43,121 nucleotides of DNA, taken from NCBI GenBank assembly GCA_018648225.1, contig JABGRQ010000113.1, forward strand, positions 1 to 43,121, read 5' to 3'. The notes under the pieces were generated by a model that saw only the letters and a program-made list of their open reading frames with translations, was not told the origin of the DNA and made no database searches. Of this stretch, positions 1 through 43,121 are shown piece by piece; position 1 is the first letter of the stretch; every line of letters starts with the position of its first letter. The DNA comes from Chloroflexota bacterium (lineage in GTDB: Bacteria; Chloroflexota; Anaerolineae; Anaerolineales; UBA11858). Both the position numbers and the translations under genes were made by a program.

Positions 1-3
1 GCC

Positions 4-1422
4 TTGCGTTTGCGTTATCGAATAGAAATGCGCTGTATTTGCGCAAAAATAAGGTTTGAAACTGATGCTCTCTATCAGAATGATCCCAAATGGAAAGGTG
101 TCAAACTGGGGCATGATAATAAAGAAACCATTGGTACGTGGGGATGTTTATTGACATCTATGACAATGGTGGCAAATGGATTTGGTAATAATGAAACGCC
201 CGAATCGCTGAATAAAAAGCTAAAATCAGCGGGCGGGTTCCAGGGGGCATTGGTCATTCCGGCGATGTTGCCTTCGGTGTGTCCTGGGATTGTCTACAAA
301 GGGTATCAACCCTGCGAGAATAATCCGGCGCCGTTGGCCCAGATTGATGCCGCGTTGGCTGCCGGGATGCCAGTCATCGCTCAGGTAGACTGGTCACCTA
401 AAGCTGGTTTGCAAACACACTGGATCGTGATATACAGCAAAGAAGGCGACCGCTACTTGATGAAAGACCCTTATCGCTATCGCGGCGATGCGCCCGATAA
501 AAAACTCTACCTCACTGACCGCTACAAACACACGGGGAAGAACCCAGGTCAGGCCATAACCGGCACAGTCTGGTTCGAGGGCACTCCTTCTGGGGGCGGC
601 ACTACCACAGTTACTGTGAACGCAGCCGCAAAGCCAGAGAAAGTACCTGTTCCCGATAACACATTTACTGCCTTTGGCACCGCCGATGGTTTAGCCTTCC
701 GCGGCTCACCATCGATTGGAGGCGCGTTAATTACTCGCTTGCCCCTGCATGTTGAACTGACTTCGCTTGAACCGAATGCCCAAAACAAAATTGGCGTAAT
801 GAATGAGTGGCTGCATGTGCAAGCGCCGAGCGGCGACCAAGGTTACGTGGCGGCCTGGTATGTCTCAAAATCGAAAGAAGAGGAAGAAGAGAAAGCTGCG
901 GCACCGAAAACAGGCGATAATAGCCTGGTGGTGCGCCCCACGACAGGTGGGCTGGCTTTCCGCACAACAACTCGGGTTTCTCCGCAAACTTTGATCAAAC
1001 GTCTACCAGCAGGTGCTTCCCTCGTGGTGCAGGAGCCAATTGCCGTAGCGAAAAAGAAGATTGGCGCGCGCGGCAAATGGCTCAAAGTTAAAGATGTCAC
1101 CGGGCAGGTTGGGTACGTGGCAGGTTGGTATGTGACCCCGGATGGAGAACCAGCGCTGGGTGTTCGTCAAGACCAAAAGAGCGCCAAACCCACCGACGAC
1201 GATGATATTGTGTTACGCACCACAACTGAAGGTGTAGCTCTGCGCAAGGAGACGGTAGTGGCGCCACACACACTTATTAAGCGCATGCCCAATGCCTCCG
1301 AATTACTTTTGCTGGATGAAGCAGAAGAAAGCAAAATTGGCGCGAACGGGCAATGGCTGCGAGTACGGGATATTGAAGGGGATGAAGGTCATGTCGCAGC
1401 CTGGTATGTGACAAGGCGGTAA
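4..1422 (+). CDS. C39-like cysteine peptidase with three SH3-like repeats (5' end may lie outside window)
   Basis: The N-terminal ~190 residues match the peptidase C39-like (C39_2) papain-fold family. Counting from the TTG at 4, the catalytic Cys is C48 in GTWGCLLTSM, the His is H139 in HWIVIY and the Asp is D155 in MKDPY. After a Gly/Thr-rich linker come three bacterial SH3-like units (about residues 223-290, 308-378 and 400-470), each ending in a GYVAxWYV or GHVAAWYV motif; such units commonly bind peptidoglycan or other ligands. No signal peptide is visible. The frame is open to the window edge; internal ATGs at 28 and 64 are alternative starts. It lies 129 bases upstream of the MinD-like ATPase on the same strand. 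Its substrate is unknown: it could be a processing protease, a cell-wall enzyme, or an effector of the downstream cluster. Confidence 0.75.
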   Translation: MRLRYRIEMRCICAKIRFETDALYQNDPKWKGVKLGHDNKETIGTWGCLLTSMTMVANGFGNNETPESLNKKLKSAGGFQGALVIPAMLPSVCPGIVYKGYQPCENNPAPLAQIDAALAAGMPVIAQVDWSPKAGLQTHWIVIYSKEGDRYLMKDPYRYRGDAPDKKLYLTDRYKHTGKNPGQAITGTVWFEGTPSGGGTTTVTVNAAAKPEKVPVPDNTFTAFGTADGLAFRGSPSIGGALITRLPLHVELTSLEPNAQNKIGVMNEWLHVQAPSGDQGYVAAWYVSKSKEEEEEKAAAPKTGDNSLVVRPTTGGLAFRTTTRVSPQTLIKRLPAGASLVVQEPIAVAKKKIGARGKWLKVKDVTGQVGYVAGWYVTPDGEPALGVRQDQKSAKPTDDDDIVLRTTTEGVALRKETVVAPHTLIKRMPNASELLLLDEAEESKIGANGQWLRVRDIEGDEGHVAAWYVTRR

Positions 1423-1437
1423 AGATTGAGTACGCTG

Positions 1438-1474
1438 CAAGGGTGACGATGTATGTATCTACAAGTCACCCTTG
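1438..1474 (+). terminator. Hairpin between the peptidase and the ATPase gene
   Basis: A perfect 10-bp inverted repeat (CAAGGGTGAC / GTCACCCTTG) with a 17-nt loop lies just after the peptidase stop. It has no clear U-run, so it could be a weak terminator, a processing site or a transcript stabiliser. Confidence 0.35.
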
Positions 1475-1551
1475 AACTTTGTATCTATCAAGCATCAGGC
1501 GAATACTCTTTGGTAGGTGCCAAGCGTTTTATCTCTTCAGGAGACAGCAAT

Positions 1552-2307
1552 ATGGCAAAAATAATTATGCTCCATTCGTTCCGCGGGGGTACCGGGAAGA
1601 CCAATACGTCAGCAAATATTGGGGCGTTGCTAGCGATGAGCGGCCTTCGGGTGGCTGTCGTAGATGTAGATATTCAATCGCCAGGCATTCACACCTTGTT
1701 TGGCGTTGACGATAAATCTATGGGGAAAACACTGAATAATTATTTGTGGGGCGAATGTGCAATTGAAGATGCCGCCCTGGATGTGACCGATCAATTGGGC
1801 GGAAAAGCCGAAGGCAAATTCTTCCTGATCCCATCCAGTATCAAAGCCAGCGATATCGCCCGGATTTTGCGTGATGGCTATACGGTCAACTTACTTGATG
1901 AAGGTTTTAAAAGCCTGCAAAACAAGCTTGAACTGGACGCATTGATTATTGATACGCATCCAGGGCTAAATGATGAAATTTTGCTATCAATGGCGTTTGC
2001 CGATGCCCTGGGCATTATCTTGCGCCCCGATCAACAAGATTACCAGGGAACCAGCATCTCAGTAAAACTTGCTCGCAACCTCGAAGTGGAAAATATACTT
2101 TTAATCGTGAATAAATCGCCACAATTATTCAATGATGAAACGGTGAAGTCACGCGTTGAGGAAGCCTATAATGCAGAGGTTATTGCTGTAGTTCCGCATT
2201 CCGATGAAATGATGGCGCTATCCAGCGCGAAATTATTTGTGCTGGAATACCCGGATGATCCCGTAACAACTCACTTCAAAAAATTAGCTGTACGCTGTAT
2301 GTCCTAG
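1552..2307 (+). CDS. MinD/ParA-like (SIMIBI) ATPase with a variant Walker A motif
   Basis: The start is the ATG at 1552, preceded by AGGAG at 1539-1543; the frame is open further upstream but has no ribosome site there. The 251-residue product has a P-loop FRGGTGKTN at residues 10-18, an A' motif VVDVDIQSPG (D38, D40) and the switch II/Walker B motif IIDTHPG (D134). Members of this family hydrolyse ATP to control a partner's position or activity, usually as membrane- or DNA-bound dimers. The usual signature lysine of the deviant Walker A (KGGxGKT) is Arg11, so the classic intermonomer contact is altered. There is no visible C-terminal amphipathic MinD helix and no ParB or MinC/E gene nearby. 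It heads a six-gene same-strand run with an O-methyltransferase, a membrane sensor and SLATT/SLOG proteins, which suggests a switch role in signalling rather than chromosome segregation. Confidence 0.85.
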   Translation: MAKIIMLHSFRGGTGKTNTSANIGALLAMSGLRVAVVDVDIQSPGIHTLFGVDDKSMGKTLNNYLWGECAIEDAALDVTDQLGGKAEGKFFLIPSSIKASDIARILRDGYTVNLLDEGFKSLQNKLELDALIIDTHPGLNDEILLSMAFADALGIILRPDQQDYQGTSISVKLARNLEVENILLIVNKSPQLFNDETVKSRVEEAYNAEVIAVVPHSDEMMALSSAKLFVLEYPDDPVTTHFKKLAVRCMS

Positions 2308-2363
2308 TGCTTCTGGTTCAGGGATGCAACGACAATAGTTCTAAGGAATGAACAAAAGCCAGT

Positions 2364-3104
2364 ATGCAAATTCAACAAGAATTTTTCTCCGACAATGGTC
2401 GGTCGGCATTACCCATTGTCCCACAACAATCTGATGATCCACTAGCCGGATATGCCCTACAATTATTGGCGCGTCGAATCCCAGAATTGCCTCTGGATAC
2501 TGTTTTACTTGAAATGGAAGCGCTCGCTGAACGCGAGCAAATCCCCATTATCGGCCCGCTGGAAGGCGCCATCATTCAGGCGCTGCTTCAAATGCGTCAC
2601 CCAGCACCGCGCTGCGTGTTGGATATAGGTACATCCATCGGGTATTCAGCATTATGGTTGGCACGTGGCCTCCCCGCTGAGAGCAAAGTCGTCAGCATCG
2701 AGATTGATCCGCAGCGTGTTCGTCTGGCACGTAAGTTCGTTGAGAAAGCCGGATACCAGCACCAGATTGAGATCATCGAAGGCGACGTGATGGAGTTATT
2801 GCCCACCTTGGGGATGTTTGAACTAATTTTACAGGATGTCATTAAGCACGTATACTTTGGGAAAAGCGCACAATTATCGTTGCAATTGCTGGATTATTGC
2901 CTCGAACATCTGGTGGATGGCGGTGTGCTACTAGGCGATAATGCTTTTTGTATGGGTGAAGTACTTCTGGAAGATGCGGATGAACTTCCGGTGCAGGTGC
3001 TTGGCATCAAAGCCTATAATGATCTGGTTGCAACTCACCGTCAACTCGATAGCGTTATTCTCCCGGTACGAGACGGTCTGTGGCTATCGCATAAACGCGG
3101 TTAG
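2364..3104 (+). CDS. Class I SAM-dependent O-methyltransferase
   Basis: The 246-residue protein has the fold and length of the catechol/caffeoyl-CoA-like O-methyltransferase family. Motif I is VLDIGTSIGYSALWLA (about residues 85-100), and the acidic residue closing beta-2 is in VVSIEIDPQR. The stretch FELILQDVIKHVY falls where family members have FDxIFIDadK, so the usual metal-binding and catalytic Asp/Lys positions appear as QDVIK and may be altered. An N-terminal helical extension of ~80 residues precedes the SAM fold. There is no strong Shine-Dalgarno before 2364. It sits 56 bases after the ATPase and 21 bases before the Cache-HAMP sensor. The substrate cannot be read from the sequence; a small-molecule hydroxyl acceptor is typical of the family. 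Confidence 0.85.
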   Translation: MQIQQEFFSDNGRSALPIVPQQSDDPLAGYALQLLARRIPELPLDTVLLEMEALAEREQIPIIGPLEGAIIQALLQMRHPAPRCVLDIGTSIGYSALWLARGLPAESKVVSIEIDPQRVRLARKFVEKAGYQHQIEIIEGDVMELLPTLGMFELILQDVIKHVYFGKSAQLSLQLLDYCLEHLVDGGVLLGDNAFCMGEVLLEDADELPVQVLGIKAYNDLVATHRQLDSVILPVRDGLWLSHKRG

Positions 3105-3125
3105 CAAAAATATAAGGAGAGCCGC

Positions 3126-4952
3126 ATGAAAATACTAAAATCAATAGGAATGAATTGGTCCTTGCCTACCAAGATCGCGGTCGCATTTTTATTGGCCGCG
3201 CTATTGCCCTCGCTTGCGGTTTCGGTGTATCAATTTGATACTGGGTCTACTTTGCTGCACGATTTGGCCCTAGATGAAATCCATTTACTGGCATCTGGTG
3301 TGGCCGGGCGCCTAGACCAACTTTTTGATGATACAGAAATTGTGGCATCGCAGATCAGTACAGACCCCACCGTACTCGGCATTCTGCTAGAGCCCGACAA
3401 TGAAGCCGCGCGTACAGCCATCGAAGAACGCTTTTGGGATATTCTGCGCTCAAATCCAGACTATGAATATGTATACCTGCTGCAAGAAAATGGCGATGTA
3501 ATTGTTTCAATCCAGCAGCCTGGGCTTCCTACAGTTCAAGGCGGCAATTTCAGTAATCGAAAATATTTTAGCGAGGCCATTGCAGGTCGCAGTCATATTG
3601 ATGCGCTAGTTGGGCGAAATAGTATGCAATTGGGATTTTATTTTTCACACCCGGTCGTAGATGCCCAGGAAGGCATTGTGGGTGTAGTTGCACTTAAACT
3701 GAAAGGCAGTGCGATTACCAGTATCATCAACGATTTCGATGAGAGCAGCGGAGCGGTTTCTGTATTTTTGGTTGATCACGACGGTATTGTGGTCAGCGCT
3801 CCCAGTTACGCATCGGAGTGGCACCTCAAAGGGCTGGTTAAATTATCCGCCGATGAAGCCGCGGAAGTTGAAAAGCGCTTTGTCATGGATGAGCCACTTA
3901 CATATTTAGACATCCCTGAACTAACCAAACTCACCAAGTATAACAATGGCATCACCGAATATCTCGATGAAGTGATGGATGCTATCTATATTGTTGGCTA
4001 TAAAACCACCGAGAATCTGACCTGGGTTGTGGGGGTCTCCATGTCCGATGAGTATTTCCGCGCCCCGATGGTAGACCTGGCATGGCAGAGCCTCGCTGCG
4101 GTGGGAGTAATGATCGTTATCATTGTTTTGCTGGCCCTGATGCTGGGACGCGGTATTGCCCAACCGGTGCTAAAACTGGCTCATGTTGCCCAAGACGTTG
4201 AAGATCACAAACCCTATTCTCCAGAAGATATTGCCGATGTGATGTCTCTGGGCGATGAAGTCGGACATCTGGCGCGCGTGTTTAACGATATGATTTTGGC
4301 ATTGCGGGCACGTATGGCTGAACTGCAAACCATCTACGAGATTGGCAATAAAATTAGCTCCAGCGTTGAACTCGAAGATACGCTCCGTGATGTAATTGAT
4401 TCCCTCGGCAATGTGATCAGTTTTGAAGCCGCGGAAATTTGTCTTTACGATACCCGAGACAAACATTTGTTGCTCTATGTCACCCGCGATGATGTCTTCA
4501 GCGACGATGAAACGGTTGAAAAATCGATTTACAGCCCCAAAGAAGATTACTTCCCACGCCTCTTTACCGACCGGCACGGGTTGCTGGTTCCAAATATGGA
4601 CGCGTTCGAAAAATATCGGATGACAACGGCGCGTTCCTGGGATGCTTTTGCTCCAAAATCCTATTTGGGTGTTTCCTTGCGCCACCAGAGCCGTGTCGTT
4701 GGTACAATTGAATTGGTTAGCAGTGTTGTAAATGCTTTTAATGAAGATAATTGCCGTATCTTAGAGAGCATCTCCATTCAGGCTGCTGTCGCTCTCAGCA
4801 ACGCCCAAGAAGTGCGCGAGCGCGAACGTCGTCTGGTAAATATGGAAATTGTCGTCGATGATGGGCGTGTTGATAACGAATTAGAAGTTGTTACGAAACG
4901 CCCCTTCTTCCAGGAGTTAAAGCAAAAGGTTTCCAAGCGCAAATCTTCATAA
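3126..4952 (+). CDS. Membrane sensor: dCache - HAMP - GAF, no output domain
   Basis: The 608-residue protein starts at ATG 3126 behind AAGGAG. A first membrane helix (about residues 17-37) is followed by a ~270-residue extracytoplasmic region with the double Cache look (for example GGNFSNRKYF), a second helix (about 315-340), a HAMP linker (about 340-395) and a GAF domain (about 410-560). It ends after a short polar tail, with no histidine kinase, GGDEF, methyl-accepting or phosphatase domain. It would bind an external ligand through Cache and a cytoplasmic ligand through GAF, then pass the signal to a separate partner. The adjacent cyclic-nucleotide-binding and SLATT proteins are the obvious candidates. 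The domain order is confident; the ligand is unknown. Confidence 0.85.
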   Translation: MKILKSIGMNWSLPTKIAVAFLLAALLPSLAVSVYQFDTGSTLLHDLALDEIHLLASGVAGRLDQLFDDTEIVASQISTDPTVLGILLEPDNEAARTAIEERFWDILRSNPDYEYVYLLQENGDVIVSIQQPGLPTVQGGNFSNRKYFSEAIAGRSHIDALVGRNSMQLGFYFSHPVVDAQEGIVGVVALKLKGSAITSIINDFDESSGAVSVFLVDHDGIVVSAPSYASEWHLKGLVKLSADEAAEVEKRFVMDEPLTYLDIPELTKLTKYNNGITEYLDEVMDAIYIVGYKTTENLTWVVGVSMSDEYFRAPMVDLAWQSLAAVGVMIVIIVLLALMLGRGIAQPVLKLAHVAQDVEDHKPYSPEDIADVMSLGDEVGHLARVFNDMILALRARMAELQTIYEIGNKISSSVELEDTLRDVIDSLGNVISFEAAEICLYDTRDKHLLLYVTRDDVFSDDETVEKSIYSPKEDYFPRLFTDRHGLLVPNMDAFEKYRMTTARSWDAFAPKSYLGVSLRHQSRVVGTIELVSSVVNAFNEDNCRILESISIQAAVALSNAQEVRERERRLVNMEIVVDDGRVDNELEVVTKRPFFQELKQKVSKRKSS

Positions 4953-5008
4953 AGCCTATACATTGCGCGCTCAAATTAGTGCATTTTTAGCACATTGAAC
5001 AGGTCTCC

Positions 5009-5059
5009 GGCAACAGAGATGTATGGATCAGGTTTCGTGTCCAATACGTTTCTGTTGCC
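5009..5059 (+). other. Inverted repeat in the 156-bp gap between sensor and cNMP-binding genes
   Basis: GGCAACAGA at 5009-5017 pairs with TCTGTTGCC at 5051-5059 and is followed by a short T-run. The loop is long (33 nt). It may be a weak terminator or attenuator splitting the run of genes; otherwise the gap shows only the GGGAGG ribosome site before 5109. Confidence 0.3.
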
Positions 5060-5108
5060 AGCTTTTTAGAAGCTCTAAATAAGGTTATTCGATTTCCGGG
5101 AGGAACCT

Positions 5109-5609
5109 ATGCTCTCGATACCAGAAAAGATCAGTTTCCTGCGCAAAGTATCGGCATTTGAAGAATTGACCCGTGAACAGCTCATCGCGTTAGCAGAGAT
5201 TTGCAACGAACGATCTTTTAGCCAGGGAGATAATATTTTCCGCCAGGGCGATATTGGCGGAGTTTTGCATATAGTTATTTCTGGAAAAGTGACTATTGAA
5301 CGCGAACTTCAGCAGCAAAGTAATAAAGTTTCCATTATGCAGGTAGAACCCTACGACTATTTAGGTGAGATGTCGTTGTTTTATGACGCGCCACGCTCGG
5401 TAGCTGCGGCAGCCATGGAAGATACGATCACATTGGAAATGGAAAACGATGGCTTTATGAAAATTATCCGCGATGATCCTGATTTGTTGATTGAATTCTG
5501 CCGCGTACTCAGCGTTCGGCTGTGCGAAGCTTACGATAAAATAGCAGAAGCAAATATGGATAAAAAACCACGTGAATTACGTAAACTCTATGACAAACTC
5601 GATTTCTAA
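5109..5609 (+). CDS. Stand-alone cyclic-nucleotide-binding domain protein
   Basis: The 166-residue protein is a single cNMP-binding (CAP_ED) beta-barrel. The phosphate-binding cassette is seen as YLGEMSLFYDAPRSVAAAA, with the conserved Gly-Glu and the Arg that contacts the cyclic phosphate. There is no helix-turn-helix, so it is not a Crp-type regulator. After the C-helix it ends in a short basic/acidic tail (MDKKPRELRKLYDKLDF). The start at 5109 has a strong GGGAGG site. It lies 12 bases before the SLATT gene, so the two are almost certainly translated from one mRNA. It probably senses a cyclic mono- or dinucleotide and relays binding to the neighbouring SLATT or SLOG/TPR proteins. No nucleotide cyclase is in the cluster. 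Confidence 0.9.
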   Translation: MLSIPEKISFLRKVSAFEELTREQLIALAEICNERSFSQGDNIFRQGDIGGVLHIVISGKVTIERELQQQSNKVSIMQVEPYDYLGEMSLFYDAPRSVAAAAMEDTITLEMENDGFMKIIRDDPDLLIEFCRVLSVRLCEAYDKIAEANMDKKPRELRKLYDKLDF

Positions 5610-5621
5610 GGAAGGTACTCA

Positions 5622-7235
5622 ATGAATGATGCGACGCCTCATAACCAATTGCTCGAAACTGCCTGGCGGCGTTTTGCTACTTTAGATAAAAACGCCATCA
5701 GTGTGCAAAAACAATATATCCGTCTGCGCAGAATTATGGCCGTCTTGGGAGTATTGGCTGTGCTCTTTGCCATTTTGGTAGATAACTATAGTCAGCCAAA
5801 TACTGTGGTCGCATACATTTTGCAGGGGTTTCTTATTCTTATGCCAATTTCAGTTTCGATATTTGCCGCGTTTACCAACAAATTTCAGCAAGGACAGAAA
5901 TACATCTCTTACCGGGCCGCGGCTGAATCTATTCTCAAAGAGATTTACCTCTACCGTACAGCGAACAAAAATGAGCCGAATCGTAATCGAATCCTCAGCG
6001 ACCGCCTGGCAACCATTCAGCGAGATTTGTTTCGCGGCGCCGGTGGCGAGTTGGTGCTGACCGAATTTCAGGGTGATGTGCCCCCCTACTACGATCCCAA
6101 GAAAAATGTTGGCGACCCGGGTTTTGACAATCTTGCCGGTGATGCGTATCTAACGTATCGCCTGGAAGACCAACTGGCCTGGCACATCAAACAAAACCTG
6201 AAACTGCAACGCGACCGCAAGCGCATCCAGTGGGCCATTCTGATCTTTGGCGGGGTAGGGGCCTTCTTGGCAGCCTGGGGCGGTTCAATGGCGTTATGGG
6301 TAGCCTTTACCGCGGCAATTGCCTCGGCGCTGGTTGGTTGGGAAGAATTGCGCGGCCTGGATATGCGCGTGGGCAATTACAGTCAGGTTATTTTGGAGTT
6401 GAACATCATCCGCGACTGGTGGTTTACGTTGGGAGATGAACAGCGCGCCGACAAAAATATCAGCAGGCTGGCTGAGAAAACCGAAAAAGCGCTATTCGAC
6501 AAAAACCTCGAATGGGCAGGCGCCATGCGCAAAGCCCTGGCAGAGGCTGAAGGCGATGAAGCTGATTTGGTGGAACATTTTGTTGAAGAGGGCCGTGAAG
6601 TTACCGCTCGCATTCAAGCAAAACTCTATGATGAAGTGGAAGAAATCTTTGATGAAAATATTGGCGAGGTTGCCGAGCGGGTTGAATCTGTAATTGAAGA
6701 TTCGAGCGACGTTCTGGGTAGCCTGTTTGCGGGACTTACTGCCATCAATGAAGATGAACTCGATTTACCGCCCGAAGAAGCTGCGGCAGACATCATTGAT
6801 GATGCGCTGGAAGGCGTTTTTGATGATCCTTTTGCGGCTTATGAAGATGAGGCTGTCAAAGAAGATGAAACCTTCTTTGATCTCCCCCCGGAGGCAGAAT
6901 CGGCTCCGGAACCAGCATACAGCCCTCCCCCCGAACCGAAAACCGTTGAAAGCGCCGTTGATGCCGCAATTGCTGCCTCGTCGTTGTTTTCAGATGAATC
7001 CGAAGAAATTCCCGTGGAAGAAGCTACACAAGTCACACTATTTGATGATGAAGCTGAAATTGTGGCTGAATCTGAAAGCGAAGAACTGGATGATGACCCC
7101 GAAGCTGAAGGCGATATGCACGAAACCTGGGATGATGACGACACGGATCAGGATGGTGATATGCACGAAGTTTGGGATGACGAAGATGATGCCTTCGAAT
7201 ACGATGGCGATGTAAGCGAATCCTGGGATGATTAG
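5622..7235 (+). CDS. SLATT/DUF4231-type membrane protein with long acidic tail
   Basis: The N-terminal ~100 residues fit the DUF4231/SLATT family: a basic amphipathic helix followed by paired membrane helices (about residues 37-53 and 62-88) and the polar segment KYISYRAAAESILKEIYLYR. A second hydrophobic pair lies at about 203-240, followed by another SLATT-like helical stretch. SLATT proteins are predicted pore-forming or membrane-perturbing effectors in nucleotide-dependent conflict systems. From about residue 300 the protein is very acidic, and it ends with three copies of a GD(M/V)xExWDD motif at 497-505, 512-520 and 529-537. The ribosome site AAGGAAGG supports the start. The tail could be an inhibitory or docking segment; its function is unknown. 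Confidence 0.8.
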   Translation: MNDATPHNQLLETAWRRFATLDKNAISVQKQYIRLRRIMAVLGVLAVLFAILVDNYSQPNTVVAYILQGFLILMPISVSIFAAFTNKFQQGQKYISYRAAAESILKEIYLYRTANKNEPNRNRILSDRLATIQRDLFRGAGGELVLTEFQGDVPPYYDPKKNVGDPGFDNLAGDAYLTYRLEDQLAWHIKQNLKLQRDRKRIQWAILIFGGVGAFLAAWGGSMALWVAFTAAIASALVGWEELRGLDMRVGNYSQVILELNIIRDWWFTLGDEQRADKNISRLAEKTEKALFDKNLEWAGAMRKALAEAEGDEADLVEHFVEEGREVTARIQAKLYDEVEEIFDENIGEVAERVESVIEDSSDVLGSLFAGLTAINEDELDLPPEEAAADIIDDALEGVFDDPFAAYEDEAVKEDETFFDLPPEAESAPEPAYSPPPEPKTVESAVDAAIAASSLFSDESEEIPVEEATQVTLFDDEAEIVAESESEELDDDPEAEGDMHETWDDDDTDQDGDMHEVWDDEDDAFEYDGDVSESWDD

Positions 7236-7264
7236 CTTTTAGCTTCACCCCTGAGGAGGGCACA

Positions 7265-9673
7265 ATGAGCAAACTTGGCGATGCATTCAAAAACTTATTG
7301 TCTGCGGAAGATGACGAAATAACAACAGTGGATGAAGTTGTAATAACACAAGGCGCGGAGGAAACTGAGATGGTTGATACGAAACTGGAAGAAGCTGCTG
7401 TTGAAAGCGCTGTCGAATCTGTAAAAGCCTCGGTGAGGGTAGCGGTAGAAGAAGCCGTTAGAGATGCGATTGCAGAGGCCAAAGGGACAGTTACAGACGC
7501 AATTCAGGAAGTGGTAGAAGACACGAATCTTGTTGCCATACCTCCAGCATCTCAACCCGGCAAAGAAGAATCGCGCGAAGCTCGCCCCCACGCCTTTGTA
7601 GTGATGCCTTTTGGCAAAAAGAAAGGTTTCGATGGTACCGAGATTGATTTCAATGCCATTTATCAAGACTTGATCAGACCTGCCCTGGAAGAAGCCGGTT
7701 TTGAACCTTTCCGTGCGGATGAAGAAACGACTACGGGCGATATTCTCACGGATATGTTTCAGGAATTACTCCTGGCTGATTTGGCAATCTGCGATTTGAG
7801 CATTGATAATGCCAATGTATATTACGAACTGGGCATTCGCCATGCGTTCCGCAAACGCGGCGTGGTGCATATTCAATCGGGGCGCGCCTATATGCCCTTT
7901 GATATTTTCAATGTGCGCACGATTCCGTATCACACAACTGATGAAGGCCTGCCTGACCCTGAATTTCTAGAGAAAGATATTCAGGCCATTTCGCGCGTTT
8001 GCCGTGATACTTGGGCTTCCGATCAGGAGGCCATTCACAGCCCGGTGTTCAATCTGCTAACCGGGCTGGAAGAACCCGATCGCAAAACCCTGCGCACACC
8101 GCTGGCAACTGGTTTCTGGCGCGAATATAATGAGTGGAAAGAACGCGTCACCGTGGCGCAGCGTCAGAAGCGCATCGGCGACATTATGCTGCTGACGGAA
8201 GAAATCAGCAATCCGCTGATTAAAGAAGAAGCCATTAATCAGGCCGGTCAGGCACTGCGCAGTATGGGACGGCACGAACTGGCTTTGCAGCAATATCGCC
8301 AGGGGATTGAACTGAACTCAAAAAACACCGAATTTCGCCGCCAGGAGGCTTTCCACCTGAACCGCTTGGGGCGCGTAGACGAAGCCATCGTCAAGCTGGA
8401 AAATTTGCTCGAAGAGGAACACAGCGACACAGAGGCGATCTCCTATTTGGGGCGCATCTACAAAGATATGTGGACCGAATCCTGGGAGCAGATCGGCGAC
8501 GAAAAAGTGCGCCTGCAAGAAGCGTTTGATGCATCGCATTGGCTGGTCAAATCCATTCAGACCTACCTCAAAGGTTTTTACTTCAATCTCAACGAGTATT
8601 ATCCCGGCATCAATGCCCTGACGCTCTCCATCATCCTCGACCACCTGGCTGAAATGTATGACGAGGGCGATGATCCCGATGTTCAGGCTGTGCGCGATTT
8701 GCTTTCCAACCTCAAAGGGACGCTGGAACTGGCGCTCGAACATCTCTCGCAAGATGACAGCAGCGATTACTGGACTTTGGTTTCCCTGGCCGAGTTATTG
8801 GTGATGACCTCGGATAACCCCAAAACTGTAAAACGCGCTTACAAAAAGGCGCTCACTGCGGCTCGCAAGAATATCTTCTTCCTGGAATCATCCATCAGCC
8901 AGCTCGAAATTTTGAGTTCGTTGGCCCTGCGTCCGGAATATGTAAAGGTGGGGGTTGAAGTTCTCAAAGATGAAATTCGCCGCATCCGTAAGGAACAACC
9001 CGAAGAAGAGAAGGATGAAATTGAAGACCCCAAAGCGAAAGACGAGCGCGTGATCCTGTTTGCCGGGCATAAGATGGACCGCGATGGACAAACCGAGCGC
9101 CGCTTCGTGACAGAGATGGAAAAAGAAGCCCGCAAGCGCATTGACGCCGCACTCGACAAATTCGATATTGGCAATGACGATTTGGGCGTAACCGCAGGGG
9201 CAGCCTGCGGCGGTGAGATCATTTTTATTGAGGCCTGCCTGGAGCGGGGGATGAAAGTTGAAGTCCACCTGCCTTATAGCGAGCCGCAATATATCAAACA
9301 GAATATTAGTTTCGCTGGCGATGCGTGGGTAGAGCGCTTCTACAATCTGCGCAATCACCCCGATGTCAATATCAGCTTCCAGCTTGACCATGTGGGTAAG
9401 GTAAAAACTGGAGATGATCTTTATAAGCGTAACAACCGCTGGGCGCTGTACTCCTCGTTGTTGTTGGGCATCGATCGAGCACGCTTGGTGGCTTTGTGGG
9501 ATGGCAAGGGCACAGATGTAGATCGGGATGGCGAGTTGGTCAACCACATGGTTGAAGAAATGCGCCACATGGGCGGTTTTGTGGAGCATATCAACACCAC
9601 CAAATTTGACTACTGGCAGGCCGGTGGCAAAGTTGGCGCTGCCCTCGATAAGCTGGCAGGGCTGGATATGTAA
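7265..9673 (+). CDS. Deoxyribosyltransferase/TIR-like domain - TPR region - SLOG-like domain protein
   Basis: The 802-residue protein begins at ATG 7265 behind GAGGAGG. An acidic helical N-terminus (~1-100) precedes a Rossmann-like domain at about 109-225, with FVVMPFGKKKGFD, ADLAICDLS and the hallmark NVYYELGIRHAF, as in nucleoside-deoxyribosyltransferase-like/TIR-like proteins. The Glu of YELG is the probable catalytic residue. Residues ~270-560 are helical TPR-like repeats (for example GRHELALQQYRQGIELN, GRVDEAIVKLENLLEE), comparable to the ASK1/MAP3K TRAFs-binding (DUF4071) region. From about 593 comes a SLOG-like fold: VILFAGHKMD, then GVTAGAACGGEIIFIEACLERG, then VHLPY. SLOG domains are linked to nucleotide sensing or processing. 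There is no kinase domain. It closes the cluster 51 bases before a strong bidirectional terminator. It may cleave or sense a nucleotide and act on the SLATT partner; this is inference. Confidence 0.8.
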   Translation: MSKLGDAFKNLLSAEDDEITTVDEVVITQGAEETEMVDTKLEEAAVESAVESVKASVRVAVEEAVRDAIAEAKGTVTDAIQEVVEDTNLVAIPPASQPGKEESREARPHAFVVMPFGKKKGFDGTEIDFNAIYQDLIRPALEEAGFEPFRADEETTTGDILTDMFQELLLADLAICDLSIDNANVYYELGIRHAFRKRGVVHIQSGRAYMPFDIFNVRTIPYHTTDEGLPDPEFLEKDIQAISRVCRDTWASDQEAIHSPVFNLLTGLEEPDRKTLRTPLATGFWREYNEWKERVTVAQRQKRIGDIMLLTEEISNPLIKEEAINQAGQALRSMGRHELALQQYRQGIELNSKNTEFRRQEAFHLNRLGRVDEAIVKLENLLEEEHSDTEAISYLGRIYKDMWTESWEQIGDEKVRLQEAFDASHWLVKSIQTYLKGFYFNLNEYYPGINALTLSIILDHLAEMYDEGDDPDVQAVRDLLSNLKGTLELALEHLSQDDSSDYWTLVSLAELLVMTSDNPKTVKRAYKKALTAARKNIFFLESSISQLEILSSLALRPEYVKVGVEVLKDEIRRIRKEQPEEEKDEIEDPKAKDERVILFAGHKMDRDGQTERRFVTEMEKEARKRIDAALDKFDIGNDDLGVTAGAACGGEIIFIEACLERGMKVEVHLPYSEPQYIKQNISFAGDAWVERFYNLRNHPDVNISFQLDHVGKVKTGDDLYKRNNRWALYSSLLLGIDRARLVALWDGKGTDVDRDGELVNHMVEEMRHMGGFVEHINTTKFDYWQAGGKVGAALDKLAGLDM

Positions 9674-9713
9674 CCCCCACCCCTGACCCCGCCCCCAATT
9701 TGGGAGAGGGGGA
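9674..9713. repeat. C-rich palindromic repeat, copy 1
   Basis: A run of C-rich blocks followed by GGGAGAGGGGGA starts directly at the upstream stop codon. Similar C-rich/G-rich imperfect palindromes lie at 14555-14604, 32928-33013 and 40701-40800, so this is a dispersed repeat family. Confidence 0.7.
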
Positions 9714-9723
9714 TCCGCGAATA

Positions 9724-9768
9724 AAAAAACAGATGAGCCGTAACAATGTTGCGGCTCATCTGTTTTTT
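9724..9768. terminator. Bidirectional intrinsic terminator
   Basis: A perfect 17-bp stem (A-run plus CAGATGAGCCG at 9724-9740, complement at 9752-9768) with an 11-nt loop and A/T runs at both ends separates the convergent 802-residue gene and the BNR-repeat gene. It should stop transcription from both sides. Confidence 0.9.
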
Positions 9769-9786
9769 CGAAAATGAGCGTGAGCG

Positions 9787-11910
9787 TTACTCAGAAACCT
9801 TCAAAACACCAAATCCCTTCGTTGCATAATACACCAGGCGCGGCTGATTGGTGTCGAATTGGATCGCCTGGATTTCGATACCTGTCAACTCCGTTGGGCC
9901 TGCTTTCCAGGTTGCCCCGCCATCATCTGAAATAAATGCTCCCTCAGTTGTGCCTGCGTAAATCAGGTTAGCGCGTGTGGGATGCGCGGCAATACTCGTC
10001 ACCACCGATCCGCTCAGCGCGGCAGGCACCCAGCCGATTCCGCCAATATATTTATAAACCCCGTTGCTGGTGCCCACATACAACACATCATGGTTAAATG
10101 TATCCAACGTCAGTGAGTAGGCTGCCACGCCCGCCAGCCCCATATCTCCCCAGGTCGCGCCGCCATCCAGGCTCATTTGCACGCTGCCCGCCCTGTTGGT
10201 GGCGGCGTACACCCGATTAGGTTCCCCAGGTACAACTACCAGCGCATACACGCTCGTCCCTGCCAGCCCCATCGCCGCCCAACTTTGCCCATCATCCATA
10301 CTGCGGTAAACACCCCCGCCCGCCGTCCCCAGATAGCCCATCGCTGGAGAAGTATTGGTGAAGGTTAAGCATAGCAGGGGGATAGATGCCGCCTGGGGTA
10401 GATTGGTGGGCAGGCTTTCATCGGGGAAGAGTTGCTCGAAGACGTCATCCTGATGGAAGGGGTGAACGGACTCCTCCGCTGTGGGTACGGCTCCCGAAAG
10501 AAAATTCCCGCCCGCGGGCTGCCACCCTCCCCCGTTGAGCGTGTCCCGTCGATATAGGCCGGATTCATCTGTCAGGGCGTAGAGCCAGCTTGTTTGAACA
10601 GGATGCACCACCAGAGCGTGGACGCGCTTGTCCACTATACCTTGGTGATAATCTCCCCAGGTTGCGCCCCCATCCAGTGAGCGCGCTATCCATCCGGGAT
10701 ACAAACTGGCGTACAGCGTTTGCGAATTGCCGGGCTGCACCAACAGCGATGTGACCTTACTGGCATTCAGGCCTTGCTGGCTGTGCTCCCAACTGCCGCC
10801 GTTATTTGTGCTGCGGAACAGCCCGTTATGCAGCGTGCCGCTGAGAAGCTGGCTGTAATGTGCCGGGCGCGGAATAACATCGAGAATAATTTCGCTGCTC
10901 AACCCCGCCGTCGACCAGCTTTCACCGGCATTGGTGGAACGCATAATACCGTGGTCAAATGTGCCCAGGTAGAGAGTGTCTTTGTTGTTGGGGTTAACGG
11001 CGATGCGATACGTGCGCACTTGTGAGACGTTGTTGGTTTTCAAACTCCACACGTCGCCGCGGTTGGTGGATTTATAGACACCCGTAGGATGGAACACGCC
11101 CAGATAAACTGTGCTGGTATTGACGCGCGGATCGGGTTCAATGGCACGTCCGGTGCGATCGCCGACACCATTATTAACCGCCTGCCAGCTTCGACCGTAG
11201 TCAAGGCTGCGATAAGCGCCATGCTCGTGCGTGGCAGCGTAGACGATATTGGCGCTATGCGGGTAGATCGAGAGATCGTAGGCCCAATCTTGCTCGCCAG
11301 AGCCGCCCACGTTGGTCAGCACAGGCTGCCAGCTTTGGCCGCCATCTTCGCTGCGGTAGACCACCCCGCGCCACGGCGCCGCGCCGTTGTTGGATTCGCC
11401 GCGCGTGGCGGCATAGACGCGAGAAGTGCGTGCGGGGTCAATTTCAATCGCGTAGGAGATCGCCCCACCCTGAATGCCTGCATCGCTGCGATACCACGAT
11501 TCACCCCCGTTGATCGATTTATAAATGCCGCCGCGATACGTCCCCGCGTAGAGTACCAGCCTATTGCGCGGGGCAATCGTCACCACAGTCACATCCCGGT
11601 TTTGCAGCCCGGCGCTGACATCGCGCCAGGTGAGGCCGCCATCTTCGCTCTTAAAAATGCCGTGCCCGTGTACCGCAGCAAAGGCGGTATTGGGATTTTC
11701 GGGGTCGTAGATCAAATCGGTAACTGAACCACCCCCCGGGCCAATCCACGCGCTGAAGGCAGGGTAGTTGATCTCACTGGCAGCAATGATGGGCAGGTAA
11801 ACGCGGAAAGGCTGGTCGGCAGTATTATCGGCAGAACCTGCGACACTCACAAGCCAGAAACTTGTGAGTGCAACGAGCAGTGCGGGGATGAGAAAAATGC
11901 GTTTTTGCAT
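9787..11910 (-). CDS. Secreted BNR/sortilin-like beta-propeller protein
   Basis: The 707-residue product starts with a signal peptide (basic MQKR, hydrophobic core to about residue 22, then GSADN). The rest is built of about a dozen BNR/Asp-box repeats such as SEDGGLTW, SINGGESW, SEDGGQSW, STNAGESW and SLDGGATW, alternating with beta-rich segments (VYAAT, LYAGT). This is the VPS10/sortilin- and HCF136-like propeller seen in many extracellular proteins; usual roles are binding or glycan contact rather than catalysis. No sialidase catalytic residues could be recognised. It is a single-gene unit with no obvious partner, bounded by the terminator at 9724-9768. No clear Shine-Dalgarno precedes the ATG. 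Confidence 0.85.
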   Translation of the reverse strand: MQKRIFLIPALLVALTSFWLVSVAGSADNTADQPFRVYLPIIAASEINYPAFSAWIGPGGGSVTDLIYDPENPNTAFAAVHGHGIFKSEDGGLTWRDVSAGLQNRDVTVVTIAPRNRLVLYAGTYRGGIYKSINGGESWYRSDAGIQGGAISYAIEIDPARTSRVYAATRGESNNGAAPWRGVVYRSEDGGQSWQPVLTNVGGSGEQDWAYDLSIYPHSANIVYAATHEHGAYRSLDYGRSWQAVNNGVGDRTGRAIEPDPRVNTSTVYLGVFHPTGVYKSTNRGDVWSLKTNNVSQVRTYRIAVNPNNKDTLYLGTFDHGIMRSTNAGESWSTAGLSSEIILDVIPRPAHYSQLLSGTLHNGLFRSTNNGGSWEHSQQGLNASKVTSLLVQPGNSQTLYASLYPGWIARSLDGGATWGDYHQGIVDKRVHALVVHPVQTSWLYALTDESGLYRRDTLNGGGWQPAGGNFLSGAVPTAEESVHPFHQDDVFEQLFPDESLPTNLPQAASIPLLCLTFTNTSPAMGYLGTAGGGVYRSMDDGQSWAAMGLAGTSVYALVVVPGEPNRVYAATNRAGSVQMSLDGGATWGDMGLAGVAAYSLTLDTFNHDVLYVGTSNGVYKYIGGIGWVPAALSGSVVTSIAAHPTRANLIYAGTTEGAFISDDGGATWKAGPTELTGIEIQAIQFDTNQPRLVYYATKGFGVLKVSE

Positions 11911-12004
11911 AGAAGAGTGAGTGCAAGAAACTTGCCGACTTACCTGATATCATTCCAAACGGTAGTTCCCAAAGAGCCAATTTTTACCTGCACAGGCCTG
12001 CGAT

Positions 12005-12811
12005 TTAACGATCAAATAAACCAAGTAACGTCTTCGTGCGTTTTCCAACCTTGCCATTCCCAATTGGAGCGCCATCGACTTCAACGATGGGTAACACGCG
12101 TTTACTGGTCGAAGTCACGAAGGCTTCATCGGCTGTAAAAAGCTCCTCAAGCGCAATCTCTCTTTCTTCCACAGAGTATTTTTGCGGCGCAAGTTTAAGC
12201 ACAATTTTTCGGGTAATCCCGTGCAAAATATGCGCCTGCGCCGTCACCAGCGTATCGCCGTGAAAGAGAAAAAAGTTGCTGCGCGGGCATTCAGTAATGC
12301 CATGCACCCCATAAAAAAGCATATCAAACGCGCCTTTTTGGCGCAGCAGCGGCAGCAAGCGGATCGAGTTCATATAGTTCAGCGATTTAACCTGCGGCAA
12401 TTCGCGCTGATACGCCACGGTGATTAAATTTTTGCCATGTATATATGTTTCTGGCGGGTAGGTTGGCAATTCTTCAGTACTGACGATAAAATTTGGATTT
12501 TCCAGCGGATGGGGATCATCAGCATAGCCCCCGGTGAGAATCAGTCGGATGGCAGGATTGGCGAAGCGGCTTTCAGCGATAAGCTGCCGGGCGATATCGC
12601 TGATCTCATCATCCGATGCGGGGGGCACGAGACCCAGCTCCGCAGCGGATTGCCGGAAACGAGCCAGATGGTCATTGAAATGAAAGAGTTCGCCGCGTAG
12701 TGTACGGGCATAGTCAAACACCCCATAGCTGCGCTGCAAGCCCAAATCTGCCACCCGGATCGTGGCTTGATCGCTGGGAAGAAACTGCCCATTGATAAAG
12801 CAATTATCCAT
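12005..12811 (-). CDS. Class IV PLP-dependent aminotransferase (IlvE/PabC/D-amino-acid transaminase type)
   Basis: Residues from FINGQFLP through SYGVFDYARTLRGELFHFNDHLARF and the later SNFFLFHGDTLVTAQ/ILHGITRKIVLKLA match fold-type IV aminotransferases. These are branched-chain aminotransferase, aminodeoxychorismate lyase and D-amino-acid transaminase relatives of 270-300 residues. The PLP lysine is probably in LNYMNSIRLL/KSLNYMN, which is the less typical form. The start is best placed at ATG 12811, overlapping the YwbE stop by 8 bases; an in-frame TTG at 12823 would add four residues. The pair is one operon with coupled translation. The substrate cannot be assigned between the three subfamilies without a phylogeny. 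Confidence 0.85.
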   Translation of the reverse strand: MDNCFINGQFLPSDQATIRVADLGLQRSYGVFDYARTLRGELFHFNDHLARFRQSAAELGLVPPASDDEISDIARQLIAESRFANPAIRLILTGGYADDPHPLENPNFIVSTEELPTYPPETYIHGKNLITVAYQRELPQVKSLNYMNSIRLLPLLRQKGAFDMLFYGVHGITECPRSNFFLFHGDTLVTAQAHILHGITRKIVLKLAPQKYSVEEREIALEELFTADEAFVTSTSKRVLPIVEVDGAPIGNGKVGKRTKTLLGLFDR

Positions 12812-13010
12812 GGGGCACGACAATCTCTTTTACCCGCCCAACTTTGCCATCGGCCAGCCGCACTTTAATCCCGTGCGGGTGTGATGCCGATTTCGTAAGA
12901 ATATCTTGCACAATACCTTCGGTAAGTTTACCGCTGCGTTGATCTTGTTTTTGCACAATACGCACACATAGTCCGGGTTTGATCTGATTTCGTGGAATCG
13001 TAGTCATCAT
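12804..13010 (-). CDS. ywbE: YwbE family protein (DUF2196)
   Basis: The 68-residue protein has the length and motifs of the YwbE family: IKPGLCVRIVQKQDQRSGKLTEG, GIVQDILTKSASHPHGIKVRL and ADGKVGRVKEI. It forms a small beta-barrel-like protein of unknown function that is widespread in bacteria. Two ATG codons in tandem (13010 and 13007) follow GAGG, and the second has the better spacing. Its stop overlaps the start of the aminotransferase gene, so the two are translationally coupled. The upstream region holds the 121-bp palindromic element at 13035-13155, which must lie close to or inside its promoter. Confidence 0.85.
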   Translation of the reverse strand: MMTTIPRNQIKPGLCVRIVQKQDQRSGKLTEGIVQDILTKSASHPHGIKVRLADGKVGRVKEIVVPHG

Positions 13011-13034
13011 ACAAGCCTCATTTCTGGTTTAATT

Positions 13035-13155
13035 GTAACTGCTCAGCCTCGAACAAAAAGAGGCCGAAAAAAGAGGTGTGCGTGGGGGCGTACGCCCCCA
13101 CGCACACCTCTTTTTTCGGAATTCCCTCTGCGAAGGCGTTAGCCTGAGCAGTTAC
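13035..13155. repeat. 121-bp inverted-repeat element with a perfect 56-bp palindrome
   Basis: The ends GTAACTGCTCAGCCT (13035-13049) and AGCCTGAGCAGTTAC (13141-13155) are inverted with one mismatch. The core 13064-13119 is a perfect palindrome, 27 bp per arm around a central TA. It lies between the divergent ywbE and ggt genes and encodes nothing. It looks like a non-autonomous MITE-like or REP-like element. Transcribed, it would fold into a very stable hairpin with a U-run on either strand and so could terminate transcription. Confidence 0.75.
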
Positions 13156-13267
13156 TTAGATTGCTGCTTGCGGCAGCCAAAGCTCTATTAGTATAATGGA
13201 GAAACCATAAATCGAGGTAGGCTGAACAGACTCCTTTTGGGGTTGATTCAGTTCCAGGAGTTTTCCC

Positions 13268-14947
13268 TTGCACTTTGAATATAATTTTTCTTCCCGGCGC
13301 TCCCCGGTGATGGGAATGCGTGGCATGGTAGCCACATCCCAGCCCCTGGCCGTTGCCGCCGGGCTTGAAATTCTCGCCCGCGGCGGCAGTGCCGCCGATG
13401 CAGCCATCGCCACTGCTGCCGCCCTCAACGTCACCGAGCCAACTTCCACGGGGATTGGCGGGGATGCGTTTGCGCTCTACTATGAAGCCGCCACAGGGCA
13501 GGTTACGGCACTGAACGCCTCGGGGCGCGCCCCCGCCGCATTGACCATCGAGCTCATCCAAAAAGACGGCCTGTTCACCAATTCCCAATCACCAATTAGC
13601 AATCCTTACCATCCCCACACCATCACCGTGCCGGGTGCTTGCTCCGGCTGGAGTGAGATGGTGGCGCGTCACGGGTGTTTGACCCTGGCCGATGTGCTGG
13701 CTCCTGCTATACGGCTGGCCGAGGCTGGTTTCCCGGTTGCCCCGGTGACAGCTCACTTTTGGAAGCGCGGCGCAGAGCGCCAATTAGCGCAGGCGCTCAA
13801 TGGCCACGAACTGACTATCACAGGGTGCGCGCCAAAACCCGGCGAGATCTTCCGCAACCCGGGGCTGGCGCGCACCTTTCGGGCGGTCGCCGCGGGCGGC
13901 GTAGACGCGTTTTACCGCGGCGAAATCGCTGCAGCCATCGTGGCTGTCATTAAACAGGCGGGCGGCTGTATGACTCTCGATGATCTGGCCGCACATCAAG
14001 CCACCTGGGATGAACCGATCAGCACCATCTACCGCGGCTACCGCGTATGGGAGTGCCCGCCCAACGGCCAGGGTTTAGCTGCCTTGTTGGGGCTGAATTT
14101 GCTCGAAGGCTTCGACATTGCCGCGCTGAAGCCGCTTTCAGCGGAACGCTTGCACCTGCAAATTGATTCCATGCGCCTGGCTTTTGCCGATACGCGCTGG
14201 TACGCCGCCGACCCCACTTTCTCTCCCGCGCCGCTTGCCGAACTGCTCTCGAAAGAATATGCCGCTGAACGCCGCGCACAAATTGACCCACAGCGCGCCA
14301 GCCTTGACCAGCAGCGCGGCACGCCTGTGGCCTCATCGGATACCGTCTACCTCAGCGTGGTGGATGGCGAAGGTAACGCCTGCTCGTTCATCAACAGCAA
14401 CTATATGGGCTTCGGCACCGGGATTGTGCCCAAAGGTTGGGGTTTCACCTTGCAAAACCGCGGCCACAACTTTAGTCTTGATCCCAAACACCCCAATGCA
14501 CTAATGCCGGGCAAGCGGCCATATCACACAATTATTCCCTCGATGATTACCATTCCCTCTCCCCCAACCCATCTTCCCCAGGGAGAGGGGCAAAGGGGTG
14601 AGGGCCTATTCGCCAGCTTTGGCGTGATGGGCGGTTTTATGCAGCCACAGGGGCATCTACAGGTTGCCAGCGCCTTAATCGACGATCAACTCAACCCGCA
14701 GGCCGCTCTCGACCAACCGCGCTTTTGCATTGATGCTGCGACAGCCGGTGGCGCGCTCGACCTGGAAGAAGGCCTACTCCCCGCTGAAATCCAAAAACTG
14801 GCTGATATGGGGCACCCTGTTCGTATGGTCAATGGCTATGGGCGGGCGGTCTTCGGGCGCGGGCAGGTGATTTGCCGCGACCCCGAAAGCGGCGCGCTGA
14901 CCGGCGGCAGCGATCCCCGCGCCGATGGCTGCGCGATGAGTTTATAG
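13268..14947 (+). CDS. ggt: Gamma-glutamyltransferase
   Basis: This N-terminal-nucleophile hydrolase cleaves glutathione or other gamma-glutamyl compounds and can transfer the glutamyl group. The family signature begins SRRSPVMGMRGMVATSQPLA. The autoprocessing site is DTVYLSVVDGEGNA, making Thr359 the nucleophile of the small subunit; SNYMGFGTGIV and FGVMGGFMQPQGH follow as expected. The start is a TTG with GGAG eight bases upstream. No signal peptide is visible, so a cytoplasmic enzyme is likely. Between SMIT and LFASFGVMGGF the protein carries about 17 extra residues (PSPPTHLPQGEGQRGEG) encoded by a C-rich palindromic repeat in frame at 14555-14604. The site is a beta-turn in relatives (usually KDGK), so activity may be kept. 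Confidence 0.92.
   Translation: MHFEYNFSSRRSPVMGMRGMVATSQPLAVAAGLEILARGGSAADAAIATAAALNVTEPTSTGIGGDAFALYYEAATGQVTALNASGRAPAALTIELIQKDGLFTNSQSPISNPYHPHTITVPGACSGWSEMVARHGCLTLADVLAPAIRLAEAGFPVAPVTAHFWKRGAERQLAQALNGHELTITGCAPKPGEIFRNPGLARTFRAVAAGGVDAFYRGEIAAAIVAVIKQAGGCMTLDDLAAHQATWDEPISTIYRGYRVWECPPNGQGLAALLGLNLLEGFDIAALKPLSAERLHLQIDSMRLAFADTRWYAADPTFSPAPLAELLSKEYAAERRAQIDPQRASLDQQRGTPVASSDTVYLSVVDGEGNACSFINSNYMGFGTGIVPKGWGFTLQNRGHNFSLDPKHPNALMPGKRPYHTIIPSMITIPSPPTHLPQGEGQRGEGLFASFGVMGGFMQPQGHLQVASALIDDQLNPQAALDQPRFCIDAATAGGALDLEEGLLPAEIQKLADMGHPVRMVNGYGRAVFGRGQVICRDPESGALTGGSDPRADGCAMSL
14555..14604. repeat. C-rich palindromic repeat, copy 2, in frame inside ggt
   Basis: CCCTCTCCCCC... followed by GGGAGAGGGG and GGGGTGAGGG is the same C-rich palindrome found in intergenic positions elsewhere in the window. 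Here it is translated as part of gamma-glutamyltransferase without shifting the frame. Confidence 0.8.
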
Positions 14948-14987
14948 GAATGCTAATAAAGGTTTAACACCCGTTATAAATTACAAA

Positions 14988-14996
14988 TGCTATAAT
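14988..14996 (+). promoter_or_regulatory. Extended -10 promoter of the ferritin gene
   Basis: TGCTATAATC contains a perfect TATAAT (14991-14996) with the TG extension. It lies about 58 bases before the ferritin start, with no convincing -35 box. The adjacent AT-rich sequence might hold an iron- or peroxide-regulator site, but no consensus could be recognised. Confidence 0.6.
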
Positions 14997-15053
14997 CGAA
15001 TGACATTCAGGTATAGATAAAAAGGTTCACAAAAAAAGAATAAGGAGACAAAA

Positions 15054-15563
15054 ATGATTCTCAGCAAACAACTTGAAGATGCCATCAATGCCCAGGTGGG
15101 TGCGGAATTTGCAGCCAGTTTACAATATGTGAGCATTGCGGCTTATTTCGATGCCGATGACCTGCCACAATTGGCGGCTTTTTTCTACCGTCAAGCCGAA
15201 GAGGAGAAAGAGCACGCCATGAAGTTTGCCCACTATATCGTCGAGGCGGGCGGTCAGGTGCGTATTCCTGCAATTAACAAAACAGAATACGATTTTACAT
15301 CTCCGAAACACTGCGCGCAACTGGCGCTGGATTGGGAGACCGAAGTCACGCGCATGATTAACGGGCTGATGGATATTGCCATTAACGATAAAGATTATAT
15401 CTCTCAGGATTTCTTACGCTGGTTTGTTGCCGAACAATTAGAAGAGATTTCGACAATGGGCACGCTGCTCAAAACCATTGAGCGCGCCAAAGATAATATT
15501 CTGTGGGTCGAAGATTTTCTGGCACGCAACCCGATTGTTGAGCCGGAAGCGGCTGCTGAATAA
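15054..15563 (+). CDS. ftn: Ferritin (bacterial non-haem)
   Basis: The 169-residue protein is a four-helix-bundle ferritin of normal length. Ferroxidase-type residues are visible in VGAEFAASLQY (helix A Glu), AEEEKEHAMKF (helix B Glu and His) and the later WETEVTRMI and VAEQLEEI segments. It oxidises Fe(II) and stores the iron in a 24-subunit shell, limiting Fenton chemistry. AAGGAGA seven bases before ATG 15054 supports the start. It has its own extended -10 promoter and a downstream hairpin shared with the convergent operon, so it is a single-gene unit. Confidence 0.93.
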   Translation: MILSKQLEDAINAQVGAEFAASLQYVSIAAYFDADDLPQLAAFFYRQAEEEKEHAMKFAHYIVEAGGQVRIPAINKTEYDFTSPKHCAQLALDWETEVTRMINGLMDIAINDKDYISQDFLRWFVAEQLEEISTMGTLLKTIERAKDNILWVEDFLARNPIVEPEAAAE

Positions 15564-15597
15564 ACCAGCCATCCCTTTGAGCATAGACTTAACACAA

Positions 15598-15632
15598 AAA
15601 CGGGCACCCACATCGGGCGCCCGTTTGTTTTT
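15598..15632. terminator. Terminator between ferritin and the convergent operon
   Basis: AAACGGGC (15598-15605) pairs with GCCCGTTT (15619-15626), and CCC/GGG extend the stem past one mismatch. A T-rich run follows on the + strand and an A/T-rich flank lies on the other side. Confidence 0.75.
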
Positions 15633-15648
15633 CCTGTTTTTTAGGTGA

Positions 15649-15930
15649 TTAATCGTCCTCATCAGGTGCTGCTTCTGTGCGCAATCCCCAATAGAGCAAT
15701 CCGGCTCCGGCGCCCAGGGCAAAACCGCCCAAGCCAGCCGCCGATGCGAAACGCGCCAGCAGCGCAGCAAAGAATAACAACCCCAGGTAAATGGCGATTT
15801 GCAATTGCCAGCGCTCACCCGACTGACGATAGGCTGTTAATGTAAACCAAGCTACAGCTACACCAAAGACCAACAACCCCAATAAGCGCAACGCATATCC
15901 AGCCAGGGCGACAAAATCCATAAAGTTCAT
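15649..15930 (-). CDS. Small two-helix membrane protein
   Basis: The 93-residue protein starts at ATG 15930, eight bases after AGGAG; longer in-frame versions run back through the NifU-like gene and are unlikely. It has hydrophobic segments around residues 5-25 and 43-75, the second Gly/Ala-rich (GLGGFALGAGAGLLYWG), and an acidic C-terminus (EAAPDEDD). No family was recognised. It is the last gene of a minus-strand run with a NifU-like scaffold (14-base gap) and a cNMP-binding protein. Confidence 0.7.
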   Translation of the reverse strand: MNFMDFVALAGYALRLLGLLVFGVAVAWFTLTAYRQSGERWQLQIAIYLGLLFFAALLARFASAAGLGGFALGAGAGLLYWGLRTEAAPDEDD

Positions 15931-15944
15931 TACGTATGCTCCTG

Positions 15945-16193
15945 TTATTCTACGCCGATCACTTCCACATCGGGAAAAAATTGCTTGATCGTACCGGCTA
16001 CCCAACCTTGCAGGGTAGCGGTGGAAAGCGGGCAACCTATGCAGGCTCCGCCCAAGCGTACATTGAGTTGATTGTCCTTGAATGAAATCATCTCAACCGA
16101 ACCGCCATGGTATTGCTCAATATAGGCGCTCACTTGCGCTACCAGGCCTTTTAGCATTTCTTCTTTTGAATAGGCTTGCGCGTTTTCTGTCAT
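15945..16193 (-). CDS. NifU C-terminal-domain Fe-S scaffold protein
   Basis: The 82-residue protein is a stand-alone NifU C-terminal (Nfu-type) domain. The motif CIGCP supplies the CxxC pair that bridges a [4Fe-4S] cluster between two subunits, within GGACIGCPLSTATLQGWVAG. It carries and delivers clusters to apo-proteins in the cytoplasm. The gene begins one base after the stop of the cNMP-binding gene, so expression is coupled. This pairing hints that Fe-S supply is tied to a cyclic-nucleotide or redox signal, although no Fe-S regulator is present. Confidence 0.88.
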   Translation of the reverse strand: MTENAQAYSKEEMLKGLVAQVSAYIEQYHGGSVEMISFKDNQLNVRLGGACIGCPLSTATLQGWVAGTIKQFFPDVEVIGVE

Positions 16194-16194
16194 T

Positions 16195-16731
16195 TTACGC
16201 TCCCAAAGGTTTTACGCCATTTGTTAGTCCATATTCTAACATAGCAACCACCTGACTGTGGGTGTGGGCGCGCTGTAACCGTTCGGCAATTACTTTTGCC
16301 AGGCGTTCAAGAATTAGCTTACCGGTATCAGGAAATTTAATGTGGAAACGTTTCAGGGCTTCACCACTCACGCAAAGCAATCCGGCATCCGAAAGACAAT
16401 AGGCTCCCGAAGTGTAATAACCACTGCCAAAGGCAGCTGACCAACCAAAAACACCCCCGGCTTCAATTTGCGCTACCGTCAGCATTTCGCCATCGTCGGG
16501 TTTGAATCGAATCGCCACGCGGCCTTTAACAACCAGATAAAGATAATTGGCAATATCCCCTTGTTTGAAAATTTCTTCATTTTCAGCGCACTCACTGAAA
16601 GAAAACAGCGGCGTTAAGCGATTGAGTTCCGCCTCCGTTAACCCTTCAAATAAGGGCATTTGTTTGAGTATTTTTGGTAACATCGTCCAGGGTCCGCTTT
16701 CATTGATTAGCTGGGAGTGTGACCACCCCAT
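16195..16731 (-). CDS. Cyclic-nucleotide-binding domain protein without DNA-binding domain
   Basis: The 178-residue protein begins LKQMPLFEGLTEAELNRLTPLF, the usual lead-in of a cNMP-binding domain, with FKQGDIANYLYLVVKGRVAI as the barrel core. The phosphate-binding cassette (GGVFGWSAAFGSGYYTSGAYC) is divergent: the conserved Glu and Arg are missing, so the ligand may not be cAMP or may be absent. No helix-turn-helix follows. The start at 16731 has GGGAG close by; an internal ATG at 16683 would give 162 residues beginning MLPKIL. It leads an operon with the NifU-like and small membrane proteins. Confidence 0.8.
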   Translation of the reverse strand: MGWSHSQLINESGPWTMLPKILKQMPLFEGLTEAELNRLTPLFSFSECAENEEIFKQGDIANYLYLVVKGRVAIRFKPDDGEMLTVAQIEAGGVFGWSAAFGSGYYTSGAYCLSDAGLLCVSGEALKRFHIKFPDTGKLILERLAKVIAERLQRAHTHSQVVAMLEYGLTNGVKPLGA

Positions 16732-16882
16732 TCATCTCCCAAATGTATAATAACCCCCTCTTTCTTCAAAGTGGCATATTTCCTGAATGCAAAGACATTT
16801 GTCCATATAGCCCCCATATGAAATTACACTGCAACATGAGCTATATCATAGTCCGAAATTTTCGTGTGCGGCAGCGTAGGAA

Positions 16883-18577
16883 CTAGAAGCCTAATTCACG
16901 TAAATTTTGTTCAGCATCAAATTTCTTTTTTCCGAGTAACTCATCCCAGAAGCGATCGTCATAACGACGGGAACGAACCGGCAACGGCATGGGAACTCCC
17001 CACCCGAGGAGCAGGACTTCCTCTTTCGGCTGGAGGCGGGCCAGCATTCCCCGAAGGGAATCTCGCCCCGAAAGGCCAGAGAGTACCGCGCGCAGATCAT
17101 CTTCATCACCCAGCCAGCCTGAGATACGCGTCCCCAACTGCGACATGACTTCGTCGTAAATTTGCGAGGGGCGCTGGTCAATAATCAGCAGGGTGACGTA
17201 ATATTTGCGCAGCTCGCGGGCAATGGTACTGAAGGTAGTCTGGCGTGCCATCTCACGGTTGAGCAGTTTGTGGGCTTCTTCCACGGCAATGACCAGGGGG
17301 CGCGGCTCATTTCTGCCCGAACTGCGAAAGGCATTAGCGCTGGCTTCCCAGCGATTGCGGATATGGCGGGTGAGCAAATTGCTGACTAAAAGATAATCGA
17401 GATCGCTTTCGTGGTCGCCAAAGGAAAGCACAATATGCTGCCCGGCTTCAAGGGCTTTAACAATTTCATTGATGCCGTCCGAAGATGGGTTTTCAACGAT
17501 ATATTCGGTATTGAACAAGCGTCGCATTTTGTTGTGCAGGCCTTCTGCGGCAGCCAGATTGACGCCTTCGGCATTGGCCCAATAAGCCACGCTATCGGGC
17601 GCGGGGATTTTCTTGCCATCTTCAGTTTCGATGACGGAGCCTACTTTGAGTTGGCGAAATTCGTTAAACCAGTTTTGCGGACCAAAGGTCTTTTGCAAAG
17701 CATCCAAAGTAGTGGGGGTGGTTTCGCGCAAATTTAGTTCGCGCGCCAGCAATTCCACATCGGCGGGGCGAATATCGCGCATGGCAATTTCCAGGTTGAA
17801 ATCGGCGGCCTGCCCGCGGATCAGGGCGCCTGCACCCAGGCCCACCACGCGCACCTTCGAGCGGAATTTGGCCTTCAACCCAACCACACGCTCGCCAGTG
17901 TCAGAGGCGGTATCATCCAGGCCGTATTCATTGTGCATATCAAAAATCAGCACGGAGGCTTTATCATACTGGATCAATCCGGCCAGCACCATTCGGGTGA
18001 GGAAAGATTTTCCCGTGCCGGTTGCACCGAAAATTCCGGAGGAGCGCTGGATAAATTTCTCCATATTGATGCGCACGGGATGTCCCTGCTCGCGCGTGTA
18101 GCCGATGACAAAATTGCCTTTTTCATCCTTGCCAAAAATTTCAGCAATATCGCCCTCATGCGCCAAATAAACTTGGGAGTGATGCGGCGGTACGGTTTTG
18201 ACGGGTACGGGGCGCGGTTGGTCACGCAAGCCGGAATCGATCGCTGAGAGCCAGCGCGCGTAGTCAGGCGATTCCATATCGGGGCCAACATCCAACATCA
18301 GGGCGGGGAGAATTTCCAAATTGGTGTAGAGGGTTTGTCCGTGGAGTAGTTTCGCGATTTCGGCAGGCAGGCGCGCTTGGCTTTGCTCATCGGCAAAACG
18401 CGGGTCGGTGGCGCCGAGTTGAATATCCGTCACCAGCCCGTAGAAATGCCAGGGCAGATTATCAATGACCACAAAGGCGCCTTCTTGCACCTCCTGGGAG
18501 GGCACTTGCAACCGGGCGCGGAAACTCTCTTTTAGTCCGCCGCCGACGATATAGCCAATGGATTTTCGATTTTGCAT
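16883..18577 (-). CDS. herA: HerA-family hexameric DNA-translocating ATPase
   Basis: The 564-residue protein has an N-terminal HAS-barrel-like segment (GYIVGGGLKESFRARL) and a FtsK/HerA-type ATPase core. Walker A is GATGTGKSF (about residues 182-190), Walker B is VLIFDMHNEYG (about 208-217), and VIAVEEAHKLL and LLIIDQRPSQI are further conserved motifs. HerA forms a hexamer that moves along duplex DNA and works with the NurA nuclease in end resection; related HerA-nuclease pairs act in anti-phage defence. AGGA lies before ATG 18577. It is 118 bases downstream of the DUF3800 gene in the same direction, at the end of the nurA - HAS-barrel - DUF3800 - herA run. Confidence 0.9.
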   Translation of the reverse strand: MQNRKSIGYIVGGGLKESFRARLQVPSQEVQEGAFVVIDNLPWHFYGLVTDIQLGATDPRFADEQSQARLPAEIAKLLHGQTLYTNLEILPALMLDVGPDMESPDYARWLSAIDSGLRDQPRPVPVKTVPPHHSQVYLAHEGDIAEIFGKDEKGNFVIGYTREQGHPVRINMEKFIQRSSGIFGATGTGKSFLTRMVLAGLIQYDKASVLIFDMHNEYGLDDTASDTGERVVGLKAKFRSKVRVVGLGAGALIRGQAADFNLEIAMRDIRPADVELLARELNLRETTPTTLDALQKTFGPQNWFNEFRQLKVGSVIETEDGKKIPAPDSVAYWANAEGVNLAAAEGLHNKMRRLFNTEYIVENPSSDGINEIVKALEAGQHIVLSFGDHESDLDYLLVSNLLTRHIRNRWEASANAFRSSGRNEPRPLVIAVEEAHKLLNREMARQTTFSTIARELRKYYVTLLIIDQRPSQIYDEVMSQLGTRISGWLGDEDDLRAVLSGLSGRDSLRGMLARLQPKEEVLLLGWGVPMPLPVRSRRYDDRFWDELLGKKKFDAEQNLRELGF

Positions 18578-18610
18578 ACTAATTCCTACTTGTGTATTCC
18601 TATGAAATCA

Positions 18611-18692
18611 TGCTATACTGATCATGCGTGACCTAATTAGCCCATTTGGTTAAGGCGGCCATGCCCAGTGCCCGCTTGAAGCGGGCATTTTT
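18611..18692 (+). ncRNA. Candidate small RNA unit on the opposite strand of the herA operon
   Basis: An extended -10 box TGCTATACT (18611-18619), with a weak TTGTGT -35 at 18590-18595, is followed about 50 bases later by an intrinsic terminator (stem TGCCCGC/GCGGGCA at 18669-18687 plus a T-run). A transcript of ~65-70 nt would start near 18626. It would run antisense to the DUF3800-herA intergenic leader. Part of it looks like a tRNA D-arm, but no tRNA cloverleaf forms. Confidence 0.35.
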
Positions 18693-18694
18693 CT

Positions 18695-19525
18695 TTAAAC
18701 ATGTACGATCCCCATGCCATATGGATCTTTTCTTGAGGCCTCTAATAGTAGGCGAGGATGCAATAAATCAAATAATCGATCCACATTGTAACGTTTGAGG
18801 CTTCCGCGTGGATATAGTTTCTGATAAAGTAGGTACGCAGATACATCAACCATTTGAACAAAATAACTATGTTTAGAATCTCGAATTACAGGATCATCGA
18901 CAATCTGAGTACAAAGTTTTTGTCGGGTTCCCCCACCATATAGATTTGGAACCGGGTTGTAAGCTCGCATTTTTCGAAGCAAACGACGCAACATCGGCTC
19001 ATCGTTTTGATCAGCAAAAATCATTCCATTAGCTGGTACAGTTATCCCTTCAAATCTTTGATATTCAAGAAAATTATGAAATCGTTGAATTAACCGTTCC
19101 CATGCAATTAGATTTATGGGAGTTTCCTTTCTATAGTTTACCTTATTGACATGAACATGAATAAACTGAATATCAATTAAATCCAAAGCGATTCTTTGAA
19201 TATAATCTCTAAGAGTTGCAACTCGATTTTTCTTGTTCCCCATTAAATCATGAAATTTCTGTTTACTTCGATTTCGCCCTAACCAATCAGCAATATGAAT
19301 TTCTGTACGCACGGGAAGTCCATAGGCTTGTTTCAAATAGTATCGTATTTGACGATGTTGCTCAAAAATAACTCTCCAGCGATCTACAGGAATAATCACA
19401 CCTGAAAGTATGTAATGTTGGGAATTACTTCTATCGGGTTGAAGAATTCCTGGGTCACCGGATTCATCAACATAAATTAAATAAGTTCTGGGGCAAATTG
19501 TTACTCCTGAGATTTGATTACCCAT
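18695..19525 (-). CDS. DUF3800 family protein (predicted RNase H-fold nuclease)
   Basis: The family hallmarks are YLIYVDESGDPG at the N-terminus, RTEIHIADWLG, MIFADQNDEPM and YFVQMVDVSAYLLYQ, which supply the acidic residues of an RNase H-like active site. DUF3800 proteins are often found beside mobile or defence genes; their biochemistry is poorly known. The start is best placed at ATG 19525, seven bases after GGAGG; the GTG at 19531 is too close to that site. It follows directly on the HAS-barrel stop codon, so it is translated with it. The gene is visibly more A+T-rich than the flanking nurA, HAS-barrel and herA genes, which suggests later insertion into the operon. Confidence 0.85.
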   Translation of the reverse strand: MGNQISGVTICPRTYLIYVDESGDPGILQPDRSNSQHYILSGVIIPVDRWRVIFEQHRQIRYYLKQAYGLPVRTEIHIADWLGRNRSKQKFHDLMGNKKNRVATLRDYIQRIALDLIDIQFIHVHVNKVNYRKETPINLIAWERLIQRFHNFLEYQRFEGITVPANGMIFADQNDEPMLRRLLRKMRAYNPVPNLYGGGTRQKLCTQIVDDPVIRDSKHSYFVQMVDVSAYLLYQKLYPRGSLKRYNVDRLFDLLHPRLLLEASRKDPYGMGIVHV

Positions 19526-19527
19526 CC

Positions 19528-20133
19528 TCACACCTCCCTGACATCGCTCAACGCGCCCAGCACACCCATCAGCGCAGGATAATCATCGCGCAGCAGGGCA
19601 ATCAATTCGCGCGTGGCGGCTTCTGTCCATTGGGGAGAGCCTTTCTGGGCGTGGGCAGCGCTGGCTTGTTCAAGATGCGCGGCCAGCAATTCACCCACAG
19701 GGGCATCCTGGGCGCGTAAAATATGCCGAAAATAGCCGAAACGCCCCTGCGATGTAAAATCGCACAACTCTTTCGGGCTGCATTGGTAGATCACATCCAG
19801 GCTGAGCGGAGGGCGCGGCGGCAACAGGTGGCGAATCGCGCCATTCTGCTGGTAGCCCACGGTCAACACGCTAATTTCGATGGGAACATTGCGATTGATG
19901 CGATTGTCAGCGACTACGTTTTCGTCCACGCGGTCGGCGGTGACAAGTTGCCGCACGATTCCATCATCATCAATGCGGATGTCGTGAATCAGACCATACA
20001 CATGGTAGCCCTCCCCCAGGGGCGCACGAACCAACCCCCCAAAGGTAGGCGCATCCACTTGCGAAACACGGCAACCGGCCACAAATCCAGTGGTTCCGGC
20101 GCGTAATAAACGTCCAATCTCAATCGCTGTCAT
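19528..20133 (-). CDS. HAS-barrel domain protein of the NurA-HerA operon
   Basis: The 201-residue protein starts with IEIGRLLRAGTTGFVAGCRV and continues APTFGGLVRAPLGEGYHVYGLIHDIRIDDDG. This is the pattern of the HAS barrel (HerA/ATP-synthase N-terminal barrel) that also opens HerA itself. The remaining ~110 residues are helical and acidic. As a separate protein it may cap or load the HerA hexamer or bridge it to NurA. It lies 33 bases after nurA and abuts the DUF3800 start. The role is inferred from position and fold only. Confidence 0.75.
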   Translation of the reverse strand: MTAIEIGRLLRAGTTGFVAGCRVSQVDAPTFGGLVRAPLGEGYHVYGLIHDIRIDDDGIVRQLVTADRVDENVVADNRINRNVPIEISVLTVGYQQNGAIRHLLPPRPPLSLDVIYQCSPKELCDFTSQGRFGYFRHILRAQDAPVGELLAAHLEQASAAHAQKGSPQWTEAATRELIALLRDDYPALMGVLGALSDVREV

Positions 20134-20166
20134 CGTTATTCCCTCTCGTTCGTGTGCTTCGTGGTT

Positions 20167-21342
20167 TTACGAAACCGACACATCTTTTGCCGCTTGCTTG
20201 AACGAACCTTCGCTGAATTCGATGCCATGTTTCTGCAATTCCAGCGCGATCATATTTTCAACCTGCTGGGCTTCATCGCGGCTGACCACTGCAACCTCGT
20301 GCGAGCGGTGCAAAATATAGGGGTAAGGCCGCCCTCCCAGAATATGAGACTGGTGCAGCAAAATGGCGTGCAGTTGGTCGAGCATGGCGGCATTGGCAGC
20401 CACCCAGGCAGGAATTTCGACGCGCACCGTGTAGGGCTTGCGGGGGTTGCGGCTGACATTCAGATAAAAGAAATGCAACGCTAACTCCGCCGTATACAAC
20501 TCGGCATTGCGCGATTGAATGCCCAAAACAGCTGAACGCTCGCCGGGACGCAAAATTTCGGCAAAGAGATCAGCATCGGCGAGTTGCAAAAATGGGCGAT
20601 GCGTGCGTCCGGCTTTCTCAATTTCATCCAGGGGTAGAAGCGCAATCTCCAACAGGCGTACCAGCAAGTCGCCGCGCGGCTTGTCGATATACCCGGCAGT
20701 CGATGCGCCAATGCGGTGCAACCGGCGCAAGGCAGCCAAATATTCTTTGAAGCGTTTCTCATATTCCCCGGTTTCCAAAGAAACTTCGCTCCCCACCCAA
20801 AGCTCCAGCGGCCCATCCGTGAGCGTAATCGCGGGGGATGGCAAATCTTCGGCCAATTCCGCCAGCAATGTGCGCTCGCGCAGATCGCGCAGCAATGCTA
20901 CCATGCGCTCGTTGATATACCCGCCGCCCACATACATTTGGTCGTCATAATACAGCTTACTCTGAACATCGGTAGTTGGGGCATCCGGCTCGCCATGCTG
21001 CATCTGGATAGCCCCCACATTAACCAGACAAAAATCGACCGAGGCATGCCGATTGGGATTGATCTGGGAACCATCGGCGGCGAGCAGCGTGGCGGCGGCG
21101 GGGACCTCGGGGCTGGCTGCACGGGTAAGCAGATTCTCGTCCCGGGGCAGGGCACAGCGCAAATTCGGATTCGCCTGAAGGGCAGCATCTACCTTGAGCT
21201 GCAATTCGTCCAATTTCTCAGCCCAATCGGAGAGCGCCTGGAGTGCTTTCTCACGAGTTTCGCGCATGTGCTGCGCTCGCAGAGGAGCATCTTTTCCCAT
21301 TTCGATAATTTGTTGGCGCACTTGCTGGAAATCAATTGCCAT
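20167..21342 (-). CDS. nurA: NurA-domain nuclease
   Basis: The 391-residue protein carries the NurA motifs: LLAADGSQINPNRH (Asp90 as the first metal ligand), an ITLTDGPLELW segment with the second Asp, and the late HRSHEVAVVSRDEAQQVE. NurA is a 5'-3' single-strand and duplex exonuclease/endonuclease that works with HerA on DNA ends. The N-terminus is helical (coiled-coil-like to ~residue 60). It is the first gene of the minus-strand operon; the 140 bases upstream hold an inverted repeat but no clear promoter. Confidence 0.88.
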   Translation of the reverse strand: MAIDFQQVRQQIIEMGKDAPLRAQHMRETREKALQALSDWAEKLDELQLKVDAALQANPNLRCALPRDENLLTRAASPEVPAAATLLAADGSQINPNRHASVDFCLVNVGAIQMQHGEPDAPTTDVQSKLYYDDQMYVGGGYINERMVALLRDLRERTLLAELAEDLPSPAITLTDGPLELWVGSEVSLETGEYEKRFKEYLAALRRLHRIGASTAGYIDKPRGDLLVRLLEIALLPLDEIEKAGRTHRPFLQLADADLFAEILRPGERSAVLGIQSRNAELYTAELALHFFYLNVSRNPRKPYTVRVEIPAWVAANAAMLDQLHAILLHQSHILGGRPYPYILHRSHEVAVVSRDEAQQVENMIALELQKHGIEFSEGSFKQAAKDVSVS

Positions 21343-21404
21343 AGCGATTCCTTTAGAACATTTGTTTGGGATTATAAAGGGAAATCCAATCTAGGGCAAG
21401 GCGC

Positions 21405-21442
21405 AACCAGACCCAGCGGCGAAAGCTACACTGGATCTGGTT
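21405..21442. terminator. Inverted repeat after the SPFH gene
   Basis: AACCAGACCCAG (21405-21416) pairs with CTGGATCTGGTT (21431-21442) with one G-U position. There is no clear U-run in the minus direction, so terminator function is uncertain. Confidence 0.3.
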
Positions 21443-21481
21443 TCAGGATAACCCCCATACTAGATGTGAGCGATATTTCAC

Positions 21482-22351
21482 TTAGCGCGCCAGCGGTAAA
21501 TCTTGGAATAGCCCTGAGTGTTTGCCATTTGTGCGATTGCTCTCTTTTTCAAGATGGCCTTCATCATTCAGTGGCACAATCACGGTGCTGTTGCCATGTT
21601 GTGCCAGCACGCGAATTCGTTCCAGTTCCAGCCATTGCATATCGGCATCAGTGAAATGGTCGAATGCCTGGCGCATAATCTGATAGGCTTCAGCATCTGC
21701 TTGTGCTTGGTGCCGCCGCTGATGCGCAGCCTCAATGGTTTGAATAACGCGTTGCGGCAAATTAACATTCAGCGCCGACACACGATATACCTCAATGCCA
21801 GAATTAGCCAGTCGCACGGCTGCCCGTTGACGAAGTTCACGCTTCAAGCGACTTTGCACACCGGTCTGCAGCAGTTCATCCATAAAACGCTGCTCAAGAA
21901 GCTCGCGCAGGCAATCGCTGACATGGGTGTTTACCAGCATATCGGCCTTTTTGGGTAAAACTCGCGTCATTCCTGGGCATCGCTCCGGGGCTAATTTTTC
22001 TGGCGTTAATTTGTAAACCAACATCCACTCCACCGAGAGCGTGTGTCCATCTCTGGTCAGCGCCTGAGTTGAACCTTTGGCAATTGTCACTGCAACCGAA
22101 ATTTTTTCCCAGATATATTCAATACCCGGCGGAATCCAGCGCACCCCTGCAGGGAGGAAGCGCGAAAAGGCTTGCGTTTGCCGATAGCGCACAACTGCAA
22201 CTTCCAGTTCGCGAACAACAGTAAATCCACGGAGAATATAAATCACACCGACGCTGATCGGGATGCTAATCAGCGCAACCATCCAGCCGCCTATATATGC
22301 GGCGATGGCTGCTAAACCGCCAAAAATAGCCATTTCACGTTTCCAGTTCAC
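21482..22351 (-). CDS. SPFH/band-7 membrane protein (stomatin/prohibitin-like)
   Basis: The 289-residue protein starts with a GTG behind GAGGAGGAG. It has a hydrophobic N-terminus (about residues 8-45, probably two membrane passes) and then the SPFH domain: VVRELEVAVVRYRQTQAFSRFLPAGVRWIPPG, then the SVEWMLVYKLTPEKL core and a charged helical region (QTIEAAHQRRHQAQADAEAY). SPFH proteins form large ring or cage assemblies in the membrane and organise proteases or microdomains. No NfeD or FtsH partner is adjacent. It is 71 bases downstream of a 28-residue membrane microprotein, probably on the same transcript from the promoter at 22562-22590. Confidence 0.85.
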   Translation of the reverse strand: MNWKREMAIFGGLAAIAAYIGGWMVALISIPISVGVIYILRGFTVVRELEVAVVRYRQTQAFSRFLPAGVRWIPPGIEYIWEKISVAVTIAKGSTQALTRDGHTLSVEWMLVYKLTPEKLAPERCPGMTRVLPKKADMLVNTHVSDCLRELLEQRFMDELLQTGVQSRLKRELRQRAAVRLANSGIEVYRVSALNVNLPQRVIQTIEAAHQRRHQAQADAEAYQIMRQAFDHFTDADMQWLELERIRVLAQHGNSTVIVPLNDEGHLEKESNRTNGKHSGLFQDLPLAR

Positions 22352-22422
22352 AGGCTCCTCCTCATGTTATTTTCGCAAGATTTGGAAAATAACCTCGACC
22401 TATTTACTCGAATTCTGCGTAA

Positions 22423-22509
22423 TTAAGTGCGCCAGACAACTTCGCACGCCGCCCAAATAATCATGGCAGCAACTATCAAGAATATGAATACCTGCATCAT
22501 CATAGCCAT
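22423..22509 (-). CDS. 28-residue single-pass membrane microprotein
   Basis: A short frame starts MAMMMQVFIFLIVAAMIIWA and ends with a polar tail (CEVVWRT). It has AAGGA six or so bases before its ATG and a near-consensus promoter about 50 bases upstream. The product is one hydrophobic helix with short ends. It sits 71 bases before the SPFH gene on the same strand, so it may be a small partner or regulator of the SPFH assembly, comparable in kind to other membrane microproteins. No family is recognised. The frame is very short, so expression is inferred from the signals. Confidence 0.6.
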   Translation of the reverse strand: MAMMMQVFIFLIVAAMIIWAACEVVWRT

Positions 22510-22561
22510 GTCGCGTCCTTTCACTTATGGAGAGTTGTTCTCGTTAGTAATGACTATACTG

Positions 22562-22590
22562 AATATAGCAAATATATGTATTATTGTCAA
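22562..22590 (-). promoter_or_regulatory. Sigma-70-type promoter for the microprotein-SPFH unit
   Basis: Read on the minus strand, TTGACA (22585-22590) and TATATT (22562-22567) are separated by exactly 17 bases, and the next gene start is at 22509. Confidence 0.75.
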
Positions 22591-22603
22591 TACCTAAGGT
22601 AAC

Positions 22604-22629
22604 AAAAAAGCCGCTTTCACGGCTTTTTT
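22604..22629. terminator. Bidirectional hairpin terminator
   Basis: AAAAAAGCCG (22604-22613) and CGGCTTTTTT (22620-22629) form a stem with a 6-nt loop and runs of A and T at both sides. It would insulate the microprotein-SPFH promoter from transcription of the response-regulator operon. Confidence 0.75.
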
Positions 22630-22635
22630 TGGAGC

Positions 22636-22837
22636 AGGTATCACGGTACTTAACCGTGGAGCCGTTGATGGAGCGAGTTTTTCGACCAAAAACACACTTT
22701 ATGGCGACAAAATTGCTGGATTTGAGCTATTTTCGGCCGAAATCCCGCTGATTTAGGCCAAAACGCAAGCATTTGCGGACCTCAATGCTCACATGCGGCA
22801 CCTTCGGCACTGACCACGGTTAAGTGCGGTGCTACCT
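22636..22837. repeat. 202-bp element with 24-bp terminal inverted repeats
   Basis: The ends 22636-22659 and 22814-22837 match as inverted repeats at 21 of 24 positions, sharing the block ACTTAACCGTGG. The inside encodes no credible protein. It resembles a non-autonomous MITE-like element. Together with the terminator and promoter beside it, it fills the gene-free stretch 22510-22916. Confidence 0.6.
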
Positions 22838-22916
22838 GGAGCACAAGCAGGATAATTCCTATGAATTCGCCTAAAATGGATGGCTAACACCCATACAGAC
22901 AGAGTTATATGTGGCG

Positions 22917-23315
22917 CTATTCGCCCCCCAACACGCCATCAACAACTTCTTTCAAAGCAGAGGGACGCACCGGTTTACGGACAATCTGTGCTGTGCCTAA
23001 TTCGTTGAGCCGCTGGCGAACTTCGGGGCGATCCACAACCGTCAAAACCACCACCGGCACATCAATCGCATATTTTTCGCGAAACAATCCTAGAATGTCC
23101 AGTCCGGGATAACGCCCAAATGTGTGCTCTTCCATACCGGGGCGCAAAATCATATCCAGCAACACCAGATCCGCGGCGCGGATTTTCTCAATGGCCCCCA
23201 GCACTTCTTGAACTGTATTCAAGCGAACGACCTGGTATCCGGCCCGCTCAAGGGGGCGAACCACGGGATCAATGATCTCGATATCATCTTCAATCCAAAT
23301 AATTGTCTTGCTCAT
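22917..23315 (-). CDS. Single-domain response regulator
   Basis: The 132-residue protein is one receiver domain: acidic pair in WIEDDIEI, phosphoacceptor Asp54 in LVLLDMIL, Thr in VVVLTVV and Lys in RKPVRP. The loop after the phosphoacceptor is longer than usual (RPGMEEHTFGRYPG). There is no DNA-binding or enzymatic output, so it must act through protein contacts. Its start overlaps the histidine kinase stop by four bases (ATGA), marking the two as a cognate pair. Confidence 0.9.
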   Translation of the reverse strand: MSKTIIWIEDDIEIIDPVVRPLERAGYQVVRLNTVQEVLGAIEKIRAADLVLLDMILRPGMEEHTFGRYPGLDILGLFREKYAIDVPVVVLTVVDRPEVRQRLNELGTAQIVRKPVRPSALKEVVDGVLGGE

Positions 23316-24592
23316 TTTTCAGTCTCCTTGGGCTGCCGGTAGGGCAAAGTCACTGTGAACTTGGTCAGGTGAGGCTTTCCTTCGGGGTCGGATGTTTCTG
23401 ATTTTAACCGGCTCTCAACTTCGATCGTCCCGTGGTGCTCATGAATGATCTGTTTGACGAGGCTCAACCCCTTCCCTGCCCCCGTACGAAATTCCCCCTC
23501 GGTTAAAACGCCCTGATAGCCATCTTCAAAGATTTTGTTTTCAGCGATTTCTTCAGGCAAAATGCCCACGCCATAATTATTAATCTCAAATCTACAGGAG
23601 TCCTGCGCAGGATAGGCTCGAATCTCAACAAAACGATAGCGGCCATAGCCTCCCCGAAAAGAATATTTAACCGCATTATGCACAAGGTTATTGACGGCGT
23701 GCTGCATGTGGCTTTTAGAGATCTCCAGCTTCTGAGTGTGGATTTCTTGAATCTTGACCACAACATCCACCTGACGTCGCTTGGCTTCAGCTTCGTAGAC
23801 GCGCTTGGCCTCATAGATCAATGGCGCAATTGTTTGTAACTCAAATTTATAGTCTCCCAAATAAAATCCTAAATTCTGAATTACTGTATCCAAAGCCAAA
23901 GCGCTAAAAAGCACATCGTTGGCAATTTGGCGAATATCTTGAGGAAGATCGGTTGCTTCCAGCATCATATTTTCGGCATTGGCGATCACGGCTTGCAAAC
24001 GAGTTTGAATTTCATGTGTGATGCGGTCAACATTCGTTATAAGGCGTTCTTCTTCATCGATGAAGCGATAAAACCAGCGCTCGATACGCTGCAACATGTC
24101 ACGCCGTTTGCGCAGTTCTTGAAGCGAGAAACTCTTTACATTTCCAAAAGCCTCCTGCACTTGTTGAATCTGCTTATCGTTCAGGTTAAGTTCGCCCACC
24201 GTCTGTTCCAGACGCGCCAGCGCTTCAAATTGATACGCATCATCCAAAATACGTATTTCGCCGTAAACCAATACACTGCGAGTATTGCCGCGCACTGTTA
24301 CCGGAACCGCCTGGTTATACAACCCGGCATGACATAACATCAGGCGCGTTTCCGTTTCATTGAACGCCGATAAAGCCCGCCGACACTGATCGGCATTGCA
24401 GAGTTCTTCCCCTCCAAATTCATGAATTAATTGGCAAAACGGCTCAAAACGCTCTTTGGATAAATCCGTAATGAACTCATCAAGATCGCCATTCTTAAGC
24501 TCATACAACCCAATCGGCAGATTTGTCGCTTGGGTGAATAAATCGAGCAAATCTGCTTGGGCTTGTTTACGCTGAAGTTCCAGATCTATCAT
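23312..24592 (-). CDS. PocR-domain sensor histidine kinase
   Basis: The start is ATG 24592, six bases after GGGAG; longer in-frame versions overlap the upstream gene and lack a ribosome site. The 426-residue protein begins with a PocR-type ligand-binding domain (about 10-150), with its cysteines in EELCNADQCRRAL and LMLCHAGLYNQAVPV. A helical linker, the phosphoacceptor His193 in THEIQTRLQ and a HATPase domain (N-box NNLVHNAVKY, G-boxes in YGVGILPEEI and GAGKGLSLVKQ) follow. There is no membrane segment, so it senses a cytoplasmic ligand; PocR domains are thought to bind small hydrocarbon derivatives. It is cotranscribed with a MerR-type regulator upstream and a receiver protein downstream. 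Confidence 0.88.
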   Translation of the reverse strand: MIDLELQRKQAQADLLDLFTQATNLPIGLYELKNGDLDEFITDLSKERFEPFCQLIHEFGGEELCNADQCRRALSAFNETETRLMLCHAGLYNQAVPVTVRGNTRSVLVYGEIRILDDAYQFEALARLEQTVGELNLNDKQIQQVQEAFGNVKSFSLQELRKRRDMLQRIERWFYRFIDEEERLITNVDRITHEIQTRLQAVIANAENMMLEATDLPQDIRQIANDVLFSALALDTVIQNLGFYLGDYKFELQTIAPLIYEAKRVYEAEAKRRQVDVVVKIQEIHTQKLEISKSHMQHAVNNLVHNAVKYSFRGGYGRYRFVEIRAYPAQDSCRFEINNYGVGILPEEIAENKIFEDGYQGVLTEGEFRTGAGKGLSLVKQIIHEHHGTIEVESRLKSETSDPEGKPHLTKFTVTLPYRQPKETEK

Positions 24593-24611
24593 TGATACTC
24601 CCCTTTCTTGT

Positions 24612-25049
24612 CTAGGCACAACCACCACATGAATGTTCCCATAAGACACGTATAATCTCACAAAAAACCTTGTCCCCTGGTTCATACTGTTCGAGGGCAA
24701 TTTGCATCAGTTGTTTCAATGTCTCGGGAGAAACTTCGGGGAACTCAGCCAGCTCATACAGGCCTGTCAGATCGTTCTCAAAGAATTTTCGCAAAGATAC
24801 AGCTTCGGAAATCCGCCGCAGACTGGCGTTATCGCCCAGATTAATGGCGCGCTCATAGCGCTTGCTGAGTTGTTCTTTCTGGCGTTCGCTGATGGCATTG
24901 ACATGCTCCTGCGCATACTCGCGCTGCCCTGAAATATCACGTTGAATTGGCGGTAGCAATTCCTCGCGCTCCCAGCGAAAGATGGTACTCTTTGAGATGC
25001 CGAACATCTGGCAAATTTCTACAGTGGAATAAACGGGTTCATCACTCAT
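24612..25049 (-). CDS. MerR-family HTH transcription regulator
   Basis: The 145-residue protein begins with a MerR-type winged helix: YSTVEICQMFGISKSTIFRWEREELLPPIQRD. The C-terminal ~75 residues (NLGDNASLRRISEAVSLRKFFENDLTGLYELAEFP and on) are helical and match no effector domain I recognise. It ends CGGCA, with two cysteines near the C-terminus. It lies 19 bases before the histidine kinase gene on the same strand and probably controls or serves as output of the kinase/receiver pair, since neither of those binds DNA. Confidence 0.82.
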   Translation of the reverse strand: MSDEPVYSTVEICQMFGISKSTIFRWEREELLPPIQRDISGQREYAQEHVNAISERQKEQLSKRYERAINLGDNASLRRISEAVSLRKFFENDLTGLYELAEFPEVSPETLKQLMQIALEQYEPGDKVFCEIIRVLWEHSCGGCA

Positions 25050-25196
25050 GGCGTTTTTTACTCGATTTAGTGTAGTCCCCTTCGTATCAATATTAAAACA
25101 TATTAGCTATATCTATAGTATTTTCTCTTTCTCATGGTACTACTATCTTCATTTTTTGTCAAATCAGCAGATTCTTTGCGTGAAGCCGTGGTATAA

Positions 25197-26114
25197 ATGT
25201 TCCCTATGAATGAAAGTAGCAGTTTCTATCCCCCGCGGCGCGCAGGCAGCATCTTCCAGGTTAGCGCAATCATTGTGTTGATTGTGGCAACTATCTGGGG
25301 ATTTTGGATGGCTACCGAAGCGCAAGTTGGCCCGGTTTTCTTGCTCTATCTACTGCCGGCGCTGGTTGCTATCCCGCTGATCCCCACACTCGCTTATCGG
25401 CTCTATACGTTGCAAAATTCCAGCTATACCATCGAGCGCGATCATATTCGCTTGCAATGGGGCTGGCGCGTCGAGAAAATCCCAACCAACGATATTCTCT
25501 GGGTGCGCCCCGCTTCCGATCTGGAAATCCCCCTGCCCCTGCCGCGTTTCCGTTGGCCGGGCGCCATGCTAGGGATCACCCGCCTGCCCGACAGCCGGCC
25601 AGTGGAGTTTTTTGCTTCGGCATCCAAACAGCTTATTCTCATTGGCACGGTTGAGCGCGCCTATGCCATCTCACCCAATAATATCCAGGGTTTTCTGGAA
25701 AGTTACCAGCGAGTAATTGAACTGGGCTCGCTAAACCCATCGCATCCAGAAGCGATCTACCCCAGTTTTATCTTTTCACGCGCCTGGCAAGCCCGTCCGG
25801 CGCGGGCGTTGTTTCTCATTGGCGCCCTGCTCAATGTAGCCTTGCTGGCCGCAGCCCTGCTATCTATTCCGCAACATCCCCAAATCTCAATGGGCTTCAC
25901 GCCCGGCGGCCTGCCCCGAGAGCCGCTGCCCGGGGTACAAATTCTGTTTTTGCCTGTATTCAGCAGTTTTATCTACATTGTAAACGGCGTGATCGGGTTG
26001 GTCTTCTTTCGCAATTCGGGCGAGCGCCCCTGGGCCTATATACTCTGGATCGTCAGTTGTGTTGCGGCTATATTATTCTCCCTGGCGTTTATTTTGATCT
26101 TGCAAACGGGCTAA
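25197..26114 (+). CDS. Membrane protein with a bacterial PH-like domain
   Basis: The ~305-residue protein has two membrane helices near the N-terminus (about 20-40 and 45-65), a ~100-residue cytoplasmic beta-rich domain opening SSYTIERDHIRLQWGWRVEKIPTNDILWVRP as in bacterial PH (YdbT-like) domains, and three further helices at the C-terminus. The start is uncertain: ATG 25197 and ATG 25206 are in frame and neither has a Shine-Dalgarno. It is followed after 67 bases by the DUF92 gene, with three DnaA boxes in between. The function is unknown. Confidence 0.7.
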   Translation: MFPMNESSSFYPPRRAGSIFQVSAIIVLIVATIWGFWMATEAQVGPVFLLYLLPALVAIPLIPTLAYRLYTLQNSSYTIERDHIRLQWGWRVEKIPTNDILWVRPASDLEIPLPLPRFRWPGAMLGITRLPDSRPVEFFASASKQLILIGTVERAYAISPNNIQGFLESYQRVIELGSLNPSHPEAIYPSFIFSRAWQARPARALFLIGALLNVALLAAALLSIPQHPQISMGFTPGGLPREPLPGVQILFLPVFSSFIYIVNGVIGLVFFRNSGERPWAYILWIVSCVAAILFSLAFILILQTG

Positions 26115-26125
26115 AAAGCCATATT

Positions 26126-26176
26126 TTATCCACACATCACTACCATTTATCCACAGATATTCACAACTTATCCACA
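26126..26176 (+). promoter_or_regulatory. Three perfect DnaA boxes at 21-bp intervals
   Basis: TTATCCACA occurs at 26126-26134, 26147-26155 and 26168-26176, all on the + strand and exactly 21 bp apart, two helical turns. A weaker TATTCACAA lies between the last two. The boxes fill the gap before the DUF92 gene, ending six bases before its ATG. They could be DnaA-titrating, regulatory, or part of an origin; no dnaA, dnaN or rpmH is in the window. Confidence 0.8.
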
Positions 26177-26181
26177 AATTT

Positions 26182-26979
26182 ATGCAAATTCTAATTGGTT
26201 TCCTTGCCGGTATTGTCATTAGTCTGGTTGCCTGGCGGGCTGGTTCGCTTTCTCGCAGCGGTGCCATCGCCGCCGCGCTGACGGGCGGGCTGATCTTTGG
26301 CCTGGGCGGGCTGCCCTGGGCGGCGTTGCTGTTAACTTTCTTCGTCACATCCAGCGCACTTTCTAAAACTTTCAAACAGCGCAAAATAGCCCTCAGCGAG
26401 AAATTTGCCAAAGGCAGCCAGCGTGACTGGCAGCAAGTGCTTGCCAATGGCGGGCTGGGGTCAGTGCTGGTGATTTGGGCTTTTCTCCAGCCGGAAAACC
26501 CGCTGCCGTGGCTCGCCTATCTGGGGGCAATGGCAACCGTCAATGCCGACACCTGGGCAACCGAGTTGGGCGTGCTCAGCCGCAGGCCGCCGCGCCTGAT
26601 TACAAATGGTCAGGTAGTGGAAGCGGGAACCTCGGGGGGAATCTCGTTTTTCGGGACGCTCTCAACCCTGAGCGGAGCCGCGTTGGTGGGGCTGGTGGGA
26701 GCAGCGTTCTACCTCGGGGCGGGCGCGTGGCCTATGTGGCTGGCAGCCACCCTCGGGGGAGTTTGCGGTTCCCTGCTCGATTCGCTGCTGGGCGCCACGG
26801 TTCAGGCGATCTACTTCTGCGCTGATTGTCAAAAAGAGACCGAACGCCATCCCGTGCATTCTTGCGGATCAGAAACCAGGCAAATCCGCGGCTGGCACTG
26901 GCTGAATAATGATTTGGTCAATTTCATCGCTTCGCTAGCGGGGGCCGGGATTACCCTGGCGGTTTGGCAAATTTTCTAA
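26182..26979 (+). CDS. DUF92/TMEM19-family membrane protein
   Basis: The 265-residue protein is almost entirely hydrophobic with about seven helices. It shows the DUF92 pattern: LSRSGAIAAALTGGLIFGLGG near the N-terminus, NGGLGSVLVIWA, NADTWATELGVLSRRPPRLI and GGISFFGTLSTLSGA. Family members include the plant phytyl-phosphate kinase VTE6, so a prenyl-phosphate kinase role is possible, though most bacterial members are untested. A pair of cysteines in YFCADCQ and one in HSCGS are unusual and could bind a metal. There is no Shine-Dalgarno; the leader is made of the DnaA boxes. Confidence 0.85.
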   Translation: MQILIGFLAGIVISLVAWRAGSLSRSGAIAAALTGGLIFGLGGLPWAALLLTFFVTSSALSKTFKQRKIALSEKFAKGSQRDWQQVLANGGLGSVLVIWAFLQPENPLPWLAYLGAMATVNADTWATELGVLSRRPPRLITNGQVVEAGTSGGISFFGTLSTLSGAALVGLVGAAFYLGAGAWPMWLAATLGGVCGSLLDSLLGATVQAIYFCADCQKETERHPVHSCGSETRQIRGWHWLNNDLVNFIASLAGAGITLAVWQIF

Positions 26980-28133
26980 CGCCCCTGATATTGCCGCCCT
27001 TTCCAGGTGACGCCACGGCCAAAGAGTACTTTATAGGCCGATGCAAACATCATCGCCGCGAAGATTGCCGCGCCGAGGGGTAGGGTGAACGCATACCAGC
27101 CTGAAATTTGAAAAGCCTGCGCTGAGCGAGCACGCCAGTAGAGCAAAAAGCCCCATACCAGCAGCGCTTCGAGTGTCACCACGAACGCGGGTAAGCCGCC
27201 CGCCGCGGCGAACCAGAGCAATCCGGCCAGCAGCCAGGCAGGCAGCGCCAGCGCGCCCATTAGCGCGGCGAAGGCGCCAAATGCCAGTAAACCCAAACGG
27301 TCGCGTAACCCTAAAAAAATATTCTTGGTCCAGCCTTCCCACATTTCGGGCAGGGATGTGTACATACGCGTGCGCGCCACGGCGCGCCCATCCGCAATGA
27401 AAAGACGATAGCCCGCGCCTTTGACAACTTCGGCGAAGGCTTTATCTTCGTCGATGCGATTATGAACGGCCCTATGGCCGCCAACGTCTTCATAGGCAGC
27501 CCGACAAATGAGGAAAAACTGGCCGTTGGCAATTGCTTCGGGTTTTGCGGGATCGTTGACTTGCCGGGCGGGAAAGCCAAAGGCCAACCCGGTGAATACC
27601 AGCGGCAGGACGGCTTTCTCCCAAAAAGTGCCCAACTCCTGATCGGTGAGCAGGGTGAACAGATCGGCTTGCTGTTCACCTGCTGCGAGACAAGCGCTGG
27701 AAATTAAATGTTGGTGGGCGAAGGTGTCCGCATCGACAAAGCACAGCCATTCGCCGCGGGCAATTTCGACGCCCTGCACCAGGGCATGGGGTTTCCCCGC
27801 CCATTCTGGGGGCTTTTCCCTGCCCGTCAATACACGCAAACGCGCAGCTTGCGCGGCAAGTTCTGCCAGAATTTGGGGGGTGGCATCGGTAGAGCGATCA
27901 TCCACCACAATAAGTTCGAAATTGGGATACGATTGCGCCAGCAAAGTTTCCGCGCAACGACGGATATTGCGGGCTTCGTTGCGCGCCGGAACAATGATGG
28001 AAATTAGTGGGGCTGGTGCATCCGGGGGTAAAGGCGCCGGGGAGATGGCAACTTCAATAGCAACGCGGCTATGAAGCCAATAGATGAGTATCAGCGCAAT
28101 CAAACAGGCAAGGGAAGAAAACAGCATGGGCAT
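26976..28133 (-). CDS. Family 2 glycosyltransferase, membrane-anchored
   Basis: The 385-residue protein has an N-terminal membrane helix (MLFSSLACLIALILIYWLHS), a GT-A domain beginning ISIIVPARNEARNI, the nucleotide-sugar motifs VVDDRSTD and CFVDADTF (DxD-type), an acceptor region with AYEDVGGHRAV and RIDEDKAFAEVVK, and three C-terminal helices. It most likely adds a sugar to a lipid or carotenoid at the membrane, as related carotenoid and hopanoid glycosyltransferases do. Its start overlaps the stop of the SbcC-like gene by one base (TGATG), so the two are translated together; no functional link is obvious. The 3' end overlaps the convergent DUF92 gene by four bases. Confidence 0.85.
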   Translation of the reverse strand: MPMLFSSLACLIALILIYWLHSRVAIEVAISPAPLPPDAPAPLISIIVPARNEARNIRRCAETLLAQSYPNFELIVVDDRSTDATPQILAELAAQAARLRVLTGREKPPEWAGKPHALVQGVEIARGEWLCFVDADTFAHQHLISSACLAAGEQQADLFTLLTDQELGTFWEKAVLPLVFTGLAFGFPARQVNDPAKPEAIANGQFFLICRAAYEDVGGHRAVHNRIDEDKAFAEVVKGAGYRLFIADGRAVARTRMYTSLPEMWEGWTKNIFLGLRDRLGLLAFGAFAALMGALALPAWLLAGLLWFAAAGGLPAFVVTLEALLVWGFLLYWRARSAQAFQISGWYAFTLPLGAAIFAAMMFASAYKVLFGRGVTWKGRQYQGR

Positions 28134-30727
28134 CAGATGACCTTCACCACACTGCCGTGTGGGGTTTTCTCCACTTCAATGCGCGCCGGGAAGGCATCTT
28201 TGAGCGAGTCGATATGCGTGATGACCAGAATTTTGGCAAAATCGGCTTTGACCAGGTTGATGGCTTCGAGTAAGCGTTGGCGTCCAACTTCATCCTGGCT
28301 GCCGAAGCCTTCATCAATGACCAGAGTTTGCAGCCGCGCTCCGGCACGCTGGGCCAATACTTCGGAGAGCGCCAGTCGGATGGCGAAATTAACCCGAAAG
28401 GCCTCCCCGCCGCTGTAGAGTTCGTAATCGCGCAAACCGGCGCTGTCGCTGATGCGAATATCGAGGGTTTCTTTGAGATGCTCGCGGGTTTTAAGTTCGC
28501 GTTGTGTATCAAAGCGAATGAACATTTCGCCGCCGCTGAGCCGGTCAAGAATATCATTGGCGCGGGTTTCAATTTGCGGCAAGGCCTGTTCGATGAGCAA
28601 CGCGGGAACGCCATCTTTGCCAAAGGCGGTTTCGAGTTGTTTGTATTGCCCGCTGCGTTTGGCGAGGCTTTGGCGCTCGGCTTCAAGTTCTTTGCGGCGC
28701 AGGCGCAGATCGTCCAGTACCTGCACATTTTGTTGTGCTGCGCCCACTTCCATGCGCAGGCGATTTTCCTGTTCTTGCAGATCAAGCAAGGCTAACCGCG
28801 CCTGACGCAGATCGGGGGCGCTTTGTTCGGCCTCAGCTACTATCTGTTCGGCGGCGGTGAAATCTTGTTCCAACGCGGCGATACTTTGCGCCAAATGCTC
28901 AAGCTGCACTTCGATTTCGGCGATTTCACGCGCGATAGGCTCGTTGGCTGCTTTGGCTTTTTCCAAAGTCAACCGCTCTTCTTCGATGCTGTGTAATTCT
29001 CGCTCAGTTTTACGGGCAATATCGTGAGCGGCGGCATCGTAGCCGATCGCTTTGAGTTCAGCGTCAATCTGGGCCAATTCGGCGCGGGCAGATGGGTTAA
29101 AGGTTTCATGTTGAAGGTTATAGGTTATTTCATCAAGCCGCGGCTGAACTTCTTGTTCCCAGGCGGCTTGCGCAACTTCGGCCTGTTCGATCTGCGCGGC
29201 GAGTTGGTCGTATTGGCGCGCTTTTGTGCGCAGGTCTTCATCAACGGATTGGAGATTGGTAATTTGCAATTGGAGATTGCTGACAAGCTCGTCGGCTTCT
29301 TTTAGCAGATCACGATTGGAGCGGTGCTTGTCACCCATTTCAGTTCCCTGGGCGGCGAGGTCATCAATCAGGCGTTGGCGTTCATCGGGGCTGAGCGGTT
29401 GTTCGCACAGCGGACAGCACGACTCGCTTTCATCGGCGGCGATTAAACGGTCAATGCGCGCTTTGAGTTCGTCCATATCGGCTTTGAGACGCGGATTCTC
29501 GGCCTTTGCCGCGGCGAGACGTTCGTGAGCCGTAGTCAGTTCGGCTTCAAGGAATTGGCGCGTTTCGATTTGGGATTGAAGAGAAGTAATTTGCAGTTGG
29601 AGCGCATCACGCGTTGAGCGCTGATGGCTAGCCACTGACCACTGCTCACTGATCGCCACCTGTTGTTCCTGAAGGGTTTTTAATTCCTGAGAAAGGCGGG
29701 CGCTTTCGGCATCGATGCGGCTTAACGGTTCCTGACGGCGTTTTTCGTGCTCACGGAATTCTCCGGCGGTTTCATCCCAGCGCGCCAGGTCGACGCGGAT
29801 TTGCTGCCAACGCTGATGATCGTGCTCGATTTCGGGGGCACGCGCCAAAATCTGAGCGTAGGATTCGCTCTCTTTTTGCCGATCCGCTAATTTTTCAGTC
29901 AATGAAGCGCGGCGCTCTTTTTCGGCAACCAGACGTTGAGCGAGCGCGTCGCGCCCTTTGCGCCGTTCATCCAATAATTGATTGAGTTGTTTGATCTGTT
30001 CCAGACTCGCTTCTTGCAGGGTGCGCCCTTCAGCAATCTGTTTAAGCGCGCTTTCCAAATCTTTCAGGCGTTTTTTGCGGACGGTTTCCTCAGAGAGTTC
30101 AGCATGAATTTCCGATAAACGTCCATCCAGGGCGGCGATCTGGCTTTCGATTTGTTTACGCTGATCACCCGCGCGTTTGCGGTAGGTTTCCCACACCTCG
30201 AGGCCAAGAATGCTGGCTAAAATGCGTTTGCGGTCACTGGCGCGTTGTTGAGTAAACTGGTCGGCCTTGCCCTGCAAGAAAAAAGCCGCGTTGACAAAAG
30301 TTTCATAATCCAGACGCAAAGTCTCTTCAATGCGTTGCTGTGTCTCGCGAATGGTGCGCTCACTGATCGATTTCCAGGCGGGGGCGCTCGGAACACTAAC
30401 GCCTGACTCGCCATTCGCACTTTGCTGCGCAATATTGAATTCTAGCATCCCGGCCTTGCCGCGCGGGTTGTTGCGTTTGATCTGGTAACGGTTTTCTTCG
30501 TAGTGGAAGCTAAAAATGACTTCAGCCTGTTCGGATTGATTATTGATGATGGTATCGCCGCGCTGGCGAGCCTGACCAAACAAAACCCAGGTGATGGCAT
30601 CCAAAATAGAAGATTTGCCTGCCCCGTTGGCCCCGGCGATACACGCCAGATCGAAAGCGGTGAAATCGATCTCGACGGGGTCTTGATAGGAGAGAAAACC
30701 AGAAAGTGTAAGGGAGATGGGGATCAT
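28133..30727 (-). CDS. sbcC: SbcC/Rad50-family SMC-like ATPase
   Basis: The 864-residue protein has Walker A GANGAGKSS near residue 33, long coiled-coil arms, a zinc-hook CPLC (about residue 436) in ESCCPLCEQPLS, the ABC signature region YSGGEAFRVNFAIRLALSEV and Walker B LVIDEGFGSQDE (about 800). Rad50/SbcC pairs with the Mre11/SbcD nuclease to process DNA ends and hairpins. No Mre11 gene is next to it; instead a glycosyltransferase follows and a membrane protein lies divergently. The length and order are normal. Substrates of such complexes include long palindromes like the one at 13064-13119. Confidence 0.92.
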   Translation of the reverse strand: MIPISLTLSGFLSYQDPVEIDFTAFDLACIAGANGAGKSSILDAITWVLFGQARQRGDTIINNQSEQAEVIFSFHYEENRYQIKRNNPRGKAGMLEFNIAQQSANGESGVSVPSAPAWKSISERTIRETQQRIEETLRLDYETFVNAAFFLQGKADQFTQQRASDRKRILASILGLEVWETYRKRAGDQRKQIESQIAALDGRLSEIHAELSEETVRKKRLKDLESALKQIAEGRTLQEASLEQIKQLNQLLDERRKGRDALAQRLVAEKERRASLTEKLADRQKESESYAQILARAPEIEHDHQRWQQIRVDLARWDETAGEFREHEKRRQEPLSRIDAESARLSQELKTLQEQQVAISEQWSVASHQRSTRDALQLQITSLQSQIETRQFLEAELTTAHERLAAAKAENPRLKADMDELKARIDRLIAADESESCCPLCEQPLSPDERQRLIDDLAAQGTEMGDKHRSNRDLLKEADELVSNLQLQITNLQSVDEDLRTKARQYDQLAAQIEQAEVAQAAWEQEVQPRLDEITYNLQHETFNPSARAELAQIDAELKAIGYDAAAHDIARKTERELHSIEEERLTLEKAKAANEPIAREIAEIEVQLEHLAQSIAALEQDFTAAEQIVAEAEQSAPDLRQARLALLDLQEQENRLRMEVGAAQQNVQVLDDLRLRRKELEAERQSLAKRSGQYKQLETAFGKDGVPALLIEQALPQIETRANDILDRLSGGEMFIRFDTQRELKTREHLKETLDIRISDSAGLRDYELYSGGEAFRVNFAIRLALSEVLAQRAGARLQTLVIDEGFGSQDEVGRQRLLEAINLVKADFAKILVITHIDSLKDAFPARIEVEKTPHGSVVKVI

Positions 30728-30812
30728 AAAGGGTTTGAAAGTTGGCGAGTTGAAAGTTAATGGTTGGCAGGTTGATTATAACAAAGCAACAGGGGTATAG
30801 TACAATTTTGCC

Positions 30813-31664
30813 ATGATAGCACCAAAGACGAAACAATCTATTCCCCGCCGCGTAGCCGCCGCGCTCGGTTGGACACGCGCAAGCTACTACTTGATGAGTG
30901 TTTTTTTGCTGACGGTTTTTCTGATTGTGTATGTCTGGTGGCCGCTGGCTGAGGCATATTTGGCCCTGATCGACTGGTCTGGCCCGTGGTGGCGCTATTT
31001 CGACTGGCTGCTGATCGGCATCTTTCTGGTGATGTCGCTGCTGATTATGGCCGGGGCAGACCTGCGCAAGGATGTGTGGATTGTCTTTGTGGGCATGGTC
31101 GGCGGCCTGGTGATCGAAAGTTGGGGCACGCAAACCGAAATTTGGACGTATTACACTGCCGAGCGCCCGCCGTTGTGGATTATCCCTGCCTGGCCAATTG
31201 CGAGCCTTTCGATTGATCGATTGGTGCGGATTTTGGATAAGTTAACCACGAAGACTCAAAGACACCAAGAGAAAAAACTTCGTGCCTTTGTGCCTTTGTG
31301 GTTCATAAAACTCAGTTACTGGTTGATATTCGGTATTTTTTATGGCCTGATGCTTGCCTTTGTCTGGCCGACGCTGGACAAATCGCTGACCATCATGGCG
31401 CTAATTTTGGTGGGTTTCTTGACCCTCACACCCACAGATCATCGCATCGCTGTGCTGACCTTCATCGCCGGGAGCGGATTGGGCTATTATTTGGAATTAT
31501 GGGGAACCACACGCCTGTGCTGGACGTATTACACTCTGGAAACGCCCCCGCTCTTTGCTGTGCTGGCGCATGGTATGGCAGCGGTGGCCTTTTGGCGCAC
31601 GGTGAAGGTTTTGCAATTATTTTGGTCGCTTCGGCTTCGTGGTCTAGTTGGTCAGACCCATTAG
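30813..31664 (+). CDS. Internally duplicated polytopic membrane protein
   Basis: The 283-residue protein has about eight membrane helices in two similar halves. The first half contains VIESWGTQTEIWTYYTAERP and the second YYLELWGTTRLCWTYYTLET, each followed by PPL and another helix, which points to an internal duplication. The two halves are joined by a polar loop KLTTKTQRHQEKKLRAFVPL, which is encoded by a palindromic repeat lying in frame at 31244-31303. I do not recognise the family with certainty; the E-x-W-G...W-x-Y-Y pattern is loosely like carotenoid-associated membrane proteins. No Shine-Dalgarno is evident and there is no operon partner. Confidence 0.65.
   Translation: MIAPKTKQSIPRRVAAALGWTRASYYLMSVFLLTVFLIVYVWWPLAEAYLALIDWSGPWWRYFDWLLIGIFLVMSLLIMAGADLRKDVWIVFVGMVGGLVIESWGTQTEIWTYYTAERPPLWIIPAWPIASLSIDRLVRILDKLTTKTQRHQEKKLRAFVPLWFIKLSYWLIFGIFYGLMLAFVWPTLDKSLTIMALILVGFLTLTPTDHRIAVLTFIAGSGLGYYLELWGTTRLCWTYYTLETPPLFAVLAHGMAAVAFWRTVKVLQLFWSLRLRGLVGQTH
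31244..31303. repeat. Palindromic repeat in frame inside the membrane protein gene
   Basis: Arms AACCACGAAGACTCAAAG... (31244-31269) and ...CCTTTGTGCCTTTGTGGTT (31278-31303) match as inverted repeats at about 21 of 26 positions. Related palindromes lie at 35590-35672 and 41836-41884. Confidence 0.7.
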
Positions 31665-31674
31665 ACCCATTCGG

Positions 31675-32385
31675 CTACTGAACGTCTCCGTCGGGCGAAT
31701 GTGCCCATTCCATTAGTTTTTCTGCTTCCAGAATAACAATTTTGTTGCGCGAAACTGAAATTGCGCCGCTCAGTTCCAATTTGCGTAACGAACGTGCCAC
31801 AACTTCGCGTACAGTCCCTACACGAACGGCTAAATCATCCTGTGTCAGACGCTGCCCCGGATGGCCGGTTAACTGTTCGGGCGATAAGCTGCTCAACAAC
31901 CGCGCCAATCGCGTTGTCACCTGGTAAAACGATAGTTCCTCAACCATGCTTACCAGCATACGCAAATTTTGTGCTAAATTGAGTATGATCGTTTGCGCTA
32001 ATTGGGGGTGTTCAGACAACGCTGCGCGAATGGCCGCCGCGTTGACAATCCATAATTCGCTTTCTTCAAGCGCCGAAACCGTTACTGGATTGCCCCCTTG
32101 ATCGAAAACTGGCACTTCGTTGAAAGACTCGCCAGTTTCCAGCACGTTCAACACCAACTCGCGCCCCTGAGGCGATATTTTTGATAGTTTCACACTGCCG
32201 CGGCGAATAATGTACAACCCTTCGCTGAGATCATCTTCCAAAAAAATCATCTCATCGGCCGAAAAACTATGTAACTGCGTAGCGCTTGCCAATGGCATTA
32301 AAATTTCATCACCAATATTGGAAAAATAACGGCACCTTCGCAGTGCCGTTATTTTTTCTGTTTTACTGGCTGAAATCCGCTGCAT
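31675..32385 (-). CDS. Crp/Fnr-family transcription regulator
   Basis: The 236-residue protein has an N-terminal cNMP-binding-like barrel (LRRCRYFSNIGDEILMPLAS through IFLEDDLSEGLYIIRRGSVKL) and a C-terminal winged helix of the Crp type, LTQDDLAVRVGTVREVVARSLRKLE. The cassette region (LETGESFNEVPVFDQGGNPVTVSA) keeps Gly-Glu but lacks the usual Arg-Ser/Thr, so cAMP binding is doubtful; the effector could be another small molecule. There are no Fnr-type cysteines. The ATG is six bases after the phosphoribosyltransferase stop, and a terminator-grade hairpin lies within codons ~10-22. Confidence 0.88.
   Translation of the reverse strand: MQRISASKTEKITALRRCRYFSNIGDEILMPLASATQLHSFSADEMIFLEDDLSEGLYIIRRGSVKLSKISPQGRELVLNVLETGESFNEVPVFDQGGNPVTVSALEESELWIVNAAAIRAALSEHPQLAQTIILNLAQNLRMLVSMVEELSFYQVTTRLARLLSSLSPEQLTGHPGQRLTQDDLAVRVGTVREVVARSLRKLELSGAISVSRNKIVILEAEKLMEWAHSPDGDVQ
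32322..32357. terminator. Intrinsic-terminator hairpin inside the start of the Crp-like gene
   Basis: AAAAATAACGGCAC (32322-32335) and GTGCCGTTATTTTT (32343-32356) form a perfect 14-bp stem with a 7-nt loop and T-runs on either strand. It lies just after the phosphoribosyltransferase stop but within the first ~22 codons of the Crp-like gene. It should attenuate read-through from the upstream gene. Confidence 0.7.
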
Positions 32386-32390
32386 GGCGA

Positions 32391-32909
32391 TTAACCTTCG
32401 CCCATTGGCGCACCCAAAATACGGTCGGGGCCGCGGTCAATCTCCCAGGGGTAAACAATATGTGCATCGGTCACGGCGGCGTAATAATCGGGGCGTGCCG
32501 TGCCAAACAAATTGCGGTACGGATTGAAATGTAATACACCGGTATAAGGAACACCCCCCGCCGAGCCAACCCGATTACGCACCGCCGTGATGGTGCGGCC
32601 CGACCCCCAGACATCATCCACAACCAAAATGCGACGGGCTTCCAATAACTCATCCTCAGGGAACTGCATAAATTCCGGCCAGGCAAAGAGCCGCGAATAA
32701 TCACGCTCCATCTCAGCCGGAAAATTCACCGCGGCGGTGAGTACATGTGTAATGCCCAACGCCTCCGCCAGCATTCCGCCCGGAATAATACCCCCGCGAG
32801 TAATCATCACCATACCATCGAACTCAAGATCAAATTGGGGAATCAGGTGATCGATCAACCGGTCAACTTCGTCCCAGGAAAGAAACTCGTGACGCATGGG
32901 CATTAGCAT
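32391..32909 (-). CDS. Purine phosphoribosyltransferase (xanthine/hypoxanthine type)
   Basis: The 172-residue protein has the type I PRTase fold with the PRPP-binding motif ILVVDDVWGSGRTI and the pyrophosphate-loop region MVMITRGGIIPGGMLAEAL. It would transfer phosphoribose from PRPP to a purine base in salvage, closest in style to xanthine-guanine phosphoribosyltransferase. GGAG precedes ATG 32909; further in-frame ATGs at 32903 and 32897 are possible. Upstream is a C-rich palindromic repeat (32928-33013), and downstream the Crp-like regulator follows after five bases. Confidence 0.87.
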   Translation of the reverse strand: MLMPMRHEFLSWDEVDRLIDHLIPQFDLEFDGMVMITRGGIIPGGMLAEALGITHVLTAAVNFPAEMERDYSRLFAWPEFMQFPEDELLEARRILVVDDVWGSGRTITAVRNRVGSAGGVPYTGVLHFNPYRNLFGTARPDYYAAVTDAHIVYPWEIDRGPDRILGAPMGEG

Positions 32910-32927
32910 TATTCTCCAGAAGCGTTG

Positions 32928-33013
32928 CCCTCACCCCTGCCCTCTCCCACAGGGCGAGGGGGTTGTGTTAGGGAAAGCTTGTGTTTCCTCTCCCGCTGGG
33001 AGGGGCTAGGGTG
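32928..33013. repeat. C-rich palindromic repeat, copy 3
   Basis: CCCTCACCCCTGCCCTCTCC, then GGGCGAGGGGG, then a second CCTCTCCC...GGGAGGGG block, between priA and the phosphoribosyltransferase gene. It looks like one and a half copies of the C-rich palindrome. Confidence 0.7.
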
Positions 33014-33029
33014 TTTTTGGCTTATCAAA

Positions 33030-35579
33030 TTATAGCAAAGAAATCGGATCCACCTCAACGCGGCACGATTTTAGCAGATATTCATCCAGCCCGGCGGTGG
33101 GGTTCGGGCCGCGCAGTAAAATTTGCCAGCGATAAATGCCAGAAACGCGGCTAAAAAAGCACGGTACCGGGCCAATAATTTCATTGCGTTGATCGTCCAG
33201 GGCGGCGAGCTGACGAGCTGCGCTCTGGGCGGATTCTTCTACCTGGGCGGCATCCTGCCCACGGAATTCTAAACGCGCCAAACGCGCAAAGGGTGGATAA
33301 CCCAACTCCCGACGATAGGCGATCTCCTGGCGGTAAAATTCCCGGTAACTGTGTTGAGACGCAGTCTGAATGACATAATGCTCCGGCTGGAAAGTTTGTA
33401 AAATCATCTGCCCGCCCAACGGACTGCGCCCGGCGCGCCCGGCCACCTGTGTAAGCACCTGAAAGACGCGTTCCGTGGCGCGGTAATCGGGTAAATTCAA
33501 GCCCACATCGGCCAGCACCGCCCCCACCAGCGTCACCAGCGGCAAATCCAGGCCCTTGGCAAGCATCTGCGTGCCGATCAGTACATCGGCTTCGTGGGCG
33601 GCGAACTGGCTCAAAATGGCATCGTGAGAACCTTTTTTACGGGTTGTACTCCAATCCCAACGCAGGGTGCGCGCGCCGGGGAACAAGGCCTGCACCTCGC
33701 TCTCGACCTTTTCGGTTCCGGTACCATATTGCCGAATTTTGGTTCCGCCGCACTGCGGGCATTTGGTGGGCATTTGGCGGCGATAATTGCAGCGATGGCA
33801 AAGCAGAGCGTTTGAACGTTCATCTGCATGAACGTGATACGTTAGCGGAATATCACAACGCGGGCACTGGAGCGAATAACCGCATTCGCGACAAAAAACA
33901 TACGTGGCTGTACCGCGCCGGTTGAGAAACAGAATCGCCTGCTGACCGTGTTCCAGCACATGCGCCAACGCAGCCTGCAAAGATTGGCTAAAAATAGAGC
34001 GGTTGCCCGCTTTCAGTTCAGCGCGCATATCCACAACGTTCACCGGGGGCAGATCAATCGTCTCGGCGTCATGCTCCAGGGGCTGATAGCGGCTATGCGA
34101 AACCTGCCAGGCAGCAATCGCTTGTTTGTGTGCCAGAATGCGGTCGGGGAGGCTCAGGGGCGTCCACTCGCCGCGGGCGGCGCGGTAGGTGCTGACTACA
34201 TCGGGAGTAGCCGATCCCATCAGGCAGACCGCACCCACCTGGAGGGCGTACGCCGCCGCCGCTTCACGCGCATGGTAACTCGGCGCAGGTTCCCCCTGAT
34301 AATACGAGCCATCATGACACTCATCCACCACAATCAACCCGACATTGGCAAAAGGCGTAAAGAGCGCGCTGCGCGGCCCCACTACCACATCAATCTCGCC
34401 GCTGCGGGCGCGGCGCCAGGTATCATAACGCTCGCCTGCCGACAGCCCGGAATGCACCAGGCCCACGCGATCGGGGAAGCGCGCCACGAAACGCCGCACA
34501 GTTTGCGGCGTGAGGGCGATTTCGGGAACCAGGATGATGGCCTGCCGCCCTTGCTGCAAGGTTTCGGCGACGGCGCGCAGATAGATTTCGGTTTTGCCCG
34601 AACCGGTGACGCCGTAGAGCAGGCAGGGCGCCGCGGACTCGCCCGCGGCGGTTTGCCGAAGAGCGGCTTCTACCTGCGCCCAAACATCGGCCTGTGCCCG
34701 CGTCAACTCGGGGGGAGTCTCGGCAACGAATTCTATCCCTTCGAGCGGGTCGCGCCAGACTTGCTCTTCCTCGATGGCAATCAGCCCGCGGGCGGCGAGC
34801 TGATTCAGGTCTGCGGAATTTCCCCCGCTGAGTTCATATAATTTTTTCGCCGGGAGTTTGTCTTGCTGCGCCAACAGCGCTTGCAATATTTTCTGCCGCC
34901 GGGCCAGCGCCGGGCTGTCTTTGCGCCCCAGCGAATCCATTTGGGCCGCGGCTGCCTCCGGGGAGGCCAGCAAGCGCGCCACGCGTTCTTTTTTTACGGA
35001 TACGGTCGGTTCGGTGAGGATAGCCTGACTGGTCAGCATACCGCGGCGCGCCAACGCCCCCGCAGTTGCCCGCCAGCGTTTACGCGGCAAATGATGGTCA
35101 ATCTGACGGCCGCGCAATGGGCCGCGCTCGGCGAGCAGGGCGAGAAGTTTCCATTGGGGTTTGGTCAATTCTTGACCGGAGATCAGAGACGGAAGACCGC
35201 TGACATCGGTCGTTGCTTGCTTCCCGCCTTCTGTTAACTCGTACAACGTATCCGCCATCTGGCTGAGGCCGGGCGGCAGCATCAGATTCAGACAAGCCGC
35301 CAAAGGGGTCAGCGATTGTGTGGCGATATGCTGCGCCAGCCGAATTTGCGCCGCTGAGAGCACCGGTTGCGGGTCTAGAAGTGACATCACCGGGCGCGTT
35401 TCCGGTGTGCTGGCTTCGGTCACAGTCTGCAGCACCACGCCCTGCACGGTCTGACGTCCAAAGGGCACCGTGACCAAATGCCCGGTTGAGATTTTTCCTT
35501 CCAGTTCAGGGGGTAAATGGTAATGAAAAACCCCAGAAACCTGGGAGATATTCACAACCACTTCTACAAAAATGGTCAT
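33030..35579 (-). CDS. priA: Primosomal protein N' (PriA helicase)
   Basis: The 849-residue protein starts best at ATG 35579 (MTIFVEVVVNIS); an upstream in-frame extension runs through the palindromic repeat at 35590-35672 and is not credible. It has the PriA N-terminal DNA-binding domain (FHYHLPPELEGKISTGHLV), Walker A GVTGSGKTEI (about 326), motif II VDECHDGSYYQ (DECH rather than the usual DEEH), the paired zinc sites CRECGYSLQCPRC and CHRCNYRR..CPQC, and QVAGRAGR at motif VI. PriA reloads the replicative helicase at stalled forks. The repeat sits immediately upstream, and no Shine-Dalgarno is visible. Confidence 0.93.
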   Translation of the reverse strand: MTIFVEVVVNISQVSGVFHYHLPPELEGKISTGHLVTVPFGRQTVQGVVLQTVTEASTPETRPVMSLLDPQPVLSAAQIRLAQHIATQSLTPLAACLNLMLPPGLSQMADTLYELTEGGKQATTDVSGLPSLISGQELTKPQWKLLALLAERGPLRGRQIDHHLPRKRWRATAGALARRGMLTSQAILTEPTVSVKKERVARLLASPEAAAAQMDSLGRKDSPALARRQKILQALLAQQDKLPAKKLYELSGGNSADLNQLAARGLIAIEEEQVWRDPLEGIEFVAETPPELTRAQADVWAQVEAALRQTAAGESAAPCLLYGVTGSGKTEIYLRAVAETLQQGRQAIILVPEIALTPQTVRRFVARFPDRVGLVHSGLSAGERYDTWRRARSGEIDVVVGPRSALFTPFANVGLIVVDECHDGSYYQGEPAPSYHAREAAAAYALQVGAVCLMGSATPDVVSTYRAARGEWTPLSLPDRILAHKQAIAAWQVSHSRYQPLEHDAETIDLPPVNVVDMRAELKAGNRSIFSQSLQAALAHVLEHGQQAILFLNRRGTATYVFCRECGYSLQCPRCDIPLTYHVHADERSNALLCHRCNYRRQMPTKCPQCGGTKIRQYGTGTEKVESEVQALFPGARTLRWDWSTTRKKGSHDAILSQFAAHEADVLIGTQMLAKGLDLPLVTLVGAVLADVGLNLPDYRATERVFQVLTQVAGRAGRSPLGGQMILQTFQPEHYVIQTASQHSYREFYRQEIAYRRELGYPPFARLARLEFRGQDAAQVEESAQSAARQLAALDDQRNEIIGPVPCFFSRVSGIYRWQILLRGPNPTAGLDEYLLKSCRVEVDPISLL

Positions 35580-35589
35580 AGAGAAAGCG

Positions 35590-35672
35590 TAACGCAAAGT
35601 CGCCAGGATGCGAAGGCGCAAAGAATTTTTACAGCTTTCTTTGTGTCTTTGCTCCCTTGCGGCTTTGCGTTA
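35590..35672. repeat. Long palindromic repeat upstream of priA
   Basis: Two ~36-base arms (35590-35625 and 35637-35672), both carrying TAACGCAAAG-type and CGCAAAG-type blocks, are inverted with most positions matched and an 11-nt loop. The element fills the space between priA and the CNNM/CorC gene. Confidence 0.7.
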
Positions 35673-35678
35673 AAAAAA

Positions 35679-37016
35679 TTATGCATCCGCCGGGGCTTTT
35701 TCAACACGACTTAGGGAGAGCTGTTCAATGCGCATCCCATCCATTTTGATCACTTTCAGACACAAGCCCAGGCCAATATTGATGCTGTCTCCAATTTCGG
35801 GCATTCTGTCGAGCATCCCGAGGACATAACCGGCAATCGTATCGTAATGTGGCGCATCGAGCGTCAGCTCCAGTTTTTCGTTGACTTCTTCGATGAGCGC
35901 CAACCCCTCGATGATAACCGTGCCATCGGCCTGGACTTGTATTTCAGGATGCGGCGAATCAAAGGGATCGCTGACTTCACCGATAATTTCTTCCATAATG
36001 TCTTCAAGCGTCACCACGCCTGCTGTGCCCCCAAATTCGTCAATCACAATGGCAATATGCTGGCGACGGTCGCGCAATTGTTGTAACACATTCTTAAGCG
36101 GCAAACTCTCCGGCACAAAAAGGGCTTCGCGCGCCAGCGTGCGCGCCGTGCTGTTTTTGCGATCTGGGTCTTGTTGTGCGCGCAACAGGTCGCGAATATG
36201 CACCACGCCCAGAATTGTGTCGAGATCATCCTGATAAACCGGGAATTTACTGAAGGTGGACTCAATTGCCACGGCGATGCTGTTTTCTAACGATGTGTCG
36301 GCTTCGAGCGCGGTAACTTCGGTGCGCGGGTTCATTACCTGACGAACGAGGAGATTATTAATATTAAATATAGCGTGCAGCATTTCGCTTTCTTCAGAAC
36401 CGACCACGCCGCCTTCTGCGCTGGCAGTCACCAGCATTTTCAATTCTTCTACGGAATGAACCAGTTCATGACCTTCGGCAGGCTCCACGCCGACAAGCTT
36501 TAGCAAATAATTCCCAGTACCATTCAACGCCCAAATAAAGGGTTTAAAAATCCATTCGGTCCAAAGGGTGGGGCGAGCTACCCATAGTGATGTACCCTCT
36601 GGATTTTGAAGTGCGATTGATTTCGGCGCGAGTTCACCAACCACAACGTGCAAAAACGTAATGATCGCAAAAGATATCCCCGCGGCAATACTGTGCGAAA
36701 CATCACTTTGTATATCGATAGGGAATAGTTGAATCAGCGGTTCCAGAAGATGTGACAGGGCCGGTTCACCCACCCAGCCCAACCCCAAACTGGCTAATGT
36801 GATCCCTAATTGCGTAGCCGCGATGACACGATCCGGGTTTTCCAGCGCTTTTTGCACCCAGCGCGCCGCCAGGTTGCCCTGAGCTACCAGTTCGGCAATG
36901 CGTGTACGGCGCACACTCACCAGAGCAAATTCGGCGGCAACAAAAAAGCCATTGGCCAGAACCAGAAAGAAAACCCCTACAAGTTTGAGTAAATCTATTC
37001 CGATGGTTTGTTCCAT
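35679..37016 (-). CDS. CNNM/CorC (HlyC) family transporter-like protein
   Basis: The 445-residue protein has the standard order: a DUF21 transmembrane domain (first ~190 residues, with NGFFVAAEFALVSVRRTRI), a CBS pair (about 205-330, with MNPRTEVTALEAD and VVTLEDIMEEIIGEV), and a C-terminal CorC/HlyC transporter-associated domain (about 345-440, DGTVIIEGLALIEEVNEKL). Members are linked to Mg2+/Co2+ efflux or resistance; CBS domains bind adenine nucleotides and set activity. It is complete and of normal length. The MEMO gene lies 10 bases upstream on the same strand. Confidence 0.92.
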   Translation of the reverse strand: MEQTIGIDLLKLVGVFFLVLANGFFVAAEFALVSVRRTRIAELVAQGNLAARWVQKALENPDRVIAATQLGITLASLGLGWVGEPALSHLLEPLIQLFPIDIQSDVSHSIAAGISFAIITFLHVVVGELAPKSIALQNPEGTSLWVARPTLWTEWIFKPFIWALNGTGNYLLKLVGVEPAEGHELVHSVEELKMLVTASAEGGVVGSEESEMLHAIFNINNLLVRQVMNPRTEVTALEADTSLENSIAVAIESTFSKFPVYQDDLDTILGVVHIRDLLRAQQDPDRKNSTARTLAREALFVPESLPLKNVLQQLRDRRQHIAIVIDEFGGTAGVVTLEDIMEEIIGEVSDPFDSPHPEIQVQADGTVIIEGLALIEEVNEKLELTLDAPHYDTIAGYVLGMLDRMPEIGDSINIGLGLCLKVIKMDGMRIEQLSLSRVEKAPADA

Positions 37017-37026
37017 TATTTTTTCT

Positions 37027-37881
37027 CTACCTTTGATCGAATGTTCGCGTGATTACCGCTGCGCCGTAACCCACGACCTGCGAAAAATCGCCGCTGATAT
37101 CGCCAGATGTGGCATAGTTGAGAATCGTTGCTGAGGTAGCGCCGAGTTCTTTGGCTGCCCAAATCACAGCGGTCAACGCGCCGCGCCCGCAAGCAAAGCC
37201 CTTTCCCTCGCGCTCAGCCTGGAAAATAGCCTCCGGTTCGAGGGCCGCGATATGTTTCAGGATGACCTGGTCGAGGGAGTGGGCCACACTTCGAGGGTAG
37301 AAATGCGACAGGTCGGTGCTGGCCACAAGGAGGGAGTCACGCCCGGCCAAAATTTTAGCCAGCCCCTGCCCCAGGGCACGCGCAACCCGCGGAGTTTGAT
37401 CGCGCACCATCACCGGCAGCAGGGAAAATTCCCCAACCAATGCTCGTTGCAAGAAAGGCAATTCAATCTCCAGAGAATGTTCATCGTCATTACGAACAGG
37501 TGCAAGCCCAAAACCCAGCGACTTCGTGAGGCGGGTATCTAACTCGGCAACCGCGGCCTGATCGATCATAATTGGCCCCAGCGGAGTTTGGTAGGCATCA
37601 TGCCCGGAAGTCAGCAGGGGTTGGCTGTATGCGCGATGCATGGGAGAGACAACCACCACCAGTTCGGGGGACATGCCGCGAGCCAACGCAAAAGCATGCC
37701 CAGCTACCGGTCCGGAATATCGATGCCCCGCATGTGGGACAACGAAAGCCATAATTTCTTTCGGCTGCACAAGAGACTCTGTGCAGGACATGTATCCATC
37801 CAGACTGGCAGCCAATTGTTTCGGGTTATCTGGATACCAGCGTCCCGCAATTGGTGAAGGGCGAATATCAGTTAGCGTCAT
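37027..37881 (-). CDS. MEMO-family protein (AmmeMemoRadiSam system protein B type)
   Basis: The start is ATG 37881, giving 284 residues; the longer in-frame version reads through an inverted repeat. MEMO features are IRPSPIAGRWYPDNPKQLAASL at the N-terminus, VVPHAGHRYSGPVAGHAF (metal-ligand His and the usual Tyr replaced by His), VVVSPMHRAYS, DDEHSLEIELPFLQ and STDLSHFYPR. The fold is related to class III extradiol dioxygenases. In many prokaryotes MEMO is encoded with AMMECR1 and a radical SAM protein; neither is seen here, and the neighbour is a CNNM/CorC protein. The function is not settled for bacterial members. Confidence 0.88.
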   Translation of the reverse strand: MTLTDIRPSPIAGRWYPDNPKQLAASLDGYMSCTESLVQPKEIMAFVVPHAGHRYSGPVAGHAFALARGMSPELVVVVSPMHRAYSQPLLTSGHDAYQTPLGPIMIDQAAVAELDTRLTKSLGFGLAPVRNDDEHSLEIELPFLQRALVGEFSLLPVMVRDQTPRVARALGQGLAKILAGRDSLLVASTDLSHFYPRSVAHSLDQVILKHIAALEPEAIFQAEREGKGFACGRGALTAVIWAAKELGATSATILNYATSGDISGDFSQVVGYGAAVITRTFDQR

Positions 37882-37974
37882 TATATATTCCAAAAATGGG
37901 CGATCATTCTCGTGCCACCTTGATTTTAGCACACCAGAGCTGCGATTCGGGGTATGTGTTTGGGGTCGAGCAAA

Positions 37975-38040
37975 AGACCTCCGAGATTTTATTGGGATTA
38001 ATTTTGGATGCGCATTCTGATGTAAAAATCTCGGAGGTCT
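37975..38040. repeat. 16-bp inverted repeat upstream of the MEMO gene
   Basis: AGACCTCCGAGATTTT (37975-37990) and AAAATCTCGGAGGTCT (38025-38040) are a perfect inverted pair with a 34-nt spacer. It may be another small repeat element or a long stem-loop in the divergent intergenic region. Confidence 0.7.
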
Positions 38041-38070
38041 GTGTGCATAAATGAGTAGAAGATTAAAACC

Positions 38071-38100
38071 TTGACACGTCTTTTGCACTCATGATAGACT
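38071..38100 (+). promoter_or_regulatory. Promoter of the leader peptide-MFS unit
   Basis: TTGACA (38071-38076) and TAGACT (38095-38100) are separated by 18 bases, with AAGGAG and the leader ATG downstream. Confidence 0.65.
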
Positions 38101-38137
38101 CCACGAGCTAAAATCTTTGAAAGGAGAGCGCACGAAA

Positions 38138-38230
38138 ATGACAAGCTATTTCACGATGCAAGTTAAAGTCCGCCGCTCTGCCAATATTGGTGGAGATGTT
38201 TTGCTGGCTCGGAGTGCGCCTACTGCCTGA
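38138..38230 (+). CDS. 30-residue leader peptide upstream of the MFS gene
   Basis: A short frame (MTSYFTMQVKV... ending RSAPTA) starts 11 bases after AAGGAG and about 40 bases after a promoter. It is followed by a small hairpin (GATTTAG/CTAAATC, 38233-38252) and two intrinsic terminators before the MFS gene. The layout fits a regulatory leader peptide whose translation controls read-through, as known for several drug-efflux and ribosome-protection genes. The peptide is basic in the middle and has no membrane segment. A free-standing small peptide is the alternative. Confidence 0.55.
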   Translation: MTSYFTMQVKVRRSANIGGDVLLARSAPTA

Positions 38231-38255
38231 GAGATTTAGTCTAGCCTAAATCGCC

Positions 38256-38291
38256 AAAGCCACGGGTGTACTTCAAGCCCCGTGGCTTTTT
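38256..38291 (+). terminator. Terminator 1 of the MFS leader
   Basis: AAAGCCACGGG (38256-38266) and CCCGTGGCTTT (38279-38289) form a perfect 11-bp stem with a 12-nt loop and a five-T run. Confidence 0.8.
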
Positions 38292-38323
38292 GATTCGCTC
38301 GCGCGCGAAGTTGAACCTCTATA

Positions 38324-38357
38324 AAAGGTCACGGGAAAGATGCCCCGTGGCTTTTTT
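38324..38357 (+). terminator. Terminator 2 of the MFS leader
   Basis: AAAGGTCACGGG pairs with CCCGTGGCTTTT, with G-U positions, followed by more T. It shares CCCCGTGGCTTTTT with terminator 1, so the pair looks like a tandem duplication. Confidence 0.65.
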
Positions 38358-38393
38358 ATTTTCTTCAAACGAGGATGAGAGAGAAGGACAAAC

Positions 38394-39629
38394 ATGCAAA
38401 CAACAACGAAGAAAGAGAAGAAAGAACCGCTGCTCAGCAATATCCTCAAATTGTTTATGTTCGCTATGGTGTTGGCAAATATCGCGGGCAGTATGTATGG
38501 TTCATTGCTACCGCTTTACCTGAAAAGCCTCAATGCCAATGTGCTGCAAGTTGGGTTGTTTTTTACCCTGTCGAATATTCTGCCATTAATTTTGCAGATT
38601 TTGGGCGGATGGATATCGGACTCGCTGGGTCGCTTGCGTAGTATCGCCATGGGCAGCGTTGCCGGAGTCATTGCGCATATCGGCATTGTGTTGGCGCCTA
38701 CCTGGCAGTGGGTGTTGTTCGGGGAAGGTTTTGGCGCTATCACCCGTTCGCTGGTTGGCCCCAGTTTTAGTTCGTTTATCGCCGACCAGTCAGCCGAAAA
38801 AAACCGCGCCCGCGTCTTTGGCATCACCGAGAGCATTTTTATGCTGGTGGTCGTCATCGGCCCGCCGCTGGGCGGCTGGTTGGCCGATGCGTACGGCTTC
38901 AAGTTCATGCTAATTATTGCAGCGGTTCTGTATACCTTCGCGGCGTTAATTCGCATTGGCATGGCGCGCACGGCAGCCAAAGGCGCGGAAGCAAACCCCG
39001 AAAAACTATCGCTGGCTAGTTTGAAAGAAAAGCTTAGCGCAATGACCGTGCTGCTGCTAGCCGGGGGTGTGATGACCTGGGTGCTAGTTACCGATGGTGT
39101 ACGCGATATCGCCTATACGATGTCTTTTACACTGGAATCACTCTATCTGAACGAAATCGGCGGGCTGACGATGAAGCAAATCGGCTTCCTGGGATCAATT
39201 TTTGGCATTTGTAATATGATCACCACCATTCCAGCGGGCAAATTGGCCGACAAGAAAGGCGAACGCGTCGCTATTGCGGGCGGTTTTTTGCTGGATGCTA
39301 TCGGGCTAATTATCTTCCTCAATGTATACAGTTTTTGGGGTTACGCGATCGCCTGGGGCGTTTTTGGAATTGGGGTAGGCCTGATGTCACCCGCCTACCA
39401 ATCGCTGATCAGCAAAGCTGTCCCCGAAAAATTGCGCGGCACGGCCTTTGGTCTGCTGCATAGCAGCCTGGGGCTATTCTCGCTTCCTGCTCCGGCAATC
39501 GGCGCGCGATTGTGGACTCGCTACACGCCACAGACGCCCTTCCGCATCACAGCCGGTGTCGCCTTGCTTACCATAATCCCGGTCTGGCTAAAGTTTAAGC
39601 TACCGGATGATGAGAATGAAGAAAAATAA
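38394..39629 (+). CDS. Major facilitator superfamily transporter
   Basis: The 411-residue protein has 12 predicted membrane helices. The MFS motif A region between helices 2 and 3 reads GGWISDSLGRLRSIAMGSV, and the equivalent loop in the second half reads GKLADKKGERVAIAGGF. It would exchange or export a small molecule using the proton gradient; multidrug efflux is common for this type. AAGGA is five bases before ATG 38394. The upstream leader has two terminators, so expression is probably attenuated. The two tandem-GNAT genes that follow on the same strand could modify the same compound. Confidence 0.88.
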   Translation: MQTTTKKEKKEPLLSNILKLFMFAMVLANIAGSMYGSLLPLYLKSLNANVLQVGLFFTLSNILPLILQILGGWISDSLGRLRSIAMGSVAGVIAHIGIVLAPTWQWVLFGEGFGAITRSLVGPSFSSFIADQSAEKNRARVFGITESIFMLVVVIGPPLGGWLADAYGFKFMLIIAAVLYTFAALIRIGMARTAAKGAEANPEKLSLASLKEKLSAMTVLLLAGGVMTWVLVTDGVRDIAYTMSFTLESLYLNEIGGLTMKQIGFLGSIFGICNMITTIPAGKLADKKGERVAIAGGFLLDAIGLIIFLNVYSFWGYAIAWGVFGIGVGLMSPAYQSLISKAVPEKLRGTAFGLLHSSLGLFSLPAPAIGARLWTRYTPQTPFRITAGVALLTIIPVWLKFKLPDDENEEK

Positions 39630-39686
39630 ATTCATAAGTCCCAGTGCCCATACACTGGGGGACGCCTTTTCGCACAGGAGAAAAAC

Positions 39687-40694
39687 ATGACGACAAAAAA
39701 AACGCTGATTATCCCAGAATCACCCCCAATTCCAGGATTGAACGTCCGCTACTTTGAGGGTGAATCGGATTATCCAAACATCATCGCAGTTTTCGATGCT
39801 TGTAAAATTGTTGACGATGTGGAGTACAGTCTCACACTGGAAGGTGTGAAGCACCACTTTGAACATATCATCAACAGCGACCCCTTCACAGATATGATTT
39901 TTGTGGAAGTGGATGGGCAAGTGGTGGCCTACGGGCGCGTGGGATGGTATGAGGAGAGCAACGGAAATTACATCTACTATACCCTGGGGTGGGTACACCC
40001 CAAATGGCGGCGCAAAGGCATTGGCACGGCAATTTTGAAGCACAATGAGCGCCGTGCCCGCGAGATTGCGGCCAAACATCCAGCGGACGCGCCCAAATTT
40101 TTCCAGACCGATCACAGCGACAAACAACCCGGCGTGGCAGCCTTGCTAAAGGCTAATAGCTACGAAGAAACTCGTTGGGGCTATGAGATGCAGCGTCCAA
40201 CCGATGCCCCCTTGCCCGATGCGCCTATGTCGGAGGGTTTGGAAGTGCGCCCGGTGGATGAAGCGCATTATCGCCCGATCTGGGATGCGGACAACGAAGC
40301 TTTTCGCGATCATTGGGGCCACAGCGAGCGCACAGAAGAAGAATATCAGCGCTGGCTGGCCGAACCGGTAATTTTCACGCCCCACCTATGGAAAATTGCC
40401 TGGGACGGCGACGAAGTGGTCGGGATGGTGCGCAATTTTGTAGACGAAGATGAAAATAAAGAATATGACCGCAAACGCGGCTACACCGAATTCATCTCTG
40501 TGCGCAAACCCTGGCGACGACGCGGCGTAGCCCGCTCGCTGCTGGTGCAAAGCATCGAAATGTTCCGCGAGATGGGCTTTGCTGAGACCGTTTTGGGCGT
40601 AGATACGCAGAACCCCAACCACGCGCTCAATTTATATGAGGGTGTAGGGTATCAGGTGATACGCAAAAATACATTGTATCGGAAAGAATTGTAG
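39687..40694 (+). CDS. Tandem GNAT acetyltransferase
   Basis: The 335-residue protein holds two GNAT domains. The first (about 20-165) has the acetyl-CoA motif VHPKWRRKGIGTAIL, the second (about 180-335) has VRKPWRRRGVARSLLVQS and ends NPNHALNLYEGVGYQ. Both P-loop-like R-x-x-G-x-G/A motifs are intact, so both could bind acetyl-CoA. GNATs acetylate amines, including aminoglycosides and protein ends; the substrate is unknown. A GGAG-type site precedes ATG 39687. It follows the MFS gene by 57 bases and is followed by a C-rich repeat and a second tandem-GNAT gene of the same size. Confidence 0.85.
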   Translation: MTTKKTLIIPESPPIPGLNVRYFEGESDYPNIIAVFDACKIVDDVEYSLTLEGVKHHFEHIINSDPFTDMIFVEVDGQVVAYGRVGWYEESNGNYIYYTLGWVHPKWRRKGIGTAILKHNERRAREIAAKHPADAPKFFQTDHSDKQPGVAALLKANSYEETRWGYEMQRPTDAPLPDAPMSEGLEVRPVDEAHYRPIWDADNEAFRDHWGHSERTEEEYQRWLAEPVIFTPHLWKIAWDGDEVVGMVRNFVDEDENKEYDRKRGYTEFISVRKPWRRRGVARSLLVQSIEMFREMGFAETVLGVDTQNPNHALNLYEGVGYQVIRKNTLYRKEL

Positions 40695-40700
40695 TAAAAA

Positions 40701-40800
40701 GCCCTCTCCCACCCCCAATCACTATGTTAGTTTCCCCCTCCCTCTCCCAATTGTGGGAGAGGGAGGGGGTGGCCCGAAGGGCCGGGGGAGGGTGAGGGCA
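40701..40800. repeat. C-rich palindromic repeat, copy 4
   Basis: CCCTCTCCC and CCCTCCCTCTCCC blocks followed by GGGAGAGGGAGGGGGTGG and GGGGGAGGGTGAGGG, forming an almost complete palindrome around 40755. It lies between the two tandem-GNAT genes, just before the ribosome site of the second. Confidence 0.8.
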
Positions 40801-40811
40801 AGGAGAATATC

Positions 40812-41828
40812 ATGACAACAACACTACCAGACGGCTTTACTGCCCGTCCTTCATCGCTGGACGAAATCCCTGTCGCGGTTGAGTTTTTCAATGCCCATTC
40901 GATGCATTATTTGGGCATTGAGAATCAACAGGAGAGTTCCACCAGAGCCGAATGGACGATTCCAAAATACAACCCCGCCACGGATTCCCGCATGGTTTAT
41001 GCTCCCACGGGCGAACTGGTGGGCTACATCGAAGCATGGACGATTGATAACCCGCCGGTGCAATCCTGGGTATGGTATCGCGTGCATCCCGACTATGAAG
41101 GTATAGGCATCGGCGAGTGGCTGCTGGAGTGGGGCGAAGCGCGCGTTCGTCAGGTCATTCCGAGTTGTGCTGACGATTTACGCGTAGTCTATCGCAGTGG
41201 GGTTAACACCCAGATCACTGTAAATAAACAGCAGATGGAAGCTTTTGGGATGCAGCTCATTCGGCATTTCTTTCGTATGCTCATCGAGTTTGACGCCCCG
41301 CCCCCGGCTCCGGCATGGCCTAAGGGCATCACCGTACACACGCCGGATGATCCTGAAGCTGAAATTGAAGCCATTTACCGCGCCGATAATGAAGCCTTCC
41401 GCGATCATTTTGGGCATATAGAGCAGCCCTTTGAAGACGGCTTCCCTGAATTTCGGCATTGGTTTTTGAATAATAATGAGATACATGATCCATCCATGTG
41501 GTATCTGGCAATGGATGGCGACAAAATTGCTGGCATTGCCTTGTGCATCAAACGCGATCCCGAAGACAAAGAATGCGGTCACATAGAGAGCCTGGCAGTG
41601 CTGCGCCCGTATCGGCGGCGTGGGTTGGGGTTGGCGCTGCTGCATCACGCTTTTGGCGAGTACTATCACCGCGGCTACAAACGGGTTTCGCTGGGCGTGG
41701 ATGCACAGAATTTGACCGGTGCTTTAGGACTCTACAAACGCGCCGGGATGCATGTCAGCCGTCAATTTGATATGTACGAGAAAGAACTGCGCCCCGGCAA
41801 AGAAATTAGTGTAAAATCATTGACGTAA
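40812..41828 (+). CDS. Tandem GNAT acetyltransferase, second copy
   Basis: The 338-residue protein has the same two-domain layout as its neighbour and is probably a diverged duplicate. The C-terminal domain keeps an intact acetyl-CoA motif (VLRPYRRRGLGLALLHHAF) and ends NLTGALGLYKRAGMHVS. The N-terminal domain has VHPDYEGIGIGEWLLEW, where the basic residues before the Gly loop are lost, so only the second half may be active. AAGGAG lies before ATG 40812. Its substrate is unknown; position suggests co-function with the MFS transporter. Confidence 0.85.
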   Translation: MTTTLPDGFTARPSSLDEIPVAVEFFNAHSMHYLGIENQQESSTRAEWTIPKYNPATDSRMVYAPTGELVGYIEAWTIDNPPVQSWVWYRVHPDYEGIGIGEWLLEWGEARVRQVIPSCADDLRVVYRSGVNTQITVNKQQMEAFGMQLIRHFFRMLIEFDAPPPAPAWPKGITVHTPDDPEAEIEAIYRADNEAFRDHFGHIEQPFEDGFPEFRHWFLNNNEIHDPSMWYLAMDGDKIAGIALCIKRDPEDKECGHIESLAVLRPYRRRGLGLALLHHAFGEYYHRGYKRVSLGVDAQNLTGALGLYKRAGMHVSRQFDMYEKELRPGKEISVKSLT

Positions 41829-41835
41829 ATCTTTA

Positions 41836-41884
41836 GCCACAGAGATCACAGAGTGATTTATTATTTCTCCGTGATCTCTGTGGC
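41836..41884. repeat. 49-bp palindromic repeat before the HAD gene
   Basis: GCCACAGAGATCACAGAG (41836-41853) and CTCCGTGATCTCTGTGGC (41867-41884) are inverted with one mismatch. The sequence resembles the arms of the repeats at 31244-31303 and 35590-35672. The next gene's ribosome site follows within six bases. Confidence 0.75.
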
Positions 41885-41899
41885 AGAATGGAGAATTTT

Positions 41900-42499
41900 A
41901 TGATTACTACAATATTATGGGACATTGGCGGCGTGATTTTGCGGACAGAAGATCCTGGTTCGCGCGAGCAACTCGCCGCAGATTTGGGGCTGACGCGCCA
42001 CGAGTTAGAGAAACTGGTCTTTGGGGGCGATCTCGGCACGCGCGCCCAAAAAGGTGAGATCACCCCCGAGGAACTGTGGGCCTCTGCAAGGTCCGCGCTG
42101 AAGCTTCCCTCCGATGCCTATCCAGACTTTGGCGAGCGTTTTTTCGGCGGTGACCGCATAGATCACGATCTGGTCAATTTTATCCGCAGCCTGAAACCGC
42201 GCTACAAAATCGGCATTATCAGCAATGCCTGGAAAGATTTACCCACGGCACTGACGCGCTGGGGCATCGCCGATGCGTTTGAAATGGTGGTGGGTTCAGG
42301 GGATGAAGGGATGATGAAACCCGATGCCCGCATTTATCAACTGGCTTTAGCACGGGCAGACGCCCAAGCCAACGAATGTGTTTTTGTTGATGATTTCCCC
42401 CACAATATTGAGGGCGCGCAAGCTGTGGGAATGCAGGGCATTCTGTTCCGTAGCGCTGAACAGGTAAGGAATGAGCTAAAGAATTTGCTCGAAGCTTAG
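41900..42499 (+). CDS. HAD-superfamily hydrolase (subfamily IA type)
   Basis: The start is best placed at ATG 41900, six bases after GGAG; ATG 41888 lies within the ribosome-site region. The 199-residue protein has motif I ILWDIGGVIL (nucleophile Asp; the usual second Asp is Gly, as in DxGGV members), motif II IISNAW, motif III Lys in MMKPDARIYQLAL and motif IV FVDDFPHNIEGAQ. A helical cap of ~80 residues follows motif I. It is probably a small-molecule phosphatase or related hydrolase. Its 3' end overlaps the convergent GGDEF gene by a few bases. Confidence 0.87.
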   Translation: MITTILWDIGGVILRTEDPGSREQLAADLGLTRHELEKLVFGGDLGTRAQKGEITPEELWASARSALKLPSDAYPDFGERFFGGDRIDHDLVNFIRSLKPRYKIGIISNAWKDLPTALTRWGIADAFEMVVGSGDEGMMKPDARIYQLALARADAQANECVFVDDFPHNIEGAQAVGMQGILFRSAEQVRNELKNLLEA

Positions 42500-43121
42500 C
42501 CCCTGGGGGTATATTTTTCGGCCTTCTTGGCATAGAGCGCCTGATCGGCAATGCGATATAAATCGTCGAGTGCGCGCGCATCATCGGGAAAAGTTGCGCA
42601 CCCATACGAAATCCCCACTTTCAGGCCATCGTGAAGTTGTAACTCTTCCATAACTTCTTGTAACCGACGCATCAGCCTTTTCGAAATTTGGCTGTCAGCT
42701 TCGGCAAGTAGCAGTACAAATTCGTCGCCGCCGAACCGCGCCAAATAATCAGAATTACGAATGGATGCCTGAATATGCCGGGCGATCTTGCGCAAAACCT
42801 GATCGCCGCGGGGATGCCCATATAAATCATTTACCGCCTTGAAGCCATCCAAATCAAGGACAGCCAAACTAAATGAATGCCCATAACGTTCAGCACGGTG
42901 TAATTCATGGGTCAGGTGTTCGTTAAATGCCCGTCGGTTGGGTAGCCCGGTCAACATATCAGTGCGCGCCTGTCGATTGACCAGATCGTGCAAACGAGCG
43001 TTCTCAATCGCCACAGCGGCCTGATCGCCCAACAAGCGCAGCATGTGCAATTCATCTTTTGAGAAAGCCAGCAATTCCCGGAAGAAAAGGGGGAAAGAAG
43101 TTGACGGGAGATTTCGCGAAG
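42496..43121 (-). CDS. GAF-GGDEF diguanylate cyclase, N-terminus outside window
   Basis: The frame is open to the right-hand edge, so only the C-terminal ~208 residues are seen. They hold the end of a GAF domain (FSKDELHMLRLLGDQAAVAI) and a full GGDEF domain with RTDMLTGLPNRRAFNEHL, the intact active site RFGGDEF and an RNSD inhibitory site five residues upstream. The enzyme makes cyclic di-GMP from two GTP and is likely product-inhibited. It is the only cyclase in the window, but the cNMP-binding proteins elsewhere need not respond to its product. It overlaps the HAD gene tail to tail. Confidence 0.9.
   Translation of the reverse strand, partial: SRNLPSTSFPLFFRELLAFSKDELHMLRLLGDQAAVAIENARLHDLVNRQARTDMLTGLPNRRAFNEHLTHELHRAERYGHSFSLAVLDLDGFKAVNDLYGHPRGDQVLRKIARHIQASIRNSDYLARFGGDEFVLLLAEADSQISKRLMRRLQEVMEELQLHDGLKVGISYGCATFPDDARALDDLYRIADQALYAKKAEKYTPRG

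Follow-up and report, generated by a model that had tools for sequence, protein, structure and literature searches.

An 802-residue protein encoded in the window (the whole 43,121-nt stretch of DNA that was analyzed) combines a DrHyd domain, a helical TPR-S solenoid and a SLOG domain, and its gene is coupled to a SLATT membrane-protein gene in 66 of the 71 loci, out of 75, that had at least 1.5 kb of upstream sequence. Because this adjacency or fusion to a predicted membrane-pore protein is nearly constant, the 802-aa protein probably serves as the control unit of a switch for stress or self-destruction. The first-pass annotation had described a three-part reading frame in which a DrHyd/TIR-class domain is followed by an ASK-type TPR region, with SLOG in place of the kinase; profile matches, the structural model and 75 conserved loci agree with this layout, and all three domains are supported. 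It had overlooked the neighboring SLATT gene, which is the strongest functional clue. The features of the locus are as follows.

3126..4952, + strand: dCache-HAMP-GAF membrane receptor-like protein, accompanying the cluster in 4 of 6 close relatives, a less certain link
5109..5609, + strand: stand-alone cyclic-nucleotide-binding (cNMP) protein, 166 aa (cNMP_binding, E=3e-17), first of the three-gene cluster
5622..7235, + strand: SLATT protein, 537 aa, the immediate upstream partner, with four predicted TM segments and an acidic low-complexity C-terminus
5682..5960, + strand: DUF4231 (Pfam), first SLATT-like 2TM unit
6147..6515, + strand: SLATT_1 (Pfam), second 2TM unit
7265..9673, + strand: CDS of the three-domain protein, 802 aa, ATG start (N-terminal linker, DrHyd, TPR-S, SLOG)
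7265..7564, + strand: N-terminal region, aa 1-100, alanine/glutamate-rich and poorly conserved (zero conserved columns)
7583..8017, + strand: DrHyd (deoxyribohydrolase / NDT-like, TIR-class), aa 107-251, assigned from a DNPH1 match, Nuc_deoxyrib_tr in relatives and the model
7826..7828, + strand: codon of Glu188 in YELG, candidate catalytic residue, invariant in 66/66 non-redundant homologues
8099..8989, + strand: helical TPR solenoid, aa 279-575 in the model, with Pfam TPR-S at aa 338-455 and MAP3K_TRAF_bd at aa 358-557
9050..9670, + strand: SLOG domain, aa 596-802 (about 596-800), assigned from a fold search, the model, YAcAr matches in relatives and invariant motifs

The gene is present as a single copy in its 4.0 Mb draft genome, which its relatives place as an Anaerolineae-type Chloroflexota. 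A GGAGG-type ribosome-binding site precedes it, the SLATT gene ends 29 nt away, and the SLATT gene itself starts 12 nt past the end of the cNMP-binding gene. The full-length AlphaFold model (pLDDT 82, pTM 0.68) consists of an alpha/beta domain, the long helical solenoid and a second alpha/beta domain. Residues 1-100 are probably a helical linker, and in the fused homologues the equivalent region joins SLATT to DrHyd. Homologues were found by exact peptide patterns of the query, which biases the sample toward close relatives; the 75 loci (about 50-93% identity) are from Anaerolineae, apart from five cyanobacterial ones and one from an Aminicenantes MAG, possibly misbinned. Among 400 Chloroflexota genomes, 24 had any match, about ten of them full length, and the gene was present in 5 of 7 genomes of the genus and 8 of 21 of the family, many of which are incomplete drafts.

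The DrHyd domains form the deoxyribohydrolase/nucleoside-deoxyribosyltransferase superfamily, the sister of TIR, to which DNPH1 (Rcl), a 2'-deoxynucleoside 5'-phosphate N-hydrolase and thus an N-glycosidase, also belongs. The DrHyd region of the window protein itself matched no Pfam model. However, a DrHyd profile that included distant relatives (A2) matched DNPH1 of human and rat (E about 1e-3), the two YELG motifs falling opposite each other, and Pfam Nuc_deoxyrib_tr was found in 9 of the 33 profile members. The 802-aa protein also gave a weak PADLOC match to a TIR effector (E=6e-5), and this part of the model has alternating strands and helices, with moderate pLDDT in places. On the basis of sequence similarity, we assign the N-terminal domain to the DrHyd / nucleoside deoxyribosyltransferase superfamily, although DNPH1 differs in being a stand-alone metabolic enzyme that lacks TPR and SLOG. 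All 66 non-redundant homologues keep Arg150, Asp152, Asp177, Asp181, Asn182, Asn184, Tyr187, Glu188 and Asp213, and the YELG Glu is also kept in all distant DrHyd relatives of the A2 profile. The earlier proposal of this Glu as the candidate catalytic residue is thus strengthened by its invariance and its alignment to the Glu of the DNPH1 YELG. The predicted activity is N-glycosidic cleavage through Glu188; the literature searched contained no measurements of activity, ligand or pore for this family.

The C-terminal region was modeled alone with higher scores (AlphaFold, pLDDT 91.7, pTM 0.88). Compared with the PDB, its best high-probability matches were Moco carrier, DprA and LOG proteins, one LOG with AMP; E values were about 0.002-0.01 (none <=0.001) at probabilities up to 1.00, with unrelated matches of lower probability interspersed. 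YAcAr-SLOG was found in 16 of the 66 homologues (best E 2e-4), its scores, where shown, lying under the curated cut-off. Two motifs are invariant, GxxxG...E (G645/G649/E656) and RNNRW (aa 722-726). Taken together, the fold matches, the YAcAr matches and the GxxxG...E motif identify aa 596-802 as a SLOG domain. Because the window SLOG alone matched no Pfam model, this assignment draws on relatives and structure.

The helical region matched TPR-S (PF20308) at E=3e-20, with 73.1 bits against a curated cut-off of 27.6, and MAP3K_TRAF_bd (PF13281) at E=1e-9, with 38.2 bits against a cut-off of 24.1 and over only the C-terminal half of the model (177-353 of 371). Among the 66 non-redundant homologues, TPR-S was found in all (E<=0.1) and MAP3K_TRAF_bd in 63. 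TPR-S was reportedly introduced by Burroughs and Aravind in 2020 as a scaffold predicted to recognize NAD-derived signals and was linked to ASK; in their TPR-S conflict systems it is said to be linked to NAD-type enzymes and effectors. In the loci studied here, TPR-S shares a chain with DrHyd, with linkage to SLATT/TIR.

The resemblance to the N-terminal region of human ASK1 (MAP3K5; TBD + TPR; PDB 8qgy, 5ulm) is real. Both consist of an alpha/beta domain followed by TPR, both fall in the MAP3K_TRAF_bd family, and bacterial TPR-S and ASK1 have GRIYKD and PGIN-like motifs in common. However, it was published before: the derivation of ASK-signalosome components from bacterial conflict systems was stated by Kaur 2021 (PMC8195603), and the Pfam families PF20309 ('DRHyd-ASK'), PF13281 (MAP3K_TRAF_bd) and PF20308 (TPR-S) already carry the ASK link in their names. 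ASK1 goes on into PH, kinase, coiled coil and SAM (PMC10972558) and has neither SLOG nor SLATT, whereas the 802-aa protein gave no Pfam match to protein kinase, PH or SAM domains and ends in SLOG.

The suggestion that the protein could be a bacterial relative of the module from which ASK signaling derived stands as to the resemblance, but the protein does not qualify as a close ancestor, because simpler, common plasmid DrHyd-TPR-S proteins such as L104 (Agrobacterium) match ASK1 far better. In single-sequence searches of the PDB, L104 found human ASK1 over the TPR region at E=2e-9, whereas the window protein did not find it at E<=10, and L104 covers almost the whole MAP3K_TRAF_bd model at E=1e-43 (window protein: 1e-9). 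When the PDB was searched with the family profile, ASK1 was not among the 60 matches listed; it was reached at E=1e-6 once plasmid relatives joined the profile, a score that unrelated TPR proteins equal. ASK1 was also absent from the best 50 fold matches of the full-length model, a search that was swamped by generic TPR proteins and is uninformative about ASK1. PF20309 had no match in the genome or in the hmmscan of the protein, a result of limited power because control genomes were equally silent. It is thus very improbable that this protein is the direct bacterial progenitor of the ASK N-terminal module, even though the order of DrHyd then TPR is identical, the motifs are shared and MAP3K_TRAF_bd recurs in nearly all homologues. 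In the colinear alignment with L104, which is by itself insignificant, ASK1 has FYHLG opposite the bacterial FYELG, suggesting an evolutionary statement in which bacteria retain the catalytic Glu of the module and ASK1 appears to have lost it. The corresponding ASK1 domain (95-266) is described as a thioredoxin-like fold in the cryo-EM paper (PMC10972558).

The upstream 537-aa protein matched SLATT_1 (E=3.5e-20, 72.7 bits against a cut-off of 26.3; NCBIfam SLATT_1, E=6e-25) and DUF4231 (E=4e-10), gave four peaks in the TM scan and is encoded by the only SLATT_1 gene of the genome. Among the 66 linked loci, 59 have SLATT immediately upstream in the same orientation, with intergenic gaps of -38 to +102 nt, and seven have it fused (L039, L040, L049, L056, L083, L087 and L100; L040 is apparently split by a frame break). 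It lies 2.3 kb off in L038 and elsewhere in the locus in L098; the only SLATT-like ORF adjacent in L102 is short and partial, and no SLATT was seen in the cyanobacterial loci L081 and L084. Across loci, the SLATT genes retain both 2TM units. The fused proteins form one clade (support 1.00) with cyanobacterial sequences nested inside, so the history is most simply explained by a single fusion and a transfer to Cyanobacteria. The mirror-tree correlation between SLATT and its partner (r=0.85, to which shared species history contributes) exceeds all 999 permutations, whose highest value was 0.33, and the sequence trees thus point to a shared history of the two proteins.

Further neighbors differ between clades. 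The order cNMP-SLATT-TPRS was kept in all 6 close relatives having room for it, and no DNA-binding domain was found in the 166-aa cNMP-binding protein. This gene occupies the position that in sister clades is taken by a gene for a TIR-TM-WD40 protein (Pfam TIR_2 at E=2e-25, one TM segment, WD40 repeats), which is upstream in 35 of the 59 loci whose upstream sequence reaches 4.6 kb or more. The TIR Glu is retained wherever the ORF includes the complete TIR region. In L081 (234-4424) and L084 (1449-5687), one or more cyanobacterial TIR domains followed by WD40 repeats lie directly upstream of the DrHyd-TPR-S-SLOG gene. A TIR gene was sought beside the window copy and not found; the TIR-WD40 gene of this genome is on contig C114, with unrelated neighbors and without SLATT. 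An SH3/C39-type protein is encoded further upstream in 43 of the 59 loci, and a GAF-GAF-PAS histidine kinase is encoded upstream in those Anaerolineae loci that carry the fusion.

DrHyd-TPR-S proteins without SLOG are widespread on plasmids (59 plasmid records), many of them annotated as 'TRAFs-binding domain-containing'. On Rhizobium and Agrobacterium plasmids the DrHyd-TPR-S gene adjoins DUF4231/SLATT and TIR genes, and on Acinetobacter and Lactiplantibacillus plasmids it adjoins TIR genes. The Agrobacterium MA01 plasmid protein (L104) and those of Rhizobium plasmids (L123) share the YELG DrHyd followed by TPR-S, but lack SLOG, are only 26-34% identical over the shared part and have other further neighbors (carbohydrate kinase, N-glycosylase, QueC-like). 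Judged from gene content, the plasmid arrangement represents an independent second instance of the DrHyd-TPR-S/SLATT/TIR partnership. The L123 and L104 cluster, which comprises DrHyd-TPR-S, SLATT (DUF4231), two TIR genes, a carbohydrate kinase, an N-glycosylase/DNA lyase and a QueC-like synthase, resembles a conflict system related to modified bases. In L103, a Rhizobium leguminosarum plasmid, a DrHyd-TPR-S-SLOG-like match is split over two CDSs, with DUF4231, DUF3380, patatin and DUF4071 genes downstream.

Among the close known systems are the SLOG-SLATT and TIR-SLATT conflict systems predicted by Burroughs, Aravind and colleagues, in which SLATT would be a nucleotide- or ADPr-regulated membrane effector and TIR, DrHyd and SLOG signal makers or sensors; SLATT has been predicted to be an effector of membrane permeability regulated by ADPr derivatives, and SLOG a cADPR sensor (PMC9503650, PMC7159879). 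Neither the DrHyd-TPR-S-SLOG fusion nor the single-chain SLATT-DrHyd-TPR-S-SLOG protein was found in the literature searched, whose scope did not take in the papers that define SLATT and TPR-S (NAR 2015, J Bacteriol 2020). Thoeris (ThsB TIR plus ThsA SIR2-SLOG) likewise pairs a TIR gene with a SLOG-bearing effector (PMC9503650, PMC11204291). However, the present system has a membrane SLATT effector and added DrHyd and TPR-S, and Thoeris was rejected for the window because there was no SIR2, no TIR among the Pfam-scanned neighbors and no PADLOC Thoeris match. A Pycsar reading of the cNMP-binding gene was also rejected, since no cyclase is adjacent and the cyclases of the genome, six of class III, are on other contigs.

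We put at about even the chances that a nucleotide or NAD-type signal is the means by which the DrHyd-TPR-S-SLOG protein controls the SLATT membrane effector; that the purpose of the module is immunity is somewhat less probable. The 802-aa protein would supply the enzyme and the sensor, on the cytosolic side, of a membrane effector gated by a nucleotide signal. An upstream receptor (in sister clades the WD40 part of the TIR protein, here the dCache and cNMP proteins) would report stress or infection, and a nucleotide or NAD+-derived signal would be made by TIR, by DrHyd N-glycosidase activity through Glu188, or by both. SLOG and TPR-S would bind this signal, and the resulting conformational change would open the SLATT protein, adjacent or fused, as a membrane channel, leading to depolarization, growth arrest or cell suicide. 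The near-universal SLATT linkage, the single fusion clade, the mirror-tree result, the lone SLATT_1 gene of the genome, the invariant DrHyd residues with the DNPH1 match, the SLOG fold and the TIR genes nearby in sister clades and on plasmids speak for this model, and the published predictions for SLATT and SLOG agree with it. Several observations count against this model: five loci (L081, L084, L038, L098 and L102) have no regular adjacent SLATT, the DrHyd part has in places only moderate model confidence and no Pfam match in the window protein, and the TIR-WD40 gene of the genome is on another contig without SLATT. It is further weakened because the synteny within Anaerolineae and the presence in most genomes of the genus are less mobile than typical defense islands.

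DrHyd may instead be the toxic effector itself, an NADase or nucleotide hydrolase switched on via SLOG/TPR-S, with SLATT serving mainly as an anchor in the membrane or to sense damage to it. The strictly invariant active-site residues, the weak PADLOC match to TIR effectors and the two cyanobacterial loci without SLATT, where the DrHyd gene still adjoins a TIR-WD40 gene, are consistent with this reading, but we consider it unlikely, as the near-universal SLATT linkage and the retention of both 2TM units favor a membrane effector role. Equally unlikely in our judgment is a resident Anaerolineae module for signaling or ion homeostasis rather than immunity, in which a receptor (dCache or TIR-WD40) and a nucleotide signal would control ion flux. 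Gene order is conserved locally over many Anaerolineae, the neighbors are histidine-kinase, cNMP-binding and dCache genes rather than nucleases, and the genome has its class III cyclases; however, the patchy presence in Chloroflexota and within the family, the transfer to cyanobacteria and the plasmid-borne cousins that adjoin TIR genes argue against this reading.

A more specific form of the SLATT-effector model, which we regard as less probable than either of these, is a suicide switch of one polypeptide (or two genes), in which DrHyd would make, and SLOG/TPR-S of the same chain would sense, the nucleotide/NAD-derived signal that opens the fused SLATT channel, and in which the window clade would add cyclic-nucleotide control via the stand-alone cNMP-binding protein. 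If true, NAD-type and cNMP-type second messengers would be joined in one system. If the SLATT-effector model is right, the module would provide a compact model of a nucleotide-signal system whose enzyme, sensor and pore cannot be separated genetically and in some cases share one chain, and a direct route to the function of the SLATT domain and to the ligand of TPR-S, the scaffold it has in common with human ASK1.

The remainder of the window holds further genes of possible interest. Convergent with the end of the studied gene is a 707-aa BNR/sortilin-type beta-propeller protein (9787-11910, - strand) that is probably secreted. At 16883-21342 (- strand), a HerA-type ATPase (DUF87, 16883-18577), a DUF3800 gene (18695-19531), a 201-aa ORF and a NurA nuclease (20167-21342) form a cluster that suggests a DNA-end-processing or defense-like function. 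A second stand-alone cyclic-nucleotide-binding protein (16195-16731, - strand), with no recognized DNA-binding domain, adjoins the HerA gene, and a Rad50/SbcC-like ATPase with a zinc hook is encoded at 28133-30727 (- strand), within the same 43 kb as HerA-NurA.

Follow-up and report, generated by a model that had tools for sequence, protein, structure and literature searches.

A promoter, a short leader ORF, two terminators and four genes follow one another on the forward strand of the window (the whole analysed stretch of 43,121 nucleotides, from a genome of 4.02 Mb in 226 contigs). The promoter consists of the hexamers TTGACA (38071-38076) and TAGACT (38095-38100) with an 18-nt spacer. It was the best promoter-like site of the region and matched the consensus in 10 of 12 positions, with a TG ahead of the second hexamer. 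The promoter scan gave 11 sites compared with 5.9 ± 2.3 in shuffles, a result which alone is weak; CTTGAC and the -10 core were kept in all ten aligned leaders. The transcription start was assumed to be at about 38107. The leader ORF (38138-38230) has 30 codons (MTSYFTMQVKVRRSANIGGDVLLARSAPTA) with the ribosome site AAGGAGAG upstream. Its codons 10-12 (38165-38173), Lys-Val-Arg, form a +x+ motif of the macrolide/ketolide-arrest type, as this motif is explained in PMC10314930 and PMC8298421, and are the presumed stall site.

Between a divergent Memo-like gene and the promoter we also found an inverted repeat of at least 13 bp at 37975-38040 (AGACCTCCGAGAT... / ...ATCTCGGAGGTCT). Its arm was present at 64 places in the genome with at most one mismatch, compared with 2 for the reversed control, and the copies often formed inverted pairs less than 100 nt apart, indicating a dispersed palindromic repeat family.

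A hairpin within the leader ORF (38176-38195) may act as a pause hairpin. A small hairpin, GATTTAG-TCTAGC-CTAAATC (38233-38252), stands directly after the stop codon and is followed by terminator T1 (38256-38291; 5′ arm 38256-38266, 3′ arm from 38278, U tract 38287-38291) and terminator T2 (38323-38357), with near-identical stems (GCCACGGG/CCCGTGGC and GTCACGGG/CCCGTGGC). The whole leader folded with -92.4 kcal/mol (z -1.9 compared with shuffles), an energy which alone is not striking. Rfam gave no match in the whole window at the gathering score, and at a lax threshold the leader region showed only a chance-level match on the opposite strand (E 0.36).

Only 36 bases separate T2 from the first target gene, and they contain no promoter-like site. 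This gene (38394-39629) encodes an MFS transporter (PF07690, E 1.8e-48) which matched general MFS models, the tet-type and multidrug models staying below their cut-offs. It is followed by two genes encoding two-domain GNAT proteins (39687-40694 and 40812-41828) and one encoding a HAD-family hydrolase (41888-42499). A GC-rich inverted repeat (CCCTCCCTCTCCCAATTGTGGGAGAGGGAGGGGGTGGCCCGAAGGGCC...) was observed at about 40700-40800, between the two GNAT genes.

Through tblastn of the 30-residue leader peptide against 201 relatives, 21 genomes gave matches at E ≤ 1, and ten genomes including that of the window were judged real by eye, the ribosome site and both terminators being also present. Weak peptide matches (L011-L019, L021 and L022) had no terminator pair behind them and were judged by eye to be chance. 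In the ten close relatives, the peptide residues M1, R12, S14, A15, G19, R25, A27 and P28 were kept, residues 10-12 read [K/R]-x-R in all ten despite codon differences, and the stem core of the small hairpin was kept in nine. The leader is located directly before an MFS gene in G000, G005 and G006, before an MFS gene after an intervening ORF in G001 and G011, and before an ABC ATPase gene in G012, G014, G019 and G159; in G004 the contig ends there. The first-pass annotation of this locus had described a promoter, a 30-residue peptide with its own ribosome site, a small hairpin and two near-identical intrinsic terminators ahead of the MFS gene, and all of them were found in place and conserved in the relatives. 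Among MFS relatives outside the family (L030-L052), a pattern search detected no leader motif in up to 900 bases upstream (shorter in L035 and L047), so the element is not one that merely accompanies the MFS clade of the window.

The RNA core is predicted to be a six-segment switch, in which segment B pairs with either A or C, T1 is formed by C and D, T2 is formed by E and F, and D:E pairing is possible. Segment A (38121-38133) is the ribosome-binding region of the leader ORF, and segment B (38211-38221; GGAGTGCGCCT, RNA GGAGUGCGCCU) is the end of the same ORF. Segment C (38264-38274; GGGTGTACTTC) comprises the 3′ part of the T1 5′ arm together with the loop, and segment D is the 3′ arm of T1 from 38278. 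Segments E (38323-38335) and F (from 38343) make up T2. According to the co-variation and the fold of the window, A pairs with B through GCGCAC:GTGCGC; B can form 11 contiguous pairs, GU included, with its antiterminator partner C (RNA GGGUGUACUUC), and E can pair with D. Antitermination through pairing of the 3′ side of the in-ORF hairpin with T1 was considered on paper and dropped, as only four pairs are available.

A covariance model (R1) built from the ten close-relative leaders detected nine sites at E < 1e-35 in nine of the 21 family genomes, besides weaker ones. At E ≤ 0.1 it matched 16 of the 21 family genomes and 138 of 396 class genomes, about 40 genomes being expected by chance, and roughly a hundred of the matches listed in the class search had E ≤ 1e-4. 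A second model (R2) was built from 100 sites, and its structure included A:B and T1 only. At E ≤ 0.01 it matched 49 of 400 phylum genomes: the window's own, 32 of the same order, five more of the same class and 11 elsewhere in the phylum. Nine of these 11 were read, and most had a leader and a terminator; one R2 match outside the class (L241 in G831) does not look real. A pattern scan of a named genome collection revealed 69 stretches, 68 of them with Chloroflexota-type names, and the carriers included the cultured strains Anaerolinea thermolimosa IMO-1 and Levilinea saccharolytica KIBI-1. One pattern match (L266), with a typical leader and an ABC exporter, came from a MAG labelled Chthonomonas calidirosea, by name a member of another phylum. 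The leader is thus a member of a large family of putative attenuators, present in the class of the window and, sparsely, in its phylum. The 125 sites collected were the best search matches and not a random sample, and many of the genomes are incomplete; an antisense match in L176 was dropped from the set.

The first downstream ORFs (123 sites; L060 and L081 had none) contained the Pfam domains ABC_tran (60), ABC_membrane (35), Acetyltransf_1 (23), RsgA_GTPase (11), MFS_1 (7) and RIO1 (3). ABC-F ribosome-protection-like proteins were also found, and the targets were mainly ABC exporters, DrrA-like ATPases, GNATs, RsgA, MFS and ABC-F proteins. A second element in the genome of the window (L069/L235, G000:C53:693-840; leader MAQVYMAKSLVREVRLAPNC) precedes an rsgA gene. 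For the MFS gene and the three genes that follow it, relatives stand immediately downstream of such elements in other places (50% to L077 for the first GNAT gene, 42% to L172 for the second and 45% to L157 for the HAD gene), and the operon therefore resembles a combination of several targets of the system. The suggestion of the first-pass annotation that the operon would give inducible resistance to a translation-targeting compound is in keeping with this target spectrum; we infer that induction occurs, as well as its inducer and what the window MFS transporter carries.

Comparison of own with swapped partners over the 125 sites gave -18.48 vs -15.21 kcal/mol for B:C (z -14.6), a pairing absent from the search model, and -17.02 vs -14.43 kcal/mol for A:B (z -11.8), z scores which are inflated by the relatedness among the sites, a relatedness that the controls share. 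In both cases none of 5000 permutations was as good, and the swap controls gave -1.3 (upstream-of-B with C), +0.6 (A with C) and +3.9 (spacer with C). In 100 aligned sites the B:C columns were 88.7% paired vs 24-62% when slid, and the A:B columns 89.6% vs 11-67%. Cells changed on both sides numbered 52 for B:C (14.8 ± 3.2 shuffled) and 31 for A:B (5.9 ± 2.1 shuffled). Exchanged pairs were found for instance in G006 (GCGAAGTGCGCCT with GGGTGCGCTTCGC) and in L147 (TCAAGATGCGCC with GGGTGCATCTTG). A stricter test was made with 48 further sites, which remained from the 69 pattern loci after eight were lost to a failed arm pattern and 13 proved to be repeats of earlier sites; B:C gave z -2.8 (16 of 5000 permutations), A:B z -3.3 and the control +1.1. 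A weaker signal is expected here, as the pattern itself fixed B.

A second terminator was located within 130 nt in 79 of the 125 sites, compared with 3% in shuffled sequence. D:E pairing was also better with own than with swapped partners (z -12.3), although duplication of T1 into T2 by copying would equally make D and E fit. In the other 46 sites T2 was not found by the search, so a relay through D:E is not universal.

The leader reading frame was examined in 124 sites, with the start codon picked by the ribosome site alone and the stop ignored. The stop was located 9-42 nt past the start of B in 119 of the 124 sites, compared with 59 of 248 when the two remaining frames were read. B itself was read in frames 0, 1 and 2 at 103, 5 and 16 sites, respectively. 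Therefore translation nearly always crosses B, and B is kept as RNA; such translation through B is what is needed if a finishing ribosome must cover B. Retention of B in other frames speaks against a functional peptide as the reason for the conserved peptide end RSAP, and this reading was rejected.

Folding calculations were made for 119 sites. The mean probability of T1 was 0.89 with no ribosome, 0.90 with a terminating ribosome and 0.68 with A masked, and that of B:C was 0.02, 0.00 and 0.20, respectively; with A masked T1 still wins in most sites. In the window, B:C reached 0.99 before D was made whenever B was free, and with an initiating ribosome it was 0.90 after D was made. A stalled ribosome alone, with A free, gave B:C 0.02 with A:B and T1 favoured, so a kinetic decision must be assumed; with a second ribosome queued behind it, B:C was 0.15 and T1 0.85. 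Masking A thus acts in the right direction, with a size that is too small unless folding is decided during transcription, and the equilibrium model only partly supports the switch. For 76 sites, D:E before F was made had a mean probability of 0.82 with C masked vs 0.19 with a terminating ribosome. At equilibrium T2 wins in the window, where it was still 0.90 with A masked, and on average (0.71), so the D:E relay, if real, is kinetic. For the same reason we discarded D:E as the state that the window RNA would reach at equilibrium, and kept it solely as a co-transcriptional step.

Between A and B the leaders are very diverse across the family. Peptide motifs were counted in 119 of the 125 sites, which contain 118 distinct leaders. 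[KR]-x-[KR] was found in 40 of the 118 compared with 26.2 ± 4.0 in residue shuffles, and in 32 it had a hydrophobic centre (12.2 ± 3.0 shuffled). After dereplication at <40% identity the excess of +x+ was modest (25 of 84 leaders, 17.3 ± 3.2 shuffled, with 22 of 2000 shuffles as high), and the form with hydrophobic centre remained in 19 of 84 (8.3 ± 2.6 shuffled, none of 2000 as high). The occurrences cluster at 13-17 codons before B, 36 of 43 starting 14-16 codons before it. By eye, +x+ is common in leaders of the DrrA-like ATPase cluster and of the MFS cluster of the window, and rarer in those of the ABC exporter cluster. In the window leader, a ribosome stalled with Val11 in its P site would occupy about 38153-38185; B would then stay accessible, and a second ribosome would have space on A. 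The stretch of peptide encoded between A and B has the look of a sensor that can be exchanged. Six ABC-F genes (L215, L217, L219, L220, L221 and L238) are preceded by variants of another leader type, M(I/R)Y...IGVRGF...RIAP. These GVRGF-type leaders have little or no ribosome site and a start codon close behind a TATAAT-like box, and are perhaps leaderless mRNAs.

Two of the sites precede aminoacyl-tRNA synthetase genes, one a LeuRS and one an AspRS; among the genomes of the two families concerned, many contain two copies of the respective enzyme. The element (R2) was detected ahead of 23 of 26 spare LeuRS loci (L166 type) and none of the four other-copy loci searched; the three spare loci without it (L313, L334 and L335) are stretches shortened at a contig end. 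For AspRS it was detected ahead of all six spare loci (L170 type) and none of the 21 other-copy loci searched. The leaders of the spare LeuRS genes are rich in Leu (fraction 0.202 vs 0.066 in 115 other leaders), and 15 of 23 contain a run of three Leu, often LLLG, compared with 1 of 115 others. Those of the spare AspRS genes are rich in Asn (0.184 vs 0.049), and all six have four or more Asn within nine consecutive residues, as do none of 115 others. Each of the two leader sets is related by descent, so they count as two evolutionary cases and not as 29. The use of Asn and not Asp codons would be understandable if the AspRS also charges tRNA-Asn. These Leu- and Asn-rich leaders are what classical attenuation predicts, whereby a starved codon upstream of B would turn the gene on. 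The spare LeuRS (L312-L337) and AspRS (L342-L347) copies are also candidates for inducible resistance to synthetase inhibitors.

Considering these features, the locus most probably works by ribosome-mediated attenuation of transcription, the leader peptide being a sensor that can be exchanged. As long as the leader carries no ribosome, A would pair with B, leaving C free, T1 would form and transcription would stop. With full translation of the leader, the ribosome would cover B up to the stop codon, and T1 would form and stop transcription as well. If a macrolide-like or other translation inhibitor held the ribosome upstream of B, here probably at Lys10-Val11-Arg12, with A occupied or out of reach, B would pair with C. 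T1 would then be blocked, the freed D would pair with E of T2, and the MFS-GNAT-GNAT-HAD operon would be transcribed, presumably as one transcript and with a putative drug-pump role of the transporter. What speaks for this reading at the sequence level is the conservation, the co-variation of A:B, B:C and D:E, the ORFs running past B in any frame and the codon-matched leaders of the spare synthetases. The first-pass annotation had proposed attenuation by stalled leader translation, and the conserved leader, the co-varying antiterminator B:C, the ORF ends past B and the LeuRS and AspRS leaders bear this out; it had missed the antiterminator itself, the sequestered ribosome site, the terminator relay and the membership in a large family.

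A general sensor of translation slowdown, which would need no more than a ribosome positioned at the ribosome site and start codon or close to them, and in which the peptide would give no drug specificity, is unlikely but has to be weighed. An initiating ribosome alone gave the high B:C value in the window, the peptides are very diverse, and 11 of 123 targets are RsgA GTPases, a ribosome-assembly factor, all of which would agree with such a sensor. However, the codon-matched LeuRS and AspRS leaders point to selection on the peptide, as do the enrichment of [KR]-hydrophobic-[KR] and the fixed spacing of +x+ to B, and leader types go with target types.

That the leader ORF makes a working peptide, with the hairpins as ordinary terminators of a short gene, or that control is translational, seems very improbable: the good ribosome site and the residues R12, S14, A15, G19, R25, A27 and P28 conserved in ten close relatives would fit a functional peptide, but the peptide end is conserved as RNA, B being in frame 1 or 2 at 21 of 124 sites and co-varying with A and C, unrelated peptides stand on the same RNA core, and no long helix over the MFS ribosome site was seen in the folds. 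We give equally little credit to a ligand-binding riboswitch or T-box with an incidental ORF. A conserved structured leader before several target types would be expected of it as well, but the window gave no Rfam match at the gathering score, no conserved aptamer-like part was seen beyond A, B, C and D, and the end of the ORF is fixed in position.

The element thus carries the sequence-level features of a ribosome-mediated transcription attenuator, the reading that we prefer. Of the features of the trp type, the window has a short ORF with a ribosome site between a promoter and an intrinsic terminator, and co-variation supports mutually exclusive anti-antiterminator, antiterminator and terminator helices, the balance at equilibrium agreeing only in part with expectation. 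Codons in the leader that reflect the function under control were found for the LeuRS and AspRS members only, and not in that form for the window MFS; the macrolide-arrest motif of the mef/erm type is present in the window leader as KVR. In trp-type attenuators of E. coli, segments pair as 1:2, 2:3 and 3:4, the terminator forms without a ribosome or after full translation, and a stall leads to the 2:3 antiterminator. The family described here shares the three-state logic and, in the LeuRS and AspRS cases, stall codons that match the target. It differs in that segment 1 is the leader's own ribosome site, segment 2 lies inside the ORF, the targets are mostly resistance or ribosome-care genes, and a second terminator may be tied in via D:E. 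Ribosome-mediated attenuators of the trp type are cited in PMC4191407.

According to PMC4335068, PMC10314930 and PMC8298421, the attenuators of mef(E)/mel (mefA/msrD) and erm(D/K) likewise have a +x+ leader, a terminator with an alternative fold and an MFS efflux or resistance gene. Their likeness to the window leader is one of motif; here the leader end is part of the switch, and +x+ is located at codons 10-12 of 30, compared with codons 6-8 in ErmDL. The bmrB-bmrCD system of Bacillus subtilis (PMC4191407) is ribosome-mediated attenuation of an ABC multidrug exporter, and 35 of 123 first genes here encode an ABC exporter membrane domain. It is a single Firmicutes system, and in the available part of that paper a shared A:B:C core with exchangeable leaders is not described for bmrB. 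In the histidine-leader attenuators of hisS paralogues in bacilli (PMC2965389), a paralogous aminoacyl-tRNA synthetase also follows a leader rich in its own codons, a likeness of leader codons; they belong to another phylum, whereas LeuRS-Leu and AspRS-Asn occur here in the same RNA family as drug-type leaders. The main text of that genome-wide attenuator survey from 2010 does not contain the word Chloroflex, and in an open-access library, with most subscription papers and preprints outside its scope, we found no such element described for Chloroflexota. By analogy, the putative working mode is known from trp-type, mef/erm and bmrB attenuation. Novel aspects are the family as such, a segment 1 that consists of the sequestered ribosome site, the location of B within the ORF, a sensor exchangeable across drug-type and tRNA-type signals, and a possible terminator relay.

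We might further speculate, with moderate confidence, that this is a plug-in sensor typical of the phylum, in which one switch (A:B/C:D/E:F vs B:C/D:E) would take about 20 codons of any arrest sequence, and Chloroflexota exporters, ABC-F proteins, acetyltransferases, RsgA and spare tRNA synthetases would answer whichever inhibitor stalls that peptide. If this is true, nature would offer in these diverse leaders a collection of arrest peptides for antibiotics that are largely unknown, and the spare LeuRS and AspRS would serve to defend the cell, on induction, against synthetase inhibitors. An internal check of the mechanism is provided by the LeuRS and AspRS members, and the cultured carriers make the family testable. 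A mostly uncultured phylum would then sense many translation inhibitors with one attenuator design, the sensor of which could be read from sequence; every leader would offer a candidate for an arrest peptide, and every gene behind one a candidate for resistance or rescue.
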